From assembly GCF_965363235.1 (NCBI RefSeq), contig NC_134838.1, positions 11,440,441 to 11,504,440 of the forward strand: a stretch of DNA of 64,000 nt, written 5' to 3'. Positions within the stretch are counted from its first letter, which is position 1. Each line of letters begins with the position of its first letter. Below the pieces are notes generated by a model. It did not search any database. It was not told the origin of the DNA and saw only the letters and a list, made by a program, of their open reading frames with translations. Shown here one piece after another: positions 1 through 64,000 of this stretch. This DNA is from Mytilus galloprovincialis. Lineage: Eukaryota; Mollusca; Bivalvia; Mytilida; Mytilidae. The position numbers and the translations under genes were made by a program.

Positions 1-809
1 GAAGTGAACAATAATAATTGTCTTTTTTTGTTGTGCATGTACTGATTTTGTGTCATGGATAAATATCCCATATCCTTTGTTTTTCTATTAAATGTAGTCG
101 AAAATCAAAGCAACCCTTTCAACGAAAGAAAATAGACGAAAGACAATAACGTAACAAAACTCAACACAGGAAACTAAAGATTTAGCATAATAAAAACTTG
201 AGAATAAACTCAGAAGCCTTTTGTGCCTGTCTATTTTTGCAGACTGTATTGGTGGCCTCTTGTTTTTGTGTCGTTGACATCTGTTTTTATTCATAATCAA
301 TAGTGCGTAACATCATATAACTCAAGATTTGCATTGTTTTAAAGTCATTTTGAAGCTAACTATGCGGTGTAGGCTTTGCTCATTGTTGAAGGCCGTACGG
401 TGATTTTTAGTTGTTAACTCCTATTTCATTTGTCTCTGATAATTTGAAGTTGTCTGATTGGCAATCATACCACATCTTCTTATTTCTATATAACAGAGGG
501 ATATCCAAAAAGCAACAACCATGATCATAACTACAAACCGGGATAAGCATGTGTTATAATACAGATTGAAAAAAAATAAAAATACTTTTCCTTTGCCGGT
601 TCTTTAAATTTGAAGATACAACTATTTAAAAGTAAAAATAAATATCGTAAACTGTTTTATTTTCTATCTTTCAAGTACAAATTTCAAAACGACAGTAAAC
701 ACTTTTCATGGGAAACTATTTGATGTTATTATAAAATTTGTAAATTACCAATAACATGAAAAACAATTGTTTGTGCTTGTATATTTTATTTCAGATTATA
801 CATTTTTTT
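1..809. other. Intergenic stretch with one interspersed repeat fragment
   Basis: No coding region is recognised. About 350-487 is a plus-strand copy of a common bivalve interspersed repeat (core GGCTTTGCTCATTGTTGAAG, ending in CAATCATACCACATCTTC). The last 25 bases hold, on the minus strand, an AATAAA (785-790) that fits as the polyadenylation signal of the C4-like gene copy that follows. Confidence 0.5.
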
Positions 810-1875
810 TCAGTTGGAGCAGACAACACAAGTGAGCTCCCTGCCATTAACGTACGGTGGACATTTTAAACTTCCACAAACGGCTTCCACTGGATACACG
901 ACAGCATCATTGATATCTCTATCTCCACCAGGCACTGAATCCAACTTCTCATCAACACAGATGTATTCTGTGGGAGAACGGCCATTTGTACTTGACTGCG
1001 ACATGAGATATCCAGAAAATGCTTTATGCCATCCGGCGTGACATGTTACTTTACCTGGTACCATCAAAACTGTTGTTCTTTTAGACTGGCAAACAGCACA
1101 TGGCACATCTTTATCATGAAAAGTCTTTGAATATGGCCTGTTCTGAATGATTTCATATTCGATACCATATACCCTACCTGTCCATGTATTCACTCCACTA
1201 TTATAATCTTTCCATTCAGAAATCTTTGGTAAACACAGAGCATTTGCTCCCGACCCATCAATGTTGTGTTTTTTTCCGGCAGCATATCCTACAAAAAGTT
1301 CACAAAATTTAATATACATTAAAAAAAATGCACAGTATTAATATTATTTAGTTAGAATTAAGACTTTATAACAGTAAGTAAACAAGTCACATGAGCGTAA
1401 TTACACTTTCTTTATGTACTTAAGAAAGTTTTTATTTTTTACATCTGATTTGTATGTACACTTTTTTAAATTCCTCAATGTTTCTATGATGGCGCTATTA
1501 ATTAGGACCACAGTAACAACTTACCATCATAAACTATCTTAGACTCCTCTGGACATGATGTTTTCCCCATCTAATATACGTCTCGTCTGATTTTCCTGGT
1601 AAAAAAAGGTCATATTTAGAATTTTTGATTAACATTTTATCATTAATTAAGGCACGAATCATGTTCTTCGCCGAACCTAAAAACACAAATGTCAACGTTA
1701 ATATTACAACAAATCACATAATAAGAATAAATACGACAGAGAATTGCTGTTCATGTAGAAAAAAAACATTAGTAATCAGTGAAAAGGAACAACATACCAT
1801 TATTGTTACCAAGCATAGATTGTAGATCTTTCAAGTTCCTTTTAATTTCTTTTATGAGATGTTCTTTTAAACACC
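810..1875 (-). pseudogene. Short-chain collagen C4-like gene, copy 1 (frameshifted exon)
   Basis: Three exons are visible on the minus strand. 1810-1875 encodes a short coiled-coil stretch (LIKEIKRNLKDLQSML) and ends at donor G|GTAACA. 1525-1595 encodes the start of the C4-like domain (ETYIRWGK). 810-1288 encodes the rest (GSGANALCLP, DVPCAVCQSKRTTVLMVPGK, YICVDE, CPPYVNGRELTCVVCSN) and ends in TGA at 810-812. All introns are phase 1 with good GT/AG sites. The family, common in molluscs, sponges and cnidarians, consists of secreted cysteine-rich proteins whose role is not settled; structural or immune-related functions are suggested. The 1525-1595 exon is 71 nt, one shorter than its partner in copy 2: an A is missing after TGGGGAAAA, so frame is lost at the SCPEE segment and a stop follows. 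The large final exon is still open, so this is a recent pseudogene, a polymorphism or an assembly error. No signal-peptide exon was found. Confidence 0.7.
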
Positions 1876-2335
1876 CTGGCTCTCAAGCTCGACAACAAAC
1901 ACAGGAAAAAAGGACAACCAAACTGATCTTCAACATGATAATTCGATATCTTTACCAGTTGGCTAGTATTAGGTGTACTAATATTTACTTTTGTTTTCAT
2001 TATTGATGTAAAGATTTCAATGTGTGTTGATGCAACAGATAATGTAATGTGAAACCTGCAATTACAATATTGCGTGCTTGTTTTAAATGTCAACTTAAAT
2101 TGAGATGCTATGAATGAATGTTGAATACATCCTTAATCCTTAAACGAGAGTTTTCACATGCACAGTGTACAATAAATCAAAACAAAATATATCTAAAAAG
2201 TAAAATCACAAAAATACTGAACTCCGAGGAAAATTCAAAACGGAAAGTCCCTAATAAAATGGCAAAATCAAATGATAAAACAGATCAAACGAATGGGCAA
2301 CAACTGTCATATTCCTGACTTAGTACAGGCATTTT
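1876..2335 (-). repeat. Interspersed repeat flanking the duplication
   Basis: About 2180-2335 is a minus-strand copy of the 3' tail of an abundant bivalve RT-type element. Its reverse complement reads CAAGTCAGGAATATGACAGT, then the GGGACTTTCCGT box and CCTCGGAGTTC. The same tail recurs in plus orientation near 8950-9050 and 18740-18850. Nothing coding is recognised in 1876-2180, although upstream exons of the C4-like copy could lie here. Confidence 0.5.
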
Positions 2336-2971
2336 CAAATGTAGAAATGGTGGATTGAACCTTGTTTTATAGCGCTAAACCTTTCACTTGTATGACAATC
2401 GCATCGAATTCCTTTTTACTTTTCACAAACAAAAATTATCATATCTTACTTTAAGCCGAAACATTCCTTGCTTCAATAAGTTTAATCAACATCCATAATA
2501 TATCTATAAATTTACTCGATCGAGGTGCAGGAAGCCTTTTTCATTTGCAAGATACTTTAAAACTCTAAAATAAATGAGACCCATCCCAAAAAACCAAATT
2601 CTCGTCAAAATCAGACTATGTATATCATTTGGATGTAACTCATATAAGATACAAAAAGAGTACACAAGTCGAACTCGAGATTTTGAAAAAAGATATTTAT
2701 TCTTTACATATTAAGTTTTTTTTTAATTTATTAATCAGACTTAAAGCTTTATCATAGAATTGAATTTAATGCATTATAATACTTTTATTTCCTTGTGCAG
2801 TAGGAATAATATGTTCACATTACATCTCTATGTTGCCTTCATTGGATCATACAGGTATATTTACCAAACTACCATCAGAAATCTATAGAAAAATAATCCA
2901 GATACTATCGTAACTGGTTTTAATTAATCATAAAACTTGTTTTAGCTGCTGCTCTTTCAAACGGACACTAT

Positions 2972-4030
2972 TGTCCTTCAATCGAACACCACAAACCACA
3001 CATGTGTTAACAGGACGGACATCCGGAACATAATAGATGTACTAAATTATTTGTATGCCCCCACCTACGACAGTTGTCAAGGATTTACCGTTATTCATTT
3101 ACTATGTAACTAACGTCACTAACGTTAACTATTGTTTACGTAACGCTGCCTTGTGAGCAACGTCTATATAATGAATACAATTTGTATGAACACAAGCCTT
3201 ATTAATTCAAAGAGAATTACCAACCACAAGATTCACGATATTGGTACCGTGACCAATGGAGAAGATAGTAGCAATTCGTGGTGGTCACCAAAGCACAATA
3301 ACAAGACTGATGAATAGAACGAAAGAGAGAGTTTTAGAAAATGACATAGGAATTTAAGAGCTTTCGGTTGCCGCAGATACCCTGATAAAGAAAAGGAACC
3401 TGCTTCAATCTCTTGACTTACAGATCTTAGATGAAAACGAAGTAGAAATTATTGTCGCCGACGATTATACAATATATGGAAGTCGCAAATTCAACAACAG
3501 CAACAAATGTTTATCACATATTACCCAAGCCCGAAATTTACGGGAGACATATTCACATGGCAGACATTCTGAGAATCGTTTGAGACAACCATTCAATACA
3601 ATCCCTCTTTAACAAATGTACAAAAGGTCAGTTTTCTCAAATCTCAGGTACACAATGAACCCGCACAATGCATATTCGGTTTATCTTAATCAAACGCCAA
3701 CTATTACCACGCATTAATATTGCTAAAGGTAATGTATGGTCAAACACAATCAATTATAAACGCGTACATGCAGAATCAGCTTGAACTTACGCACCTGTCA
3801 CTTACAACGCACATCATTATAACAGTTTACGATACAATGGAATCGTGCATACGCGGATAAGAGTCGCTCAGACAATCGCAAGACACATTCGGATCACTTT
3901 TAGTACCAAACATATTTGGAAAGTTACCCGATGAAATGAAAACAAAATGATGACTAGAGAACACGGAAAACTGAATTGGGATATTAGGTCTCTGAGAGAA
4001 ACGATCGGGAAAGTTGGAAAGCTTAACTCA
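2972..4030 (+). mobile_element. BEL/Pao LTR retrotransposon fossil, copy in unit 1
   Basis: A putative LTR (about 2972-3229, TGTCC...ACCACA) is followed by a tRNA-like primer site region (GGTACCGTGACC) and a gag-like stretch. Conceptual translation shows blocks typical of the DUF1759-type gag of BEL/Pao elements (FTWQTFWESFETTI, the FLKSQV block, NYYHALILLKVMYG). The copy is broken in several places and holds only the LTR and part of the gag region; no polymerase part or second LTR is present. It shares its 5' half with the copy in unit 2, so the insertion predates the duplication. Confidence 0.6.
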
Positions 4031-4265
4031 ATCAAATCCCTTTTCTGAAACAATAGTATAACATCACAACATAGAAAAACACACTATAAAATATCAATTG
4101 GAAGGCTTAACTCAATCAAAAAACGCAAATTAACACACAATGAACGAATAAATTTGATCTTTGATAATACCTGAATGCAAATTCATAGTTAATAAAATTT
4201 ATATTATAAGGGGTAAATAAATAAGGTTAAAAGTAAATAAACAGGTTTAAACAAAGTTAAAGTAA

Positions 4266-4470
4266 GAAATACGAAAATAAAGATATTTATGGAATAACTA
4301 ATCGAAAAATGCAAATACAAAAAAATATTCAACGAGTGACCGAACAACACATTAATTCACGAATGCATGTAACGCATGAGTTAGATATCTGTGTTTTTTG
4401 GTCACGAGTTGAATATTTTTTATGTTTGAATTTTTCGAGTAGTTTTTCCATAAATATCTTTATTTTGCCC
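4266..4470. repeat. Foldback (inverted) repeat with arms of about 90 bp, unit 1 copy
   Basis: The left arm begins AATAAAGATATTTATGGAAT. The right arm, ending in TCCATAAATATCTTTATTTT, is its imperfect reverse complement. Also matched inside the arms are TTCAACGAGTGACC / GGTCACGAGTTGAA and the AATCGAAAAA / TTTTTCGAGT blocks. The centre holds GAATGCATGTAACGCATGAG. It could be a MITE or the tip of a foldback element. The duplicate is at 13552-13757. Confidence 0.7.
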
Positions 4471-5673
4471 AGGGATGTAGTTTTCTGAATTTTGAATGTA
4501 AAATGTAAGTAAATATCTATAAGTGCTACGGTAGGAGTGTGTGTGCAAGTTTCTGGAAGACATTTGTTTGTAAAATTTATGTCATGTGATGCTGTATGCG
4601 CAGACGTTTGTTTATTCATTGTTACTATGAATGTTTCTGTTGGTATTTCAGATGTAAAAAGATGTGAAGCGCATGTGTGTCTTATACAATATATAGGTAC
4701 TGAAACACTTGTACGTTATACGTTGTTTACAAACATTAATTTGATATGTAAAGTTCACGACACGATATTTGTCTGGGTCAAATCAATAACAAATCTATAT
4801 AAGGATTTAGGTGCAACAGAGAAAAAAGTACTACAACTTATCTTTTCGAATCATTATCAAAAACTTTTAAAACCTCATCAAAACTATTAATCCAAATTTC
4901 CAAAAAAATATTGTATCCAAATACAAGGATCGGAAAAATCGTGCGATGTCACTGACCGCATTTCGTTTCTGATTAGATAATAATAAAAAAAAAAAAACAT
5001 TCCGGAGTAACAAATGAATTTCGTAAAAAAATATTGTGTAGTTATATATCGTAATTCAGATATTTTTATGAATATAAACGAAAAATATTATTTGTAGAGC
5101 AGCAAAGACTTTTTGTAACAACTATCAATGTATTTAGATATTTAAATCAATGTTATTTATAGGTAATTTTACTGAATATTTCCCCTAGGTATTCAGTGGT
5201 AATTTAACAGGGATACTTGATGGAATGCTGTACACCAAGCTTAATTGTTAAACAGCAATATGTACAATAAAGAATCAATTAGAGTGTTAAAAAAAAGAAG
5301 CTATCAGGTTTATTTCACATGTTAAACTAGTTGTTTTTATATCATTGGTAAATCACGATAATTCACTGCTATCAATGTAATGATTGTTTTAAGCAACATG
5401 ACAAGAAATAATGTGTGGATAATGTGAACGATTCGGATGATCATAATATAGTTTCAATCAGCAAACAGGTCGAAATAGAAAGAGCAAAGCAAAAACATGC
5501 GTAATGTACATATAAAAAATTGTGCCAGAATAAAAGGAATCTATTATTAAAGCATTATATCAGGAGTAATTAAAAACGTTTTATAAAAAAAATACCGAAA
5601 TCCAATGTAACTTCAAAGGGTTAAATCATCTAGGATTTATTGCAATCGTCCTGTGTGATATAAATTCTTTTAA
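4471..5673. other. No recognisable gene
   Basis: An open stretch at 4537-4890 (+) persists as a shorter open stretch in the duplicate (13868-14083). It shows no domain, has no splice context, and its coding bias matches its AT-rich surroundings. I do not call it a gene. Confidence 0.4.
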
Positions 5674-6358
5674 AGGGGCACTAGCTACGTGATATATAAA
5701 AAATCAAAAGTAGGATTTTTTTTTGTTCAATCATTAATGAAAGTGAAATAGTGAAATAATTATTTGCTTTTATCAGCTTTAATGATTTAATTTGGTCAAA
5801 TTAAGCTAATAAACATTGATAATGAATTATTCACTTGCAAGTGAATAATTTGACCACATTAAATCCGTATTCATGTGAACTCCAATGTAACCCCGTAGAA
5901 AGAGATAGAATCACGCATGCATTGTCCGTGTACGCGTATTTAAAGGAAAAGAATGTCAACATTGAAAGTGAAACAAAGGTAAATAATTTGATTAACTGAT
6001 TCGATCCACACAAAATTATTCTTTTAAAGGTAAAAACAACGATAAACATAATTTTTTAATCTATAATACAAAATTTAACAGACTCATAAAAATCCAAATG
6101 CACGAGTTGCTTAATCTAATTATATCTATGTTTATGTTTACATCGCTTATATGGTCATAAAAGGTCAACTAGATAGTTAATTAGATGGCGTCTTGGCTAA
6201 AATTCACACGAAACGAAGCTACAAATTATTGAGACCATGTTCTGTAAATAGTTTATTTTATACTTTTGATAGATTGGAAAAATGTTTGACATTGTTATAA
6301 ACAAAATATGAGAATTTGAGACAAATCGGTGAACAGGAATTTGGCAGCTAATGTCCCT
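5674..6358. mobile_element. MITE with TTAA flanks, unit 1 copy
   Basis: TTAA occurs at 5670-5673 and 6359-6362. The terminal inverted repeats are AGGGGCACTAGCT on the left and, as reverse complement on the right, AGGGACATTAGCT. There is no coding capacity. An internal palindrome, TTCACTTGCAAGTGAA, lies at about 5831. TTAA target sites point to the piggyBac or Kolobok groups, but the TTAA may be part of the repeat and the superfamily is undecided. The duplicate is at 14857-15541. Confidence 0.65.
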
Positions 6359-9050
6359 TTAATGATAATATCACTGTAGTAAAATCCGTGGTTTATGTCT
6401 AGAACTGAGGTGGAAGAATCTGTATCTGTTAATGGTCAGAGCATCGCCAATATACCTGTATTTGATAGTAAATGATCTAGCTTCCTTGATCTTCTTATTT
6501 TTTTTACAAATGTCCGAAAGAACTCTGGGTCATATGAAAATAAGAAAAGGTCAACCAGGAGAGGTGCAAGGATGGTTTCCATTGAATGCCGATAAGCTGA
6601 TTGAAAATTCAACAAATATGAAAAAGCATAATGATCACTTAATCTTAGGTGTATCATTTTATTTCTCATTTAAAAAAGAAAACCTTTTAAAATGATAAAT
6701 AAAACATTAAAGGGTATCTTACTATCATAAATTCCAACAATTTTGTTCAAGTTTCCAATAAATCAATTCAGACATACTAAGGTTATGATACAATATACGA
6801 TAAAATGTCCCTAAATCTAACAAAAAAGTCTCTTCAATCAGGAACCACCAAACCAGACATTTAAAGATTTTTATTTATTATATGAATTGTTCTGAGATTT
6901 GAGAAAATAATTCCATTAAAAATATGCGTTCAACATAAACAATACTAATAGTAATGTCTTAGATGAAGTGACGCAAGTATCAATTCCTTGATAGAGGTTT
7001 GCTGCTCATAAGGAACTATTAAATCAAGAGTTAGTAGTAAAGTTGAAATCATCCTTTCGTGAATTTTAAGGACGTTCCCACAATCCCGTCCCCCTTTTCT
7101 ATAAATGTAACCAATTGAATTAGACTCATTATTAGGTTTATACTTACATGAGCAATATGACGAGTGCTACATATGGAACAGGATTTGCTTACCTTACAGC
7201 ATCACCTTATATCACCCCCAATTTTTCAAGTAATTCACGTTGCTCAGTCTTCAATTTTCTATGTTTTGTTGTGTGTACTGTTGTCTGTCTATTGATCTTG
7301 TTTTTTGCGTTGACAGTTTATTTTTGTCTTTGACTTTGAATATCCCTGTATTATCTTTTACTCTCTTTTAGTGTCTTAGTAATTTATTTTATCTATTAAT
7401 ATTGAATTTTATAAGAATGCGGGACCACCAGTTCACCAGATGTGGTATCGACCTAGTTTTTGTAAAAAAAAATCACTTTATAAATTTTGTATGTCCGAGT
7501 TCTACCATCATAGATTCCGGCAAACTATTCGGTTCAATCCAGTATATTTTATGTATAAAAATACATTACATTTTTGTTGAATGATATGGCACATAACTAC
7601 TTTTAGACTTGTTTTCAAAACAAAGATATATGACTAATAGAATAAATATGTATAACGATTATGCCAATATAGAAATAATGGTTAATATACCACCTTCAAT
7701 GGGTTTAATCAATGAAAATTAAATGTATACTATCTTGTGCTAAGCAGAAATGAATTGTTAAGGATATTGTACTCATTTCAAAATTAATAAATATTGTTGC
7801 TATCTAATTAGTGACTGCGATTCAAGGCACTCTATATAAATCTTTTTCTTTAAACATCAAAATGTACTGATATTAGTGCAAAAATATAAAGAATGTGATT
7901 GCAGATTTTGAAGTAGATCTCTAAAGTATTTTTAGAATTCACACCTGTTTATTACATAATGAGTTTTGATAACCATGAAGACAATATTTTTAGCTTTCAT
8001 TGACTGTTTTTTGTTGTTTTTGTTTCATACTCAATATTTGTCATAAGGGGAAATGAAAATGCCAGTTACTGGATCATGTTGATTGACTCTCTACTTTGAT
8101 CATAAGAACAAAACACTTAGACATACATCGTATGGGATTTGGATTGCAGGAACATAGATTTGATATGGAAGCACATATTAAAAAAAATTAAAATAGATAT
8201 TTTATAGAAACAAGTATATTTTTCTACCTTTTAGTGAAATCTTAGAAATTTCATAATTAAACTTTATAGGAAAATTTATTCTATTAAATTTTTCTGTCTT
8301 AATTGATTTATTTAACAGTGGCAAGAGTGTGAAGTTAGTATTCAGTGCATACCGTTTTAAGATACAACTAAAATCCAAGAAGAATTTGTATGTTCCTTTA
8401 CCTCTTCAGACCTTGCTTTCATACTTAATATTCAAACATAAGCCATCTGTCCCACATGAGGAGCAGGATTTATTTATTCTCTAGGATCACATGATAACAC
8501 CAATAGTTTTGCCATGAATTACAGATTCTAGTTGCTGACGTTGTTTGTCATCTTCAGTACGTGTTATAGTGTTCCTTTTATTTGTCTTTGTAAATTATTC
8601 TCTTTACTGTTTATTTTGTTTTGGTAATATACCTATGACGTAGCTCGGTACACATACATTGTGTTATCGTGCGATTGTAAGTTTTTGTATATTTGTCTTT
8701 TCATTAAATATATGTGCTTTATCTATATGTCTTTTTGGTTTTCTTTGTCGACAAACTTGAAATATTTGTTTGGTTTTTATTGAAATTCAGATAATGATAC
8801 AACACTGACTGCTATTGCAACTACGTTTGACATTTTTACCTATTATTTTTTTCGCTCACTCATTGTTTTCTTTTTATAAAAAATTGTATGAGTTTCACCT
8901 ATCTATAAAACCAAGTTTGATCCACCACCATTTTCTACATAAAATCGCCTATACCAAGTCAGGAATACGATAGTTGTTTTCAATTTGTTTGATATGTTTG
9001 AGATTTTGATTTTGTCATTTGATGAGGGACTTTCCGTCTTGGTTTTTTTC
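6359..9050 (+). repeat. Bivalve RT-element fragments and tail
   Basis: About 6990-7110 translates in part to DRGLLLIR and, after decay, a VEIILS-like stretch, matching the KLLNQ..VKLKSS.R.FYG segment seen better in other copies of this element. About 7140-7400 is the downstream CAGGATTTGCTTACC..ATCACC repeat. A second copy of that repeat starts at about 8450 (CCACATGAGGAGCAGGATTT). 8540-9050 is the untranslated tail ending in the CAAGTCAGGAATA and GGGACTTTCCGT boxes. All are fragments. The region between has no recognised gene. Confidence 0.5.
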
Positions 9051-9689
9051 AAATGTAGAAAATGGTGGATTGAACCTTGTTTTATAGCGCTAAACCTCTC
9101 ACTTGTATGACAGTCGCATCGAATTCCATTTTACTTTTCACAAACAAAAATTATCATATCTTACTTTAAGCCGAAACATTCCTTGCTTCAATAAGTTTAA
9201 TCAACATCCATAATATATCTATAAATTTACTCGATCGAGGTGCAGGAAGCCTTTTTCATTTGCAAGATACTTTAAAACTCTAAAATAAATGAGACTCCTC
9301 CCAAAAAACCAAATTCTCGTCAAAATCAGACTATGTATATCATTTGGATGTAACTCATATAAGATACAAAAAGAGTACACAAGTCGAACTCGAGATTTTG
9401 ATTAAAGATATTTATTCTTTACATATTAAGTTTTTTTAAATTTATTAATCACACTTAAAGCTTTATCATAGAATTGAACTTAATGCATTATGATACTTTC
9501 ATTTCCTTGTGCAGTAGGAATAATATGTTCACATTAAATCTCTATGTTGCCTTCATTGGATCATACACGTATATTTACCAAACTACCATCAGAAATCTAT
9601 AAAAAAAATAATCAAGATACTATCGTAACTGGTTTTAATTAATCATAAAACTTGTTTTAGCTGCTGCTCTTTCAAACGGACAGTATTGT

Positions 9690-11862
9690 CCTTCAATCGA
9701 ACACCACAAACCACACATGTGTTAACAGGACGGACATCCGGAACATAATAGATATACTAAATTATTTGTATGCCCCCACCTACGACAGTTGTCAAGGATT
9801 TACCGTTATTCATTTACTATGTAACTAACGTCACTAACGTTAACTATTGTTTACGTAACGCTGCCTTGTGAGCAATGTCTAAATAATGAATACAATTTGT
9901 ATGAACACAAGCCTTATTAATTCAAAGAGAATTACCAACCACAAGATTCACGATATTGGTACCGTGACCAATGGAGAAGATAGTAGCAATTCGTGGTGGT
10001 CACCAAAGCACAATAACAAGACTGATAAATAGAACGAAAGAGAGAGTTTTAGAAAATGACATAGAAATTTAAGAGCTTTCGGTTGCCGCAGATACCCTGA
10101 TAAAGAAGAGGAACCTGCTTCAATCGCTCGACTCACAGATCTTAGATGAAAACGAAGTAGAAATTATTGTCGCCGACGATTATACAATATATGGAAGTCG
10201 CAAATTCAACAACAGCAACAAATGTTTATCACATATTACCCAAGCCCGAAATTTACGGGAGACATATTCACATGGCAGACATTCTGAGAATCGTTTGAGA
10301 CAACCATTCAATACAATCCCTCTTTAACAAATGTACAAAAGGTCAGCTTTCTCAAATCTCAGGTACACAATGAACCCGCACAATGCATATTCGGTTTATC
10401 TTAATCAAACGCCAACTATTACCACGCATTAATATTGTTAAAGGTAATGTATGGTCAAACACAATCAATTATAAACGCGTACATGCAGAATCAGCTTGAA
10501 CTTACGCACCCGTCACTTACAACGCACATCATTATAGCAGTTTACGATACAATGGAACCAGAAATGATGAAAGTGTATAGAGACATTATTCTTGACAAGG
10601 AAAAACGAAGAGTTGTGGAAAAGATGAAAATGCAGATGAGAAAAAAAACTACATCATGAAATCTATAAAAAAAATAATCCAGATACTATCGTAACTGGTT
10701 TTAATTATTCATAAAACTCATACTCATCATGCTGTCAAGAAAGACACACCAATCACCCCTATTGGCATTGTATTTGATTGCAGCTGTCGAGAATCATCAG
10801 ATACGCCCATCCTTAATGATTGCCTTATGTCCGTCCCGCCACAAATGAATGAGTTATGTGGGATAATAGCAAGATTTATATTACACCAATATGCAGCAAC
10901 GAAAGACATCGTAAAAGATTTCCTTCAAATTGAGCTTGACAAAAAGGGTCGAGACGTGACGAGATTTATTTTTTGGCTGAGTGAACCTGCCGACCCATCA
11001 AGCCAACTGATTACATATCGTTTCAGAGTAGTTTTATTTGGTATATATTTCCCGTTCGTTTTGAATGCAACTCTACTGTAACATTTAAATAATAATTCGT
11101 CAATAATTGTAAATATGATGAAGAAAGATTTATACGTGGACAATGTTTTGTCAAGTTTCCAAACCGAAGAGAACATGTTGACATTCTACAGAGGATTCAG
11201 AGAATATCATCCAAAGGAGGATTTAACTTGAGGTCTTGGATGTCGAACACAGTGTAAAATTACGACAAGATGCAGCAACGGAGAATTCCCTTGATAAAAA
11301 CAAATCTGTAAAAATACTCGGATCAAGATCAAGATCCAATTTCGTTTCAAGATAGTATAAAATTGGGCTAGGACAGATGTGTAACGAAAAGAGAAATATT
11401 ACAATAATCCTCTAAAATATTTGACCCATTATGCATATTTAGTACGTTTACCGTAAGAGCAAAGATGTTGATGCAGCAAATTTGTAAACGAAAATTTGAA
11501 TGGGATGAACCACTTCCAGAACATATACAGAAACAATGGCTTAGTTCATTACAGGATCTCAAACAGGCACTCACAATTGAAATACCGAGATCTTATTTAT
11601 ACAACAGCGTATCGTCTATTATTACAACAAGAAAACCGCATGTTTTCACAGACGCAAGTCAGAGCGCTTACGGGGCATGTGCGTACCTTGTGAATGGGGA
11701 CCAGTTAGTTATTATGATGGCACAAACATTGTGTAACCCCTTTGAAACAGATAATACTTCCTAGACAAGAACTTGTGGGAGCTATTGTCCTTCAATCGAA
11801 CACCACAAACAACACATGTGTAAACAGGACGGACATCAGGAACATAATAGATGTACTAAATA
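9690..11862 (+). mobile_element. BEL/Pao LTR retrotransposon fossil, copy in unit 2
   Basis: Parts in order: LTR (about 9690-9947); gag-like stretch (about 9970-10560); a reverse-transcriptase region (about 10730-11270) whose conceptual translation shows PITPI..VFDCS, HQYAAT, DVTRFIFW and LYVDN blocks of the BEL/Pao type; an RNase-H-like region (about 11465-11770, with HVFTDASQSAYGACAYL); and a partial second LTR start (about 11780-11862) repeating TGTCCTTCAATCG. The copy is broken in many places. It keeps more of the polymerase than the unit 1 copy, so the two duplicates preserve different parts of one ancestral insertion. Confidence 0.7.
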
Positions 11863-12349
11863 GATATAGGAAGATGTGGTATGAGTGCCAATGAGACAAC
11901 TCTCCGTCCAAATAACAATTTATAAAAGTAAACCATTATAGTTCAATGTACGGCATTCAACACGGAGCCTTGGCTCACACCAAACAGCAAGCTATAAAGG
12001 GCCCAAAAAATTAGTAATGTAAAACCATTCAAACGGGAAAACCAACAGTCTATATAATCTATATAAAAACGGGAAACGAGAAACACGTATGAACAACATA
12101 AACAAACGACAACTACTGTACATCAGATTCCTAAATTAGGACAGGTGCAAACATTTGCAGCAGAATTAAACGTTTTAATGGTACCAAACCTTCTCCCTTT
12201 TCTGAAACAAGAGTATAACATCACAACATAGAAAAACACACTATAACATATCAATTGAAAGGCTTAACTCAATCAAAAAACGTAAATTAACACACAATGA
12301 ACGAATAAATTTGATCTTTGATAATACCTGAATGCAAATTCATAGTTAA
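11863..12349 (+). repeat. Interspersed bivalve repeat, near full length
   Basis: The repeat begins AGATATAGGAAGATGTGGTA and runs through GCCAATGAGACAACTCTCC, the CACGGAGCCTTGGCTCACAC box, GGACAGGTGCAAACATTTGC and CCTTCTCCCTTTTCTGAAAC. It interrupts the partial 3' LTR of the BEL/Pao fossil. Unit 1 keeps only the last part (from about 4043). Other copies lie at 25240-25430 and, reversed, 55380-55660. No tRNA-like promoter is evident. Confidence 0.65.
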
Positions 12350-12926
12350 TGTTGTGTGGACAAGACGCGTTTTTGGTGTATTGAATTTTAAACCTGATGC
12401 TTTTTGTTATCTATTAAGCATGCTTTTCTTTGTCTAATATGGTCTCCTTTTTATTTGTATTGTAGTCCTGTAATATTATGTTGTCATTTCAATGTTATAT
12501 TTAACTTTGCCATTAAAGTGCGAGGTTTGGCATGCCATAAAACCAGGTTCAACCCACCACTTTTATTCCCCTTTAAAAGTGTCCTGTACCAAGTCAGGAA
12601 GATGGCCATTGTTATAATATTGTTCGTTTCTGTGTGTGTTGCATTTTAACGTTGAGTCGTTTGTGTTTTCTCTTATTTTTGAGATAAGACGTGGCACGGT
12701 ACTTGTCTATCCCAAATTCATGTATTTGATTTTGATGTTATATTTGTTATTCTCGTGGTGTTTTGTCTGTTGCTTGGTCCGTTTCTGTGTGTGTTGCGTT
12801 TCGGTGTTGTGTCGTTGTTCTCCTCTTATATTTAATGCGTTTCCCTCGGTTTTAGTTTGTTACCCCGATTTTGTTTTTTGTCCATGGATTTATGAGTTTT
12901 GAACAGCGGTATACTACTGTTGCCTT
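12350..12926 (+). mobile_element. Retroelement tail inserted in unit 2 only, with 13-bp target duplication
   Basis: ATTCATAGTTAAT lies on both sides of the insert, and unit 1 shows the empty site at about 4178-4200. The insert starts GTTGTGTGGACAAGACGCG and ends GGTATACTACTGTTGCC. It contains the CAAGTCAGGAAGATGGCCAT and CCATGGATTTATGAGTTTTG boxes common in bivalve repeats. There is no open reading frame and no poly-A. A 13-bp duplication with no inverted ends suggests target-primed reverse transcription of a 5'-truncated element. It inserted after the segmental duplication. Confidence 0.7.
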
Positions 12927-13007
12927 TATTCATAGTTAATAAAATTTATAAGGGGTAAATAAATAAGGTTAAAAGTAAATAAACAGGTTTAAACAAAGTT
13001 AAAGTAA

Positions 13008-13548
13008 GATACCAATGTGAAATATTAAACAATTTATAGAAAATCATCACTTTTATCCTGTTATCTATGATGAATTTATTGAAAAAAGCTGCGTAATATT
13101 CTACACAGGTAAATGAAAATAATTTTGCCATTACGTATACTTGATCGTCTGTATGTATAAATCTTGTTTAGGAATACCAAGAAATTTCTTTGATATCAAT
13201 AAAACTAATCTTACACTTGGTACATAATGGGTGAATATCAACCATAAAACTATACAGTTAGAGCTAGATAAAACTTCCTGTACAGGTACAAGAACAGTAT
13301 TTAAGGAGAAATGAAATAATTTTGATGTTCATAGTACGAAAAAGTGAAAATTGGTAGGAATTCCAATTTATGCCCCACGACAGTTCCCTATAATATGCTC
13401 TTTTTAATTGTAATGTCAAATTAGTGTTTTATCCCAATTTTACAGTCCACTGAACATAAACAATGATAGTGCGAATGGGGCATCATTTTACTATGGACAC
13501 ATTCTTGTTTTTAATTAATTCAACAAGAATAAATTCTCACGAACGTTA
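13008..13548. other. 540-bp segment present only in unit 2
   Basis: Unit 1 runs straight from AAAGTTAAAGTAAGA into AATACG, whereas unit 2 has about 540 bp between them. TAAGA occurs at both edges. Either an insertion in unit 2 or a microhomology-mediated loss from unit 1 would explain it. No inverted ends and no coding region were seen. Confidence 0.5.
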
Positions 13549-13551
13549 AGA

Positions 13552-13757
13552 AATACGAAAATAAAGATATTTATGGAATAACTAATCGAAAAATGCAAAT
13601 ACAAAAAAATATTCAACGAGTGACCGAACAACACATTAATTCACGAATGCATGTAACACATGAGATAGATATCTGTGTTTTTTGGTCACGAGTTGAATAT
13701 TTTTTATGTTTGAATTTTTCGAGTAGTTTTTCCATAAATATCTTTATTTTGCCCAGG
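13552..13757. repeat. Foldback repeat, unit 2 copy
   Basis: Duplicate of 4266-4470, with the same arms and the same centre. Confidence 0.7.
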
Positions 13758-14856
13758 GATGTAGTGTTCTGAGTCATGTGATGCTGTATGCGTAGACGTT
13801 TGTTTATTCATCGTTACTATGAATGTTTCTGTTGGTATTTCAGATGTAAAAATATGTGTAGGCGCGTGTGTGTCTTATACAATATATAGGTACTGAAACA
13901 CTAGTACGTTATACGTTGTTTACAAACATTAATTTGATATGTAAAGTTCACGACACGATATTTGTCTGGGTCAAATCAATAACAAATCTATATAAGGATT
14001 TAGGTGCAACAGAGAAAAAAGTACTACAACTTATCTTTTCGAATCATTATCAAAAACTTTTAAAACCTCATCAAAACTATTAATCCAAATTTCCAAAAAA
14101 ATATTTTATCCAAACACAAGGATCGGAAAAATCGTGCGATGTCACTGACCGCATTTCGTTTCTGATTAGATAATAATAAAAAAAAAAAAACATTCCGGAG
14201 TAACAAATAAATTTCGTAAAAAAATATTGTGTAGTTATATATCGTAATTTAGATATTTTTATGAATATAAACGAAAAATATTATTTGTAGAGCAGCAAAG
14301 ACTTTTTGTAACAACTATCAATGTATTTAGATATTTAAATCAATGTTATTTATAGTTAATTTTACTGAATATTTCCCCTAGGTATTCAGTGGTAATTTAA
14401 CAGGGATACTTAATGGAATGCTGTACACCAAGCTTAATTGTTAAACAGCAATATAAGCAATAAAGAATCAATTAAAAAAAGAAGCTATCAGGTTTATTTA
14501 ACATGTTAAACTAGTTGTTTTTATATCACTGGGAAATCACGATAATTCACTGCAATCAATGTAATGATTGTTTTAAGCCACATGAAAAGAAATAATGTGT
14601 GGATAATGTGAATAATTCGGATGATCATAATATAGTTTCAATCAACAAACAGGTCGAAATAGCAACAGCAAAGCAAAAACTATCGTAATGTACATATAAA
14701 AAATTGTGCCAGAATAAAAGGAATCTATTATCAAAGCATTATATCAGGAGTAATTAAAAACGTTTTATAAAAAAATACCGAAATCCAATGTAACTTCAAA
14801 GGGTTAAATCATCTAGGATTTATTGCAATCGTCCCGTGTGATATAAATTCTCTTAA

Positions 14857-15541
14857 AGGGGCACTAGCTACGTAATATATAAAAAATCAAAAGTAGGATT
14901 TTTTTTTGTTCAATCAAAAATGAAAGTGAAATAGTGAAATAATTATTTGCTTTTATCAGCTTTAATGATTTAATTTTGTAAAATTAAGCTAATAAACATT
15001 GATAATGAATTATTCACTTGCAAGTGAATAATTTGACCTCATTAAATCCGTATTCATGTGAACTCCAATGTAACCCCGTAGAAAGAGATAGAATAACGCA
15101 TGCATTGTCTGTGTACGGGTATATAAAGGAAAAGAATGTCAACATTGAAAGTGAAACAAAGGTAAATATTTTGATTAACTGATTCGATCCACACAAAATT
15201 ATTCTTTTAAAGGTAAAAACAACGATAAACATAATTTTTTAATCTATAATACAAAATTTAACAGACTCATAAAAATCCAAATGCACGAGTTGCTTAATCT
15301 AATTATATCTATGTTTATGTTTACATCGCTTATATGGTCATAAAAGGTCAACTAGATAGTTAATTAGATGGCGTCTTGGCTAAAATTTACACGAAACGAA
15401 GCTACAAATTATTGAGACCATGTTCTGTAAATAGTTTATTTTATACTTTTGATAGATTGGAAAAATGTTTGACATTGTTATAAATAAAATGTGAAAATTT
15501 GAGACAAATCGGTGAACAGGAATTTGGCAGCTAGTGTCCCT
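14857..15541. mobile_element. MITE with TTAA flanks, unit 2 copy
   Basis: Duplicate of 5674-6358. TTAA lies at 14853-14856 and 15542-15545. The right inverted end reads GCTAGTGTCCCT, matching the left end better than the unit 1 copy does. Confidence 0.65.
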
Positions 15542-16159
15542 TTAATGATAGTATCACTGTAGTAAAATCCGTGGTTTATGTCTAGAACTGCGGTGGAAGA
15601 ATCTGTATCTGTTAATGGTCAGAGCATCGTCAATATACCTGTATTTGATAGTAAATGATCTAGCTTCCTTGATCTTCTTATTTTTTTGACAAATGTCTGA
15701 AAGAACTCTGGGTCATATGAAAATAAGAAAAGGTCAACCAGGAGAGGTGCAAGGATGGTTTCCATTGAATGCCGATAAGCTGATTGAAAATTCAACAAAT
15801 ATGAAAAACTCCAGCATAATGATCACTTAATCTTTGGTGTATCATTTTATTTCTCATTTAAAAGAAAACCTTTTAAAATGATAAAAAAAACATTAAAGGG
15901 TATCTTACTATTAAGAGTTCCAACAATTTTGTTCAGGTTTCCAATAAATCAATTCAGACATACTAAGGTTATGATACAATGTATGAGAAAATGTCCCTAA
16001 ATCTAACAAAAAAGTCTCTTCAATCAGGAACGACCAAACCAGACATTTAAAGATTTTTGTTAATAATATGAATTGTTCTGAGATTTGAGAAAATACTTCC
16101 ATTAAAAATATGCGTTCAACATAAATAATACTAATAGTAATGTCACAGATAAAGTGACG

Positions 16160-18850
16160 CCAATTCCTTGATAGAGGTTTGCTGCTCATAAGGAAGCTAT
16201 TAAATCAAGAGTTAGTAGTAAAGTTGAAATCATCCTTTCGTGAATTTTAAGGACGTTCCCCCAATCCCGTCCCCCTTTTCTATAAATGTAACCAATTGAA
16301 TTAGACTCATTATTAGGTTTATATTTACATGAGCAATATGACGAGTGCTGCAATTGGAACAGGATTTGCTTATCCTACACATCACCTTATATCACCCCTA
16401 ATTTTTCAAGTATTTCACGTTGCTCAGTCTTCAATTTTCTATGTTTTGTTTTGTGTACTGTTGTCTGTCTATTGATCTTGTTTTTTGCGTTGACAGTTTA
16501 TTTTTGTCTTTGACTTTGAATATACCTGTATTATCTTTTACTCTTTTTTAGTGTCTTAGTAATTTATCTCATCTATTAATATTGATTTTTATAAGAATGC
16601 GGGACCACCGGTTCACCAGATGTGGTATCGACCTAGTGTTTGTAAAAAAAATCACTTTATAAATTGTGTATGTCCGAGTTCTACCATCATAGATTCCGGC
16701 AAACTATTCGGTTCAATCCAGTATATTTTATGTATAAAAATACATTACATTTTTGTTGAATGATATGGCACATAACTACTTATAGACTTGTTTTCAAAAC
16801 AAAGATATATGACTAATAGAATAAATATGTATAACGATTATGCCAATATAGAAATAATGGTTACTATACCACCTTAAATGGGTTTAATCAATGAAAATTA
16901 AATGTATACTATCTTGTGATAAGCAGAAATGAATTGTTGAGGATATTATACTCATTTAAAACTTAATAAATATTGTTGCTATCTTAGTGACTGCGATTCA
17001 AGGCACTCTAAATAAATCTTTTTCTTTAAACATCAAAATGTACTGATAAGAGTGCAAAAATATAAAGAATGTGATTGCAGATTTTGAAGTAGATCTCTAA
17101 AGTATTTTTAGAATTCACATCTGTTTATTACATAATGAGTTTTGATAACCATGAAGACAATATTTTCAGCTTTCATTGACTGTTTTTTGTTGTTTTTGTT
17201 TCATACTCAATATTTGTCATAAGGGGAAATGAAAATGCCAGTTACTGGATCATGTTGATTGACTCTTTACTTTGATCATAAGAACAAAACACTTAGACAT
17301 ACACCGTTTGCGATTTGGATTGCAGGAACATAGATTTGATATGGAAGCACATATTAAAAAAAATAAAATAGATATTTTATAGAAACAACTATATTTTTCT
17401 ACCTTTTAGTGAAATATTACAAATTTCATAATTAAACTTTATAGGAAAAATTATTCGATTAAATTTTTCTGTCTTAATTGATTTATTTAACAGTGGCAAG
17501 AGTGAAGTTAGTATTCAGTGCATACCGTTTTATACATACAACTAAAATCCAAGAAGAATTTGTATGTTCCTTTAACTCTTTAGACCTTGCTTTCATACTT
17601 AATATATAAACATAAGCCATCTGTGCCACATGAGGAGCAAGATTTATTTATCCTCTCGGATCACATGATATCACCAATATTTTTGTTTAAAATAATACAT
17701 GTTACTCTTTCTTTAGTTGCCGATGAGTCTTATGCAGACGAGACTGAGTTATGTCAAATAAACAACATTTTTCTTTAGAAAAAGTTCATCGGAAGATAAC
17801 AAGACCTTGTTGACAAATATTCCGTAACAAAAGAGGGGCGAAAGATTCCAAAGGAACAGTTAAACTCATAAATCGAAGAAAACAAATTGACAACGCCATG
17901 GCTAAAAATGAAAAAGACAAACAGACAAATAATAGTACTTAAGAAACACCATATAAAACTAAAGACTGAACAACAAGAACCTCACCAAAATCTGGGGTTG
18001 ATCTCAGGTGCTCTGGAAGGGTAAGCAGATGCTGCTTCACATGTGGCACCGGTCGTGTTGCTCAAGTTATTATAAACCCGGTAAATAGTGTAGTTCGGAA
18101 GGTCAAATTCTTGAAAAGGGAAGGGGATTGTACTTACGACGTAAAAAACCTGTCCGATATCATCTGTGAAACTGGTGATGGCGTCCGTAAAATTTACGAA
18201 GGAATGATTTCAACTTTACCATTTGGAAATATTGGTTTAATAGCTTCCTTCTGTGCAGCAACCCTCTAAAAACTTTATAAATATACAAGATTGTCTTGAA
18301 ATACAGATTCCAGGTAATGACGTTGTTTGTTATCTTCAGTACGTGTTATAGTGATCTTTTAGTTGTCTTTGTAAATTATAACCATAACTATTTATTTTGT
18401 TTTGGTAATATCCCTTCGACGTTGCTTGGTACACATACATTGTGTTATCGTTCGATGGTAAATTTTTGCATTCTTGTCTTTCGTTTTTGAATGTGTGCTT
18501 TGTCTATATGCCCTTTTGGTTTTCTTTGTTGCCAAATTGACGTATGTGTTTGTTTTATTGTTTTTCAGATAATGATACAATGTTGACTGCCGTTTCCCCT
18601 GCGTTTGACACATTTACCCATTACTTTTTTTTTCGTTTACACATTGTTGTCAATATAATGAAATTGTAGGCGGCTGTCATTCAAGTGAGAGGTTCAGTTA
18701 TCTATAAAACAAAGTAATCCTACAGAAAAAAACCTGCCTGCAACAAGTCAGGAATATGACAGTTTGATATGTTTGATATGTTTTAGCTTTTGATTTTGTC
18801 ATTTGATGAGGGACTATCCGTTTTTATTTTCCTCGGAGTTCGTAAGCTTT
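16160..18850. repeat. Bivalve RT-element fragments in unit 2
   Basis: About 16160-16560 (+) duplicates 6990-7400. About 17700-17750 (+) reads CCGATGAGTCTTATGCAGAC, a decayed relative of the hammerhead motif at 21478-21521. About 17780-18270 (-) translates in pieces to RKLLNQ and KSFLRKFYGRHH, the C-terminal part of the same RT-type ORF, with several frame breaks. 18300-18850 (+) is the untranslated tail. The assortment looks like repeated insertion of one family into itself. Confidence 0.5.
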
Positions 18851-19740
18851 TGTTATTTTACTGTTTCTGAGTCACTTGTGACATAAGTAGTGCTACAAAT
18901 TTCAAAATTCCAAGGCAAGGACCAAAATTTGCTTTAATATAAGATGATATTCTAATCTTTATAATCAGAATGAGAACAAATGGTAAAAATCACAGATTAG
19001 ACAACTATTGCGGCATTTAAAAGATGTTAGAATGCAAAAACATGTTGCCTGTAATTCAGTGGTTGTTGTTCGTTGCTGTTTGCATTTTGTATATGAATCA
19101 GGTCTTCAGTTTTCTCGTTTGAATTGTTTTACATTTGTCATTTCTGGGTCTTTTATATCTGACTATGCAGTATGGGCTTTGCTCATTGTTGAAGGCCGTT
19201 CTGTATATTGATAGTTGTTAATGTGTGTGTCATTTGATCTCTTTAGAATAGTTATTTTAAAACATACCACATCATCTTTTTTAAAGAGTATATTGTATAT
19301 ATCATTTTTTTATATAATATACAATATACTCAACATAGAAAACTAAAGAAAAAACAACACGAACCCCACCAAAAACTAGGGTTTAATGTATGTTATGTTA
19401 AATGGCTCTTACAACATTCGTTCGGCTGACAGGAATTTTTATGTCGTGTCATGTGTACTATTGTTTGTCTGTTTGTCTTTTTCATTTTTAGCCATTGCGT
19501 TGTCAGTTTATTTTCGATTTATGAGTTTGACTATCCCTCTGGTATCTTTCGTCCCTCGTTTGTACTGTTTAGAATTATTATCGTCTTTCTTCAGAAGTTT
19601 AAAGTTAGATGACAAACGACATAACATTGAACTTGAGAATAAAAAAAGTCAAAAGAAATAATGAAATAAAAACAACATGAAAAAAATTATAAGACTGTTT
19701 ATGTTTCTATGTTTTATTTCAGATTATAGTTTTTTCTATT
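18851..19740 (+). repeat. Mixed interspersed repeats
   Basis: About 19140-19280 is a copy of the repeat with the GGCTTTGCTCATTGTTGAAG core. 19288-19331 is a perfect 15-bp-arm hairpin, GAGTATATTGTATAT / ATATACAATATACTC. About 19331-19375 is a reversed and 19430-19580 a forward copy of one repeat (CATTTTTAGCCATTGCGTTG). A minus-strand AATAAA at 19713-19718 serves the C4-like copy 2. No gene was seen. Confidence 0.5.
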
Positions 19741-20513
19741 TTATTTGGAGCAGACAACACAAGTAAGCTCTCTGCCATTAACGTACGGTGGACATTTTAA
19801 ACTTCCGCAAACGGCTTCCACTGGATATAAGACAGCCTCATTGCGATCTGCATCTCCACCAGGCACAGATTCCAACTGCTCATCAGCACAGATGTATTCT
19901 GTTGGACTACGATCATTTCTACTGGTCTGCGACATAAGATATCCAGAAAATTCCTTGTGCCATCCTTCATGACATGTTACTTTACCTGGTACCATTAAAA
20001 CTGTTGATCTCTTAGACTCGCATACAGCACACGGCATATCTTGATTGAGAGAAGTCTTTGAGTATGGCTTATTCTCACCGATTTCATATTCGACACCAAA
20101 TAGTTTACCAGTCCATGTGGAACTATTTCCCTCTGTATATTCCTTCCATTCAGGATTCTTTGGTAAACATAGCAGATTTGCCCCCGATCCACCCATGTTG
20201 TAGTGTTTTCCAGCAGCATATCCTACAAAAATTTCAGAAAATTTCCACATACAATTTATGTTCACAAGAATGATATCAGTTTCAGAGTGAAGGTTTTAAG
20301 ATGTATTAAGAGGTCTTAGCAAGTTTTTTTTATAGAAGTATAAAAAGGGTGTTTATTTTTATTTGTTAGCACATTTTCCTAAATAAGATACCGATGCTTT
20401 ATGTTTGCATACATTGTTTCTATAACGCAGTTACAACATACCATCATAAACAAGATAAGACTCCTCTGGACATGATGTCATCCCCCATCGAATATACGTC
20501 TCGCCTGAGTTTT
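19741..20513 (-). CDS. Short-chain collagen C4-like gene, copy 2 (two 3' exons)
   Basis: The exon at 20442-20513 (acceptor after TTTCTCCAG, donor GATG|GTATGT) encodes NSGETYIRWGMTSCPEESYL and on to VYDG. The exon at 19741-20222 encodes GYAAGKHYNMGGSGANLLCL, DMPCAVCESKRSTVLMVPGK, GWHKEFSGYLMSQ, YICADEQLESVPGGD and CGSLKCPPYVNGRELTCVVC, ending in TAA at 19741-19743. The junction is phase 1 and exactly restores the family's YDGYA motif. The in-frame methionine inside the intron (20265) is not the start. The family is made of secreted, cysteine-rich proteins; the N-terminal signal peptide and coiled-coil exons should lie further right on the minus strand but were not identified. Unlike copy 1, both exons are in frame, so this may be the functional copy. 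A minus-strand AATAAA lies 23 bp past the stop. Confidence 0.8.
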
Positions 20514-20939
20514 CTGGAGAAAAAAAAAAGTTCATATTTAAATTATTATAGCCACATAAAGCTTTTGAAAAATATTTCTTCATTGGAATAAAGATAGAAA
20601 GTCCGTGGGTGAAAGTGAAATTTTACATATAAAATTATAAAAGAAAATGTAAGATTTACACACTTTTTGCTGAAGTGATAAGTTACAAGTAAATACCACT
20701 TAATGCGTTTTTCTTCACCTTTTATCATTCTATTTACATACTTTTTATATGTATTGATTATCGAAGGAATGTATTATGATTTATTAGAAACTGAAATCTT
20801 CTGACTTTCAATCAATGAAACCATAAGCAAATGCAAAGTTATCAGAGTATCATATACAAAAAAAAACGATTGCGAATTTCTGTTCTTTAAAGTTAGACTC
20901 TACAATGGGATATAGCTGTATAATATTCTATCTTTGAAA

Positions 20940-21180
20940 AGTCAACCAATCATGATGGCATCTGTAAATCAGTCAAGGGGATGAATTCAAACGTACAATT
21001 TTCAACCCTTGGTTCAATTGATTACGAGAAAGAAGCAAGTCTGTATCATAGACGTCATAATAGGAAGTACAAGCCCTGGAATATTTCCTTGGAGGCATAT
21101 TTCCCATATGCCGGTGGATTGATGCTACACAAATAAGAAAGTTTACGAAGTGAAAATTGAAATTAACCACACTTTTGTCG
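20940..21180 (-). pseudogene. Bivalve RT-element ORF fragment
   Basis: The minus-strand translation contains YSRACTSYYDVYDTDLLLSR, NQLNQGLKIV and RLNSS, matching the R.ARAC...F..R..LLT.KLLNQGF..VKLKSS pattern of the RT-type protein seen at 58926-59532. About 65 codons remain; there is no start or full domain. It lies upstream of the C4-like copy 2 exons and is not one of them. Confidence 0.5.
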
Positions 21181-21449
21181 TAAAATTAAATCTCAACCGA
21201 CGCTCATTGTAAGAGTGGTAAGTCGAAATTTCAAGCAATATTATCTAAATTTATAATTCAGTATATGAAAACAATAGCAATCTGTATAGCATATTTTAGA
21301 AAGAAGGTAAAATGTTCATGTACATCTTTCCTAAATAGGAGTTATAACACCATAATTGTCCACTAAATACATACATTTTGTACTCTTCGTTAAATTTAAA
21401 TTTAAAAAAAGTATGTGCAGAATAAATGTTTAACATGCGGTAAATAGTT

Positions 21450-21662
21450 ATCAAAGGTACCAGGATTACAATTTAGTACGCCAGACGCGCGTTTCGTCTA
21501 CATAAGACTCATCAGTGACGCTCATATCAAAATATTTATAAAGCCAAACAAGTACAAAGTTGAAGAGCATTGAGGATCTGAAATTCCAAAAAGTTGTGCC
21601 AAATACATTTATCGTTTCATTATCGCAAAATGTCTGTACCAAGTCAGGAATATGACAGCTGT
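21450..21662 (-). repeat. Hammerhead-bearing interspersed repeat
   Basis: An abundant mussel repeat starting near GGTACCAGGATTACAATTTA. On the minus strand it carries the hammerhead described separately, followed by TATCAAAATATTTATAAAGC and AGTTGAAGAGCATTGAGGAT on the plus strand. Apart from short shared boxes with the RT-element tail (CAAGTCAGGAATATGACAG at about 21638) it has no coding potential. It is likely a non-autonomous retroelement of the retrozyme or SINE kind. Confidence 0.6.
21478..21521 (-). ncRNA. Type I hammerhead ribozyme
   Basis: Read on the minus strand: stem I 5' strand GCGUCA (21521-21516); core CUGAUGA (21515-21509); stem II GUCU-UAUGU-AGAC (21508-21496); core GAAA (21495-21492); a two-base-pair stem III closing a GCGC loop; cleavage triplet GUC (21486-21484); stem I 3' strand UGGCGU (21483-21478). 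GCGUCA pairs with UGGCGU along its whole length (A-U, C-G, U-G, G-C, C-G, G-U). All invariant hammerhead core bases are present, and self-cleavage is expected between 21484 and 21483. The very short stem III is what is known from metazoan retrozymes, which usually act as dimers. Confidence 0.85.
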
Positions 21663-24600
21663 TATCCATCCGTTTTATATGTTTGAGCTTTTGATTTTGA
21701 CATTCAGTGGGAAAGCCAGTGACATTGAAGAGCTCCTTCCGGTGGTCACGCGGGAAAGGGGAGATAATCTAAAATTTCGAGGTGGCGCTGTAACCAGCGT
21801 GTAAACAAAAACATAGCCTGTGCTTCAGGCAATAAATTTATTAAAACAACTAAACATCCATCAGTATTTGAGGTTAATTTTTCATTAGAATAGATTTTGT
21901 CACACGACTGCCAAAATAGGTATTAAAATAAGTGCTGCGTTACTGAAATATGATAATTCAAAAGACGTCCTCCGTAGATTTCCAAAAAACCGCGGGTAAT
22001 CCCCCTGTTTGCTAGGAACTGACACAAATGCATCCTAAAGCTTTTCATTGGTCGAGATATAAATAAATGTGACCCAGAAACATATGGGCACATGACTATG
22101 TATAGGATTCCCCGTCACTCTGAGTCTTGTTTACATAATAAATACTTCAACCGGAGGTCAAAATTCAACACTTTTCTAACGTTTTTGGAGTTATTTCGGC
22201 GAAAAATTAAGCCAATTATGTCATATTTAACAGTTTTAACCACGAAACTGATTGAGACAATGAAGGGTGATGATGTTTCCAGGATTCTAAATATATTTTA
22301 CTTTAAAATGATGGGTTGAAGGCTTTACACCGTCATTTGTTGATGTTTTTCATGTTGCTCAAACTCCTCGCAGTATTACATTTTCTGTAGTTATTTAATT
22401 ATGCTGCAGTGTGTAACAGATGAATGTAGTACATTGAAACTAGGTTAATCTATGAATAAATTTGTCCATATTTATGACTTCAGTTGTCTGGAAGTACCCC
22501 CTTTTTTCCCAACTTTTCAAAAATTTCAGCAAGGGGTAAGTCAAAAGTTATTCTATGGATAAAAATCCTACGCATGTTCAAAGTGTAAGCACTCAGTTAA
22601 TCTTTGTTTTAAGCCATTTTTTGTAGGGTAATGGTTAGTCATTCTTTGATTCAGTAAATATAAATCTGAAATCAACTTGTCAATTTGAAAAAGTACCAAT
22701 CAACATATATTAATCTGATGCATCTATAATTTTCACTTGATTTTTAGTATTCGTTCTTGTTGTTTATATAAAAAAAAAAACTAAGCAAGTCGGAAGTTGA
22801 CACTCGCACATGTTTATAAATGTCTGTCCTGTCCTTATCATGAATATCAAGCAACATATGTTTGAGTGTGTCTGGGCCGTGGGGCATGTTTAACTCTTGA
22901 GAACTTGAGATTATCATTCAATAGGAATGCACAATGTCTAGTACATCCAATTCTTAATACATGTCAGAGCTATATGACCATTTAAAGCATTAACAAAATG
23001 CTGTATCACTTCTAAGGTCTACTATGAAATTGGCATATGAAAGTCTCACTCTGATTTTGGGGATCCTGTTTTGTTGCATTGATATTAATGCTTGACCCAC
23101 ATTTTTATTCTACACCAATCTACAAGAAAACAATGCTTGGACACAGGATCTATAGTTTAATCAGAATCATACCATTCCTATATCTGTGTGCTGATTTTTA
23201 TGCAATATAATACTTTTTCACACATTTTTCTCCATTCTCAAAAAGCACACAATTGCAATAATTTGCAAAATCATGTGATAACATATAGGAAAAGGGCACC
23301 AGGACATCTCATTCCTAATACTACACAAGGAGCAGGATCTAATTACTCTTCCAGAACACCTGATATCAATTGTATGTTGTGGGTTCAAGTTGCTCAGTTT
23401 TTCTTTTTTTCTAATTTGAATATTAGTTTAGACTTTTTATCAACAAAGTATGAAAAAAAGAGAGACTACTGAAAATGATTTATTTAGGTGCAGGCGTTAC
23501 CACACTTCAGAAAAACAGTGAAAAGTCGTCATGATAGGCCATTTGAGAGACCTCAAGGATACCTCACTATGTCTAGGAGAACTGAACGATTTTAAAACCT
23601 TTCTATTTCAGTCCTTCACACCTAATCAAACATTAAAGACCATCAAGTTTACTTTTTATATCTTTGATTTTTTTTTATGTCTCAAATACTACAGTACATA
23701 CATGTATATGCCTGATATCAGTGACGGATCCAGAACTTTTTCTAGGAGGCTGCTGACTGACTTAAGAGGGGCCCGCTCCAGTGATTCCCTATTTAATCAA
23801 CCACAAAAGGGGACCCCTATGAATATGCTAGCTTTGCATCTATGAATCTCAGGTTTTTCAATGACAATAAGTTTTATTGTATTGCAACAGCATTATTGTC
23901 TCATGTACATTTACCCCACGTTATCAATATAAAATGGTTGAGTGTTTCACATTGTATATTTAAAAATATAAAAATGTTTAGAAATAAATGTTTATTAAAT
24001 GATAAATAAATACAGTCATAAAAATAATGTTAAAATGAAACATACGTATAAAATATTTAAAATAATTTAAGAGTATTATTGATAAAAAGTTCAAGTTAAA
24101 AGTAAAATAAAGTCAAATAGTCCTCTGTCCCATACATGTAAATCCTCAAAATAGAAATCCTGCTCTTCTTATTCCTATTGTTATCTGAAAATATATAATA
24201 TATGCAGATGATATTATCAAATGAAAATAATTTCGAACTTTTCTACAGTTGTTATATGAAATTATAATATATTTCAATTGTCTACAAATTTCTATGTGGT
24301 CCAAGAATGAGAAGGTTCACATTTAAATTGGAATTGAATTTTTTTTATTTGAATTTTACTAATGGAAAACTAATCAGATGTGAATAATTCCAATGAGACA
24401 ACTATCCCAAAATACTCATTTGGAGTGGATATATAGGCATTTTTTTGCTACATGAAAGCCTTTAAACATGAGAAAATCTCATAATGTATATACTATGATT
24501 GTTTTCAGATGTTTGTTATCATTTCATTTAAATTGAAATCCTTCTTATTTTAATCTTAAATAATCAAAAGGAGGTTTATATGATTCAACAAAAATAAAGA

Positions 24601-25239
24601 AATTATTTTAGAATTTTGATGTAAATAATTGATATATTTTTATATTATATGTCAAAGAAGGAGGTGGGGGATGTTGCAGGGGTCCTGATCCCAAAATCCC
24701 GGGCTAAAAACATGATCTTCTGAGGTCCCAAATTTTTTTTAAAAATCACAAAAGAAAATCCTGAGCTTAAAAACACCCAATCCAAATGTCCCGAAAAAGT
24801 CCTGCCCTCCATCAAGAAAAGTTAATAATCATATACAGCAACACAAAATTTCTATTTATTTATTCATTTACTTCAATATCTTAAATCCATGAACATAATA
24901 ACATATCAATCTTTTTAATAGGTATATTAAATAATGTTTAAATAAAGTATTACTTAATATGCAACATTAAATTATCTTACATGTATCTGTTATTTAAAAG
25001 GTAACTTTTCATTCAATCATTCATATCTTAAATTCTTCATACCAGTAATAGATATTAAATGTATCCACCACCAATAAAACCTGGCCACAACACCTAGCCA
25101 ATACTGAATGTGGCAATAAAATTCAACAATAAATCACATAATTTGCTTTTTTTTTGCATGGAAGGAGGGACAGAATTTATACTGTCCTACTGGTTAATAT
25201 TCCATATACCTGAAATCTTTAAAAGATATTTTACATAGA
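21663..25239. other. Mostly unannotated intergenic DNA
   Basis: No gene is recognised. About 23290-23400 contains a decayed copy of the CACCTGATATCA..TTGCTCAG repeat. 23715-23830 is a repeat fragment (GACGGATCCAGAACTTTTTC, AAGAGGGGCCCGCTCCAGTG). 24650-24810 is a repeat rich in GGTCCTGATCCCAAAATCCC-type motifs. Open stretches at 22092-22319 and 23531-23845 lack domains or splice context. Confidence 0.4.
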
Positions 25240-25430
25240 TATAGAAAGATGTGGTGTTAGTGCCAATGAGACAACTCTCCATCCAAATAACAAATTATAA
25301 AAGTAAACCATTATATGTCAATGTACGGCCTTCAACACGGAGCCTTGTATGGCTCACACCGAACAACAAGCTAAAAAGGGCCCTAAAATTACTACTGTTA
25401 AACCATTCAAATGGGAAATGCCTATATGCA
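25240..25430 (+). repeat. Interspersed bivalve repeat, 5' part
   Basis: Same family as 11863-12349: AGATATAGAAAGATGTGGTG, GCCAATGAGACAACTCTCC, CACGGAGCC...GGCTCACACC and AAGGGCCCTAAAATTACTAC. It stops after AAACCATTCAAATGGGAAA. Confidence 0.7.
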
Positions 25431-25868
25431 CTATTCAGCAAAAATAATAGTACTGTTGTAATGATGGATAGAGGTTTAGGATAAAATTAAACTATACTTA
25501 TGTAGTTGTTATATTTTTCCTATAATTTTATTTTGTTTGTTTATGTTTTTTGTCACACACTTTTTGGGCACAAATAATAATATAAAACCATTTAATTAAC
25601 CTTTATACTATTCGAGACAACCAAACAAATCAGCACAAATGCTTAACACAACCGTAATAATTTAATTAAAATTATAAAGCTAGCATTGACATGCCAAAAT
25701 TCAAGTTTTAATCAAAATTGAAGTCTCGGGCTGAGAAAGGGGCATTTATTTCGTGTGGTCTGGGGGAATTTAATGTATTTCAGCATCCTTAAAGAGGCAA
25801 ACATATAGCCATAACCCGATCTGATAAATGAATTATGTTATGGATAATGTTGATATCTTTCTACTAAC

Positions 25869-26024
25869 CATCTATCGAAGACTCCAACCTGCATGTGATC
25901 CACCATCCATCGTCGAAAATCCAACTTGCATGTGATCCACCATTCATCGTCGAAGACTCCAACCTGCATGTGATCCACCATCCATCGTCGAAAATCCAAC
26001 CTGCATGTGATCCACCATCTGTCG
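25869..26024. repeat. Minisatellite, 37/38-bp alternating units, about 4 copies
   Basis: The unit contains CCAACCTGCATGTGATCCAC and CATCGTCGAA. Units alternate between GAAGACTCCAACC and GAAAATCCAAC versions, giving a 75-bp higher-order dimer present twice. It decays at CATCTGTCGTTGATTT. Confidence 0.85.
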
Positions 26025-26857
26025 TTGATTTACTCCTAACTGACCTAGTTTACCTACTCTGTTAATTCAGAGTCCCTGACTAGGTTGCTCAGTTATCACC
26101 GGCTGAAACATTACAGGCAAATCTACCTGTGATGCTGTAGAACAATTCCCTCTACCAATATAAGTTATGTGATCGTATAGTTTTATGTACATCTAATCGT
26201 CTGCGTTGTGTCCAAAATCAAAGCCAATATCCAATACTGGATAATGGTTCTTAGTGGCTGGTTCTTGTAATGGTGCAGAAGCTATTTTAACATCTCTGGA
26301 GGCAGTACCATCGCCCTCAACATTAGTTGACACCATTTGATCGCCACCAAGGTATCGTGTGACTATTTGAACCTCTCTATTACTAAATTCTCTTGGCTAA
26401 ACACCTATTATAAAACTTAAGAATATATTAATAACAAAATACTTATAAATATAGCAACAAAATAAATTACTGCATTGATAGTTCAAAGTCGTCCTCAAGT
26501 TCTAACTGCTCTAATTTTGAAAATAATTTATCGATATGTTATCTATTTAAAATAAGAACAAAAAATAAAAATAAACTCAAATACAAAAACAATAAACTAA
26601 TAAGATAAACTTTTCTTTAGTTAGGACTGAAAAATTATTTAAATAAGGTTTGACATTCAACCAACACTTTCCTTCCTTTTTCATAAACAAAGCTGTGATT
26701 CAGAGATTACTGATATTTATAGGATTTCTAAACAATCAACAATTTTTCAGCGATCAATCTGAAGCGAGAATTAGAATGATTAATCAAAACAAAATTATTT
26801 TATATACACATATATTCATTTAAAAACAGTCATCACGAAGCCTACTTTTACGACATG
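26025..26857. other. Flank beyond the integrase end of the gypsy fossil
   Basis: This would be the 3' side of the minus-strand retroelement. No copy of the LTR-like block at 33618-34120 is seen here. No gene is recognised. Confidence 0.4.
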
Positions 26858-28081
26858 TTAGTCGTTCATTTTATTAAGATAACAAGAAACGGTTGAGAGA
26901 AAACTTAAAATTAATTCGTCTTTCTTTTCAGACTTTTTAACAGTTCGTTTAGTTTTCTTTGGTATTCTAACTTTATCAACAGACATTTTTTGACTGCGGT
27001 CTGAATTATACCCATCAGAACTATTATTATCCGACATTTCGCTTGAACCGGAAGTGACGGAAGATTTATCTTTTTCGTTTTCACGTCGGTTTCTATTTGC
27101 TATTTTTTGTTTAAGTTCAGCGAGCGGAATATCATCCTCGTCGGAAGATGTTTCTCGTTCTTGTCGGTAACGATTTATGAGTCTTTCTCGAGGATTAGCG
27201 ACTGGAAGTTCATTATCACTTTCGTCACTATCTTCGGGAGGTACAACATAATTTGTTTTCCTTAATTGCCTACCTTCTAGATTGGTTGGAATAACCCATT
27301 CATCAATCTTAGCTTTTTTAAGGTGTTCTAAATGGACTTTCTTAGCGGCAGACCCATCTAATTGGTTTTTAAGGACAAAGGTTACCGGAGAAGTTTTTTC
27401 AATTATTCGGTAATAAGGTTTCCACTTAGTGTCTAATTTACTTTTTCTTAAATGATTTTTGAAATAAACCGGATCCCCAATTTCTAAATTAATTTCTTGT
27501 CTATTTTTATCTGCGTTTTGTTTTTGTTTTTCTTTAGACTTTTTCAAATTTCTGTGAACTAAAATGAACGATTTGTGCTGTTGTTCTAACAAAATCTTGT
27601 GCGAATCTTCACCTACATATTTCCTTCTAGGTTTCAATAGGTTATCAATTGGAAGAACAGGGTCTCTATTGTACAAAAGAAAAAATGGAGAAAATTTTGT
27701 TGATTCATTTTTTTGAAACCTAATAGCTGCTATTGTTTGATTTAGGCATACGTCCCAAGTAGACGCGTCACTTTGCAATTTCTTTGCCATGACGTCATGA
27801 AGCGTCCTGTGAAATCTTTCTACTTTCACGTTTCCCTGTGGATGATAAAAAGAAGTTGTTATGTGACTTATATTTAATTCTTTTAAAGTTTCTTCAAATA
27901 TTTTAGAGGTGAATTCACCACCATTGTCTGACACTATAACTAACGGCACAGAAAAGTTTGGGATTATTTCTTCAATTAATAAATGAACCACATTTTCCGA
28001 AGTTTTATTTGGAACAGGAAAAGCCAAAGGCCACCCACTGTAATGACAAACAAAGCTGACAATATACTTATTTCCTGACAA
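26858..28081 (-). pseudogene. Gypsy integrase part
   Basis: The conceptual translation shows the integrase catalytic core with VSDNGGEF and SFYHPQGN..VERFHR blocks, followed by a GDPVYFKNH-type region that resembles the GPY/F module. A long charged tail follows (repeated acidic serine runs such as EDSDESDNE and TSSDEDD, then lysine-rich KKTKRTVKKSEKK). No chromodomain is recognised. It is part of the broken gypsy fossil. Confidence 0.8.
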
Positions 28082-28712
28082 TGATGTAGGATAAGGTCCA
28101 GATAAATCTACCCCTATCTTAGCAAATGGAAATGGTGGTATATCAGATATTTGTAATAAAGGTTTTGTTTTACCTGCACTTTGAGATTGACAGATAACAC
28201 AGGAATTAATATAGGAATTAAGTTCCTTATATAACTTTGGCCAAAATTATTTTTGCCTAATTGAATCATGACATTTGTCGATTCCTAAATGACTTAGATT
28301 ATCATGATAACTTTTGATTACCTCATTTCGTAATTGTAATGGAACATAAAGCCTTAACTTTAAATCATCATCAGGGTGAGAAATGTAACAAAGTATATCA
28401 TTGGTAATAATATGTTGATTATCAACACTTCTTGAAGCCTTACCTGTGTTTATTTGATTAATAATTTCCGAAAGTTCTATGTCTAAAGATTGTTCAATTT
28501 TCATGTCATAACCAGGAATCGTACATTCCTTGACGCTAAGTTGGTCATCTTCTTTATAGTCACAACTTGCAAAATCTTTTGGATTGAACTCATTTGAATT
28601 CAAAGTATTGATTTGAAAAGCCTTGTCACTTATATCTACTTCAATTGTTTCATTTTGATTTTGATTGCCTTCTTGACCCGGAGGCCTTCTTGAAAGATAG
28701 TCAGCAATAGTA

Positions 28713-29831
28713 CAGTGGAACCTGTCCAAACCGAACACCCACGGGACTTTGCGTTTTGTTCGGTTTACACAGGTGTTCGGATTATAGAGGTAAACGGAAG
28801 TCGAAACCAAAATAATTTTGGCACTTACTGACAAGGGATTATAGGTGACAATTTATTTTTGTGTTGATTTAGATGTAAATGTAAAAAATATAAGTAGATG
28901 ATGATAAACGTTTTGCTTCATTTTTGTTAGTAAATGAAACGCCACTCCGTCAATCACGCTCGTCGTTGTGAGATGTCCGACATAAAAAGATTTTGCTTTT
29001 GATAATTATTTTCTCATCTATAATTCACTGTCTAATTCAGGTTCGCAGTCGCTGTCAAATGACGATTCCGTAGTTGAATGGTTAGTTGAATACCGGAACG
29101 TCATTGTATACACGAGTTCTCGGACTAAACTGGTCACCTGCTGATTGATACTTCGGCACACGATAAGAGTGAAACAAAAGCAGGGGTCCAGTTTATTCTC
29201 GGACTTTATCGTTGCTGAATAGCTAACGGAAGTCTTTGGGAGCATCCGTATCAAATATATAGGGCCTTTAACGGGAATCCAACAATCGAAAGCCATTGAC
29301 CTTGTTGTGTTGCATGACTTCTTAATCCAGTCAAAAGCTTTAAAACTATTATTTAATTAAACAGTTTAGCTACAAAATGGTCGTAATTATTTGAGTAACG
29401 TGCATTTAATTGATCTGAAAGTTCCTTCCTTGTCATTATCGGCCATGGGGGTAGCTGACCAGTTTAACGTTTCTTCACAAAAAAAAATTACTTTAGACAT
29501 GGACACAAACATGCTAATTAGTTTGTAATAACAACTCATCAGTTAATTAACCTCAAATACCCTCGGGGATTCTCTGTCTTCCTGTGTTTGTTTAATTAAA
29601 TCATGCAAATAATTAAAAATGCTTTTTTGTTTTGATTGCTATTGATAGATTTTGACAGACAAATTTACTAACTAGCCTTCAAAAAGCGTTCGGAATTCGG
29701 TGTTGACAGGGTTCGGTTTTGTCAGGTTCGATTAACTTAATTTAAAGGGAAATTTTTTCGGGACTTTAAAAATTGTTCGGTTTAAACTGAAATTCGGTTT
29801 TATCAGGGTTCGGTTTTCCCAGGTTTCACTG
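28713..29831. mobile_element. Non-autonomous pogo/Tc1-like DNA transposon inserted in the gypsy fossil
   Basis: TA target duplications lie at 28711-28712 and 29832-29833. The terminal inverted repeats are CAGTGGAACCTGTCCAAACC on the left and, in reverse complement on the right, CAGTGAAACCTGGGAAAACC. Length is 1119 bp. The motif TTCGGTTT(T/A) recurs several times near both ends (subterminal repeats), as expected of transposase-binding sites. An internal minus-strand open stretch of 92 codons (29018-29296) has no recognisable domain; no transposase remains. TIRs starting CAGTG with a TA target fit the pogo/Tigger branch of Tc1/mariner. Confidence 0.8.
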
Positions 29832-31716
29832 TATTATCAGTTCCCGCTAGCCATTCAATCTTGCAATTGTAACTTGCAATACCTAAAGCCCAAAGTTGTA
29901 ATTTTTTGTTACATTGTGGCGAAAGCAATAAGTACTTTAAAGGCTTGTGGTCAGTTCTGATAATAAATTCAGCTCCATGAAGATAATGATCTAATTTTTG
30001 TAAGGCATAATGAATGCTAAATGCTTCTTTTTCAATAGTAGACCACCTAGACTGTGTATCTGACAGTTTATGAGATAAGAAGTAAATGGGTTTTTCTTTT
30101 CTTAAACATGATAAATGAGTTTCTTCTTCCTCGCAAGGTTGCGTAAGACATGCACCTATGGTATCATTAGACGCGTCAGTATATAAAACATAAGGTTTCT
30201 TCAAGTCTGGGTATGCTAATAAAGGAGTCACAGTTAAACTATATTTCAAAAAATCAAAAGCTCTTTGACATTCCTCATCCCATTGAAATTTAGCATATTT
30301 TTTAGTTAAAGCAACTAAAGGTATAGAAATCTTTGAAAAATTCGGGATAAAGCGTCTATAGTATGAACACGCCCCTATAAAACTTCTTACTTCCTTAACA
30401 GTAACAGGGTTTGGTAATGTTTTTATTGCTTCAACTTTGGCATCGTCCGGTTTTACACCGTCGATATTGATTTTAAAACCTAAATAATTAGTTTCTTCCT
30501 GCAAAAATTGACATTTCTTTAATTTTAATTTCAAATTATGTTGTCTTAATCTGTCAAATACTTGTTGAATATGATTGAAATGTTCTTCCAAAGTTTCAGA
30601 AAATATCAAAATATCGTCTATATAGGAGATAGCAAAATTTAGATCTTGTAACACTATTTCCATTAGTTGACTAAATACAGCAGGACTATTTTGCAATCCA
30701 AATGGCATAACATTAAATTCGAAAAGTCCCTTATGACAAATAAATGCTGTTTTTGATTTATCTTCTTCCGCCATCTTAATTTGCCAGAATCCTGCCCTAA
30801 GGTCGATTAATGAATAAAAATTTGCAGCTCCTAAAAGTGTCAATATATCATCGATAACCGGAAGTGGATATCGGATTGCTAACGTAGACCTGAAATCTAT
30901 GCAAAAGCGTGTAGTTTTATCTTTTTTATCAACTAATACAACTGGTGAGGAATAATTACTATTAGATCTTCTTATAATGTTTGCTTCTGACATGTCAGTT
31001 ATTGCTTTATTGACTATTTCTCTTTTGTGTAATGGAGTTCGATAAGGTTTCAATTTAACCGGGGGATTACCCCCTGTATCGATTCTCATTTTCACAGTGT
31101 CAGTTTGACCTAATTCAGTATCCTTAAAAGCAAAAACATCTCTATTATTATTCAACAGTTGTAACACCCTACCCCTATGAACATCAGGAATATTAAGATC
31201 AGTTTCAAAAACATTCTCAATTTCAGAGTGCTCTTGAGTAGATTCAAGTGAGACAACATTTTCTTCTAAAACTGGTGAAGCCCTTCCTATTGCTATGCCC
31301 CTTCTAAACTTATAAGTTCTATTCGTAGTATTAACTATAAGTACTGGCATTTGACGCTTTTCATTAATGTTTGCAACTGAATTAGCAACCATTAAACCTG
31401 GTTGATAACTCAAATGCCCCTTGGTAATTGGTGAAATTTCAAAAGATTTAGAACTTGAGAATGTATAATTTTTATTACCCTTTACATAACAAATATTACT
31501 AGTCAGAGGTTTGAAGACAGTGGTTTGAGCAAGTCTAACAATTGAAGCTATATGAATATCTTCTACTAATGGTACATAAGTTTTATTTATCCTTAAACAT
31601 CCCAAATCAAAATAAACTCTAACACCAAATTTGACTAACCAGTCACGACCCAAAATTGCATTTCTGTTCATGTCAGATACTACATAAAAAGTATGATTCA
31701 TTTTGTTTCCTTTCAT
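29803..31716 (-). pseudogene. Gypsy protease/reverse transcriptase/RNase H part
   Basis: Visible blocks, in order: ILGRDWL (protease end), the RT blocks RFCIDFR, YPLPVIDDIL, FYSLIDLRAGFWQI, NVMPFGLQNSPAVFSQLM and the catalytic YIDDILIFS, then the RNase H blocks YVLYTDASNDTIGACL, EKEAFSIHYALQKLDHYL and IIRTDHKPLKYLL. This is textbook Ty3/gypsy order. It abuts the pogo-like insertion at its C-terminal side. Confidence 0.9.
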
Positions 31717-31855
31717 GTTAAAGTCTAAATTTATACTTCCTAAAACATTTAAAGAAGCCCCGTTAACTCCTTGTAAATTGACTTTCTTTTTTTTCTAATT
31801 TTGGTAATCCCTTAATTGAATTGTAAATCTTATTATGTAATAAAGATACTGAAGC

Positions 31856-33623
31856 TCATCTGTCAATTAAACTTCTAACTTTCATATGTGCAATTTTAAT
31901 CAAACAAGAATTTGGATTTCCCGCTAAATTAATTTCAAATGTTTCTACTTGTTCAGATTCATTTTCAATTTTGTTTTCTGGTGCATTTTCAAATGATTTT
32001 TGTTCTTGATAAGTTTCAAAATTTCTATTTTGTATATTTGAATTTCGCGCTCTAACCTTTTTATTTCCGTTGAATTTTGAATTTCGCGCCATATTTCCTT
32101 TGTTTACTTCCGGTTTTGAAAAATTCCGCGCCATTTTTTCTTTATTTGCTTCCGGTTTTGATTTGATCTTTCGCGCCATTTCTTCTTTATTTGTTTCTGG
32201 TTTTGATTTGAAATTTCGCGCCATTTTTTCTTTGTTTACTTCCGGTTTTGAATAACGATTGTTGAATCTTTTATAATAATTTTTATTCTCGTGATAGGTA
32301 GAATTGTTAGAACATGCATTGTTAAAGTCTGTTGATTTGTTATTTATTTTTTTTAACCATGATTCATATATATTATATACAGGTTTTGTATATCTATAAT
32401 TAATTTTTCTCTCAAACCTCTTATTTCCCTTAATTCCCTTAAAAGTCTCCCTATTGGCTTCAGCATAAAGAGACCGTCTTAGTTTAAATTTTCCCTTGGT
32501 TTCCTAAATTGTTCATTTGATCTTGCCCTACAAATTCTTTCATAATGACCTGGTTTACCACAGTTCCAACAGAAGAATGTTCTTCTTTGTTGTCCTGTCG
32601 AGTCAGACTTGTTTTGTACAGAATTAAACCTTCTAGGATATGTATTTGCATTATTACCTATCGTGTTGTCATTAAAATTGTTTTGTACAGAATTAAATCT
32701 TCTAGGATATGTATTTGCATTATTACCTATCGTATTGTCATTAAAATTGCCTCGGGGTACATGTATTTCGGCACGCGAGCTTACTGCGTTGACATGAAAT
32801 TTTTTATCTCTGCAATATTTTGCCTTATGGCCAAATCTGTTACAATTGCTACATTTCACACCTATTTCTCGGTAATGCGATATATACATTGGTGTTATAT
32901 TACGCTCATTACCGTTATTTTTTTTTTAAGTCTTTTCGTCTAAATTGTGTTTCAGCCATTGCCGAGTTTACTGCTTGAGCCAAAGTTTGTGGATTTTCAC
33001 GCATTATTTTCATTCTCAAATAATCCTGATACAACCCATTTATGAAAAAGTTAACTAATTGAAGTTGAACTATTGGTTGATTGATATCTTGCCCTCTAAA
33101 AGCATCTGTTGCTAACGTTAAAATTCGTTCTCCAAATATGGGAACATTTTCGCCAATTTTTTGATTAACCTTGTTCAAAAGTTCAAATGCATATGATGCA
33201 TCAGGAATATGCCCATAACGAAAATTCAATTGAGTATTTAGATTATCCCAATTATTATTCACCTGATCAGTTTCTCTTAACCACCTAGCAATGAAATCGC
33301 TTACTGGACCTACAGATGTTCGATAACATATCATTTTACAATCATTCGGAACTTAATTTGTTATCATTGCATATTTTTCTATAGATCGAATCCATTGAGA
33401 ATATTTTTTCTGAATTTGAACCGTCAAAGCCTTCAACTATCGAATTGACACCGTTTGCAGTTAATTTTTGAGTAAGACCTTGAACTTGTGTTGCTAAATT
33501 TTGAAAAACTAACCCTACATTAAATTCTTGTTCAGCCATTTTTTTTTTGGAGAATATAATAATTAAGATTATCAAATAAAATATCACACGTACCTTAGTA
33601 TTTTTCAGAATTCGTCCTGTCAC
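31856..33623 (-). pseudogene. Gypsy gag, nucleocapsid and repeat-rich linker
   Basis: 33342-33623 and 32915-33334 resemble the retrotransposon gag domain (FIARWLRETDQVNNNWDNL, ELLNKVNQKIGENVPIFGER). 32479-32889 has two zinc knuckles (CSNCNRFGHKAKYC and CWNCGKPGHYERIC) separated by two tandem copies of a unit containing NDNTIGNNANTYPRRFNSVQ. 31856-32224 contains four degenerate copies of a KPE.NKE.MARN unit. It is part of the broken fossil. Confidence 0.75.
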
Positions 33624-34120
33624 GGTACACCAAGAAGAGTTTATAACAATATATAGTTTTGCTATAAGTTTATTAACCTACCTGAGCCGAAGTAATTCAT
33701 ACAATAAAATACACAAGTATATATACAGAATATAACGGTGTCAAGGTTTCTATTAATTTGACCATTATAGTCCTAAATCAAAAGATACAGGGATGAATAT
33801 CTATTAAGTTGTCTCTAATTGACATGTTTTGACATGCTTTGACCAACCTGGAGATTGATGGTCAAAGAATGCACGTATATCCATTGTTTTAACTAATTGC
33901 TACATGTCACCACCTGGTCTGAATGTAAACATGTTATATATATATATGCAACCTAGAGGTCAATTGAACAACCTTTTACAAGGTCATGTTTTTCTTAATA
34001 GATATTCCCCTGTATTTTATTCAATTTAATAAACATTATTGAGAATATATAATCCTAAATATAAATATAAATATATATAATATATATTTATATATATATT
34101 TAAGCCATCATATTGTCACA

Positions 34121-35862
34121 GATCCACCCCTTTTGTTTGGACTTTTTTTTTGTTTTTTTGTAAAATGATTGATCAGAAAAGACTTCGTGAAATTTGCCAT
34201 TTCCCGTGTATTTAATTTTTATGCGACAATTCTTTACTTATAAAGATATTTTTCGCTGGTATTTATTGGGTATGTTTAAGTCATGTGATTCTCTATGGTG
34301 GAGTTGACCAGTGCGTCACTCAGTCATTTTGAAATTCAAATTACAGTAACACATTGCTGAGGCTAAGGATGACAACCATGATACCTTCAAAGCGACACTG
34401 GATTGAGCAAAAACGTATAATAGTGACTTCTGTTTCACAATTCAATCAAACAGAAAGTAATACTCTATTACACTCTCATGAAAAAAATCCACAGCAATAT
34501 TATTTACCTACAAAAACATGTTTTACCCCAAACGCCCCAGCCTATTTTAGAATAACATGATAGCTGAATAATGATCCCCAGTCAGTATCAGCTCTATAGA
34601 TAGATTTAAAGTCTAAGGTACGAACCATTTGATTTGAGGAGGCAGTCTTAGGTATCTGAGAGAGAAAAAAATCTGACTCCGATTTTTGCATTAGATAAAA
34701 ATTCTGGCCGTATCTGGATTTGAAACAATAATCGTGTCCACTTTTTTGCTATTAGAAACGAAAATTTCCCACAGAATTATTTAGCATTAAATGAACATGA
34801 TGAATAAAAACGGGCGTATTTTTTTTAGATCGGGGGTTTGCATGCCTGACCGGAATGTCTGTTTCGCCGGACTGATATATTGAATACTTTTTCAAGACCA
34901 GACTGCAACCTGACTGCTGAGAGTGGCCTTTATGTCTCCATTTGTCGACAATCATTCATAAATTCGTTGTCATTTCAGACTCATTCGTCGCCTTTAGTTG
35001 ATTTGGAACCCCTCACCTCCCTTAATCTTATTGGGTGAAATATATCAACCAAACATTTGGATAAAAATTGGTTGTTTGACTTAACTCGTGTCGGTCGTAT
35101 TGTAAATTTCATCGAATAGCCCGGCGTATTTCTTGTTTACAACAAGGCATCTGTGAGGTTATGCTTACTTAACATACAACAAACAAGAATTGTCCATGAC
35201 TTTTTTTTACTGACAAGTCCCACATCAAATATATCAGTACATAGCGTTGGATCCATACTATCATTTTATTATAGACAATCAATAGGGAGAGTACAGCATA
35301 AAAAATGTCCAACCCTTACACTTTACAGCAACTATAGAATATACATGCCCAACGTCAGGAACCGTTTAAAAAGTGCATTTTACACTTATTTTATGTTTTT
35401 TAGTCCAAAAAAGGCCCTAAAAGATCTTTAAAAACTTCGCCCCCTTCCAAATTCCTGGATCCACCCTGACTGACCACAAATTAAATATCTCTATCTGTTC
35501 AACCAAATTTTGCCTGAATTGTACATGTATCAGTTTTCTGCATGCCAATTTTCAACATATCTTTAGAACCTTCTAAGACAAAAAACTGACCATCACAGAG
35601 ATGTGCTCCAAAAATAACCCCTGGTATTATGTAACCTTAAATCATTATACTGTGTAGCGCATTAACCCTAAATGTTTAATGCAAACTCATAGACAAGTGA
35701 TGTTTTCTTTCATCAAAAGTTTCAATTCTGCAAATTTGTTGGTTAGTTTAAGTCAACAAGGACATCAAAAGCACTATTGTGTCAGAGTAGGACTACTTTT
35801 ACTCGGAGTTTTTTCCCCATAACATTCCATTGCTTATATGGTTAAAACCATCACCGGCATTA
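34121..35862. other. Intergenic DNA between gypsy fossil and TTAA transposon
   Basis: No domain-bearing ORF was found. The stretch around 35400-35470 (AAGGCCCTAAAAGATC, CTGGATCCACCCTGAC) looks like an interspersed-repeat end. Open stretches at 34354-34560, 34752-34955 and 35153-35431 are short and unrecognised. Confidence 0.4.
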
Positions 35863-36121
35863 TTAAAGCAATATAAGCCGTCAAAATCGCGATTTTTTAA
35901 AATGCTATGAAAGAGATGAAATTAGAAATGATTAATGAATTAAAAGGTTTACATAAAATTTCACGTCCTAAAAACCCGTAATGTAACTGTTAAAGTTGAA
36001 AATATATTCCTCATCATTCCGTTTGACCAGTGCAAATGGCAGCTTATTAATTTCCGACACTAATTCCGAAGATTGCCGATGCTGATAAGAATGCGTGTGC
36101 TGCTGACCTGGGTCAACAAAA

Positions 36122-38617
36122 ATGGACGAAGAGGTAAGATGTTGCATGTTAAATCTTCGTAGTTATTCATTAGTGTTGCATTGCAGACGATTGTGTTTAT
36201 ATTTTTGAGTAAAGATAACATTGATTTATTCTTATATTTCAATTATAACTAATTTCTGGTCTCACTTGCAAAGAAAATCACCGAAAATTGATAGAATATC
36301 CATTTGGGGGTCCAAGAGGGGAATCGCCGAAAGTGTGTGTGTTTTGTTTACAAAATTATTCAAGTAAAGTTTTTTGGTACACCATTAAACTATAATATAC
36401 AGGCATTTGTTTCACAAACAAACGAGGTTTATCGGTGAATGAATAAGAAATAGAACCGACAATATTTGCTGGGATATCAAAAGTTGGTATATATCTTCGC
36501 ATGAATACATCGGAAGAGTACGTAACGATGTATTTGATGCAAAGGAAGAAATAAACAAATATACGTTTTTCAATAAAACAAGGACACATATATTTTCTTT
36601 CAGTACGTATTCACAACTTTTGTGCATTATATATTTGGCCTTTAGACAACACCAATGTCCTCTATCAAAAGATCGATGTGGGGAAAAAACATCGTAGGGG
36701 TAATGGGAACCTCAAGATTTATTTTCAATCATTGATTTCTCTGTTGTAAAAAAGAACTCAGCTTTTCAATTCTAGATGCACGATATTTTTTATTAGTTAT
36801 TGACGTTGAGCTAATTATAATTCTGTATATCATAAAACATTTTCTTTATGATTTTGTACAAAAATCAGGCAGTTAGACTTTTATTGCATTTGTCATTACA
36901 AGGTTTTTATAGCCAACTATGTGGTATAGATTTTACACATTGTTGAAGGCCATACGGTGACCTACATGTATGGTTGGAAATTTCTGCATGTGTTCACAAG
37001 TCTCTTGTGGAGACATGTCTCGCAAGGTTTTTACACTTTATATAGTGCTGTAGTTTATTAATAGTCTTGTGATAACAAAATATGTGTCAATCATAGAAAA
37101 TTATATTTTTGAGAAATTTCTTACCGACTACTTTTCTTTCCTCAGATTTCAGATACTAGAAGCAGGTCTACCACACCTGAAGTTCATTCTTCGGATGGAG
37201 AAAGGCCCATTCGTGGGAGGGGTAATAGGAGACGGACAGCGCGGGGAAGAAATAGGGCGAGAGGTGGCAGAGGCAGAGGCAGAAGAGGCCATAATAGAGC
37301 CTTACAAGGACAGCCAGAACCACTCAACAGGGCTGAAGTCGCCGCACAGGCCAGAGCTGAAAGAGATCGCCAGATGCAGGTAAACTATCCAACATTTACA
37401 TATCAAAAAACTTTAACTGTTTCATTTTTTTCTTCATTCAATAAAACATTTTACTGAAAGTGCTGTGTGATTTGCCTTGAAATGTAAAAGTACTTTATTT
37501 TTCAGGAACGAATTGATGGCCTATCTGAAGATCAAATGAAATTTGCAATAATGGCCACGTACAGGGAACAACCTAGTTTTCTGTTCAGAGTACTGGAAGC
37601 AGTAAACCAAGAGTTTACCGCAAGTGAAACTACACCAGAGCCAGATCCAGAACCTACACCAACACCTTCAGTAGGTATTCCAACTTGGTGTCGGTGCAGC
37701 AATTGCAGAGAAATGCCTAGTGAGGTTGAAAAAAGATGTTGCAACCAGATACCTCAAAACTGCCACTCTACACTACATGTAAGTACTATTCTCTGTTAAC
37801 TCATCTTATATTATTCTTTATATTTTGACGTTTAACAAGAAACTTACTTGGATTCTCATTCTATTCAGTTGATTATTTATATGCCAGCGTCCTCCAATAT
37901 TAAAAAGATGTGGTTTAATTGCAAATGAGACAACTATCCACAAAAGAACAAAATGACACAGACATTAACAACTTAAGGTCATCGTACGGCCTTCCACAAT
38001 GAGCAAAGCCCTTACCGCATAGTAGCATGTTTTCGTAATCTAGTGATTTTTCTAAACAATGAGAACAGTAAACAAATGTACATAAAAAGTTAAAAAGATT
38101 TGGTTGCTTTAATTCATTTTGCCCAAAACAAAGAAAATCACCTTCGATACATAAACAAATGATCATGGTTGTTACATTAAATGCTATGGTTCAATGCTAA
38201 CTTCAAACTATAATTTCAGACATTGCAAGTTTTAAAATCTTAAACCTAAAAAGTATACACAACATTGACAACTCTCCGCACCAAAGAGCTGTATTGAAAA
38301 AAAATATGGTCTGTATACAATTTCAACTTATTCATTTATTATTTCAATTTCAGGATTTTCACAATGTTGTATTGGACCCCTTGGTTCTTGAGGTTGCAAT
38401 GAGGTATAGAAATGATATGATTGCGCAGCCTCCATACCAGGATTACAATAGATCACATAGACACACAGCATACCGCCAATATGTTCTGTGGATCCATGGA
38501 TATCTTGGAGCTGGAAACAGACAAGTAATTCCGAGTTGCTGTGTTTGGGCTATCAGGAACAGATTTCCAGACCCATCTGGCCAGTATGTTGGATTTATTG
38601 GAGGACGTTTTGGTTGA
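36122..38617 (+). CDS. P2X7-type C-terminal (ballast) domain protein, 4 exons, 260 aa
   Basis: Exons: 36122-36133 (ATG GAC GAA GAG, donor |GTAAGA), 37146-37379, 37506-37778 and 38354-38617 (TGA). All junctions are phase 0 with good acceptors (CTTTCCTCAG, TTTTTCAG, AATTTCAG). Residues about 24-58 are an RG/RR-rich disordered tract ([17 protein letters not shown]...), likely nucleic-acid binding or nuclear-targeting. Residues 123-137 are a Pro/Glu linker. Residues 143-260 match the cysteine-rich domain known from the cytoplasmic tail of vertebrate P2X7: WCRCSNC (143-149), CC (160-161), C168, then [10 protein letters not shown] (213-222), [19 protein letters not shown] (227-245) and YVGF (251-254). 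In P2X7 this domain binds zinc and guanine nucleotide. There are no transmembrane segments, so this is not a channel. Tail-to-tail arrangement inside shared TIRs suggests an accessory transposon protein. A domesticated host gene is the alternative. Confidence 0.8.
36895..37020 (+). repeat. Interspersed repeat fragment in intron 1 of the P2X7-C-type gene
   Basis: Contains ACACATTGTTGAAGGCCATA and TTCACAAGTCTCTTGTGGAG, the same family as about 350-487. A reversed copy lies in intron 3 at about 37905-38035 (AGATGTGGTTTAATTGCAAA, ATCGTACGGCCTTCCACAAT). Confidence 0.6.
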
Positions 38618-38622
38618 GAGAG

Positions 38623-38646
38623 AATAAATTTTATTTCAGTTTTATT
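38623..38646. terminator. Interleaved polyadenylation signals of two convergent genes
   Basis: Plus-strand AATAAA at 38623-38628 serves the P2X7-C-type gene, 6 bp past its stop. Minus-strand AATAAA at 38641-38646 and 38630-38635 serve the transposase, about 18-34 bp past its stop at 38664. Cleavage normally falls 10-30 nt downstream, so each 3' end should run into the other gene's 3' end, giving short antisense overlap. Confidence 0.7.
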
Positions 38647-38663
38647 TGTATTTTTATTATTAG

Positions 38664-41600
38664 TTAGTTAGTTGGCCACTCATAGTCTATTGTCTGGTCA
38701 AAATCGTAGTCTATGGTCCTGTCCAGATCTTCCCTGTTAAATCTTGAAATTTTGGCAGCCATCAAATCTTGAGTAGGGGGAGGTGGACCAGGGGCAATGG
38801 TTGCTGACAATCTTCTTGGGTCAAATGGATCTAAAATCACTCTCCTGCTCATCCCGATATCATCAGACAACCTCTTCATTATAATATGCTTCATTAATTC
38901 TGGAATGTAAATATATTGTTTTGGTGTCTTCACTTCAGTAGCAGTCCATCTACCCCCTTTCTTACTGTAGTACCTCTGAAGTCTGAAATTGAAAAAGATA
39001 TCATGTCATAAAAAACCATCAGATTTAGGGTAATTGTCCAATAGACAACAACATATCAACTTAAACACAAACACTTTTAACATTGTCTTCATTTTTAAAT
39101 AATTATATCAGAATATTTATAAATTAGATGTGGTATGATGGTCAATTAGATAACTTCAAACCAAAATGTTGTTAATGTAAGAAATGTTACAGTTCCGCCT
39201 TCAATGCTATATAAGCGCACACTACTAAGTAAGCCATAAATGCAGGTCTTTAGACACACATAATGGCTAGTGTCAAATACTTAAACAAACAAAACAATTG
39301 CACAACTCATATACAAAACAATGAATCACAATTATATCCACTTAATTACTTCATCCTTACTTGAAACATGTCAGCAGCTATATACTAACCTTTTAGTCCC
39401 ATCCTTGTTTGTAACAACTTTTCTTTCACAGTGAGCATTGTGGTCAATAGCTGCTAGCTGATTCCTGGCATTGGATGTTGATGGACCATAAGAATGGCGT
39501 TTAGAAGCATATTTCAGAATCACATTTTGAAAATTTTCTAACTCAGCTGTACTCCTATCATAACAAAAATAGTAACTATTAGATCATTGAAGGAAGTGCA
39601 CCAATCTTAGCCATAATATTCAAAATCATTTTTAGCGCAATAACTGATGGAGATTTTAAATACTTTTAAATTAAATGTATATATATTTTCAAAATCAAAT
39701 TAAAAATATGAACATAAATAAGGCCATGATTTTTCACAATTGAACTGATTCTTACAGATCAATAATCATGTCAGGGTCTTTCATAACGGACTATAATGTA
39801 CAAGTATTTCTTATTGTTAACGGCTATATGGTTGCCTTTAGGTGCTTACATTCACTTCATTTAGGCTTTGGTGGATAGTTGTCTCATTGGTGATCATATC
39901 AAATCTCCTTACTTTTATATACAAGGCAAAACATTTAATAAATGACCAATAAAGGCAGAGTAGCCTAGTTTCTCTAATCACAAATCATTATTGTTCTATT
40001 ATTAAATTACCTGCAATTTAGATAGTATGGTATTTTTCTTAGAAAGCGTTTGTCCATCACTATCTTTATCAACGCATCATGAGGAGGAGTTGCACCTGTC
40101 AACCATCCCTTTTCACGTTCAGATGACAGCGGTCCATGTTTACATTCATTTCCTGCTGTGTCACTATATGCTATCATCCATTGATGCTTATTTACAGTAT
40201 GGTGCATGATCCCAAACCATGATCCCTTTAAGAAAAACAAGAAAAAAATAATAATATATTATATTATTATATTATACAATGTGATATTTTTTGTATTGGC
40301 ATAAGATTAAGTATCAACAATGAATTTGACTGAGCTTTAAAAAAGGTTCTGAATGGCTTTTATAAAAAACTTACAATAAATTCTTGTTCAGTAGTAGATA
40401 TATCTGCACAATGCCAAAAGTGGTTCACTATGTCACGAGACCATTCCAGTACAGGTTTGTTTGCCTTCTGTTCTTGAGCTACCTGTAATTGAAAAAAAAA
40501 TCTTCTGTAAAAGTAGGTGTTTATGCCAAGGCCATTTAAAAATCTGACGGCACTTTTCAATGTACACTTTAGAGGGATAAAATTGAGAATGGATGCTTAT
40601 TTAGCGTTTTAATTTTTCCCCAGAATATGCATGAAATATCTGCCACCGGACATAAACAACATAACTCAAGCATTTTTTTCTATTTATCCTTCAAGTGTCA
40701 TAAGAATAAATTTTACTTTTTTTCAAAACTTTCACACTACAAAAATAAATGAGTAGAGATTGTCTTTGGTAAATCAACCTTACCTTCACTACTTTCTTCC
40801 CAAGGTTCTTCGCCCCGTGCCAAATATCAAATGAGTGCTTGATATTACTAAATTCTTTTTCTGAAATAGATATAAACAATAATGGTAATCTCCAATGAGA
40901 AACTTAGCATACAAATAAATAAGAAACAGTGTTCCAATATCTTCCAAATTAACCTCACCACATTATGTATGTACTTGTTCCAAGTCAAGAGTCTGTAATT
41001 CAGTGGTTGTCATATGTTAATGTGTTACATATTTGTTTTTCATTTATTTTTTTATATAAATAAGGCAGTTAGTTTTTTCGTTTGAAATGTTTTACATTGT
41101 CATTTCAGGGCCTTTTAAAGCTTACTATACTGTATGAACTTTGCTCATTGTTGAAAGCCTGTGGTTACCTTTAGTTGTAAATTTCTGTGTAATTTTTGGT
41201 ATCTTGTGGAGAGTTGTCTCATTGGCAATCATACCACATCTTCTTTTTTATAATTATTTCTTTGTTCAAAGACAATTCTTGAAAAAGAATTTTACTTATA
41301 TTTTTGCTGAATGTATCAAATGGTAAAGGTTACATAAATAAAATACTTAGTCTAATGTGTCCTACAAAATTCTATATGGAATAATCATACAGTATCTATT
41401 TTGTGGCAACATAAACATAAATACTTACTCATTAGAGATTCCACCTGTATATGGGCATCAGTGACAACCTCTACCACTTTCATATTTTTGTCCAGTAGTT
41501 GTCTTAAGCCTTTCAGAAAGCAGGCTTTCTCAAGATTTGTACTCTTCTTCTCTGTCATCCTTTTATCCATGGTAACTATAGTTAAGATCTTTTTTGTATT

Positions 41601-44600
41601 GTATTCCATGAATGTATATGAACAGAACTGTGCACAGTGACCAGGACTATCCATTCTTCCATCACCTACATGTAACCAAACAAAACATTTTATTCTGGAC
41701 ACTTAATGTTGGTACATGGAAAAGCTTTCTTTTATTGGTACATTGTAGTTTTTATAACAATTGTAATATTATGAATGTGCAAGTGAGCTATTACATGTAT
41801 ATGTATCATAAAAAGTACCCTTAAACGGAGCATAGCATTGAAAAATTTTACCTAAAGTAAATAGTTGAGTTGCCCTTCACTATTATAAATTTGGTCTTTG
41901 GTCGAGAGTTGCATCACTAGCTATCATTCCACATTTTCTTTTTACATATATTTTTTTTTTATAAATATTCCATTTCAAACACAAATTAAATCTTTAAGAC
42001 TTAGCTAGTTATTCCCTGATAGGCGCTCTCTTGATCTATTTCACACTGAAAATGTGTTTGAAAAAAATACTAAAGCAAACAACTCACCTAATATAACTAT
42101 TTCTTTATCACGGAACTCTTGCAACACCATATCCTGGGATTGTACCCAAAAGCTATCAATTGATGGTACAAGGTACGTCCTTTGTATTTTTAAGAATGTT
42201 GAGTTGCATAGAATTGGTAATCTAATAAACTTTGCCAAGTCTGCAATTTTTTGATAATTGTTCCCAGACAGTAAAATACCAGCAGAAAAAACCAAGTCAC
42301 CACTGTGCAGTCTTCGATTCAAGATGGGCTGAGAACACCACTTGTGGGCAAGATGTTTATTTTGACAAACCTGAAAAAGTAATTTTTTTTCAATTAAAAA
42401 AAATGTCAATCAAAAATATATATTTGCAAGTTTGTGTTACATAAATTTACATGTATAAAATTAGTGCAGCTGCTTTTTCTTATAAAATTTTTCCTTGATA
42501 ATAATATCACATCTCATGAATTTTATAATAAACTAACCCATTTCAAGTATAAAGCTGAAGAAATCAACTCCATCTTAATTGTTAAAGGCAACCTGCATCC
42601 TTTTACTGCACATATAGGTGGAATATGTGTTTTAGCCAAACTTAAGATGGAGCTCATATAAACAATAAGTGGTCTGTCATCTAAAAAGGTATCTACTTCA
42701 GTCTCGCTCCTAATCTTTTTTATACTTGGGCCTAGGTCTTCTTCCTGTTGATCAGAAGGGTCTGCTGACTCGTCTTCAAATCCTTCATTTTCTGACTCTG
42801 ATTCAACACCATGGTCTTGTCTGTAATAAAATGTACCAAATATATTATAATCTATACTAGAAATTTCAAATCTTGTTAGACTTTCTTAACCAAAAAATAT
42901 AATTTCATTTGAGACAGACTAACATCAACTAATAGACACAAGAATCAGTAAACACAAAAATCCCTTATTTTCAAGTATTGTATGCAGGACATCACACTTC
43001 ATCTACAAGAAAATATTTCTTGAATCTTCATTTAGTGAACCATAAAAACTTGGGTCAAAACTCTTATTTTAGCTTATAATTTAAAAAAAATAAATCATAT
43101 CATAGGGTAAAATGTGAACTAAATTTTAAAAGTTTTTAGACTTCAAGTTAATAAAAAAAACTTACTTGACCAAAAATTTAACAAGACGGACAAGTGAACA
43201 GAGAGATACACAGACTGAACATATAGTAAATTGGTAAAAAATTGAAAACAACATGTTTTATAATTTCATACGTCCGAAGCGCTTTTCAGGATTTACCTTT
43301 ACCTTAGTAAGTCAGGCATTAAAAAATAATCTGTAAATACCAACAGTATATGCACACCGGTGTACATGTTATTAAGAAACTATAATGAAAATCAGAATTA
43401 CCTGTAAGTAGCATCAAAACTTGGTTCATAGTCTTCATCAGAAAAATTATCATCATCATCCTCATAGTTACCCTCAGAAATAGTAATGGTTAGACTGAAG
43501 AAAAGAAAAAAATATTCTGTTGCTGTTAATTCGTACTAAAATGTAACCGATATGAATTTTATATTTAAATTTGAACTTGATATAAATATTTAGGACAAGA
43601 AATTAGTTACTAGTATATAAAGCAATAGTCATGTGATTCAATACCAATTTGCCCTTTTTTCTATCACTATCATCTATACTCCCTTTTATACTCACAAGTA
43701 TTTCCTTTAACAAATAATGTTAACATTTTTAACTTCTGTAGTCAATATCTCAAATCAAAATGAGAAGTGCTTGTTTTAAGTTGTTTCATTGTTAATTAAG
43801 TTTACAACTTCAATTTAATACATGTATAGCATGTGTAGACATAGTTTATGCTTACTCAAATGGATTTACAAAGCTGCTTTGTGCACTCTTCCACAGAGAG
43901 TCTGTTTTCCTACTGATTTCCTCTATTCCAGACATCTGGGTCTCTTCCCTAAAATACAATTATTTAAATAATTATTCTGGGGGAAAATGCTGTATTATGG
44001 CTGACATTCAGATATGAAATACTAAAGTCACTGTTACATAGAAACTTGTATATATGTATATAACTCTAAACAGAACATTTTAATCTGAATTAATGGTGTA
44101 ACAGAACATTATTGACGTACAAATTACAATTAATTGTCTTGTCCCTCTTGCAAAATGTTAATCAAATACTTGGTATAATGTATGTTAGTGCTTACACATA
44201 TCTCGATTCATGTTCTCTTTCTGATGATGATATTTCCGACACATCAGATAAATGTACTGAATGCTGTTGCAATTTAGATTGCAATGGTCCAGGGGTAGAA
44301 GTTGTTAAAAGTGTATTGGCAGAAGATGTCTCTTCTGACATTGCACTACATGTAGGGGCAGGGCTGGTTGGCTTTTCAACGGCAGTGTTGACATCATTAA
44401 TATTTGTCACAGGGTTGGTTGGTTTTTCACTAATAGTGTTGGCATCAATAGTATTAGGGTTTCCTTGGTCAGTCTGAGTATGGAATTCATACCTGTATAA
44501 AAAAGGACATGCATTTGATAATTTAAGTAAATAAATATTCTTTTTTTCCTTTTTTTTTATAGAAATTTTTGAATTTATAAGTTGAAGAATATTTAAAAAC

Positions 44601-45870
44601 AGAAAGACAGTTCCAATAATTGTCTAAAAAATTACATATAATTTGTAAAGAAGTTATAAAAGATGTCAAACAGTGATATAACAAATTATCCCTCCGTGGG
44701 GCCCCTTAAGGTTCCACTAAAGTCAAAATATAGGACACTGCAGAAATATCTAAACTTTGCCTGTATTTTTCTACCTATAATGAATAAAGTCCTAAACTAT
44801 GAGAACAAATGTTCATTTAAACATACTTAACATATACACACTGTCAAAATAGTAAATAAACTTGAATTTTTAATGTTGTGGCCAAACCGGTTTTGAGGGT
44901 GAACACTAAATTTTACAAAAAATCTGGAGGCCTGCGAGATGATTTAATTTGTATAAAATTGGTATAGGCGAATACTATTACATGCATTGCAGTACAAGCT
45001 AGTGTTTATTTGTCAAATAAATTAGTTGCAATGACATTTTTGTCCAATTTCTGTATTGTATCTTTGATATTCGTTCATTTAGATACATGAATTTAGCTGA
45101 AACTCGTAAATCAATACATTTTCTTAAAAAATCAACATTAGCTTGTACTGCATTGTATGTTACAGTATTCATTCATACCAATTTTTAACGAATTTAGACA
45201 TCTCTCAAGCCTCCAGATTTTTTGGAAAATTAAGTGTTCACTCTCAAAACCGGTTTGGCCACAACATAAAAAATTCAAGTTTATTTACAATTTTGACAGT
45301 GTGTATATGTTAAGTATGTTTACATGAACATATGTTCACATAGTTTAGAACTTTATTCATTATAGGTTGAATATTACAGGAAAAGTTTAGATGTTTATGA
45401 AGTGTCCTATATTTTGACTTTAGTGGAACCTTAAATTTTGCCTTGCGTTTCAGTTAATAACTTGCCAAACAACGAGAAAGTTACGGGTTTCTCTAGGATT
45501 AAATGATTGCTTCTGTTCCCTGATTTATTTTTTTATTCATTATTAATCACAAAATTACGATTAAGATGCTAATAACAATGAAATGTAAATTATAAACAAA
45601 ACCACGGGAAACTTACCTATCCAGCAAAATCTTCGCCACTTCAGCGTGTGATTGCAAACGAAGAGCACATTTTAGCTCACTCCAGCGATCATACTGGGAA
45701 CCAAGATATATTCTATTCTTGTTACATTTTGCATTTACTGCTGTACGTCGTCGTTTTTTAGCGGAATCAGTCAATGTTGGCTTTCTCCCTCGCTTCAAAA
45801 CATTGATGTCAGACATTCCACGTGCGCCGGAGATATTACGCACGCGCAATGGATTAAAGAAAGAGGTCAT
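38664..45870 (-). CDS. Kolobok-like DDE transposase, 12 exons, 807 aa
   Basis: Exons (minus strand): 45617-45870, 44196-44492, 43856-43948, 43402-43494, 42538-42820, 42088-42370, 41429-41665, 40784-40860, 40375-40482, 40011-40225, 39390-39554, 38664-38982. They sum to 2424 nt with consistent phases and GT/AG sites throughout. An in-frame TAG directly precedes the ATG at 45870. The N-terminus has an AT-hook-like RGRKPTL and basic run (KKRRR), then YDRWSELKCAL..AEVAKILLDR; an acidic linker follows. Residues about 300-355 hold a probable zinc site (IC....C, then VCQNKHLAHKWCSQP). The catalytic region shows DGRMDSPGH (436-444), VVTDAH (D504), FDIWH (524-528) and ELENF (651-655) followed by LKYASKRHSYGP and ARNQLAAIDHN. 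The two D motifs and the E of ELENF are inferred catalytic residues. Homologues are common, mostly unnamed, in fish, cnidarians and molluscs. Superfamily assignment rests on the TTAA target and these motifs; it could be a related unnamed group. Confidence 0.8.
39120..42000. repeat. Interspersed-repeat fragments in transposase introns
   Basis: Copies of the same mussel repeat lie between exons: about 39125-39235 (reversed, decayed), 39830-39905, 41040-41250 (TTGTGGAGAGTTGTCTCATT, CAATCATACCACATCTTC) and 41865-41945. None touches an exon or splice site. Confidence 0.6.
44710..45430. mobile_element. Long-TIR MITE with TTAA flanks, nested in transposase intron 1
   Basis: TTAA at 44706-44709 and 45431-45434 bounds a 721-bp near-palindrome. 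The left arm starts GGTTCCACTAAAGTCAAAAT and the right arm ends with its reverse complement. Pairing continues over roughly 250 bp per arm, including TTGTGGCCAAACCGGTTTTG / CAAAACCGGTTTGGCCACAA and CTGGAGGC / GCCTCCAG. The central third is less well paired. There is no ORF. The TIR differs from that of the host transposon, so this is a separate TTAA family. It lies wholly inside an intron and leaves the splice sites intact. Confidence 0.85.
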
Positions 45871-46090
45871 CTAAGAGGTCACTGCATATTGACCGTTTTC
45901 AATGAAAATTATATCTGTCGGGAAGACAAACGACTCAAGTCGAACATTTTTGCTTAAAACTTCAAAAACAAGATATTTTAGATCGTTTAACGAGTAAAAT
46001 TACGTTTTTAAATACACATCTAATAAGATTCTTGTTTAAAATTCATGAACAAAAAAAACCAAGATTTTAAAGCTTATATTGCTTTAAAAC

Positions 46091-46754
46091 AAGATGTTCA
46101 TCCTTCTATTTTCCTGGTCACAAGCTGTTGTAATCCTGTCGCCTTGAATTTCTAAAACATTTTATAAAACAAACACCAAATGTAATACGAAAGGGTGTTT
46201 TGATTAAACTAAAATACAAGTGTTGCATTGAGATGAAGGGTTTGGTTCCTACTGTCAAATTCAATTGAATGTTTTTCTACACCTTTTTCGTATGAAAAAG
46301 GATGTGACGTACTTTGATCTAATATAATTATTCATTGACACATTAAACTGAAACGTTCACAAATAATTATGTTATTCATTAATCAAAATATTACGCTTGA
46401 CGGGTAAATCATGTTAATACAGAGCAGTTAGCTACCTGTCATTAGCCGGTCTGTCTTAAAAAGATGTACAGGGGACAACTTTGTAAAGGAACAATCCCTT
46501 CCTTCATCGTTGCTTCTGTTTTATCCTCTTTCTACTATTACACATTGTGTTTTCATAACATCAATAGGCAAATATGTTATACGAATTGGATACAAAAATA
46601 AACTTTAAAATAACCCATAAATTACGGCAGCATTAGTATACCGCTGTTCAAATGATTTAAGTCATAAATCGATCATGTGTGAGAACGGATGCATTAGTGT
46701 ATGATTTAAATTATTTACCAATATAAATGTATAGCCGGGATGTACTATTGACTG
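46091..46754. other. Intergenic
   Basis: No gene or repeat end is recognised between the TTAA transposon and the coiled-coil ORF. Confidence 0.4.
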
Positions 46755-47171
46755 TTATATTTTACCTTTTATTATCGCGTTTAATTCATCACGTGACGCA
46801 TTTACGTCTGCTCTAATGTGGTCAATGTCTTCCCTGCGGGTATTGTCTTTTGCTATCATATTGTCTTTGGCTATCACATTGATTGGCACTATCGTCGAGT
46901 TTATTGCTACTTGCGCATGCCTTAGTGCATTTCTCGTTGATACCGATTCCTCCTTTACTTGTTTAAGTTCCTTTCTCGTCACTTCCAGTTTTACTCTTAC
47001 ATACGTAAGTGCCTTTGTGGTCGATTCTAATTCTACTTTCCCTTTTTTTATTTCATTTCCGTGTTGTTGAATTAACTCGTGCATTTCTCGTATTCTTCTT
47101 TCTGCAGAGTATATATACACAGAAAAAATCGCAATAACTATTGACCATACGAAAATAGGTGAATTATTCAT
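46755..47171 (-). CDS. Small membrane-anchored coiled-coil protein or first exon
   Basis: This is an open frame of 138 codons, MNNSPIFVWSIVIAIFSVYI at the start. Residues 6-22 form a hydrophobic signal-anchor or signal peptide; residues about 23-130 are almost all charged or heptad-patterned (REMHELIQQHGNEIKKGKVE, VRVKLEVTRKELKQVKEE), a strong coiled-coil prediction by eye. Near the 3' end AAAAG|GTAAAA offers a splice donor, so it may be the first exon of a longer gene, as in mollusc C1q- or C4-like proteins that have a signal anchor and coiled coil before the recognition domain. No following exon was found before the transposon at 46083. Function unknown. Confidence 0.5.
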   Translation of the reverse strand: MNNSPIFVWSIVIAIFSVYIYSAERRIREMHELIQQHGNEIKKGKVELESTTKALTYVRVKLEVTRKELKQVKEESVSTRNALRHAQVAINSTIVPINVIAKDNMIAKDNTRREDIDHIRADVNASRDELNAIIKGKI

Positions 47172-47803
47172 TACTAGATTTTTAATAAAGTTCTAAGTAA
47201 ACTTCACAGGTGACTGACTTGTTTAAATATTGTTTACACAAAGAAGTTTAAAGTCCATGAGGATCTGGTGAAATAGGTCTTCAGTTCTGTATTCTTTGAT
47301 TTGTTAGCAATTTTTTCTCTTTTCTTTACTTTCCCAATTATTCCATTTTAAATGTACGCACATTATTCTCTAATAAGTATCCCTTTTTCTTTTTTGTTTG
47401 ATGTTCAATCTTTTATTCTTTATCCTGTAAACTGCTTCAAAACCTGTGGGTGGCATGAAAAAAAAACCTTTTCAGCGCACTATAATCACTCCTGGCTTTC
47501 GGTCAATTTCGTGTTGATCCATCTTTAGTTCTTATGTTGTGTTTTGTGTAGTTTAATTATCTATTTTTCTTCTTTTTACCATGTCATTTACAGTTCAATT
47601 TTGGCTTAAGAGTTTGATTTTCCATTTGGTTTCATTCGCCTCTTTTGTAATATTAAAGTGAAAATGAAGAATGAAGCTAATTGTCGTATCCAAAAGTTAG
47701 AAAATATCATAAAACTAATAAAAATGCGTTTTCAACAAGGAAAGTGATACTATCGTAATTTACTCAAAACACGGCGCGGAAATAGAACACTGCAGTGAAC
47801 TAA
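47172..47803. other. Intergenic
   Basis: About 47450-47650 holds a decayed fragment of the CATGTCATTTACAGTTCAAT-type mussel repeat. No gene was seen. Confidence 0.35.
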
Positions 47804-47807
47804 TTAA

Positions 47808-48242
47808 GGGAAAACGGTAGTATTTAATTTTCCCAGCATTAGGTTGGCCTTTTGTGTACCCAAGGCAGGTGAAGGAAGTCAAATTAGGAGCGCTGTGATT
47901 GGATGTAAGGGTACAATATATTTTTTATTTATCTATGAATAACTGCAGTGTGTATATTTGCAATATAAATTTTGAAACCTATTGAAATATTTTCTAGAGA
48001 ATTATTCGAAAAGACTTGCAAAATTTCATAAATTTGGTGCAAAATGATGGTATGCATGGATAAAATAAACAAACTCCGTTGGGAGTTGGTCATGATACTA
48101 TTTGGCTTTAATTTTCAAAACACAATAATAAAGTACTAACACAACATATAACTGTTTTATCCCGGTTTTTATCTTAAAAAGTGGTAAATTTAGAAAATGT
48201 TAATATTGTCGCCTATGGCAGAATAAATAGTACCGTTTTCCC
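47808..48242. mobile_element. 435-bp MITE with TTAA flanks
   Basis: TTAA at 47804-47807 and 48243-48246. The left end GGGAAAACGGTAGTATTTA matches the reverse-complemented right end GGGAAAACGGTACTATTTA with one mismatch in 19. No coding capacity. Confidence 0.8.
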
Positions 48243-48246
48243 TTAA

Positions 48247-49439
48247 AAGCTGTGTTGTAAGATAATCATTTTCAGTATCGCTAGTGACATATGTGTAATG
48301 TTATAAATACAACATGTTTCAAACATAATAAATACACATCAAGCGTATGATCCAAAGTTAATACCGACACAGCAGATCAAAGCCAATTAACTAATAAAAC
48401 CTCAATGCGTTGACCTTAATAGACCATTTGATAAGAGAATTACAGGCGTGAACAATGATTAGAGATATACAAATAGATATAAATTAACCTTGACCGCAGA
48501 TAATTGATAGCTTTTAATGACCGCTCTTATAAGAACGATCACAGACAATATACCATAATTACGGAAGTAGTATTGTTGATATAAAGCCTGTAAACGTCCA
48601 GCAGGAAGTATTTCAAGACACCCAGTCTAATATTGTTGAAGTACTGAAAAAATATAAAACATGATAAAATAATATTTTTATTATACAAATATTTGGGCTT
48701 AAGGGCAACACGTTATGTTACAGAAAACTTCCTTGGCGTCAGTGAATAAATAGCGATGAATGTAAACTAACTGACACCAACATTATACTTAACTATCCGA
48801 GCAGTGTGCGCGGCACACTGTGTGAATGCTTGAGGATATTTTTTCTCTAGTATCATGTAATTCACTCAGTTCTGTCATATTGTAAATCAAGAACAAAGCA
48901 AATTACATGCTACCTGCAGTTGACACAAAACACACAGTATGTACATAAAATGAAAGTGTGTTCTCAGATAATTAAGGATAATTTGCCGCTAAAATACTGT
49001 GCCTGAGCTAGTCACATATCTTTGACAGAAATGCGTCACCATAGGGGCATTTGCATACACGTGTGTGTACGACTACCAGTCTACTTGTCTCAGAGTACTT
49101 TAGCAAGCCGTTCCCGAGCGGTATAGCCTTACTTGATTTTCCACGTGGTTCCGCATAAGAGTAAATCTTTGTGGGCATAGACCGACGTGAAATAGAGCTG
49201 TTGAGCAATCAAGATGAGACTATTCCTCGTTAAGGTACGTAGGCACCCTAACTACTCAGAAATTTTTGGGGAAACGATATTATATTTGATCTAGAGAAAA
49301 ATTTAATGTCAATATAAAATTTCTTAACCACAATATTGAGATCAACGTGAAAAGAAAAGACACAAGGCTAGGATGGAGGACAAGTTACAAAGTATAACCG
49401 ATTGTAATAAAAACGTTTTTCTGCATTGTACCTTGTTAT
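48247..49439. other. Intergenic
   Basis: No gene is recognised. The open stretch at 49008-49208 (-) has no recognisable domain. The 5'- and 3'-terminal repeats expected of the neighbouring DIRS-type element could partly lie here but were not resolved. Confidence 0.35.
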
Positions 49440-52400
49440 TTAATCTTTTCCAGCGCGGATTTAATATCCAATTTAGAAGTTCTAATGTAACGTTTAAAAC
49501 AATCTGATTTCCAACGTCCCAGTGTTTGTATCATGCTGTCCTCAATACCTTGAGAACTAGCACTTGTGGCCGCACCTGATCAAAAAGAATGTCCGCTATA
49601 ATCCTTGTCACTATATCCTAATGCTATGAGTATTGTTTTCAGCTTGCTTATAAAATAGTTCCAGGAAAGTGGTTTTCCGGTTTCTTCAACGAAAAACGAA
49701 TCATTGTGCTTTGCGTTTAGGTTTAGTCTTACACTCATCAGCTGGGATAGCAATTTATACGGACAAACGACGCCCTCTATCTTGAACAAGGACATTATAA
49801 TACCTTGTCGCAATATATCTGTCTTTCTGGCTTTTAAATTAACAGTTACTTCGCATTCTGAAACTACTATTTCCTGTAAAATTTTAAACGTTATTGGTAA
49901 CTTTTGTCGTAATGGCTTACTCTCAGATTTTTTAATTCCATTTAACACATTTTGCAAGCGTTGGTATGTATGACCAAATTTATCGCAAAGGGGATTCACA
50001 TTTTCAAAATTAACTCCATGAAAACGAACTCCAGCGAGATATAATTTGATTGTTGAATATTTCAGTTTTAACACTGATTGGCAATGTGCCACGAAATAGA
50101 TCAATAAATCTTCCGAAAGTTTAGACATATTGAAGCTCCTTGAGTTGAATCCAGTGATATGATCGCCACAAAATTGAATAAAACATTTATATCCTGTGGA
50201 ATAAACATTGCGGGTATTCACATTGATACTTTTATTCCATAAGCTGTCGACTGCTTGATCTAACTCCACAGAATTTCGAAATGAGGAGGGCAGGTACATG
50301 GATTTGGCGAAGCGTCCGGAGCTAATTGTCGAAACCGCTTCATCTGGTAACGAGAAAGAGCATCTGCTATATTATTTTCTTTCCTTGGTACATTTACAGC
50401 ATGTACAACAAAATTAAATTTAGCCGCACACCAATTTAAACGGCGTACAAGATTCATAATTACGTTACACTTTGAACGATCCTTATTAATAATGTACACA
50501 TTAGACATATTATCACAATGAAAAAGAATGCGTTTAGTAGACCATTCATGCCCCCATAAAATAGCAGATATAACAATCGGATACAATTCTAAGTAAGCCA
50601 TTGAGAAAGACTTCTCATCGGGCCGAATAAAATCGTCGGGCCAAATGCCTTGAAACCACCTTTTCCTAAAATAACCTCCGTATCCAATTGTTGATGAAGC
50701 ATCCGTAAATAAATGAAAATCGGACGCATTAATAACGTTATCGCTGATAAAAAAAAATGATATACCATTCCACTGACTTAGGAATTTGAACCACATTGCC
50801 ATGTCATCTCTACATCCCTTTGTAATTGTAACGTGATGATAAAGTTCTTTAACGGAGTGTGCTAATGTCAATAAATTGAGATGACCCAATAAACTTCACA
50901 TTTCACGCTTAGTACATGAACGTCTATTTAGATAGCTGTATAAAATATCCTTAATTCGAACAAGCTTCTCATCAGGTAATTTAGCAATCATATGCATTGA
51001 ATCGAGAATTATGCCGAGATATTCTAATGAAGTAGATGGACCAACTGTTTTATGAGCGCTGAGAGGAATCTTTAAACTATTAAATACATATAACATTGTG
51101 TTCATATTCCTTGTAGCATCTACGTAAGGATTGTTAATCAGGAGAAAATCGTCTAACAAATGTAACACGTGCCGCAAACTGTAATTATTTTGTAAGATCC
51201 AACCAATTGCAACTGATAATGTATCGAATATCTTGGGACTTGAACGGCAACCAAATGCTAAACGAGTATAAAAATAGTACATGTCATTCCATTTTAATCC
51301 ATAAAATCGCCATAAAGAATTATGTACGGGTATTAATTTGAATGCACCGGTTACGTCACACTTACATAATTGACTTTTAATTCCTAATGACTTAATTATA
51401 TTTATAGCGTCGTCAATTCTTACATATGTTAATGAATAGTCTTCCTTATTTATTAAATCATTGATGCTGTGATGCTCATCATTGTTGGGAGGAGCCGAAA
51501 GGTCTAGAATTAATTGTTTCTTTTTTTAATATTTTCCTTCAACAATACCTATCGGACTGATTCTATAAGTATCAAACGGAGGTTTTGTAAATGGTCCAAT
51601 AATGTATCCTTTACGAAGTTCGTCATCTACCAGTTTCGTAACATCATCGGGAAATTTCTTGGTAGACAATAAATTCTTACATTCCAAAGATTTACTTGGT
51701 AGTACGTTTATGCCTGTGTCAAAACCATATCGAAGTCCATTAATTAAATTAAAAACAAAAATTTTATCTGGATAATGAGTAAATTCAACTTCAAGTTGAT
51801 CGATATCAATAGGCGTAGACACTAGTCAATTCTTAGCCTGTGCTTGTTCTTGTGACGGCCTACTGTTCGGAGTAGAACCACTAGATGATCTAGTATTGAC
51901 ATGGGCGAATGAACATTTTGTCCCCTTGAAACATTTTCCTGATAAGAAATTGTTACACACTTCTCGACCACGAAAGAAAAGAACAGGGCGTCCTCGTACA
52001 TCTGTATTGGAATCATCACGATCGTTACTCCCAACTTGTACTTTCTTAAAATGAGTTTGATTATAAGTTGGTTTGGATCGATTATTCGATTGACCAAAGC
52101 TTAGTAACGTTTGACAAACAGCTGTGAGATGTCCAAGACTACCGCATGTTTAACATTCCTTAATAATTTGTTCTTTTGTGATGGATGAATAGAGTTTTTC
52201 GTCTCTGATGGACCAATCGACAACTTTACCGTGGGTCAGTTTGATAGCAGCTACCTTATTTGCGAAAGCCTTGTGATACTCGTAGAAAACGGGACCTTTA
52301 TATCTTGCAGAGATATCAATGACATCTTGAATATACATATCGAATTCGATGCGTCGGTCTTGCTTTTCACAAATAATATTTTTGTAAATATTAAAAGCTT

Positions 52401-53004
52401 CTAGAAATTCTTGAATAGACAAGTTTCTTTGAAGGCGCGATGTTTGATTAACAGAACGGAGCCGTCAGATTCATCAACGGTTTTATAATCTTGTACGTTT
52501 TCTTGATTGTTAAGTAGAGTAGCCAGATTAATGTATTTGCCTTCTAAAATCTGCTTCCGAACGTTTGGTGCCACTGCTTGAACATGCGGAAACATGCCTG
52601 AGGAAACCTTGGCAGTGTGATAAGATCCTGTATCATGATGTACTCCATTATCTATATCACTAACGACTGCAGGTTGACTAATGATATTTGATTCTCGAAC
52701 TAAAAGCGACTGAATTAAAGTTCCTTGATTTTGAAAAGTTTGCTCCATGTTGTTTAAGCTGGTGGTAAGTTGAGTTAATGCTGGAATTTCGGGCATAACT
52801 GTATTATCCTGTCCTGAATTCTCACTTAATAGTTCCAATAACTGCTCTTTGGTAAAAGTTGATGGAGCCCTGATGCCTTGCTTCCTTAGTTTTTTTTTTA
52901 ACTTCGTCAAATGTCAATTCTGTATTACTGGAATTCTGTACAACTGGTGTGTCACTTTTCATACTTTTCTTACTGGAAACACGCTTTTTTCGAACTGGCG
53001 GCAT
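49440..53004 (-). mobile_element. DIRS-type tyrosine-recombinase retrotransposon fossil, broken
   Basis: Parts along the minus strand: a gag-like region with a basic start (about 52150-53004); an RT region (about 50896-51822) with RLAFGCRSSPKIFDTL and the catalytic LLDDFLLI; an RNase-H-like region (about 50260-50889) with FHLFTDASSTIGYGGYF and NIADALSR; and a tyrosine recombinase region (about 49440-50299) with NTRNVYSTGYKCFIQFC, YSGHSF and, near the end, GRWKSDCFKRYIR. This gag, RT-RH, YR order is diagnostic of DIRS-like elements. The copy is broken at a handful of places. Terminal repeats were not resolved. Confidence 0.8.
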
Positions 53005-53520
53005 TTTAAGGCAGTTGTGAAAAGTTGTGAAATAACCAAAAAATATTGATTTGAATTTTGCACTGCTATACTGCTACTAACTTATTAATGCAACTGACTA
53101 AATAAACCTGACAAAGATTGAAAACACGTGCACCAAGTTCATGAGACGGTTAAGAAAACATTGCCGTCTCTACCACAGACATCATAAATCTAGTAATAAA
53201 ATGTGTATCTTCCACCTAAATAAATAATGATTTTAACAGAAGCCGAGTCGGACAGAACATGAAACATTAATATAAACATCAATTAAAAATTTCTAATTTA
53301 TAATGTTGAGTTTCAATGAATAGACATACACAGTTGTAAGACATCATATAATTGCGAATGATTCCGACAACACTTTTGTGTACAAAAATCAATTTAGATT
53401 TACGATATAGCAAGTTTTAGTTGGGTTGACAAGTGGGAAATCGGCAAACAACGGAATTTCGCGAACGTCTGCCATTTTTAAAAAATGCGAGTTAAGTACA
53501 TTGTGTTATATTAAGATATA
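53005..53520. other. Intergenic
   Basis: No gene or repeat end is recognised between the DIRS-type element and the tandem SINE units. Confidence 0.35.
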
Positions 53521-53531
53521 TATATATATAT

Positions 53532-53725
53532 AAATAACACACGACCACCGAAAGCTTTATTATTGTGAAACCCAGGTGGTTGTGTGGTCTAGCGGGACGG
53601 CTACAGTGCAGGCGATTTGGTTTCACGATATCTCAGTAGCATGGGTTCGAATCCCGGCGAGGGAAGAACAAACTGCGAAAGCAAATTTACAGATCTAACA
53701 TTGTTGGGTTGATGTTTAGACGAGT

Positions 53726-53766
<41 letters not shown>

Positions 53767-53954
53767 CACACGACCACCGAAAGCTTTATTATTGTGAAAC
53801 CCAGGTGGTTGTGTGGTCTAGCGGGACGGCTACAGTGCAGGCGATTTGGTTTCACGATATCTCAGTAGCATGGGTTCGAATCCCGGCGAGGGAAGAACAA
53901 ACTGCGAAAGCAAATTTACAGATCTAACATTGTTGGGTTGATGTTTAGACGAGT

Positions 53955-53990
<36 letters not shown>
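53532..53990 (+). repeat. Two tandem copies of a tRNA-derived SINE unit (229 bp) with (TA)n
   Basis: Copy 1 is 53532-53760 and copy 2 starts at 53761; by eye they are identical outside the TA run. Each has a tRNA-like pol III promoter: A box TGGTCTAGCGGG (53585-53596; second at 53814) and B box GGTTCGAATCC (53644-53654; second at 53873-53883). The unit continues GAAGAACAAACTGCGAAAGC and GTTGGGTTGATGTTTAGACG, then runs into a TA repeat. A further copy of the 3' part, without the TA expansion, lies at 57226-57345 and shows what follows in the family. The tRNA cloverleaf itself is degenerate. Confidence 0.8.
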
Positions 53991-54003
<13 letters not shown>

Positions 54004-54005
<2 letters not shown>

Positions 54006-54814
54006 GGATTTGTTCATCGGAATCAAAATTTAACCATCGTTTGGGGCAACTCAGACAGCAACTTAAATCAAGAGGTTATAAGAACAAAAATATTTCAGAA
54101 GCTTTCGGTAAAGAAAAAGACCGAACAAACCTACTTGAATACAAAGAAAAGACCGCCCAGACAAATAAAATCCCGTTTGTTGTTAGCTTTCATCCTGACC
54201 TGACAAATCTTTCATCAATTGTCCACAAACACTGGCGTCTTATTGAAAATGATCCTTCCTTAAAAGAGATTTTTCCATCACCTCCCGTTATGGCTTACCG
54301 CAGACCCAAAAACCTCAAAGATATTCTAGTAACATCCAAAGTATCTAAACAGGAGATATCAACAATCGGAGGTTATACACCATGCGGAAGGGGCAATTGT
54401 AAGTGCTGCAGAGTCGCTACTATCGAAACCCAATTCGTCAGCACAGTCACAAAGAAAAAATACAACATATTCATAACATCAAATTGCAAAACGCAAAATT
54501 GCATTTATGTTCTGACGTGTGGAACTTGCAAAATACAATATGTGGGTGAAACAGAAACACCATTTAACATCCGACTAAATAACCATCGGTCATTTTATAC
54601 AAAAGAAAGGAACTGCCCAATTACAAGACACCTTTTAAGAGCAGGACATGATTTTGAAAACGTCACATTTCAAATCATTGAGAAAAATCAAAATTGGGAT
54701 ACACAAGGAAGACAAAAAAGAGAGAGATTTTATATGCACCAGTTACGAACTCTTGAAACTGATGGACTCAATGAGAGAGACGAAAAAAGATTTAAAAACA
54801 AATCAAAACCATAA
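54004..54814 (+). CDS. Penelope-like retroelement, C-terminal part with GIY-YIG endonuclease
   Basis: About 268 codons are open from just after the TA tract to TAA at 54812-54814. The apparent start inside the TA repeat (MYIYIYIY...) is fortuitous. Domains: a post-RT linker (FNHRLGQLRQQLKSRGYKNK, FVVSFHPDLTNLSSIV), a cysteine motif typical of Penelope elements (PCGRGNCKCC), then GIY-YIG signatures CIYVLTCGTCKIQYVGET, a downstream R..NH and ITRHLL..GH. This endonuclease nicks the target for element integration. The reverse transcriptase is missing, so the copy is 5'-truncated at the SINE/TA junction. What remains is in frame, so truncation is fairly recent. Confidence 0.85.
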
Positions 54815-55032
54815 TTATCTTGAAATCATACAAATTAATTTATAGAAATTCATACAATTAATCGAACATCTATAAATGTGTTCAACTTTTATTCCAACTT
54901 CATGTAGTTGTAGCTACAAACAGATTTTATGCAACATCAATCAATATGTTAAACTTTTCCTCAACTCTTGTATAGATTAAGCTACAAAAATATTTTTTTG
55001 TCATGCATCCGATTTCCACTTGAGAGATGCAC

Positions 55033-55071
55033 ACGCCTGATGAAGCTAATTTGTTTAGCGAAATATTGCGT
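55033..55071 (+). ncRNA. Hammerhead-like motif 3' of the Penelope-like ORF
   Basis: ACGC (55033-55036), CUGAUGA (55037-55043), stem II AGCUAAUUUGUUUAGC (GCUAA pairs with UUAGC), GAAA (55060-55063), then UAUU and GCGU (55068-55071). ACGC pairs with GCGU as stem I. Stem III would be a single A-U pair closing UA, with U as the cleavage-site base. That is the minimal architecture described for hammerheads of Penelope-like elements, where GAAACGUC is the usual form. Activity is uncertain because stem I is short and U replaces the usual C. Confidence 0.6.
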
Positions 55072-55154
55072 ATTTCTATTTAACATCTAATAGAACTTTT
55101 TAATGTATTAATTAGTGTGTTAAAGTTATATTCTTAGACATTTATATATATATA

Positions 55155-55345
55155 TATATATATGTCGTGTACAAGTTGCGATTTTGTACAGGTTATAACA
55201 TGTACGAAAATATTGTACATGTTATAACTTGTATAATGCAAACATACAAGTTATAACATGTACAAAAATACCTCGTACATGTTATAACCTGTACAAAATA
55301 TTGCTTAAAAATGGTTTTAACTTGTACAAATTTGAAAACTAAAAA
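55155..55345. repeat. Partial palindromic GTACA-type element
   Basis: It begins TATGTCGTGTACAAGTTGCG after a TA tract and contains inverted GTACATGTTATAAC / GTTATAACATGTAC blocks. It is related to, but distinct from, the element at 55676-56655 (start TATGTTGTGTACAAG). Its other end is not seen. Confidence 0.6.
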
Positions 55346-55379
55346 TATGCTTCTATTATTGCAACAGATGTTATTAACC

Positions 55380-55660
55380 TCAATATGTGCAAATGTTTGC
55401 ACCTGTCCTAATTCAGGAATCTGATGAACAGTAGTTGTCGTTTGTTTTGTTTCTTGTGTCTCGTTTTTTTATATAGATTAGACCGTTGGTTTTCCCGTTT
55501 GAATGGTTTTACACTAGTAATTTTGGGGCCCTTTATAACTTGTTGTTCGGTGTGAGCCAAGGCTCCGTGTTGAAGGCCGTACATTGACCTATAATGATTT
55601 ACTTTTTTAAATTGTTGTTTGGATGGAGAGTTGTCTCATTGGCACTAAAATGGTGTAACA
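55380..55660 (-). repeat. Interspersed bivalve repeat, reversed
   Basis: Reverse-orientation copy of the 11863-12349 family: GCAAATGTTTGCACCTGTCC, GTGTGAGCCAAGGCTCCGTG, GGATGGAGAGTTGTCTCATT. It sits between the two GTACA-type elements. Confidence 0.7.
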
Positions 55661-55675
55661 TTGCTTAAAATCAAT

Positions 55676-56655
55676 ATATATGTTGTGTACAAGTTATCAT
55701 TTTGTACAAATTATAATTTGTACAAAAATATTGTACAAATTATAATTTGTATTTTGACTTTGTACAAATTGTAATTTGTACAAAAAGTGTTTGTACAAAT
55801 TACAATTTGTACAAAAATGGACAAAAATTCACTTATAGCTTGTACAATAATTTATCATATGGATTTTGGTAAAAAAAGCATTGATACACATTATTCAATT
55901 GCTATTAAATGACCACACAGTACACTTAAGTTACAAAATTCAAAAGTTGTTCAAAAAATCATTCGTTTCAGCAGGTGATCTAGTGATTTATGGAATCAGG
56001 TATTGCACAACATCTTTTGACTCTCACTTCTAGATTTAGAAGTGCTGTACCAAGTTTTGCTTAAACATGAAAGAAATCGATGACGACATGTTTTGATTGT
56101 TTTCATAGACTTTTTGAAATAACGAATAAGTGGTAACAAATCTTTCTAGATCCTTTTCACGATCATCAAAATGCTCTACATGATCTTTCACAATCCAAAA
56201 TATCAAATTTTTACAAATATTACCGTTTTTGCAAAGTTTCTGAATAAAAAAAAATATTCCAAATAACGATAAGAGCTAATCAAGCAATACTATTGAATGA
56301 TATTTTTTTTTAAGAAAAAGTAGTTTATGAATGAAAAATTAAATAAAAAAAATCATACTTCTTTCCTTTTTTTTCTCTCAAAAATTTCGAAGATCAATGT
56401 GCCTTTTGTAGTTTTTTATTATAAGGTTTATTGTGTGGTCAGTTAATTACGATTCTATCCTGTGAATCAATTAATTTTTCAACAAAATCAATATTTAAAA
56501 CTGTTGTACAAGTTATAAGTGAATTTTGGTCAAATTTTGTACAAATTACAGGCACATTTTGTACAAAGTCAAAATACAAATTATAATTTGTACAATATTT
56601 TTGTACAAGTTATAATTTGTACAAAATGATAACTTGTACACAACATATACATTGC
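55676..56655. mobile_element. Palindrome-rich DNA element with inverted ends of about 150 bp
   Basis: The left end TATGTTGTGTACAAGTTATC is matched by the right end GATAACTTGTACACAACATA, with flanking TA on both sides. Both ends carry several copies of the perfect palindrome GTACAAATTATAATTTGTAC or close variants (55700-55830 and 56575-56640). The inner 600 bp has no ORF or recognised domain. It is probably a non-autonomous element with TA target sites. The dense palindromes could be transposase-binding sites. Confidence 0.75.
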
Positions 56656-57225
56656 AGGGTTATTCTTGACAACTCATAATAATCCGGCAACCTACAAAGA
56701 TTTAGCAGGAAAATGAAAGTTGATAAGATAATAAATGAGAATAAATTTTTGACTATCCTAAGACCCTAATTAAACACCTCTCCTGTATTCCTTACTTTGT
56801 GATCATTTTAAGAGGGGCAGGACCTTTTTGGGACGTCGGGATCAGGTATTTTTAAGCTGATAGCCAGGATAGATTTTTCTTTAAATAAAATTGAGAATGG
56901 AAATAGGTAATGTGTGAAAGAGACAACAATCCGACCATAGAGCTGACAACAGCCGAGGGCCACCAATACCTGCTTTCAAAGCAGAGGATATGTATATCTA
57001 AAACATCAGAATGACATTCGCCTCATGCAATGATAGCTTACAATTTATCAAAAAAATAATTATTTGAGGTATAAATTTACACAAGTCATACTGAAGGTAA
57101 AAATTGTTGAAAGTAGATTCAAAGATATTTATAATGAAGCGTGGTCCAATGAAAACAATTTCAGCTCTCGCTTGCTTTTACAGATTAATCATATGAGACA
57201 TTACTTTAGTTTTTGCATGCTATAA
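56656..57225. other. Intergenic
   Basis: About 56880-57000 looks like a decayed interspersed repeat (GAATGGAAATAGGTAATGTG, GACAACAATCCGACCATAGA, CAACAGCCGAGGGCCACCAA). No gene was seen. Confidence 0.4.
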
Positions 57226-57375
57226 ACAATGTTGGGTTGATGTTTAGACGAGTTGTATATACATTATGTACACAGCCATGTATCACCATCATTGATGGCG
57301 ATCCGATGGATACATCTGTTGTAGGGTTGTCACTGACTCAGACGTACTTATATATATATATATATATAAATCTAA
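57226..57375 (+). repeat. 3' part of the tRNA-derived SINE, plus TA tract
   Basis: Begins ACAATGTTGGGTTGATGTTT as in 53532-53990 and continues through TACACAGCCATGTATCACCA and TCACTGACTCAGACGTACTT into a (TA)n. The tRNA-like head is missing here. Confidence 0.75.
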
Positions 57376-58925
57376 GGCAAGTGCCTGTGCGGGTAACCAC
57401 TAAATTGAATGTTGAACGAATAACATTGTTTTACAGGCTGGTATGCAGACTTCAGCAAAACCACGAAATTGAATAATCACAATCAAGTCAGTTTTCCCTG
57501 AACTACGAAAAATTGGTACCCATGGAAATAAATCAATTCACAGTAAGCGAAAAGAAACCCGGTTTATAAACTAAAACCGAGGACACACATCAATAATTAA
57601 AGAAAAAGTACGGAACAACTGAAACCCTGAACTTCAATAACAAATTAATCGCCAATATAAACAGAAACTAGATATTTGTTCATAACGTTATATTCCTGAT
57701 TTGGTACATGACATTTTAAGGAAAAATGGTGGATTGAACCTGGTTTTATGGCAAGCCAAACTTCCTACTTATATGCCAATGTTAAAAATAATGCTAATCC
57801 TCAGGTAAAAATAGGTAATTCTATATATATTGTTCGCTAATCTAACTTGTACTAAAGGAGTAGGTACAATTAAAGATCACACTTAATTGGAATTATAATT
57901 AAAATATCACATCGGAAAAAGGACACAAAAGGTAAACATCACAGATTAAAGAACTCTTTTTCAATCAATCCCCGATGCCAACCAGAAAACTTATGTTGTC
58001 GTTCTTCTTCTTTATTATTTGGTTGAATCAAATTTTGTGAAAGCACCTTACAACGTCCGTATAGTATAAATATGTAATACCACTAACTCATAGTACATCA
58101 CATCCGACTGCATACAAAAATGGCCAGAAAAAGTAATCCCTTGAATTTGACAGTTGAAGGAAATTTATCCTACATTGCATTGCAGAAAAAAGGTTCTCTG
58201 TCATAGACGTATATCTTGGGTGTTTTGATTTCAAAGCATACTTATTTTTTTATTTGGTGTTTTTATATAATATATTGGAAACTTGAGGTTACATGGTTCA
58301 TAAAGCTTGTCCACGGCACGAAAAAGGTTGAAAATTTGATTAGATTGGTTAACTTCCTGTGATGTTTATTTTCTGATATGCAATAAAGCATTTTATGCAA
58401 TTTTTGTATATATTACTGAAAATGATAAAACTTTACTCATGCAAAATATTTCTTTATTTCTAACAAAGATAATTTCTGCTAAATGTTTTAAAAAGTGCAA
58501 ATTTATCAAAGACTGATTGGGGAACATCAATGGTAGCATTATAACAAAACATGCATACGCGAAACGTATTAATCAGGATATAAAATTGGCATTTGGAAGG
58601 TTCAAATCATTACGTTTGTCATAGATATTTTAGTTTCCAATCGTTTATATGTACACGAAAGAAACATCAAGATAATACGTCAGACCTTTATTTTTGCTAT
58701 TGAGTATCCCTTATTTCCGGCTTACTGGGATAGATGATACAAACAGCAACGAAAACAAGAATTTGTCCGAAATTGTGCCTATTTGACTTATAGATGATAG
58801 ATAAAAATGCTATGAGTTACAATTTATGACTAAAATCAGCAAAGACCAATCGAAACAACATGTGATACAAAAATTTAATAATACTTTTACATGATATATT
58901 AGCTCTCAATAGTGACGACTTCAGT
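57376..58925. other. Intergenic with decayed repeats
   Basis: About 57690-57780 is a reversed RT-element tail fragment (GAAAAATGGTGGATTGAACC). Nothing else is recognised. Confidence 0.4.
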
Positions 58926-60320
58926 ATGTATACTAAAGAAATTTACTCTGTTGAACTTACTTTAAATAAAGCTAATACTAACAATGACCACTGCCCTTTC
59001 CTCGATCTTGATATCTATATCATTAACGGAAAGCTGAATACAAAAATTTATGATAAAAGAGATGATTTTTCATTTCCTATCGTTAATTATCCATTTTTAG
59101 ATGGTGACGTTCTTTATTCACCATCTTACGGTGTTTATACATCTCAACTTGTACGATTCGCTCGTGTATGTAACAAAGTTTTAGATTTTAACGAGATATT
59201 TATGTATTACTGGAAAATTATTTAACCAGGTGTTTTCGATATCACAAACTAGTCAAAATATTTTCTAAATTTTATCATCGGTACAAGGACATCATTCGTG
59301 AATATAACTCAACATGCAGACCTCTTATGCGTTCAGGTATTTCAAATCTAATCTTTTATGTTATATTCTTTATAAAGCACAAAAATATCAGTTTTCACCT
59401 CAGAAACTAACAAAACCTTTAAATAGACTTATTAAGAAGGGATATAGTTACGATACTGTTGTCAGGTCATTCAAAATTGCATATTTTGGCGTTAATATTG
59501 ATTCACTTATAGGGTCTTTGCATCGGAATTAAACACATTTATTAAAAAAAAACAGTTGTTGGCATGACACGGGTTATGTTCTTCTCATATATGTTATGAT
59601 GGTATGATACTAAATCCCTAACGGGAAGGATTGTGCCTGATATTCCTATGATGTAATCATAATCTTTCAATCAGTTTAATTGAAGTCTGGAGCTGGCATT
59701 CAGTTAACTGTTAGTAGTCTGTTGTTATTTATGTATTATTGACATTTTGTTTATTTTCTTTGGTTACATCTTCTGACATCAGACTCGGACTTCGCTTGAA
59801 CTGGATTTTAATGTGCGTATTGTTATGCCTTTACTTTTCTACATTGGTTAGAGGTATAGGGGAGGGTTGAGATCTCATAAACATGTTTAACCCCGCCGCA
59901 TTTTTGCGCCTGTCCCAAGTTAGGAGCCTCTGCCCTTTGTTAGTCTTATATTATTTTCATTTTAGTTTCTTGTGTACAATTTGGAGTTAAGTATGGCGTT
60001 TATTATCACTGAACTAGTATATATTTGTTTAGGGGCCAGCTGAAGGACGCCTCCGGGTTCGGGAATTTCTCGCTACATTGAAGACCTGTTGGTGACCTGC
60101 TGTTGTTTTTTTCTATGGTCGGGTTGTTGTTTCTTTGACACATTCCTCATTTCCATTCTCAATGTTATTGTTTACCGGTGTCTTAATCATGCTGTTCATT
60201 CAATCCATGCTATGCAAATTCGTATTATCGAAAACATTAATCAAAGGACTAACATTCTGCATCTAGAAACACTTCTCTATTCACTAAAGAAAGACTACCG
60301 AATTTGACAATTATGAACTG
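58926..60320 (+). pseudogene. Bivalve RT-type element, 3' part of ORF and tail
   Basis: 58926-59225 encodes FLDLDIYIINGKLNTKIYDK, RDDFSFPIVNYPFLDGDV and SYGVYTSQLVRFARVC. After a frame change the next segment continues FRYHKLVKIFSKFYHRYKDI. 59314-59532 includes KLTKPLNRLIKKGYSYDTVV and ends YFGVNIDSLIGSLHRN. The tail 59533-60310 has the family's landmarks (GGCATGACACGGGTTATGTT, GGAGCTGGCATTCAGTTAAC, CTGAAGGACGCCTCCGGGTT). This RT-type protein is very abundant in bivalves, and its pattern (LDL.I...K.Y.K..D, then SY.VY.SQL.R.AR.C) recalls the region after the RT in Penelope-type proteins. At least two frame breaks were noted. The 5' part with the catalytic RT motifs is absent. Confidence 0.6.
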
Positions 60321-60448
60321 CGACCCTACATTGTTACAATGCCATTTATTTCAAACTGTTGGTAGAGATATTCTATCTAGTCCTTTATATATCAAATTCT
60401 GAACTCGTCTGCTCGACGTAGACGTTGTCATGGTATTTTGAACAGATA

Positions 60449-60557
60449 TATCATGTTATGGAGGTTTTTTTTGCGAAAAATACCAGTCGAAGGTCTGTAA
60501 AATTTGGTCCCAAGACTGATATTTTTCGCAAATACCCTCCATAACATGACATATCTT
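60449..60557. repeat. Hairpin with arms of about 42 bp
   Basis: ATATCATGTTATGGAGGTTT on the left arm pairs with CCCTCCATAACATGACATAT on the right, and GCGAAAAATACCAGTC pairs with GACTGATATTTTTCGC. The loop is about 25 bp around CTGTAAAATTTGGTCCC. It directly abuts the T-tract that marks the 3' end of the minus-strand LINE. Confidence 0.8.
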
Positions 60558-63500
60558 TTTTTTTTTTTTTTTTTACCAACAAATAAATATTCTTTATTCT
60601 TCAAATTGCTTGTTACATCTTTACTTCATTGTCCAAGCTTCAATAAATTATCCCTGTGAAATACTTTCTGAGTATCCAGGAAAATACACAGAATATAATA
60701 AAATATAATAAAACATTATTTTTTTCCCCATCAATTATATTAATCTTTTTAACTTTATGAAAAATACATTTTGAGATACTGTTTTGTTCTCATTCATAAA
60801 CCTTCGTAAATCCTTTATAAACATAGCATACACATCTAAACATTTCAGTTTTTGCTCGGATACATAGTACGACTTGTAAATACAAAAACCTATAATTGTC
60901 AAGAAATAATTAAAACCGTTATACCCTTGATCTGATATTTTGTATCCAAATACTATATGTTTTGCTAATATCTTGTTTTGAAAATTCATTTTTGCTAGAA
61001 GATAATGTACTTTCTCCCAAAAATCTTTCAAAAATGAACATGTAATAAAGAAATGCAAATAATCTTCTTCTTTTGTTTTACAAAAATTGCATTTATCGTT
61101 TTCAGATATTTTCCACTTTAATAGTAGCTGCTTTGTAGGAATAATATATTGAAGCAGTTTCCATCTGAAAATTTTTAACTTATTTTCCTTTAAAATTTTA
61201 GATATAAAATCGTACACAAATGACATCTGTGGTATGTATTCCAATTTTAAATATCTTGTCCAAATGTTGATTCCGATTGGCTTTATATACTTTTTATCTA
61301 CTAAAGTTTTATAGAGTATTTTATTGTTGATATCTTTTGTTTCAATTTGTTTATTTTGCCATCTTAATCTAACCTTACATATATTGATTATACTCTTAAC
61401 GGAGTTTTCTTTTTTTAAAGCTTGCATCCATTCTTTTGGGATGCAGGATTTTAACATCTTAAACTCTGCAATCCAGTTTGATTTATTAATTAACTTTTTT
61501 AAAATAAAACTTTCGGATAGATTTCCTTCACGATCGAATATGTCGTTATTATAAACCAATCCACTTTTAACCCAGCTCGGGAAAAACAAGCATTTGTTGC
61601 GACATTTAATATATTTATTTCCCCAAATAATCTGTTTTCTAATATTAGAAAAGTGATTAGAAAATGTTGATAAACCTCCTCCTGTTTTAGCCCAACTTGA
61701 AATTACTTGTAAATAAAAATCGGGTATTTTTGCAAGTCCATCTATTGATTTAATATTATCTAAATTCATGTTAAAAACAAGAAAGTTTTTACCAAGATTG
61801 TTAAAATATTTAGTAGGAATAATCTTCCAGTTCGGCATATTGGTTGTTGTTAATTCAGAGACCCATGAGGCTTTCAGTGCTGTAAAATAACTGTCAAAAT
61901 CGATCATTCTTAACCCCCCTTTTTGGTATTCGCCAATAAGTGTGTTTCTTTTTACTTTGTCATTTTTTCCTTCCCAAATATATTTGAAACAGCAGCTTTC
62001 AATTTCTTTCAAGTAAATATCTGGAACTTTGCACGAAGTAGCCAAAAATGTAAATTTTGGTAATATTAAAGATTTTATGATCAATATTTTCCCAACCATT
62101 TTAATTTTCTTTTTTCCCATGTTTTAATTAATGATTTCATGTTATCTATTTTAGGTTCCCAATTTAACTTTTCACATTGAAGTCTATCGTGACCAAAATA
62201 AATGCCTAAAGCTTTGACAGGTTTGTCTGTCCAGCGTATGCCCTCAATCTTATCTACGCTGTTTTTAAGCGCCCCAATCCAAATTCCTTCTGTTTTATTA
62301 CGGTTTAGCTTCAACCCCGAGAAAGAGCCAAATGTTTCAATTATATTCATAGCTTTAGATATATCTGATTTTGAACTACAAAACAGAGTTGTATCATCAG
62401 CTAATTGTGATATTTTGATGCTATGTGTTTTATTATCTATAGTAATACGAAAACCTTTAATGTCTGAGGTTTGCCTCAATCGCTCGGCCATAATTTCGAC
62501 CGATAAAACAAAAAGTAAAGCCGATAATGGACACCCTTGACGAATTCCTCTAGAGTTTTCAAAAATTTCGGATACCCATCCATTATTTATTTCAATTTAC
62601 ACACGTCTGTATTCCCTTATATAATGTTTCCACCCATGATATGAATGATTCATTAAAACCAAAATGTTTTAGAACACCTAACATAAATTCCCATTCCAAA
62701 GAATCAAAAGCTTTTGTAAAATCAACAAATATTATAGCCCATCTATTCCGTTTGATTCTGCATAGTCCATTATATCTTGAATTTGCCGTAAATTAAATCC
62801 GATAAATCGATTTTTTACATATCCAGTTTGATCTTCATTAATTAATTTAGGAAGAAGTTTTTTTTAGTCTCTGTGCTAAAACATGATATAGTATTTTCAA
62901 ATCTACATTTAATAATGATATTGGACGATAATTGTCTAAAGAAAATGGATCATTTTTCTTGAATAATAAAGTAAGAACACCCGTTCGTTGTGTATATGAA
63001 AGAAGTTTTTCCTCATGTCCCTTATTTAGAACTTTTACTAACACTGTTTTTAATTTTTCCCAGAACGTCTTATAAAATTCTAATGTTAAACTATCTAGAC
63101 CCGGTGATTTATTTAACTTCATCGTGTTAATAGATTTAGTACATTCATCTATAGTAACCTCCCCATCACAAATTTTAAAGTCATTTACATTTATCTACCT
63201 TTCCATAACAGTATCACCTACATATTTATGCAGTAGATTTTTATCTGGAGCCGTGGTTGTATATAATATTTTATAATAGTTTTTAATCATTTTTTAAATT
63301 TGTTCTTGATTTGTTGTTACCTCGTTATTTTCATTTTTGCGTTTGTTAATAGATTTTTTACCTGTCGCTGTTTTTCTAATCCCAGAAAATAAGAATTATT
63401 CTTTTCCCCTAGCTCTATCCATTTCTCCCTTGATCTAATTTGAGCCCCCTTTGCTTTATATTCATAAATTGTGTCTAATTGTAACTCTAATTGTTTTATA

Positions 63501-64000
63501 TTATTTGTAAGTGTTTTATCTTCGTTTAATTGTTCATCTCTGATTGTCGTTAAGTGTTCTAATTCGCTTTCTAATTTTCTTGTTGTCTCCCTTGATAATT
63601 TCGATTTTCTTTTACAGTATAAAATAGATTCGTCTCTAATTTCAACTTTTAGATTGTCCCATAATAGACGGATATCGCTACTGTCATTATTGATTATACA
63701 ATTTTCGAACTGATTTATTACTCTGTTGATTGTTTTTTTATATTCAATATCCTTTAAAATAGAATTATTTAGTTTCCAGTATCCATTCCCTCTTTCTGAA
63801 GCCCCTGTCTTAAAGTTTAAAACTATCCCTTGATGGTCAGTCACTTTAATCAGTGCCGGTTTAATTTTACAATATTCAACGAGAGACTGAAATTCTTTTG
63901 CAATTAAAATTAAATCTATCCTACTAGCTTGTGTCTTATCCTTTCTTCTCCATGTAAACTGTTGTGTGCTTTTATGTAAAATACGCCAAATATCTATAAA
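60558..64000 (-). mobile_element. L1/Tx1-type LINE, broken, running off the window end
   Basis: Minus strand. A T-run at about 60558-60575 is the element's poly-A tail. ORF2 parts: end of the APE endonuclease (63845-64000, QFTWRRKDKTQASRIDLILI; then TDHQGIVL), linker (63317-63844, YWKLNNSILKD, RSREKWIELGEKNNSYFLGLEK), RT start (62847-63122, KSPGLDSLTLEFY, NYRPISLLNVDLKI), RT core (62081-62600, GIRQGCPLSALLFVLSVEI and catalytic QLADDTTLF), and a long C-terminal domain (60735-62120, KALGIYFG upstream, then CNFCKTKEEDYLHFFITC zinc-knuckle-like). Frame changes occur near 62100, between 62600 and 62850, and between 63122 and 63317, with a TAA just upstream of the 62600 segment. The intact ends of each part suggest moderate age. 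The upstream half is outside the window. Confidence 0.85.

What the first reader, a model, noticed from the sequence alone, without database searches (positions are those of the whole stretch)
35867..46083. An apparently intact 10.2-kb, two-gene DNA transposon with TTAA target sites
Seen: TTAA at both ends, matching 12-bp-plus inverted ends with a second conserved block, and two convergent spliced genes whose every exon keeps frame. Known: TTAA duplication is shared by Kolobok and piggyBac elements; the transposase is not piggyBac-like. Inferred: a complete, possibly still mobile element of Kolobok type or an unnamed relative, carrying an accessory gene. Autonomous DNA transposons of this size with 16 exons in total are unusual.
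Basis: partly seen in the sequence, partly recalled or inferred. Interest (0 to 1): 0.92.

Follow-up and report, generated by a model that had tools for sequence, protein, structure and literature searches.

The report
Two-gene Kolobok transposon carrying KolX
This looks like a complete cut-and-paste jumping gene of the known Kolobok group, carrying a second gene of the kind from which part of the vertebrate P2X7 immune receptor is thought to have come; it is a well-preserved new example, not a new kind of element.

Summary
TTAA flanks both ends (35863-35866, 46084-46087), with a perfect 12-bp terminal inverted repeat (AG...CT) and an imperfect continuation to about 36 bp. Two convergent genes (12 and 4 exons; 807 and 260 aa) have every exon open and in frame. 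It is the best-scoring TTAA-anchored inverted pair in the window; 1 of 200 shuffles reached its score.

The accessory gene decides the identity: Pfam P2RX7_C 2e-31, solved P2X7 chains 1.4e-19, eight ballast cysteines aligned. Kojima and Bao (PMC9587614) described this protein, KolX, in the Kol0 lineage of Kolobok and proposed it as the source of the P2X7 ballast. The larger protein has the motif order expected of a Kolobok transposase (D, D, DIWH, H2CH, E), although no family profile names it.

So it is a Kolobok transposon with KolX, a new member of a known kind. Ten Xenopus Kolobok copies are 6.8-13.9 kb, so its size is ordinary. Unusual: no THAP domain found, and a 721-bp TTAA-flanked MITE in transposase intron 1. 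Copy number, activity and exact lineage could not be tested: no host genome or animal relatives were available.

The parts
35863..35866 (.). left TTAA target site duplication
46084..46087 (.). right TTAA target site duplication
35867..35878 (+). left terminal inverted repeat, perfect 12 bp (imperfect continuation to about 35898)
46072..46083 (-). right terminal inverted repeat, perfect 12 bp (imperfect continuation to about 46053)
36122..36133 (+). KolX exon 1 (start codon)
37146..37379 (+). KolX exon 2 (Arg/Gly-rich region)
37506..37778 (+). KolX exon 3 (first six ballast cysteines)
38354..38617 (+). KolX exon 4 to stop TGA (RHxxYR and PSCC part of the ballast)
45617..45870 (-). transposase exon 1 (start codon)
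44196..44492 (-). transposase exon 2
43856..43948 (-). transposase exon 3
43402..43494 (-). transposase exon 4
42538..42820 (-). transposase exon 5
42088..42370 (-). transposase exon 6
41429..41665 (-). transposase exon 7 (first D in DGRMDSPG, second D in TDAH)
40784..40860 (-). transposase exon 8 (DIWH, the C/DxxH motif)
40375..40482 (-). transposase exon 9
40011..40225 (-). transposase exon 10 (H2CH pattern)
39390..39554 (-). transposase exon 11 (candidate last E)
38664..38982 (-). transposase exon 12 to stop TAA
44706..45434 (.). nested palindromic MITE with its own TTAA duplications (721 bp without them), in transposase intron 1; not part of the original element

Best explanation
The stretch 35867-46083 is an apparently full-length, autonomous-looking DNA transposon of the Kolobok superfamily, of the kind that carries KolX (published as the Kol0 lineage). 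Shown: TTAA at both ends, AG..CT inverted ends, two complete convergent gene models, a KolX/P2X7-ballast protein, and a large protein with D, D, C/DxxH, H2CH and E in the expected order. Inferred: the 807-aa protein binds the inverted ends, cuts the element out at TTAA and inserts it into another TTAA by DDE chemistry. Inferred and less certain (about 0.4): KolX, with an Arg/Gly-rich basic N-terminus and the cysteines of a two-zinc ballast fold, is a partner that helps the transposase bind DNA or assemble on the ends, which would fit a transposase in which no THAP DNA-binding domain was found.
For: TTAA and TIR. Gene models. KolX: Pfam P2RX7_C 2e-31, 109.8 bits against a cut-off of 23.5; four distinct P2X7 sequences of the PDB at 1.4e-19 to 5.7e-18; eight ballast cysteines aligned. 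Transposase motifs D436, D504, DIWH at 525, H2CH from 583, E651 or E653. Literature: KolX of Kol0 = ballast fold, TTAA and RR/YY ends, C/DxxH, zinc finger between second D and E (PMC9587614, parts 1-5 of 6 read); H2CH, AG ends and TTAA in Xenopus Kolobok (PMC6004289, passages); among molluscs Kolobok almost exclusively in bivalves (PMC10294476, passages).
Against: No library names the large protein: Pfam gives MULE at E 0.15, below its cut-off, over residues 485-532, and a chance-like NAMPT_N at 0.23; the three PDB matches at E up to 10 are not transposases. No THAP domain, though Xenopus Kolobok transposases usually have one. PMC7016195 reports an 'ancestral synteny' of such ballast genes with two markers from sponge to mollusc and sea urchin, which taken at face value favours host genes. 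No second copy or empty site could be examined. The model of exon 7 was poor (pLDDT 53.5) and is not used. Gene models have no RNA support.
Confidence: 0.9

Rival explanations
1. A domesticated host locus: a transposase gene and a KolX-like gene kept by the host at a fixed place, with remnants of the ends still visible.
For: Domesticated Kolobok transposases are known in Xenopus (PMC6004289); a ballast-gene linkage from sponge to mollusc and sea urchin was reported (PMC7016195); every exon is open.
Against: Both ends are intact with TTAA and a perfect 12-bp repeat, which a long-domesticated gene has no need to keep; the surroundings are rich in other mobile elements; the reported linkage may itself be the transposon's gene pair (inference).
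Confidence: 0.07
2. A piggyBac element, which also duplicates TTAA.
For: TTAA at both ends; [quoted passage not shown]
Against: No piggyBac domain in the large protein; DIWH and H2CH motifs; ends AG..CT obey the Kolobok RR..YY rule, unlike piggyBac; those piggyBac proteins lack most of the seven cysteines, which are present here.
Confidence: 0.01
3. Not one element: the two TTAA ends are a chance pair and the genes belong to one or two other units with different borders.
For: The exact 16-base pair occurs by chance in 5 of 100 shuffles; 1 of 200 reaches its extended score.
Against: The pair encloses exactly the two genes that published Kol0 elements carry, with the start codons 255 bp and 213 bp from the left and right ends, and its terminal bases fit the Kolobok rule.
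Confidence: 0.02

Closest known systems
Kolobok, Kol0 lineage (Kolobok-1_XT type; Kojima and Bao 2022, PMC9587614)
   Same: TTAA target site, RR..YY ends, DDE transposase with C/DxxH and zinc finger, second protein KolX with the ballast fold
   Different: THAP domain not found here; the N-terminal 435 residues have no family match; lineage placement by tree not done
Full-length XKol elements of Xenopus (PMC6004289)
   Same: AG termini, TTAA, 6.8-13.9 kb sizes, DDE and H2CH (HHCH) motifs
   Different: the Xenopus transposases carry THAP (C2CH, PWF, AVPTIF) and are listed there by longest ORF; here 12 exons and no THAP
P2X7 ballast domain and nanor/ZCD proteins (PMC7016195)
   Same: eight cysteines, RHxxYR and PSCC motifs; R546, H547 and R578 equivalents
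   Different: here a free-standing protein encoded inside a transposon, with an Arg/Gly-rich N-terminus; R574, K583 and C552 equivalents are V, D and Q
KolobokP (PMC9587614)
   Same: Kolobok with two genes, transposase and accessory gene on opposite strands; reported as especially rich in bivalves
   Different: no long terminal direct repeats and no His-Me finger nuclease match here

Membership tests
Kolobok superfamily | TTAA target site duplication | tested here: met
Kolobok superfamily | termini 5'-RR and YY-3' | tested here: met
   AG..CT; rule from PMC9587614
Kolobok superfamily | DDE triad with C/DxxH after the second D | tested here: met
   D436, D504, DIWH at 525, E651 or E653; assigned by eye and string search, no profile of the superfamily was at hand
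Kolobok superfamily | zinc finger (H2CH) between C/DxxH and the last E | tested here: met
   pattern from residue 583; zinc binding not tested
Kolobok superfamily | significant similarity or tree placement with known Kolobok transposases | not testable with these tools
Kol0 lineage | second gene encodes KolX with the ballast fold | tested here: met
   by sequence; definition
Kol0 lineage | THAP domain in the transposase (usual in Kolobok per PMC6004289; whether it defines Kol0 is not stated in what I read) | tested here: not met
   no Pfam THAP match up to E 1, no C2CH pattern in the protein or in six frames of the element (a motif split by an intron would be missed there)
KolobokP | long terminal direct repeats of about 450 or 660 bp | tested here: not met
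   no such repeat in the repeat finder (largest direct family 58 nt, interior; 20 of 54 families shown, largest first) or in BLAST of the element against the window
piggyBac | piggyBac transposase domain | tested here: not met
   no such Pfam match up to E 1
Active (mobile) transposon | further copies with the same ends, empty sites | not testable with these tools
   no genome held

The most novel reading that the evidence does not exclude
A KolX-bearing Kolobok subgroup whose transposase has no THAP domain, so that KolX (Arg/Gly-rich N-terminus plus zinc ballast) serves as its DNA-binding or assembly partner. By extension, the 'ancestral synteny' of ballast genes reported from sponges to molluscs and sea urchin in PMC7016195 would be the transposon's own gene pair and not host linkage.
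Probability: 0.3. Interest if true: 0.5.

Novelty: new member of a known kind. Interest (0 to 1): 0.42.

Why it matters
P2X7 carries a ballast domain whose role is still unknown (abstract of PMC9859053 as listed), and the published view is that it came from KolX of a Kolobok transposon (PMC9587614). An apparently intact copy with both genes is a natural test object for what KolX does in transposition, and so for what the ballast did before it joined a receptor. It also appears to add a THAP-less case to the Kolobok record. It does not add a new kind of element.

Tried and rejected
Relatives. Transposase and KolX against viral contigs: 3 and 4 pattern matches, no relative in either. A 350-aa part of the transposase against genome contigs: 9 pattern matches, no relative. 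Its 239-aa core against phages: 1 record of 50,697, E 0.1, 25% identity, not followed. The 16-base end in viral contigs: 42 stretches, one match each; among the 43 loci held (these 42 plus L043), none has the 12-base end in both orientations and neither protein has a relative (best E 2.5 and 7.3). I take these as chance.

Host. A dispersed repeat from the introns gave 0 matches in viral contigs and 1 locus in genome contigs, a contig filed as a Saprospiraceae MAG (L043), which names no animal. No tRNA and no Rfam family was found.

Structure. Exon 7 alone (78 aa, no alignment) folded at pLDDT 53.5; discarded, no fold search made. NCBIfam gave only chance-level matches for the 239-aa core and none for KolX. 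The 12-mer at 14447-14458 was considered as a second end and rejected. Paper searches that gave nothing more on KolX: 'KolX' found 1 paper; 'P2RX7_C' found 6, by title all on P2X7 physiology or other biomedical topics (listing only); Kolobok lineage names found 4, of which one is unrelated chemistry (listing). The 7 papers with Kolobok and Mytilus (listing) were not opened except PMC9587614 and PMC10294476.

Full report
Observation. TTAA lies at 35863-35866 and 46084-46087, directly outside AGCAATATAAGC and its reverse complement. Including TTAA, 16 bases are identical. The exact 16-base match is not overwhelming by itself: 5 of 100 dinucleotide shuffles of the window contain at least one such pair 1-20 kb apart. 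When TTAA-anchored pairs are extended and scored, this pair is first of 66 seeded pairs (score 23, next 16), and 1 of 200 shuffles reaches that score. The 12-mer also occurs at 14447-14458 without TTAA.

Genes. On the minus strand 12 exons from 45870 to 38664 give 807 aa; on the plus strand 4 exons from 36122 to 38617 give 260 aa. All 14 introns are GT-AG and no stop interrupts either frame (the end of KolX exon 3 was one base short and was corrected). The two stop codons are 46 bp apart, so the 3' ends probably overlap; this is inference from the sequence. There is no RNA evidence.

Accessory protein. Pfam P2RX7_C matches residues 118-254 at 2e-31, and phmmer finds four distinct P2X7 sequences at 1.4e-19 to 5.7e-18; two further matches at E 0.38 and 0.77 are unrelated. 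In the best alignment eight of the nine P2X7 cysteines in the aligned stretch are cysteine here (477, 479, 482, 498, 499, 506, 572, 573; C552, outside the cysteine clusters, is Q), and R546, H547 and R578 of the guanine-nucleotide site are kept, while R574 and K583 are V and D (numbering of the chain, roles from PMC7016195). PMC7016195 says that H547 was not found in invertebrates; it is present here if the host is one. Residues 20-62 are rich in Arg and Gly.

Large protein. No library names it: Pfam gives MULE at E 0.15, below cut-off, over residues 485-532, and NAMPT_N at 0.23; the three PDB matches at E up to 10 are not transposases; NCBIfam gave only chance-level matches to the 239-aa core. 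The motifs fit Kolobok: D436 in DGRMDSPG and D504 in TDAH with 67 residues between them, DIWH at 525, an H2CH pattern from 583, E651 or E653. [quoted passage not shown] PMC6004289 gives DDE, THAP and H2CH as the usual three motifs and AG ends with TTAA for Xenopus copies (passages). THAP was not found.

Identity. PMC9587614 (parts 1-5 of 6 read) states that Kol0 elements encode a transposase and KolX, that KolX resembles residues 476-595 of human P2X7, and that P2X7 arose by fusion with KolX. The combination found here - TTAA, AG..CT, a C/DxxH and H2CH transposase, and KolX - is that known kind. A full-text search for 'KolX' finds this one paper. It names vertebrates, annelids, cnidarians and sponges for Kol0; PMC7016195 (abstract, sections 9, 11, 14 and passages seen) found ballast proteins in oyster and limpet. 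KolX in a mollusc would thus be no surprise; as a transposon gene in molluscs I did not see it stated in the parts read. Among molluscs Kolobok is said to be almost exclusive to bivalves (PMC10294476, passages).

Size and age. Ten full-length Xenopus copies run from 6,763 to 13,907 bp. Here 721 bp are a nested palindromic MITE with its own TTAA and GG..CC ends in transposase intron 1 (44706-45434), and copies of dispersed repeats, some matching other places in the window, lie in transposase introns 6, 7 and 10 and KolX introns 1 and 3. Element and window have the same G+C (32.4% and 32.1%).

How it works. Shown: the anatomy. From knowledge of the superfamily: DDE transposition into TTAA. Inferred: KolX as a DNA-binding or assembly partner, by analogy with two-gene elements such as Harbinger (recalled, not from a call). 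The strongest rival is a domesticated host pair; the linkage claim of PMC7016195 speaks for it at face value, but intact ends and TTAA speak against it, and that linkage may be the transposon itself; its marker genes are not named in the text I saw, so this is not tested.

Limits. No host genome is held; searches of viral contigs, phages and prokaryote genomes found no relative, as expected for an animal element. Copy number, activity, age, selection, host and lineage are therefore open.

Noticed in passing
44706-45434: Long palindromic MITE (317-nt arms, 88% complementary) flanked by TTAA, ends GG..CC (the Kolobok RR..YY rule), nested in intron 1 of the transposase; its ends differ from those of the element around it.
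   Followed up: partly
47804-48246: A second short TTAA-bounded inverted pair, TTAAGGGAAAACGG, 443 bp apart, also GG..CC ended; possibly another TTAA MITE, 1.7 kb from the element.
   Followed up: partly
26861-33677: LTR-type retroelement on the minus strand: integrase (rve 8.9e-13), reverse transcriptase 5e-33 and RNase H 8.7e-31; CCHC knuckles seen by eye in ORFs; spread over several ORFs.
   Followed up: partly
49583-52913: Minus-strand ORFs with a reverse transcriptase match (8e-09) and a neighbour that looks by eye like a tyrosine recombinase (no Pfam match at 0.001); perhaps a DIRS-like element.
   Followed up: no
53942-54811: ORF with a GIY-YIG domain (8.3e-06), as in Penelope-like elements (recalled), beside a 229-bp tandem repeat with TA runs.
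   Followed up: no
60738-62596: Minus-strand ORFs with zf-RVT (1.7e-11), probably the 3' part of a LINE.
   Followed up: no
813-1337 and 19744-20295 (minus strand): Two similar ORFs of 175 and 184 aa without a Pfam match at 0.001, perhaps a duplicated host gene.
   Followed up: no
L043:37-221: A dispersed repeat of the window (80% over 198 aligned positions) near the start of a contig filed as a Saprospiraceae MAG: possibly animal DNA in a bacterial bin.
   Followed up: partly
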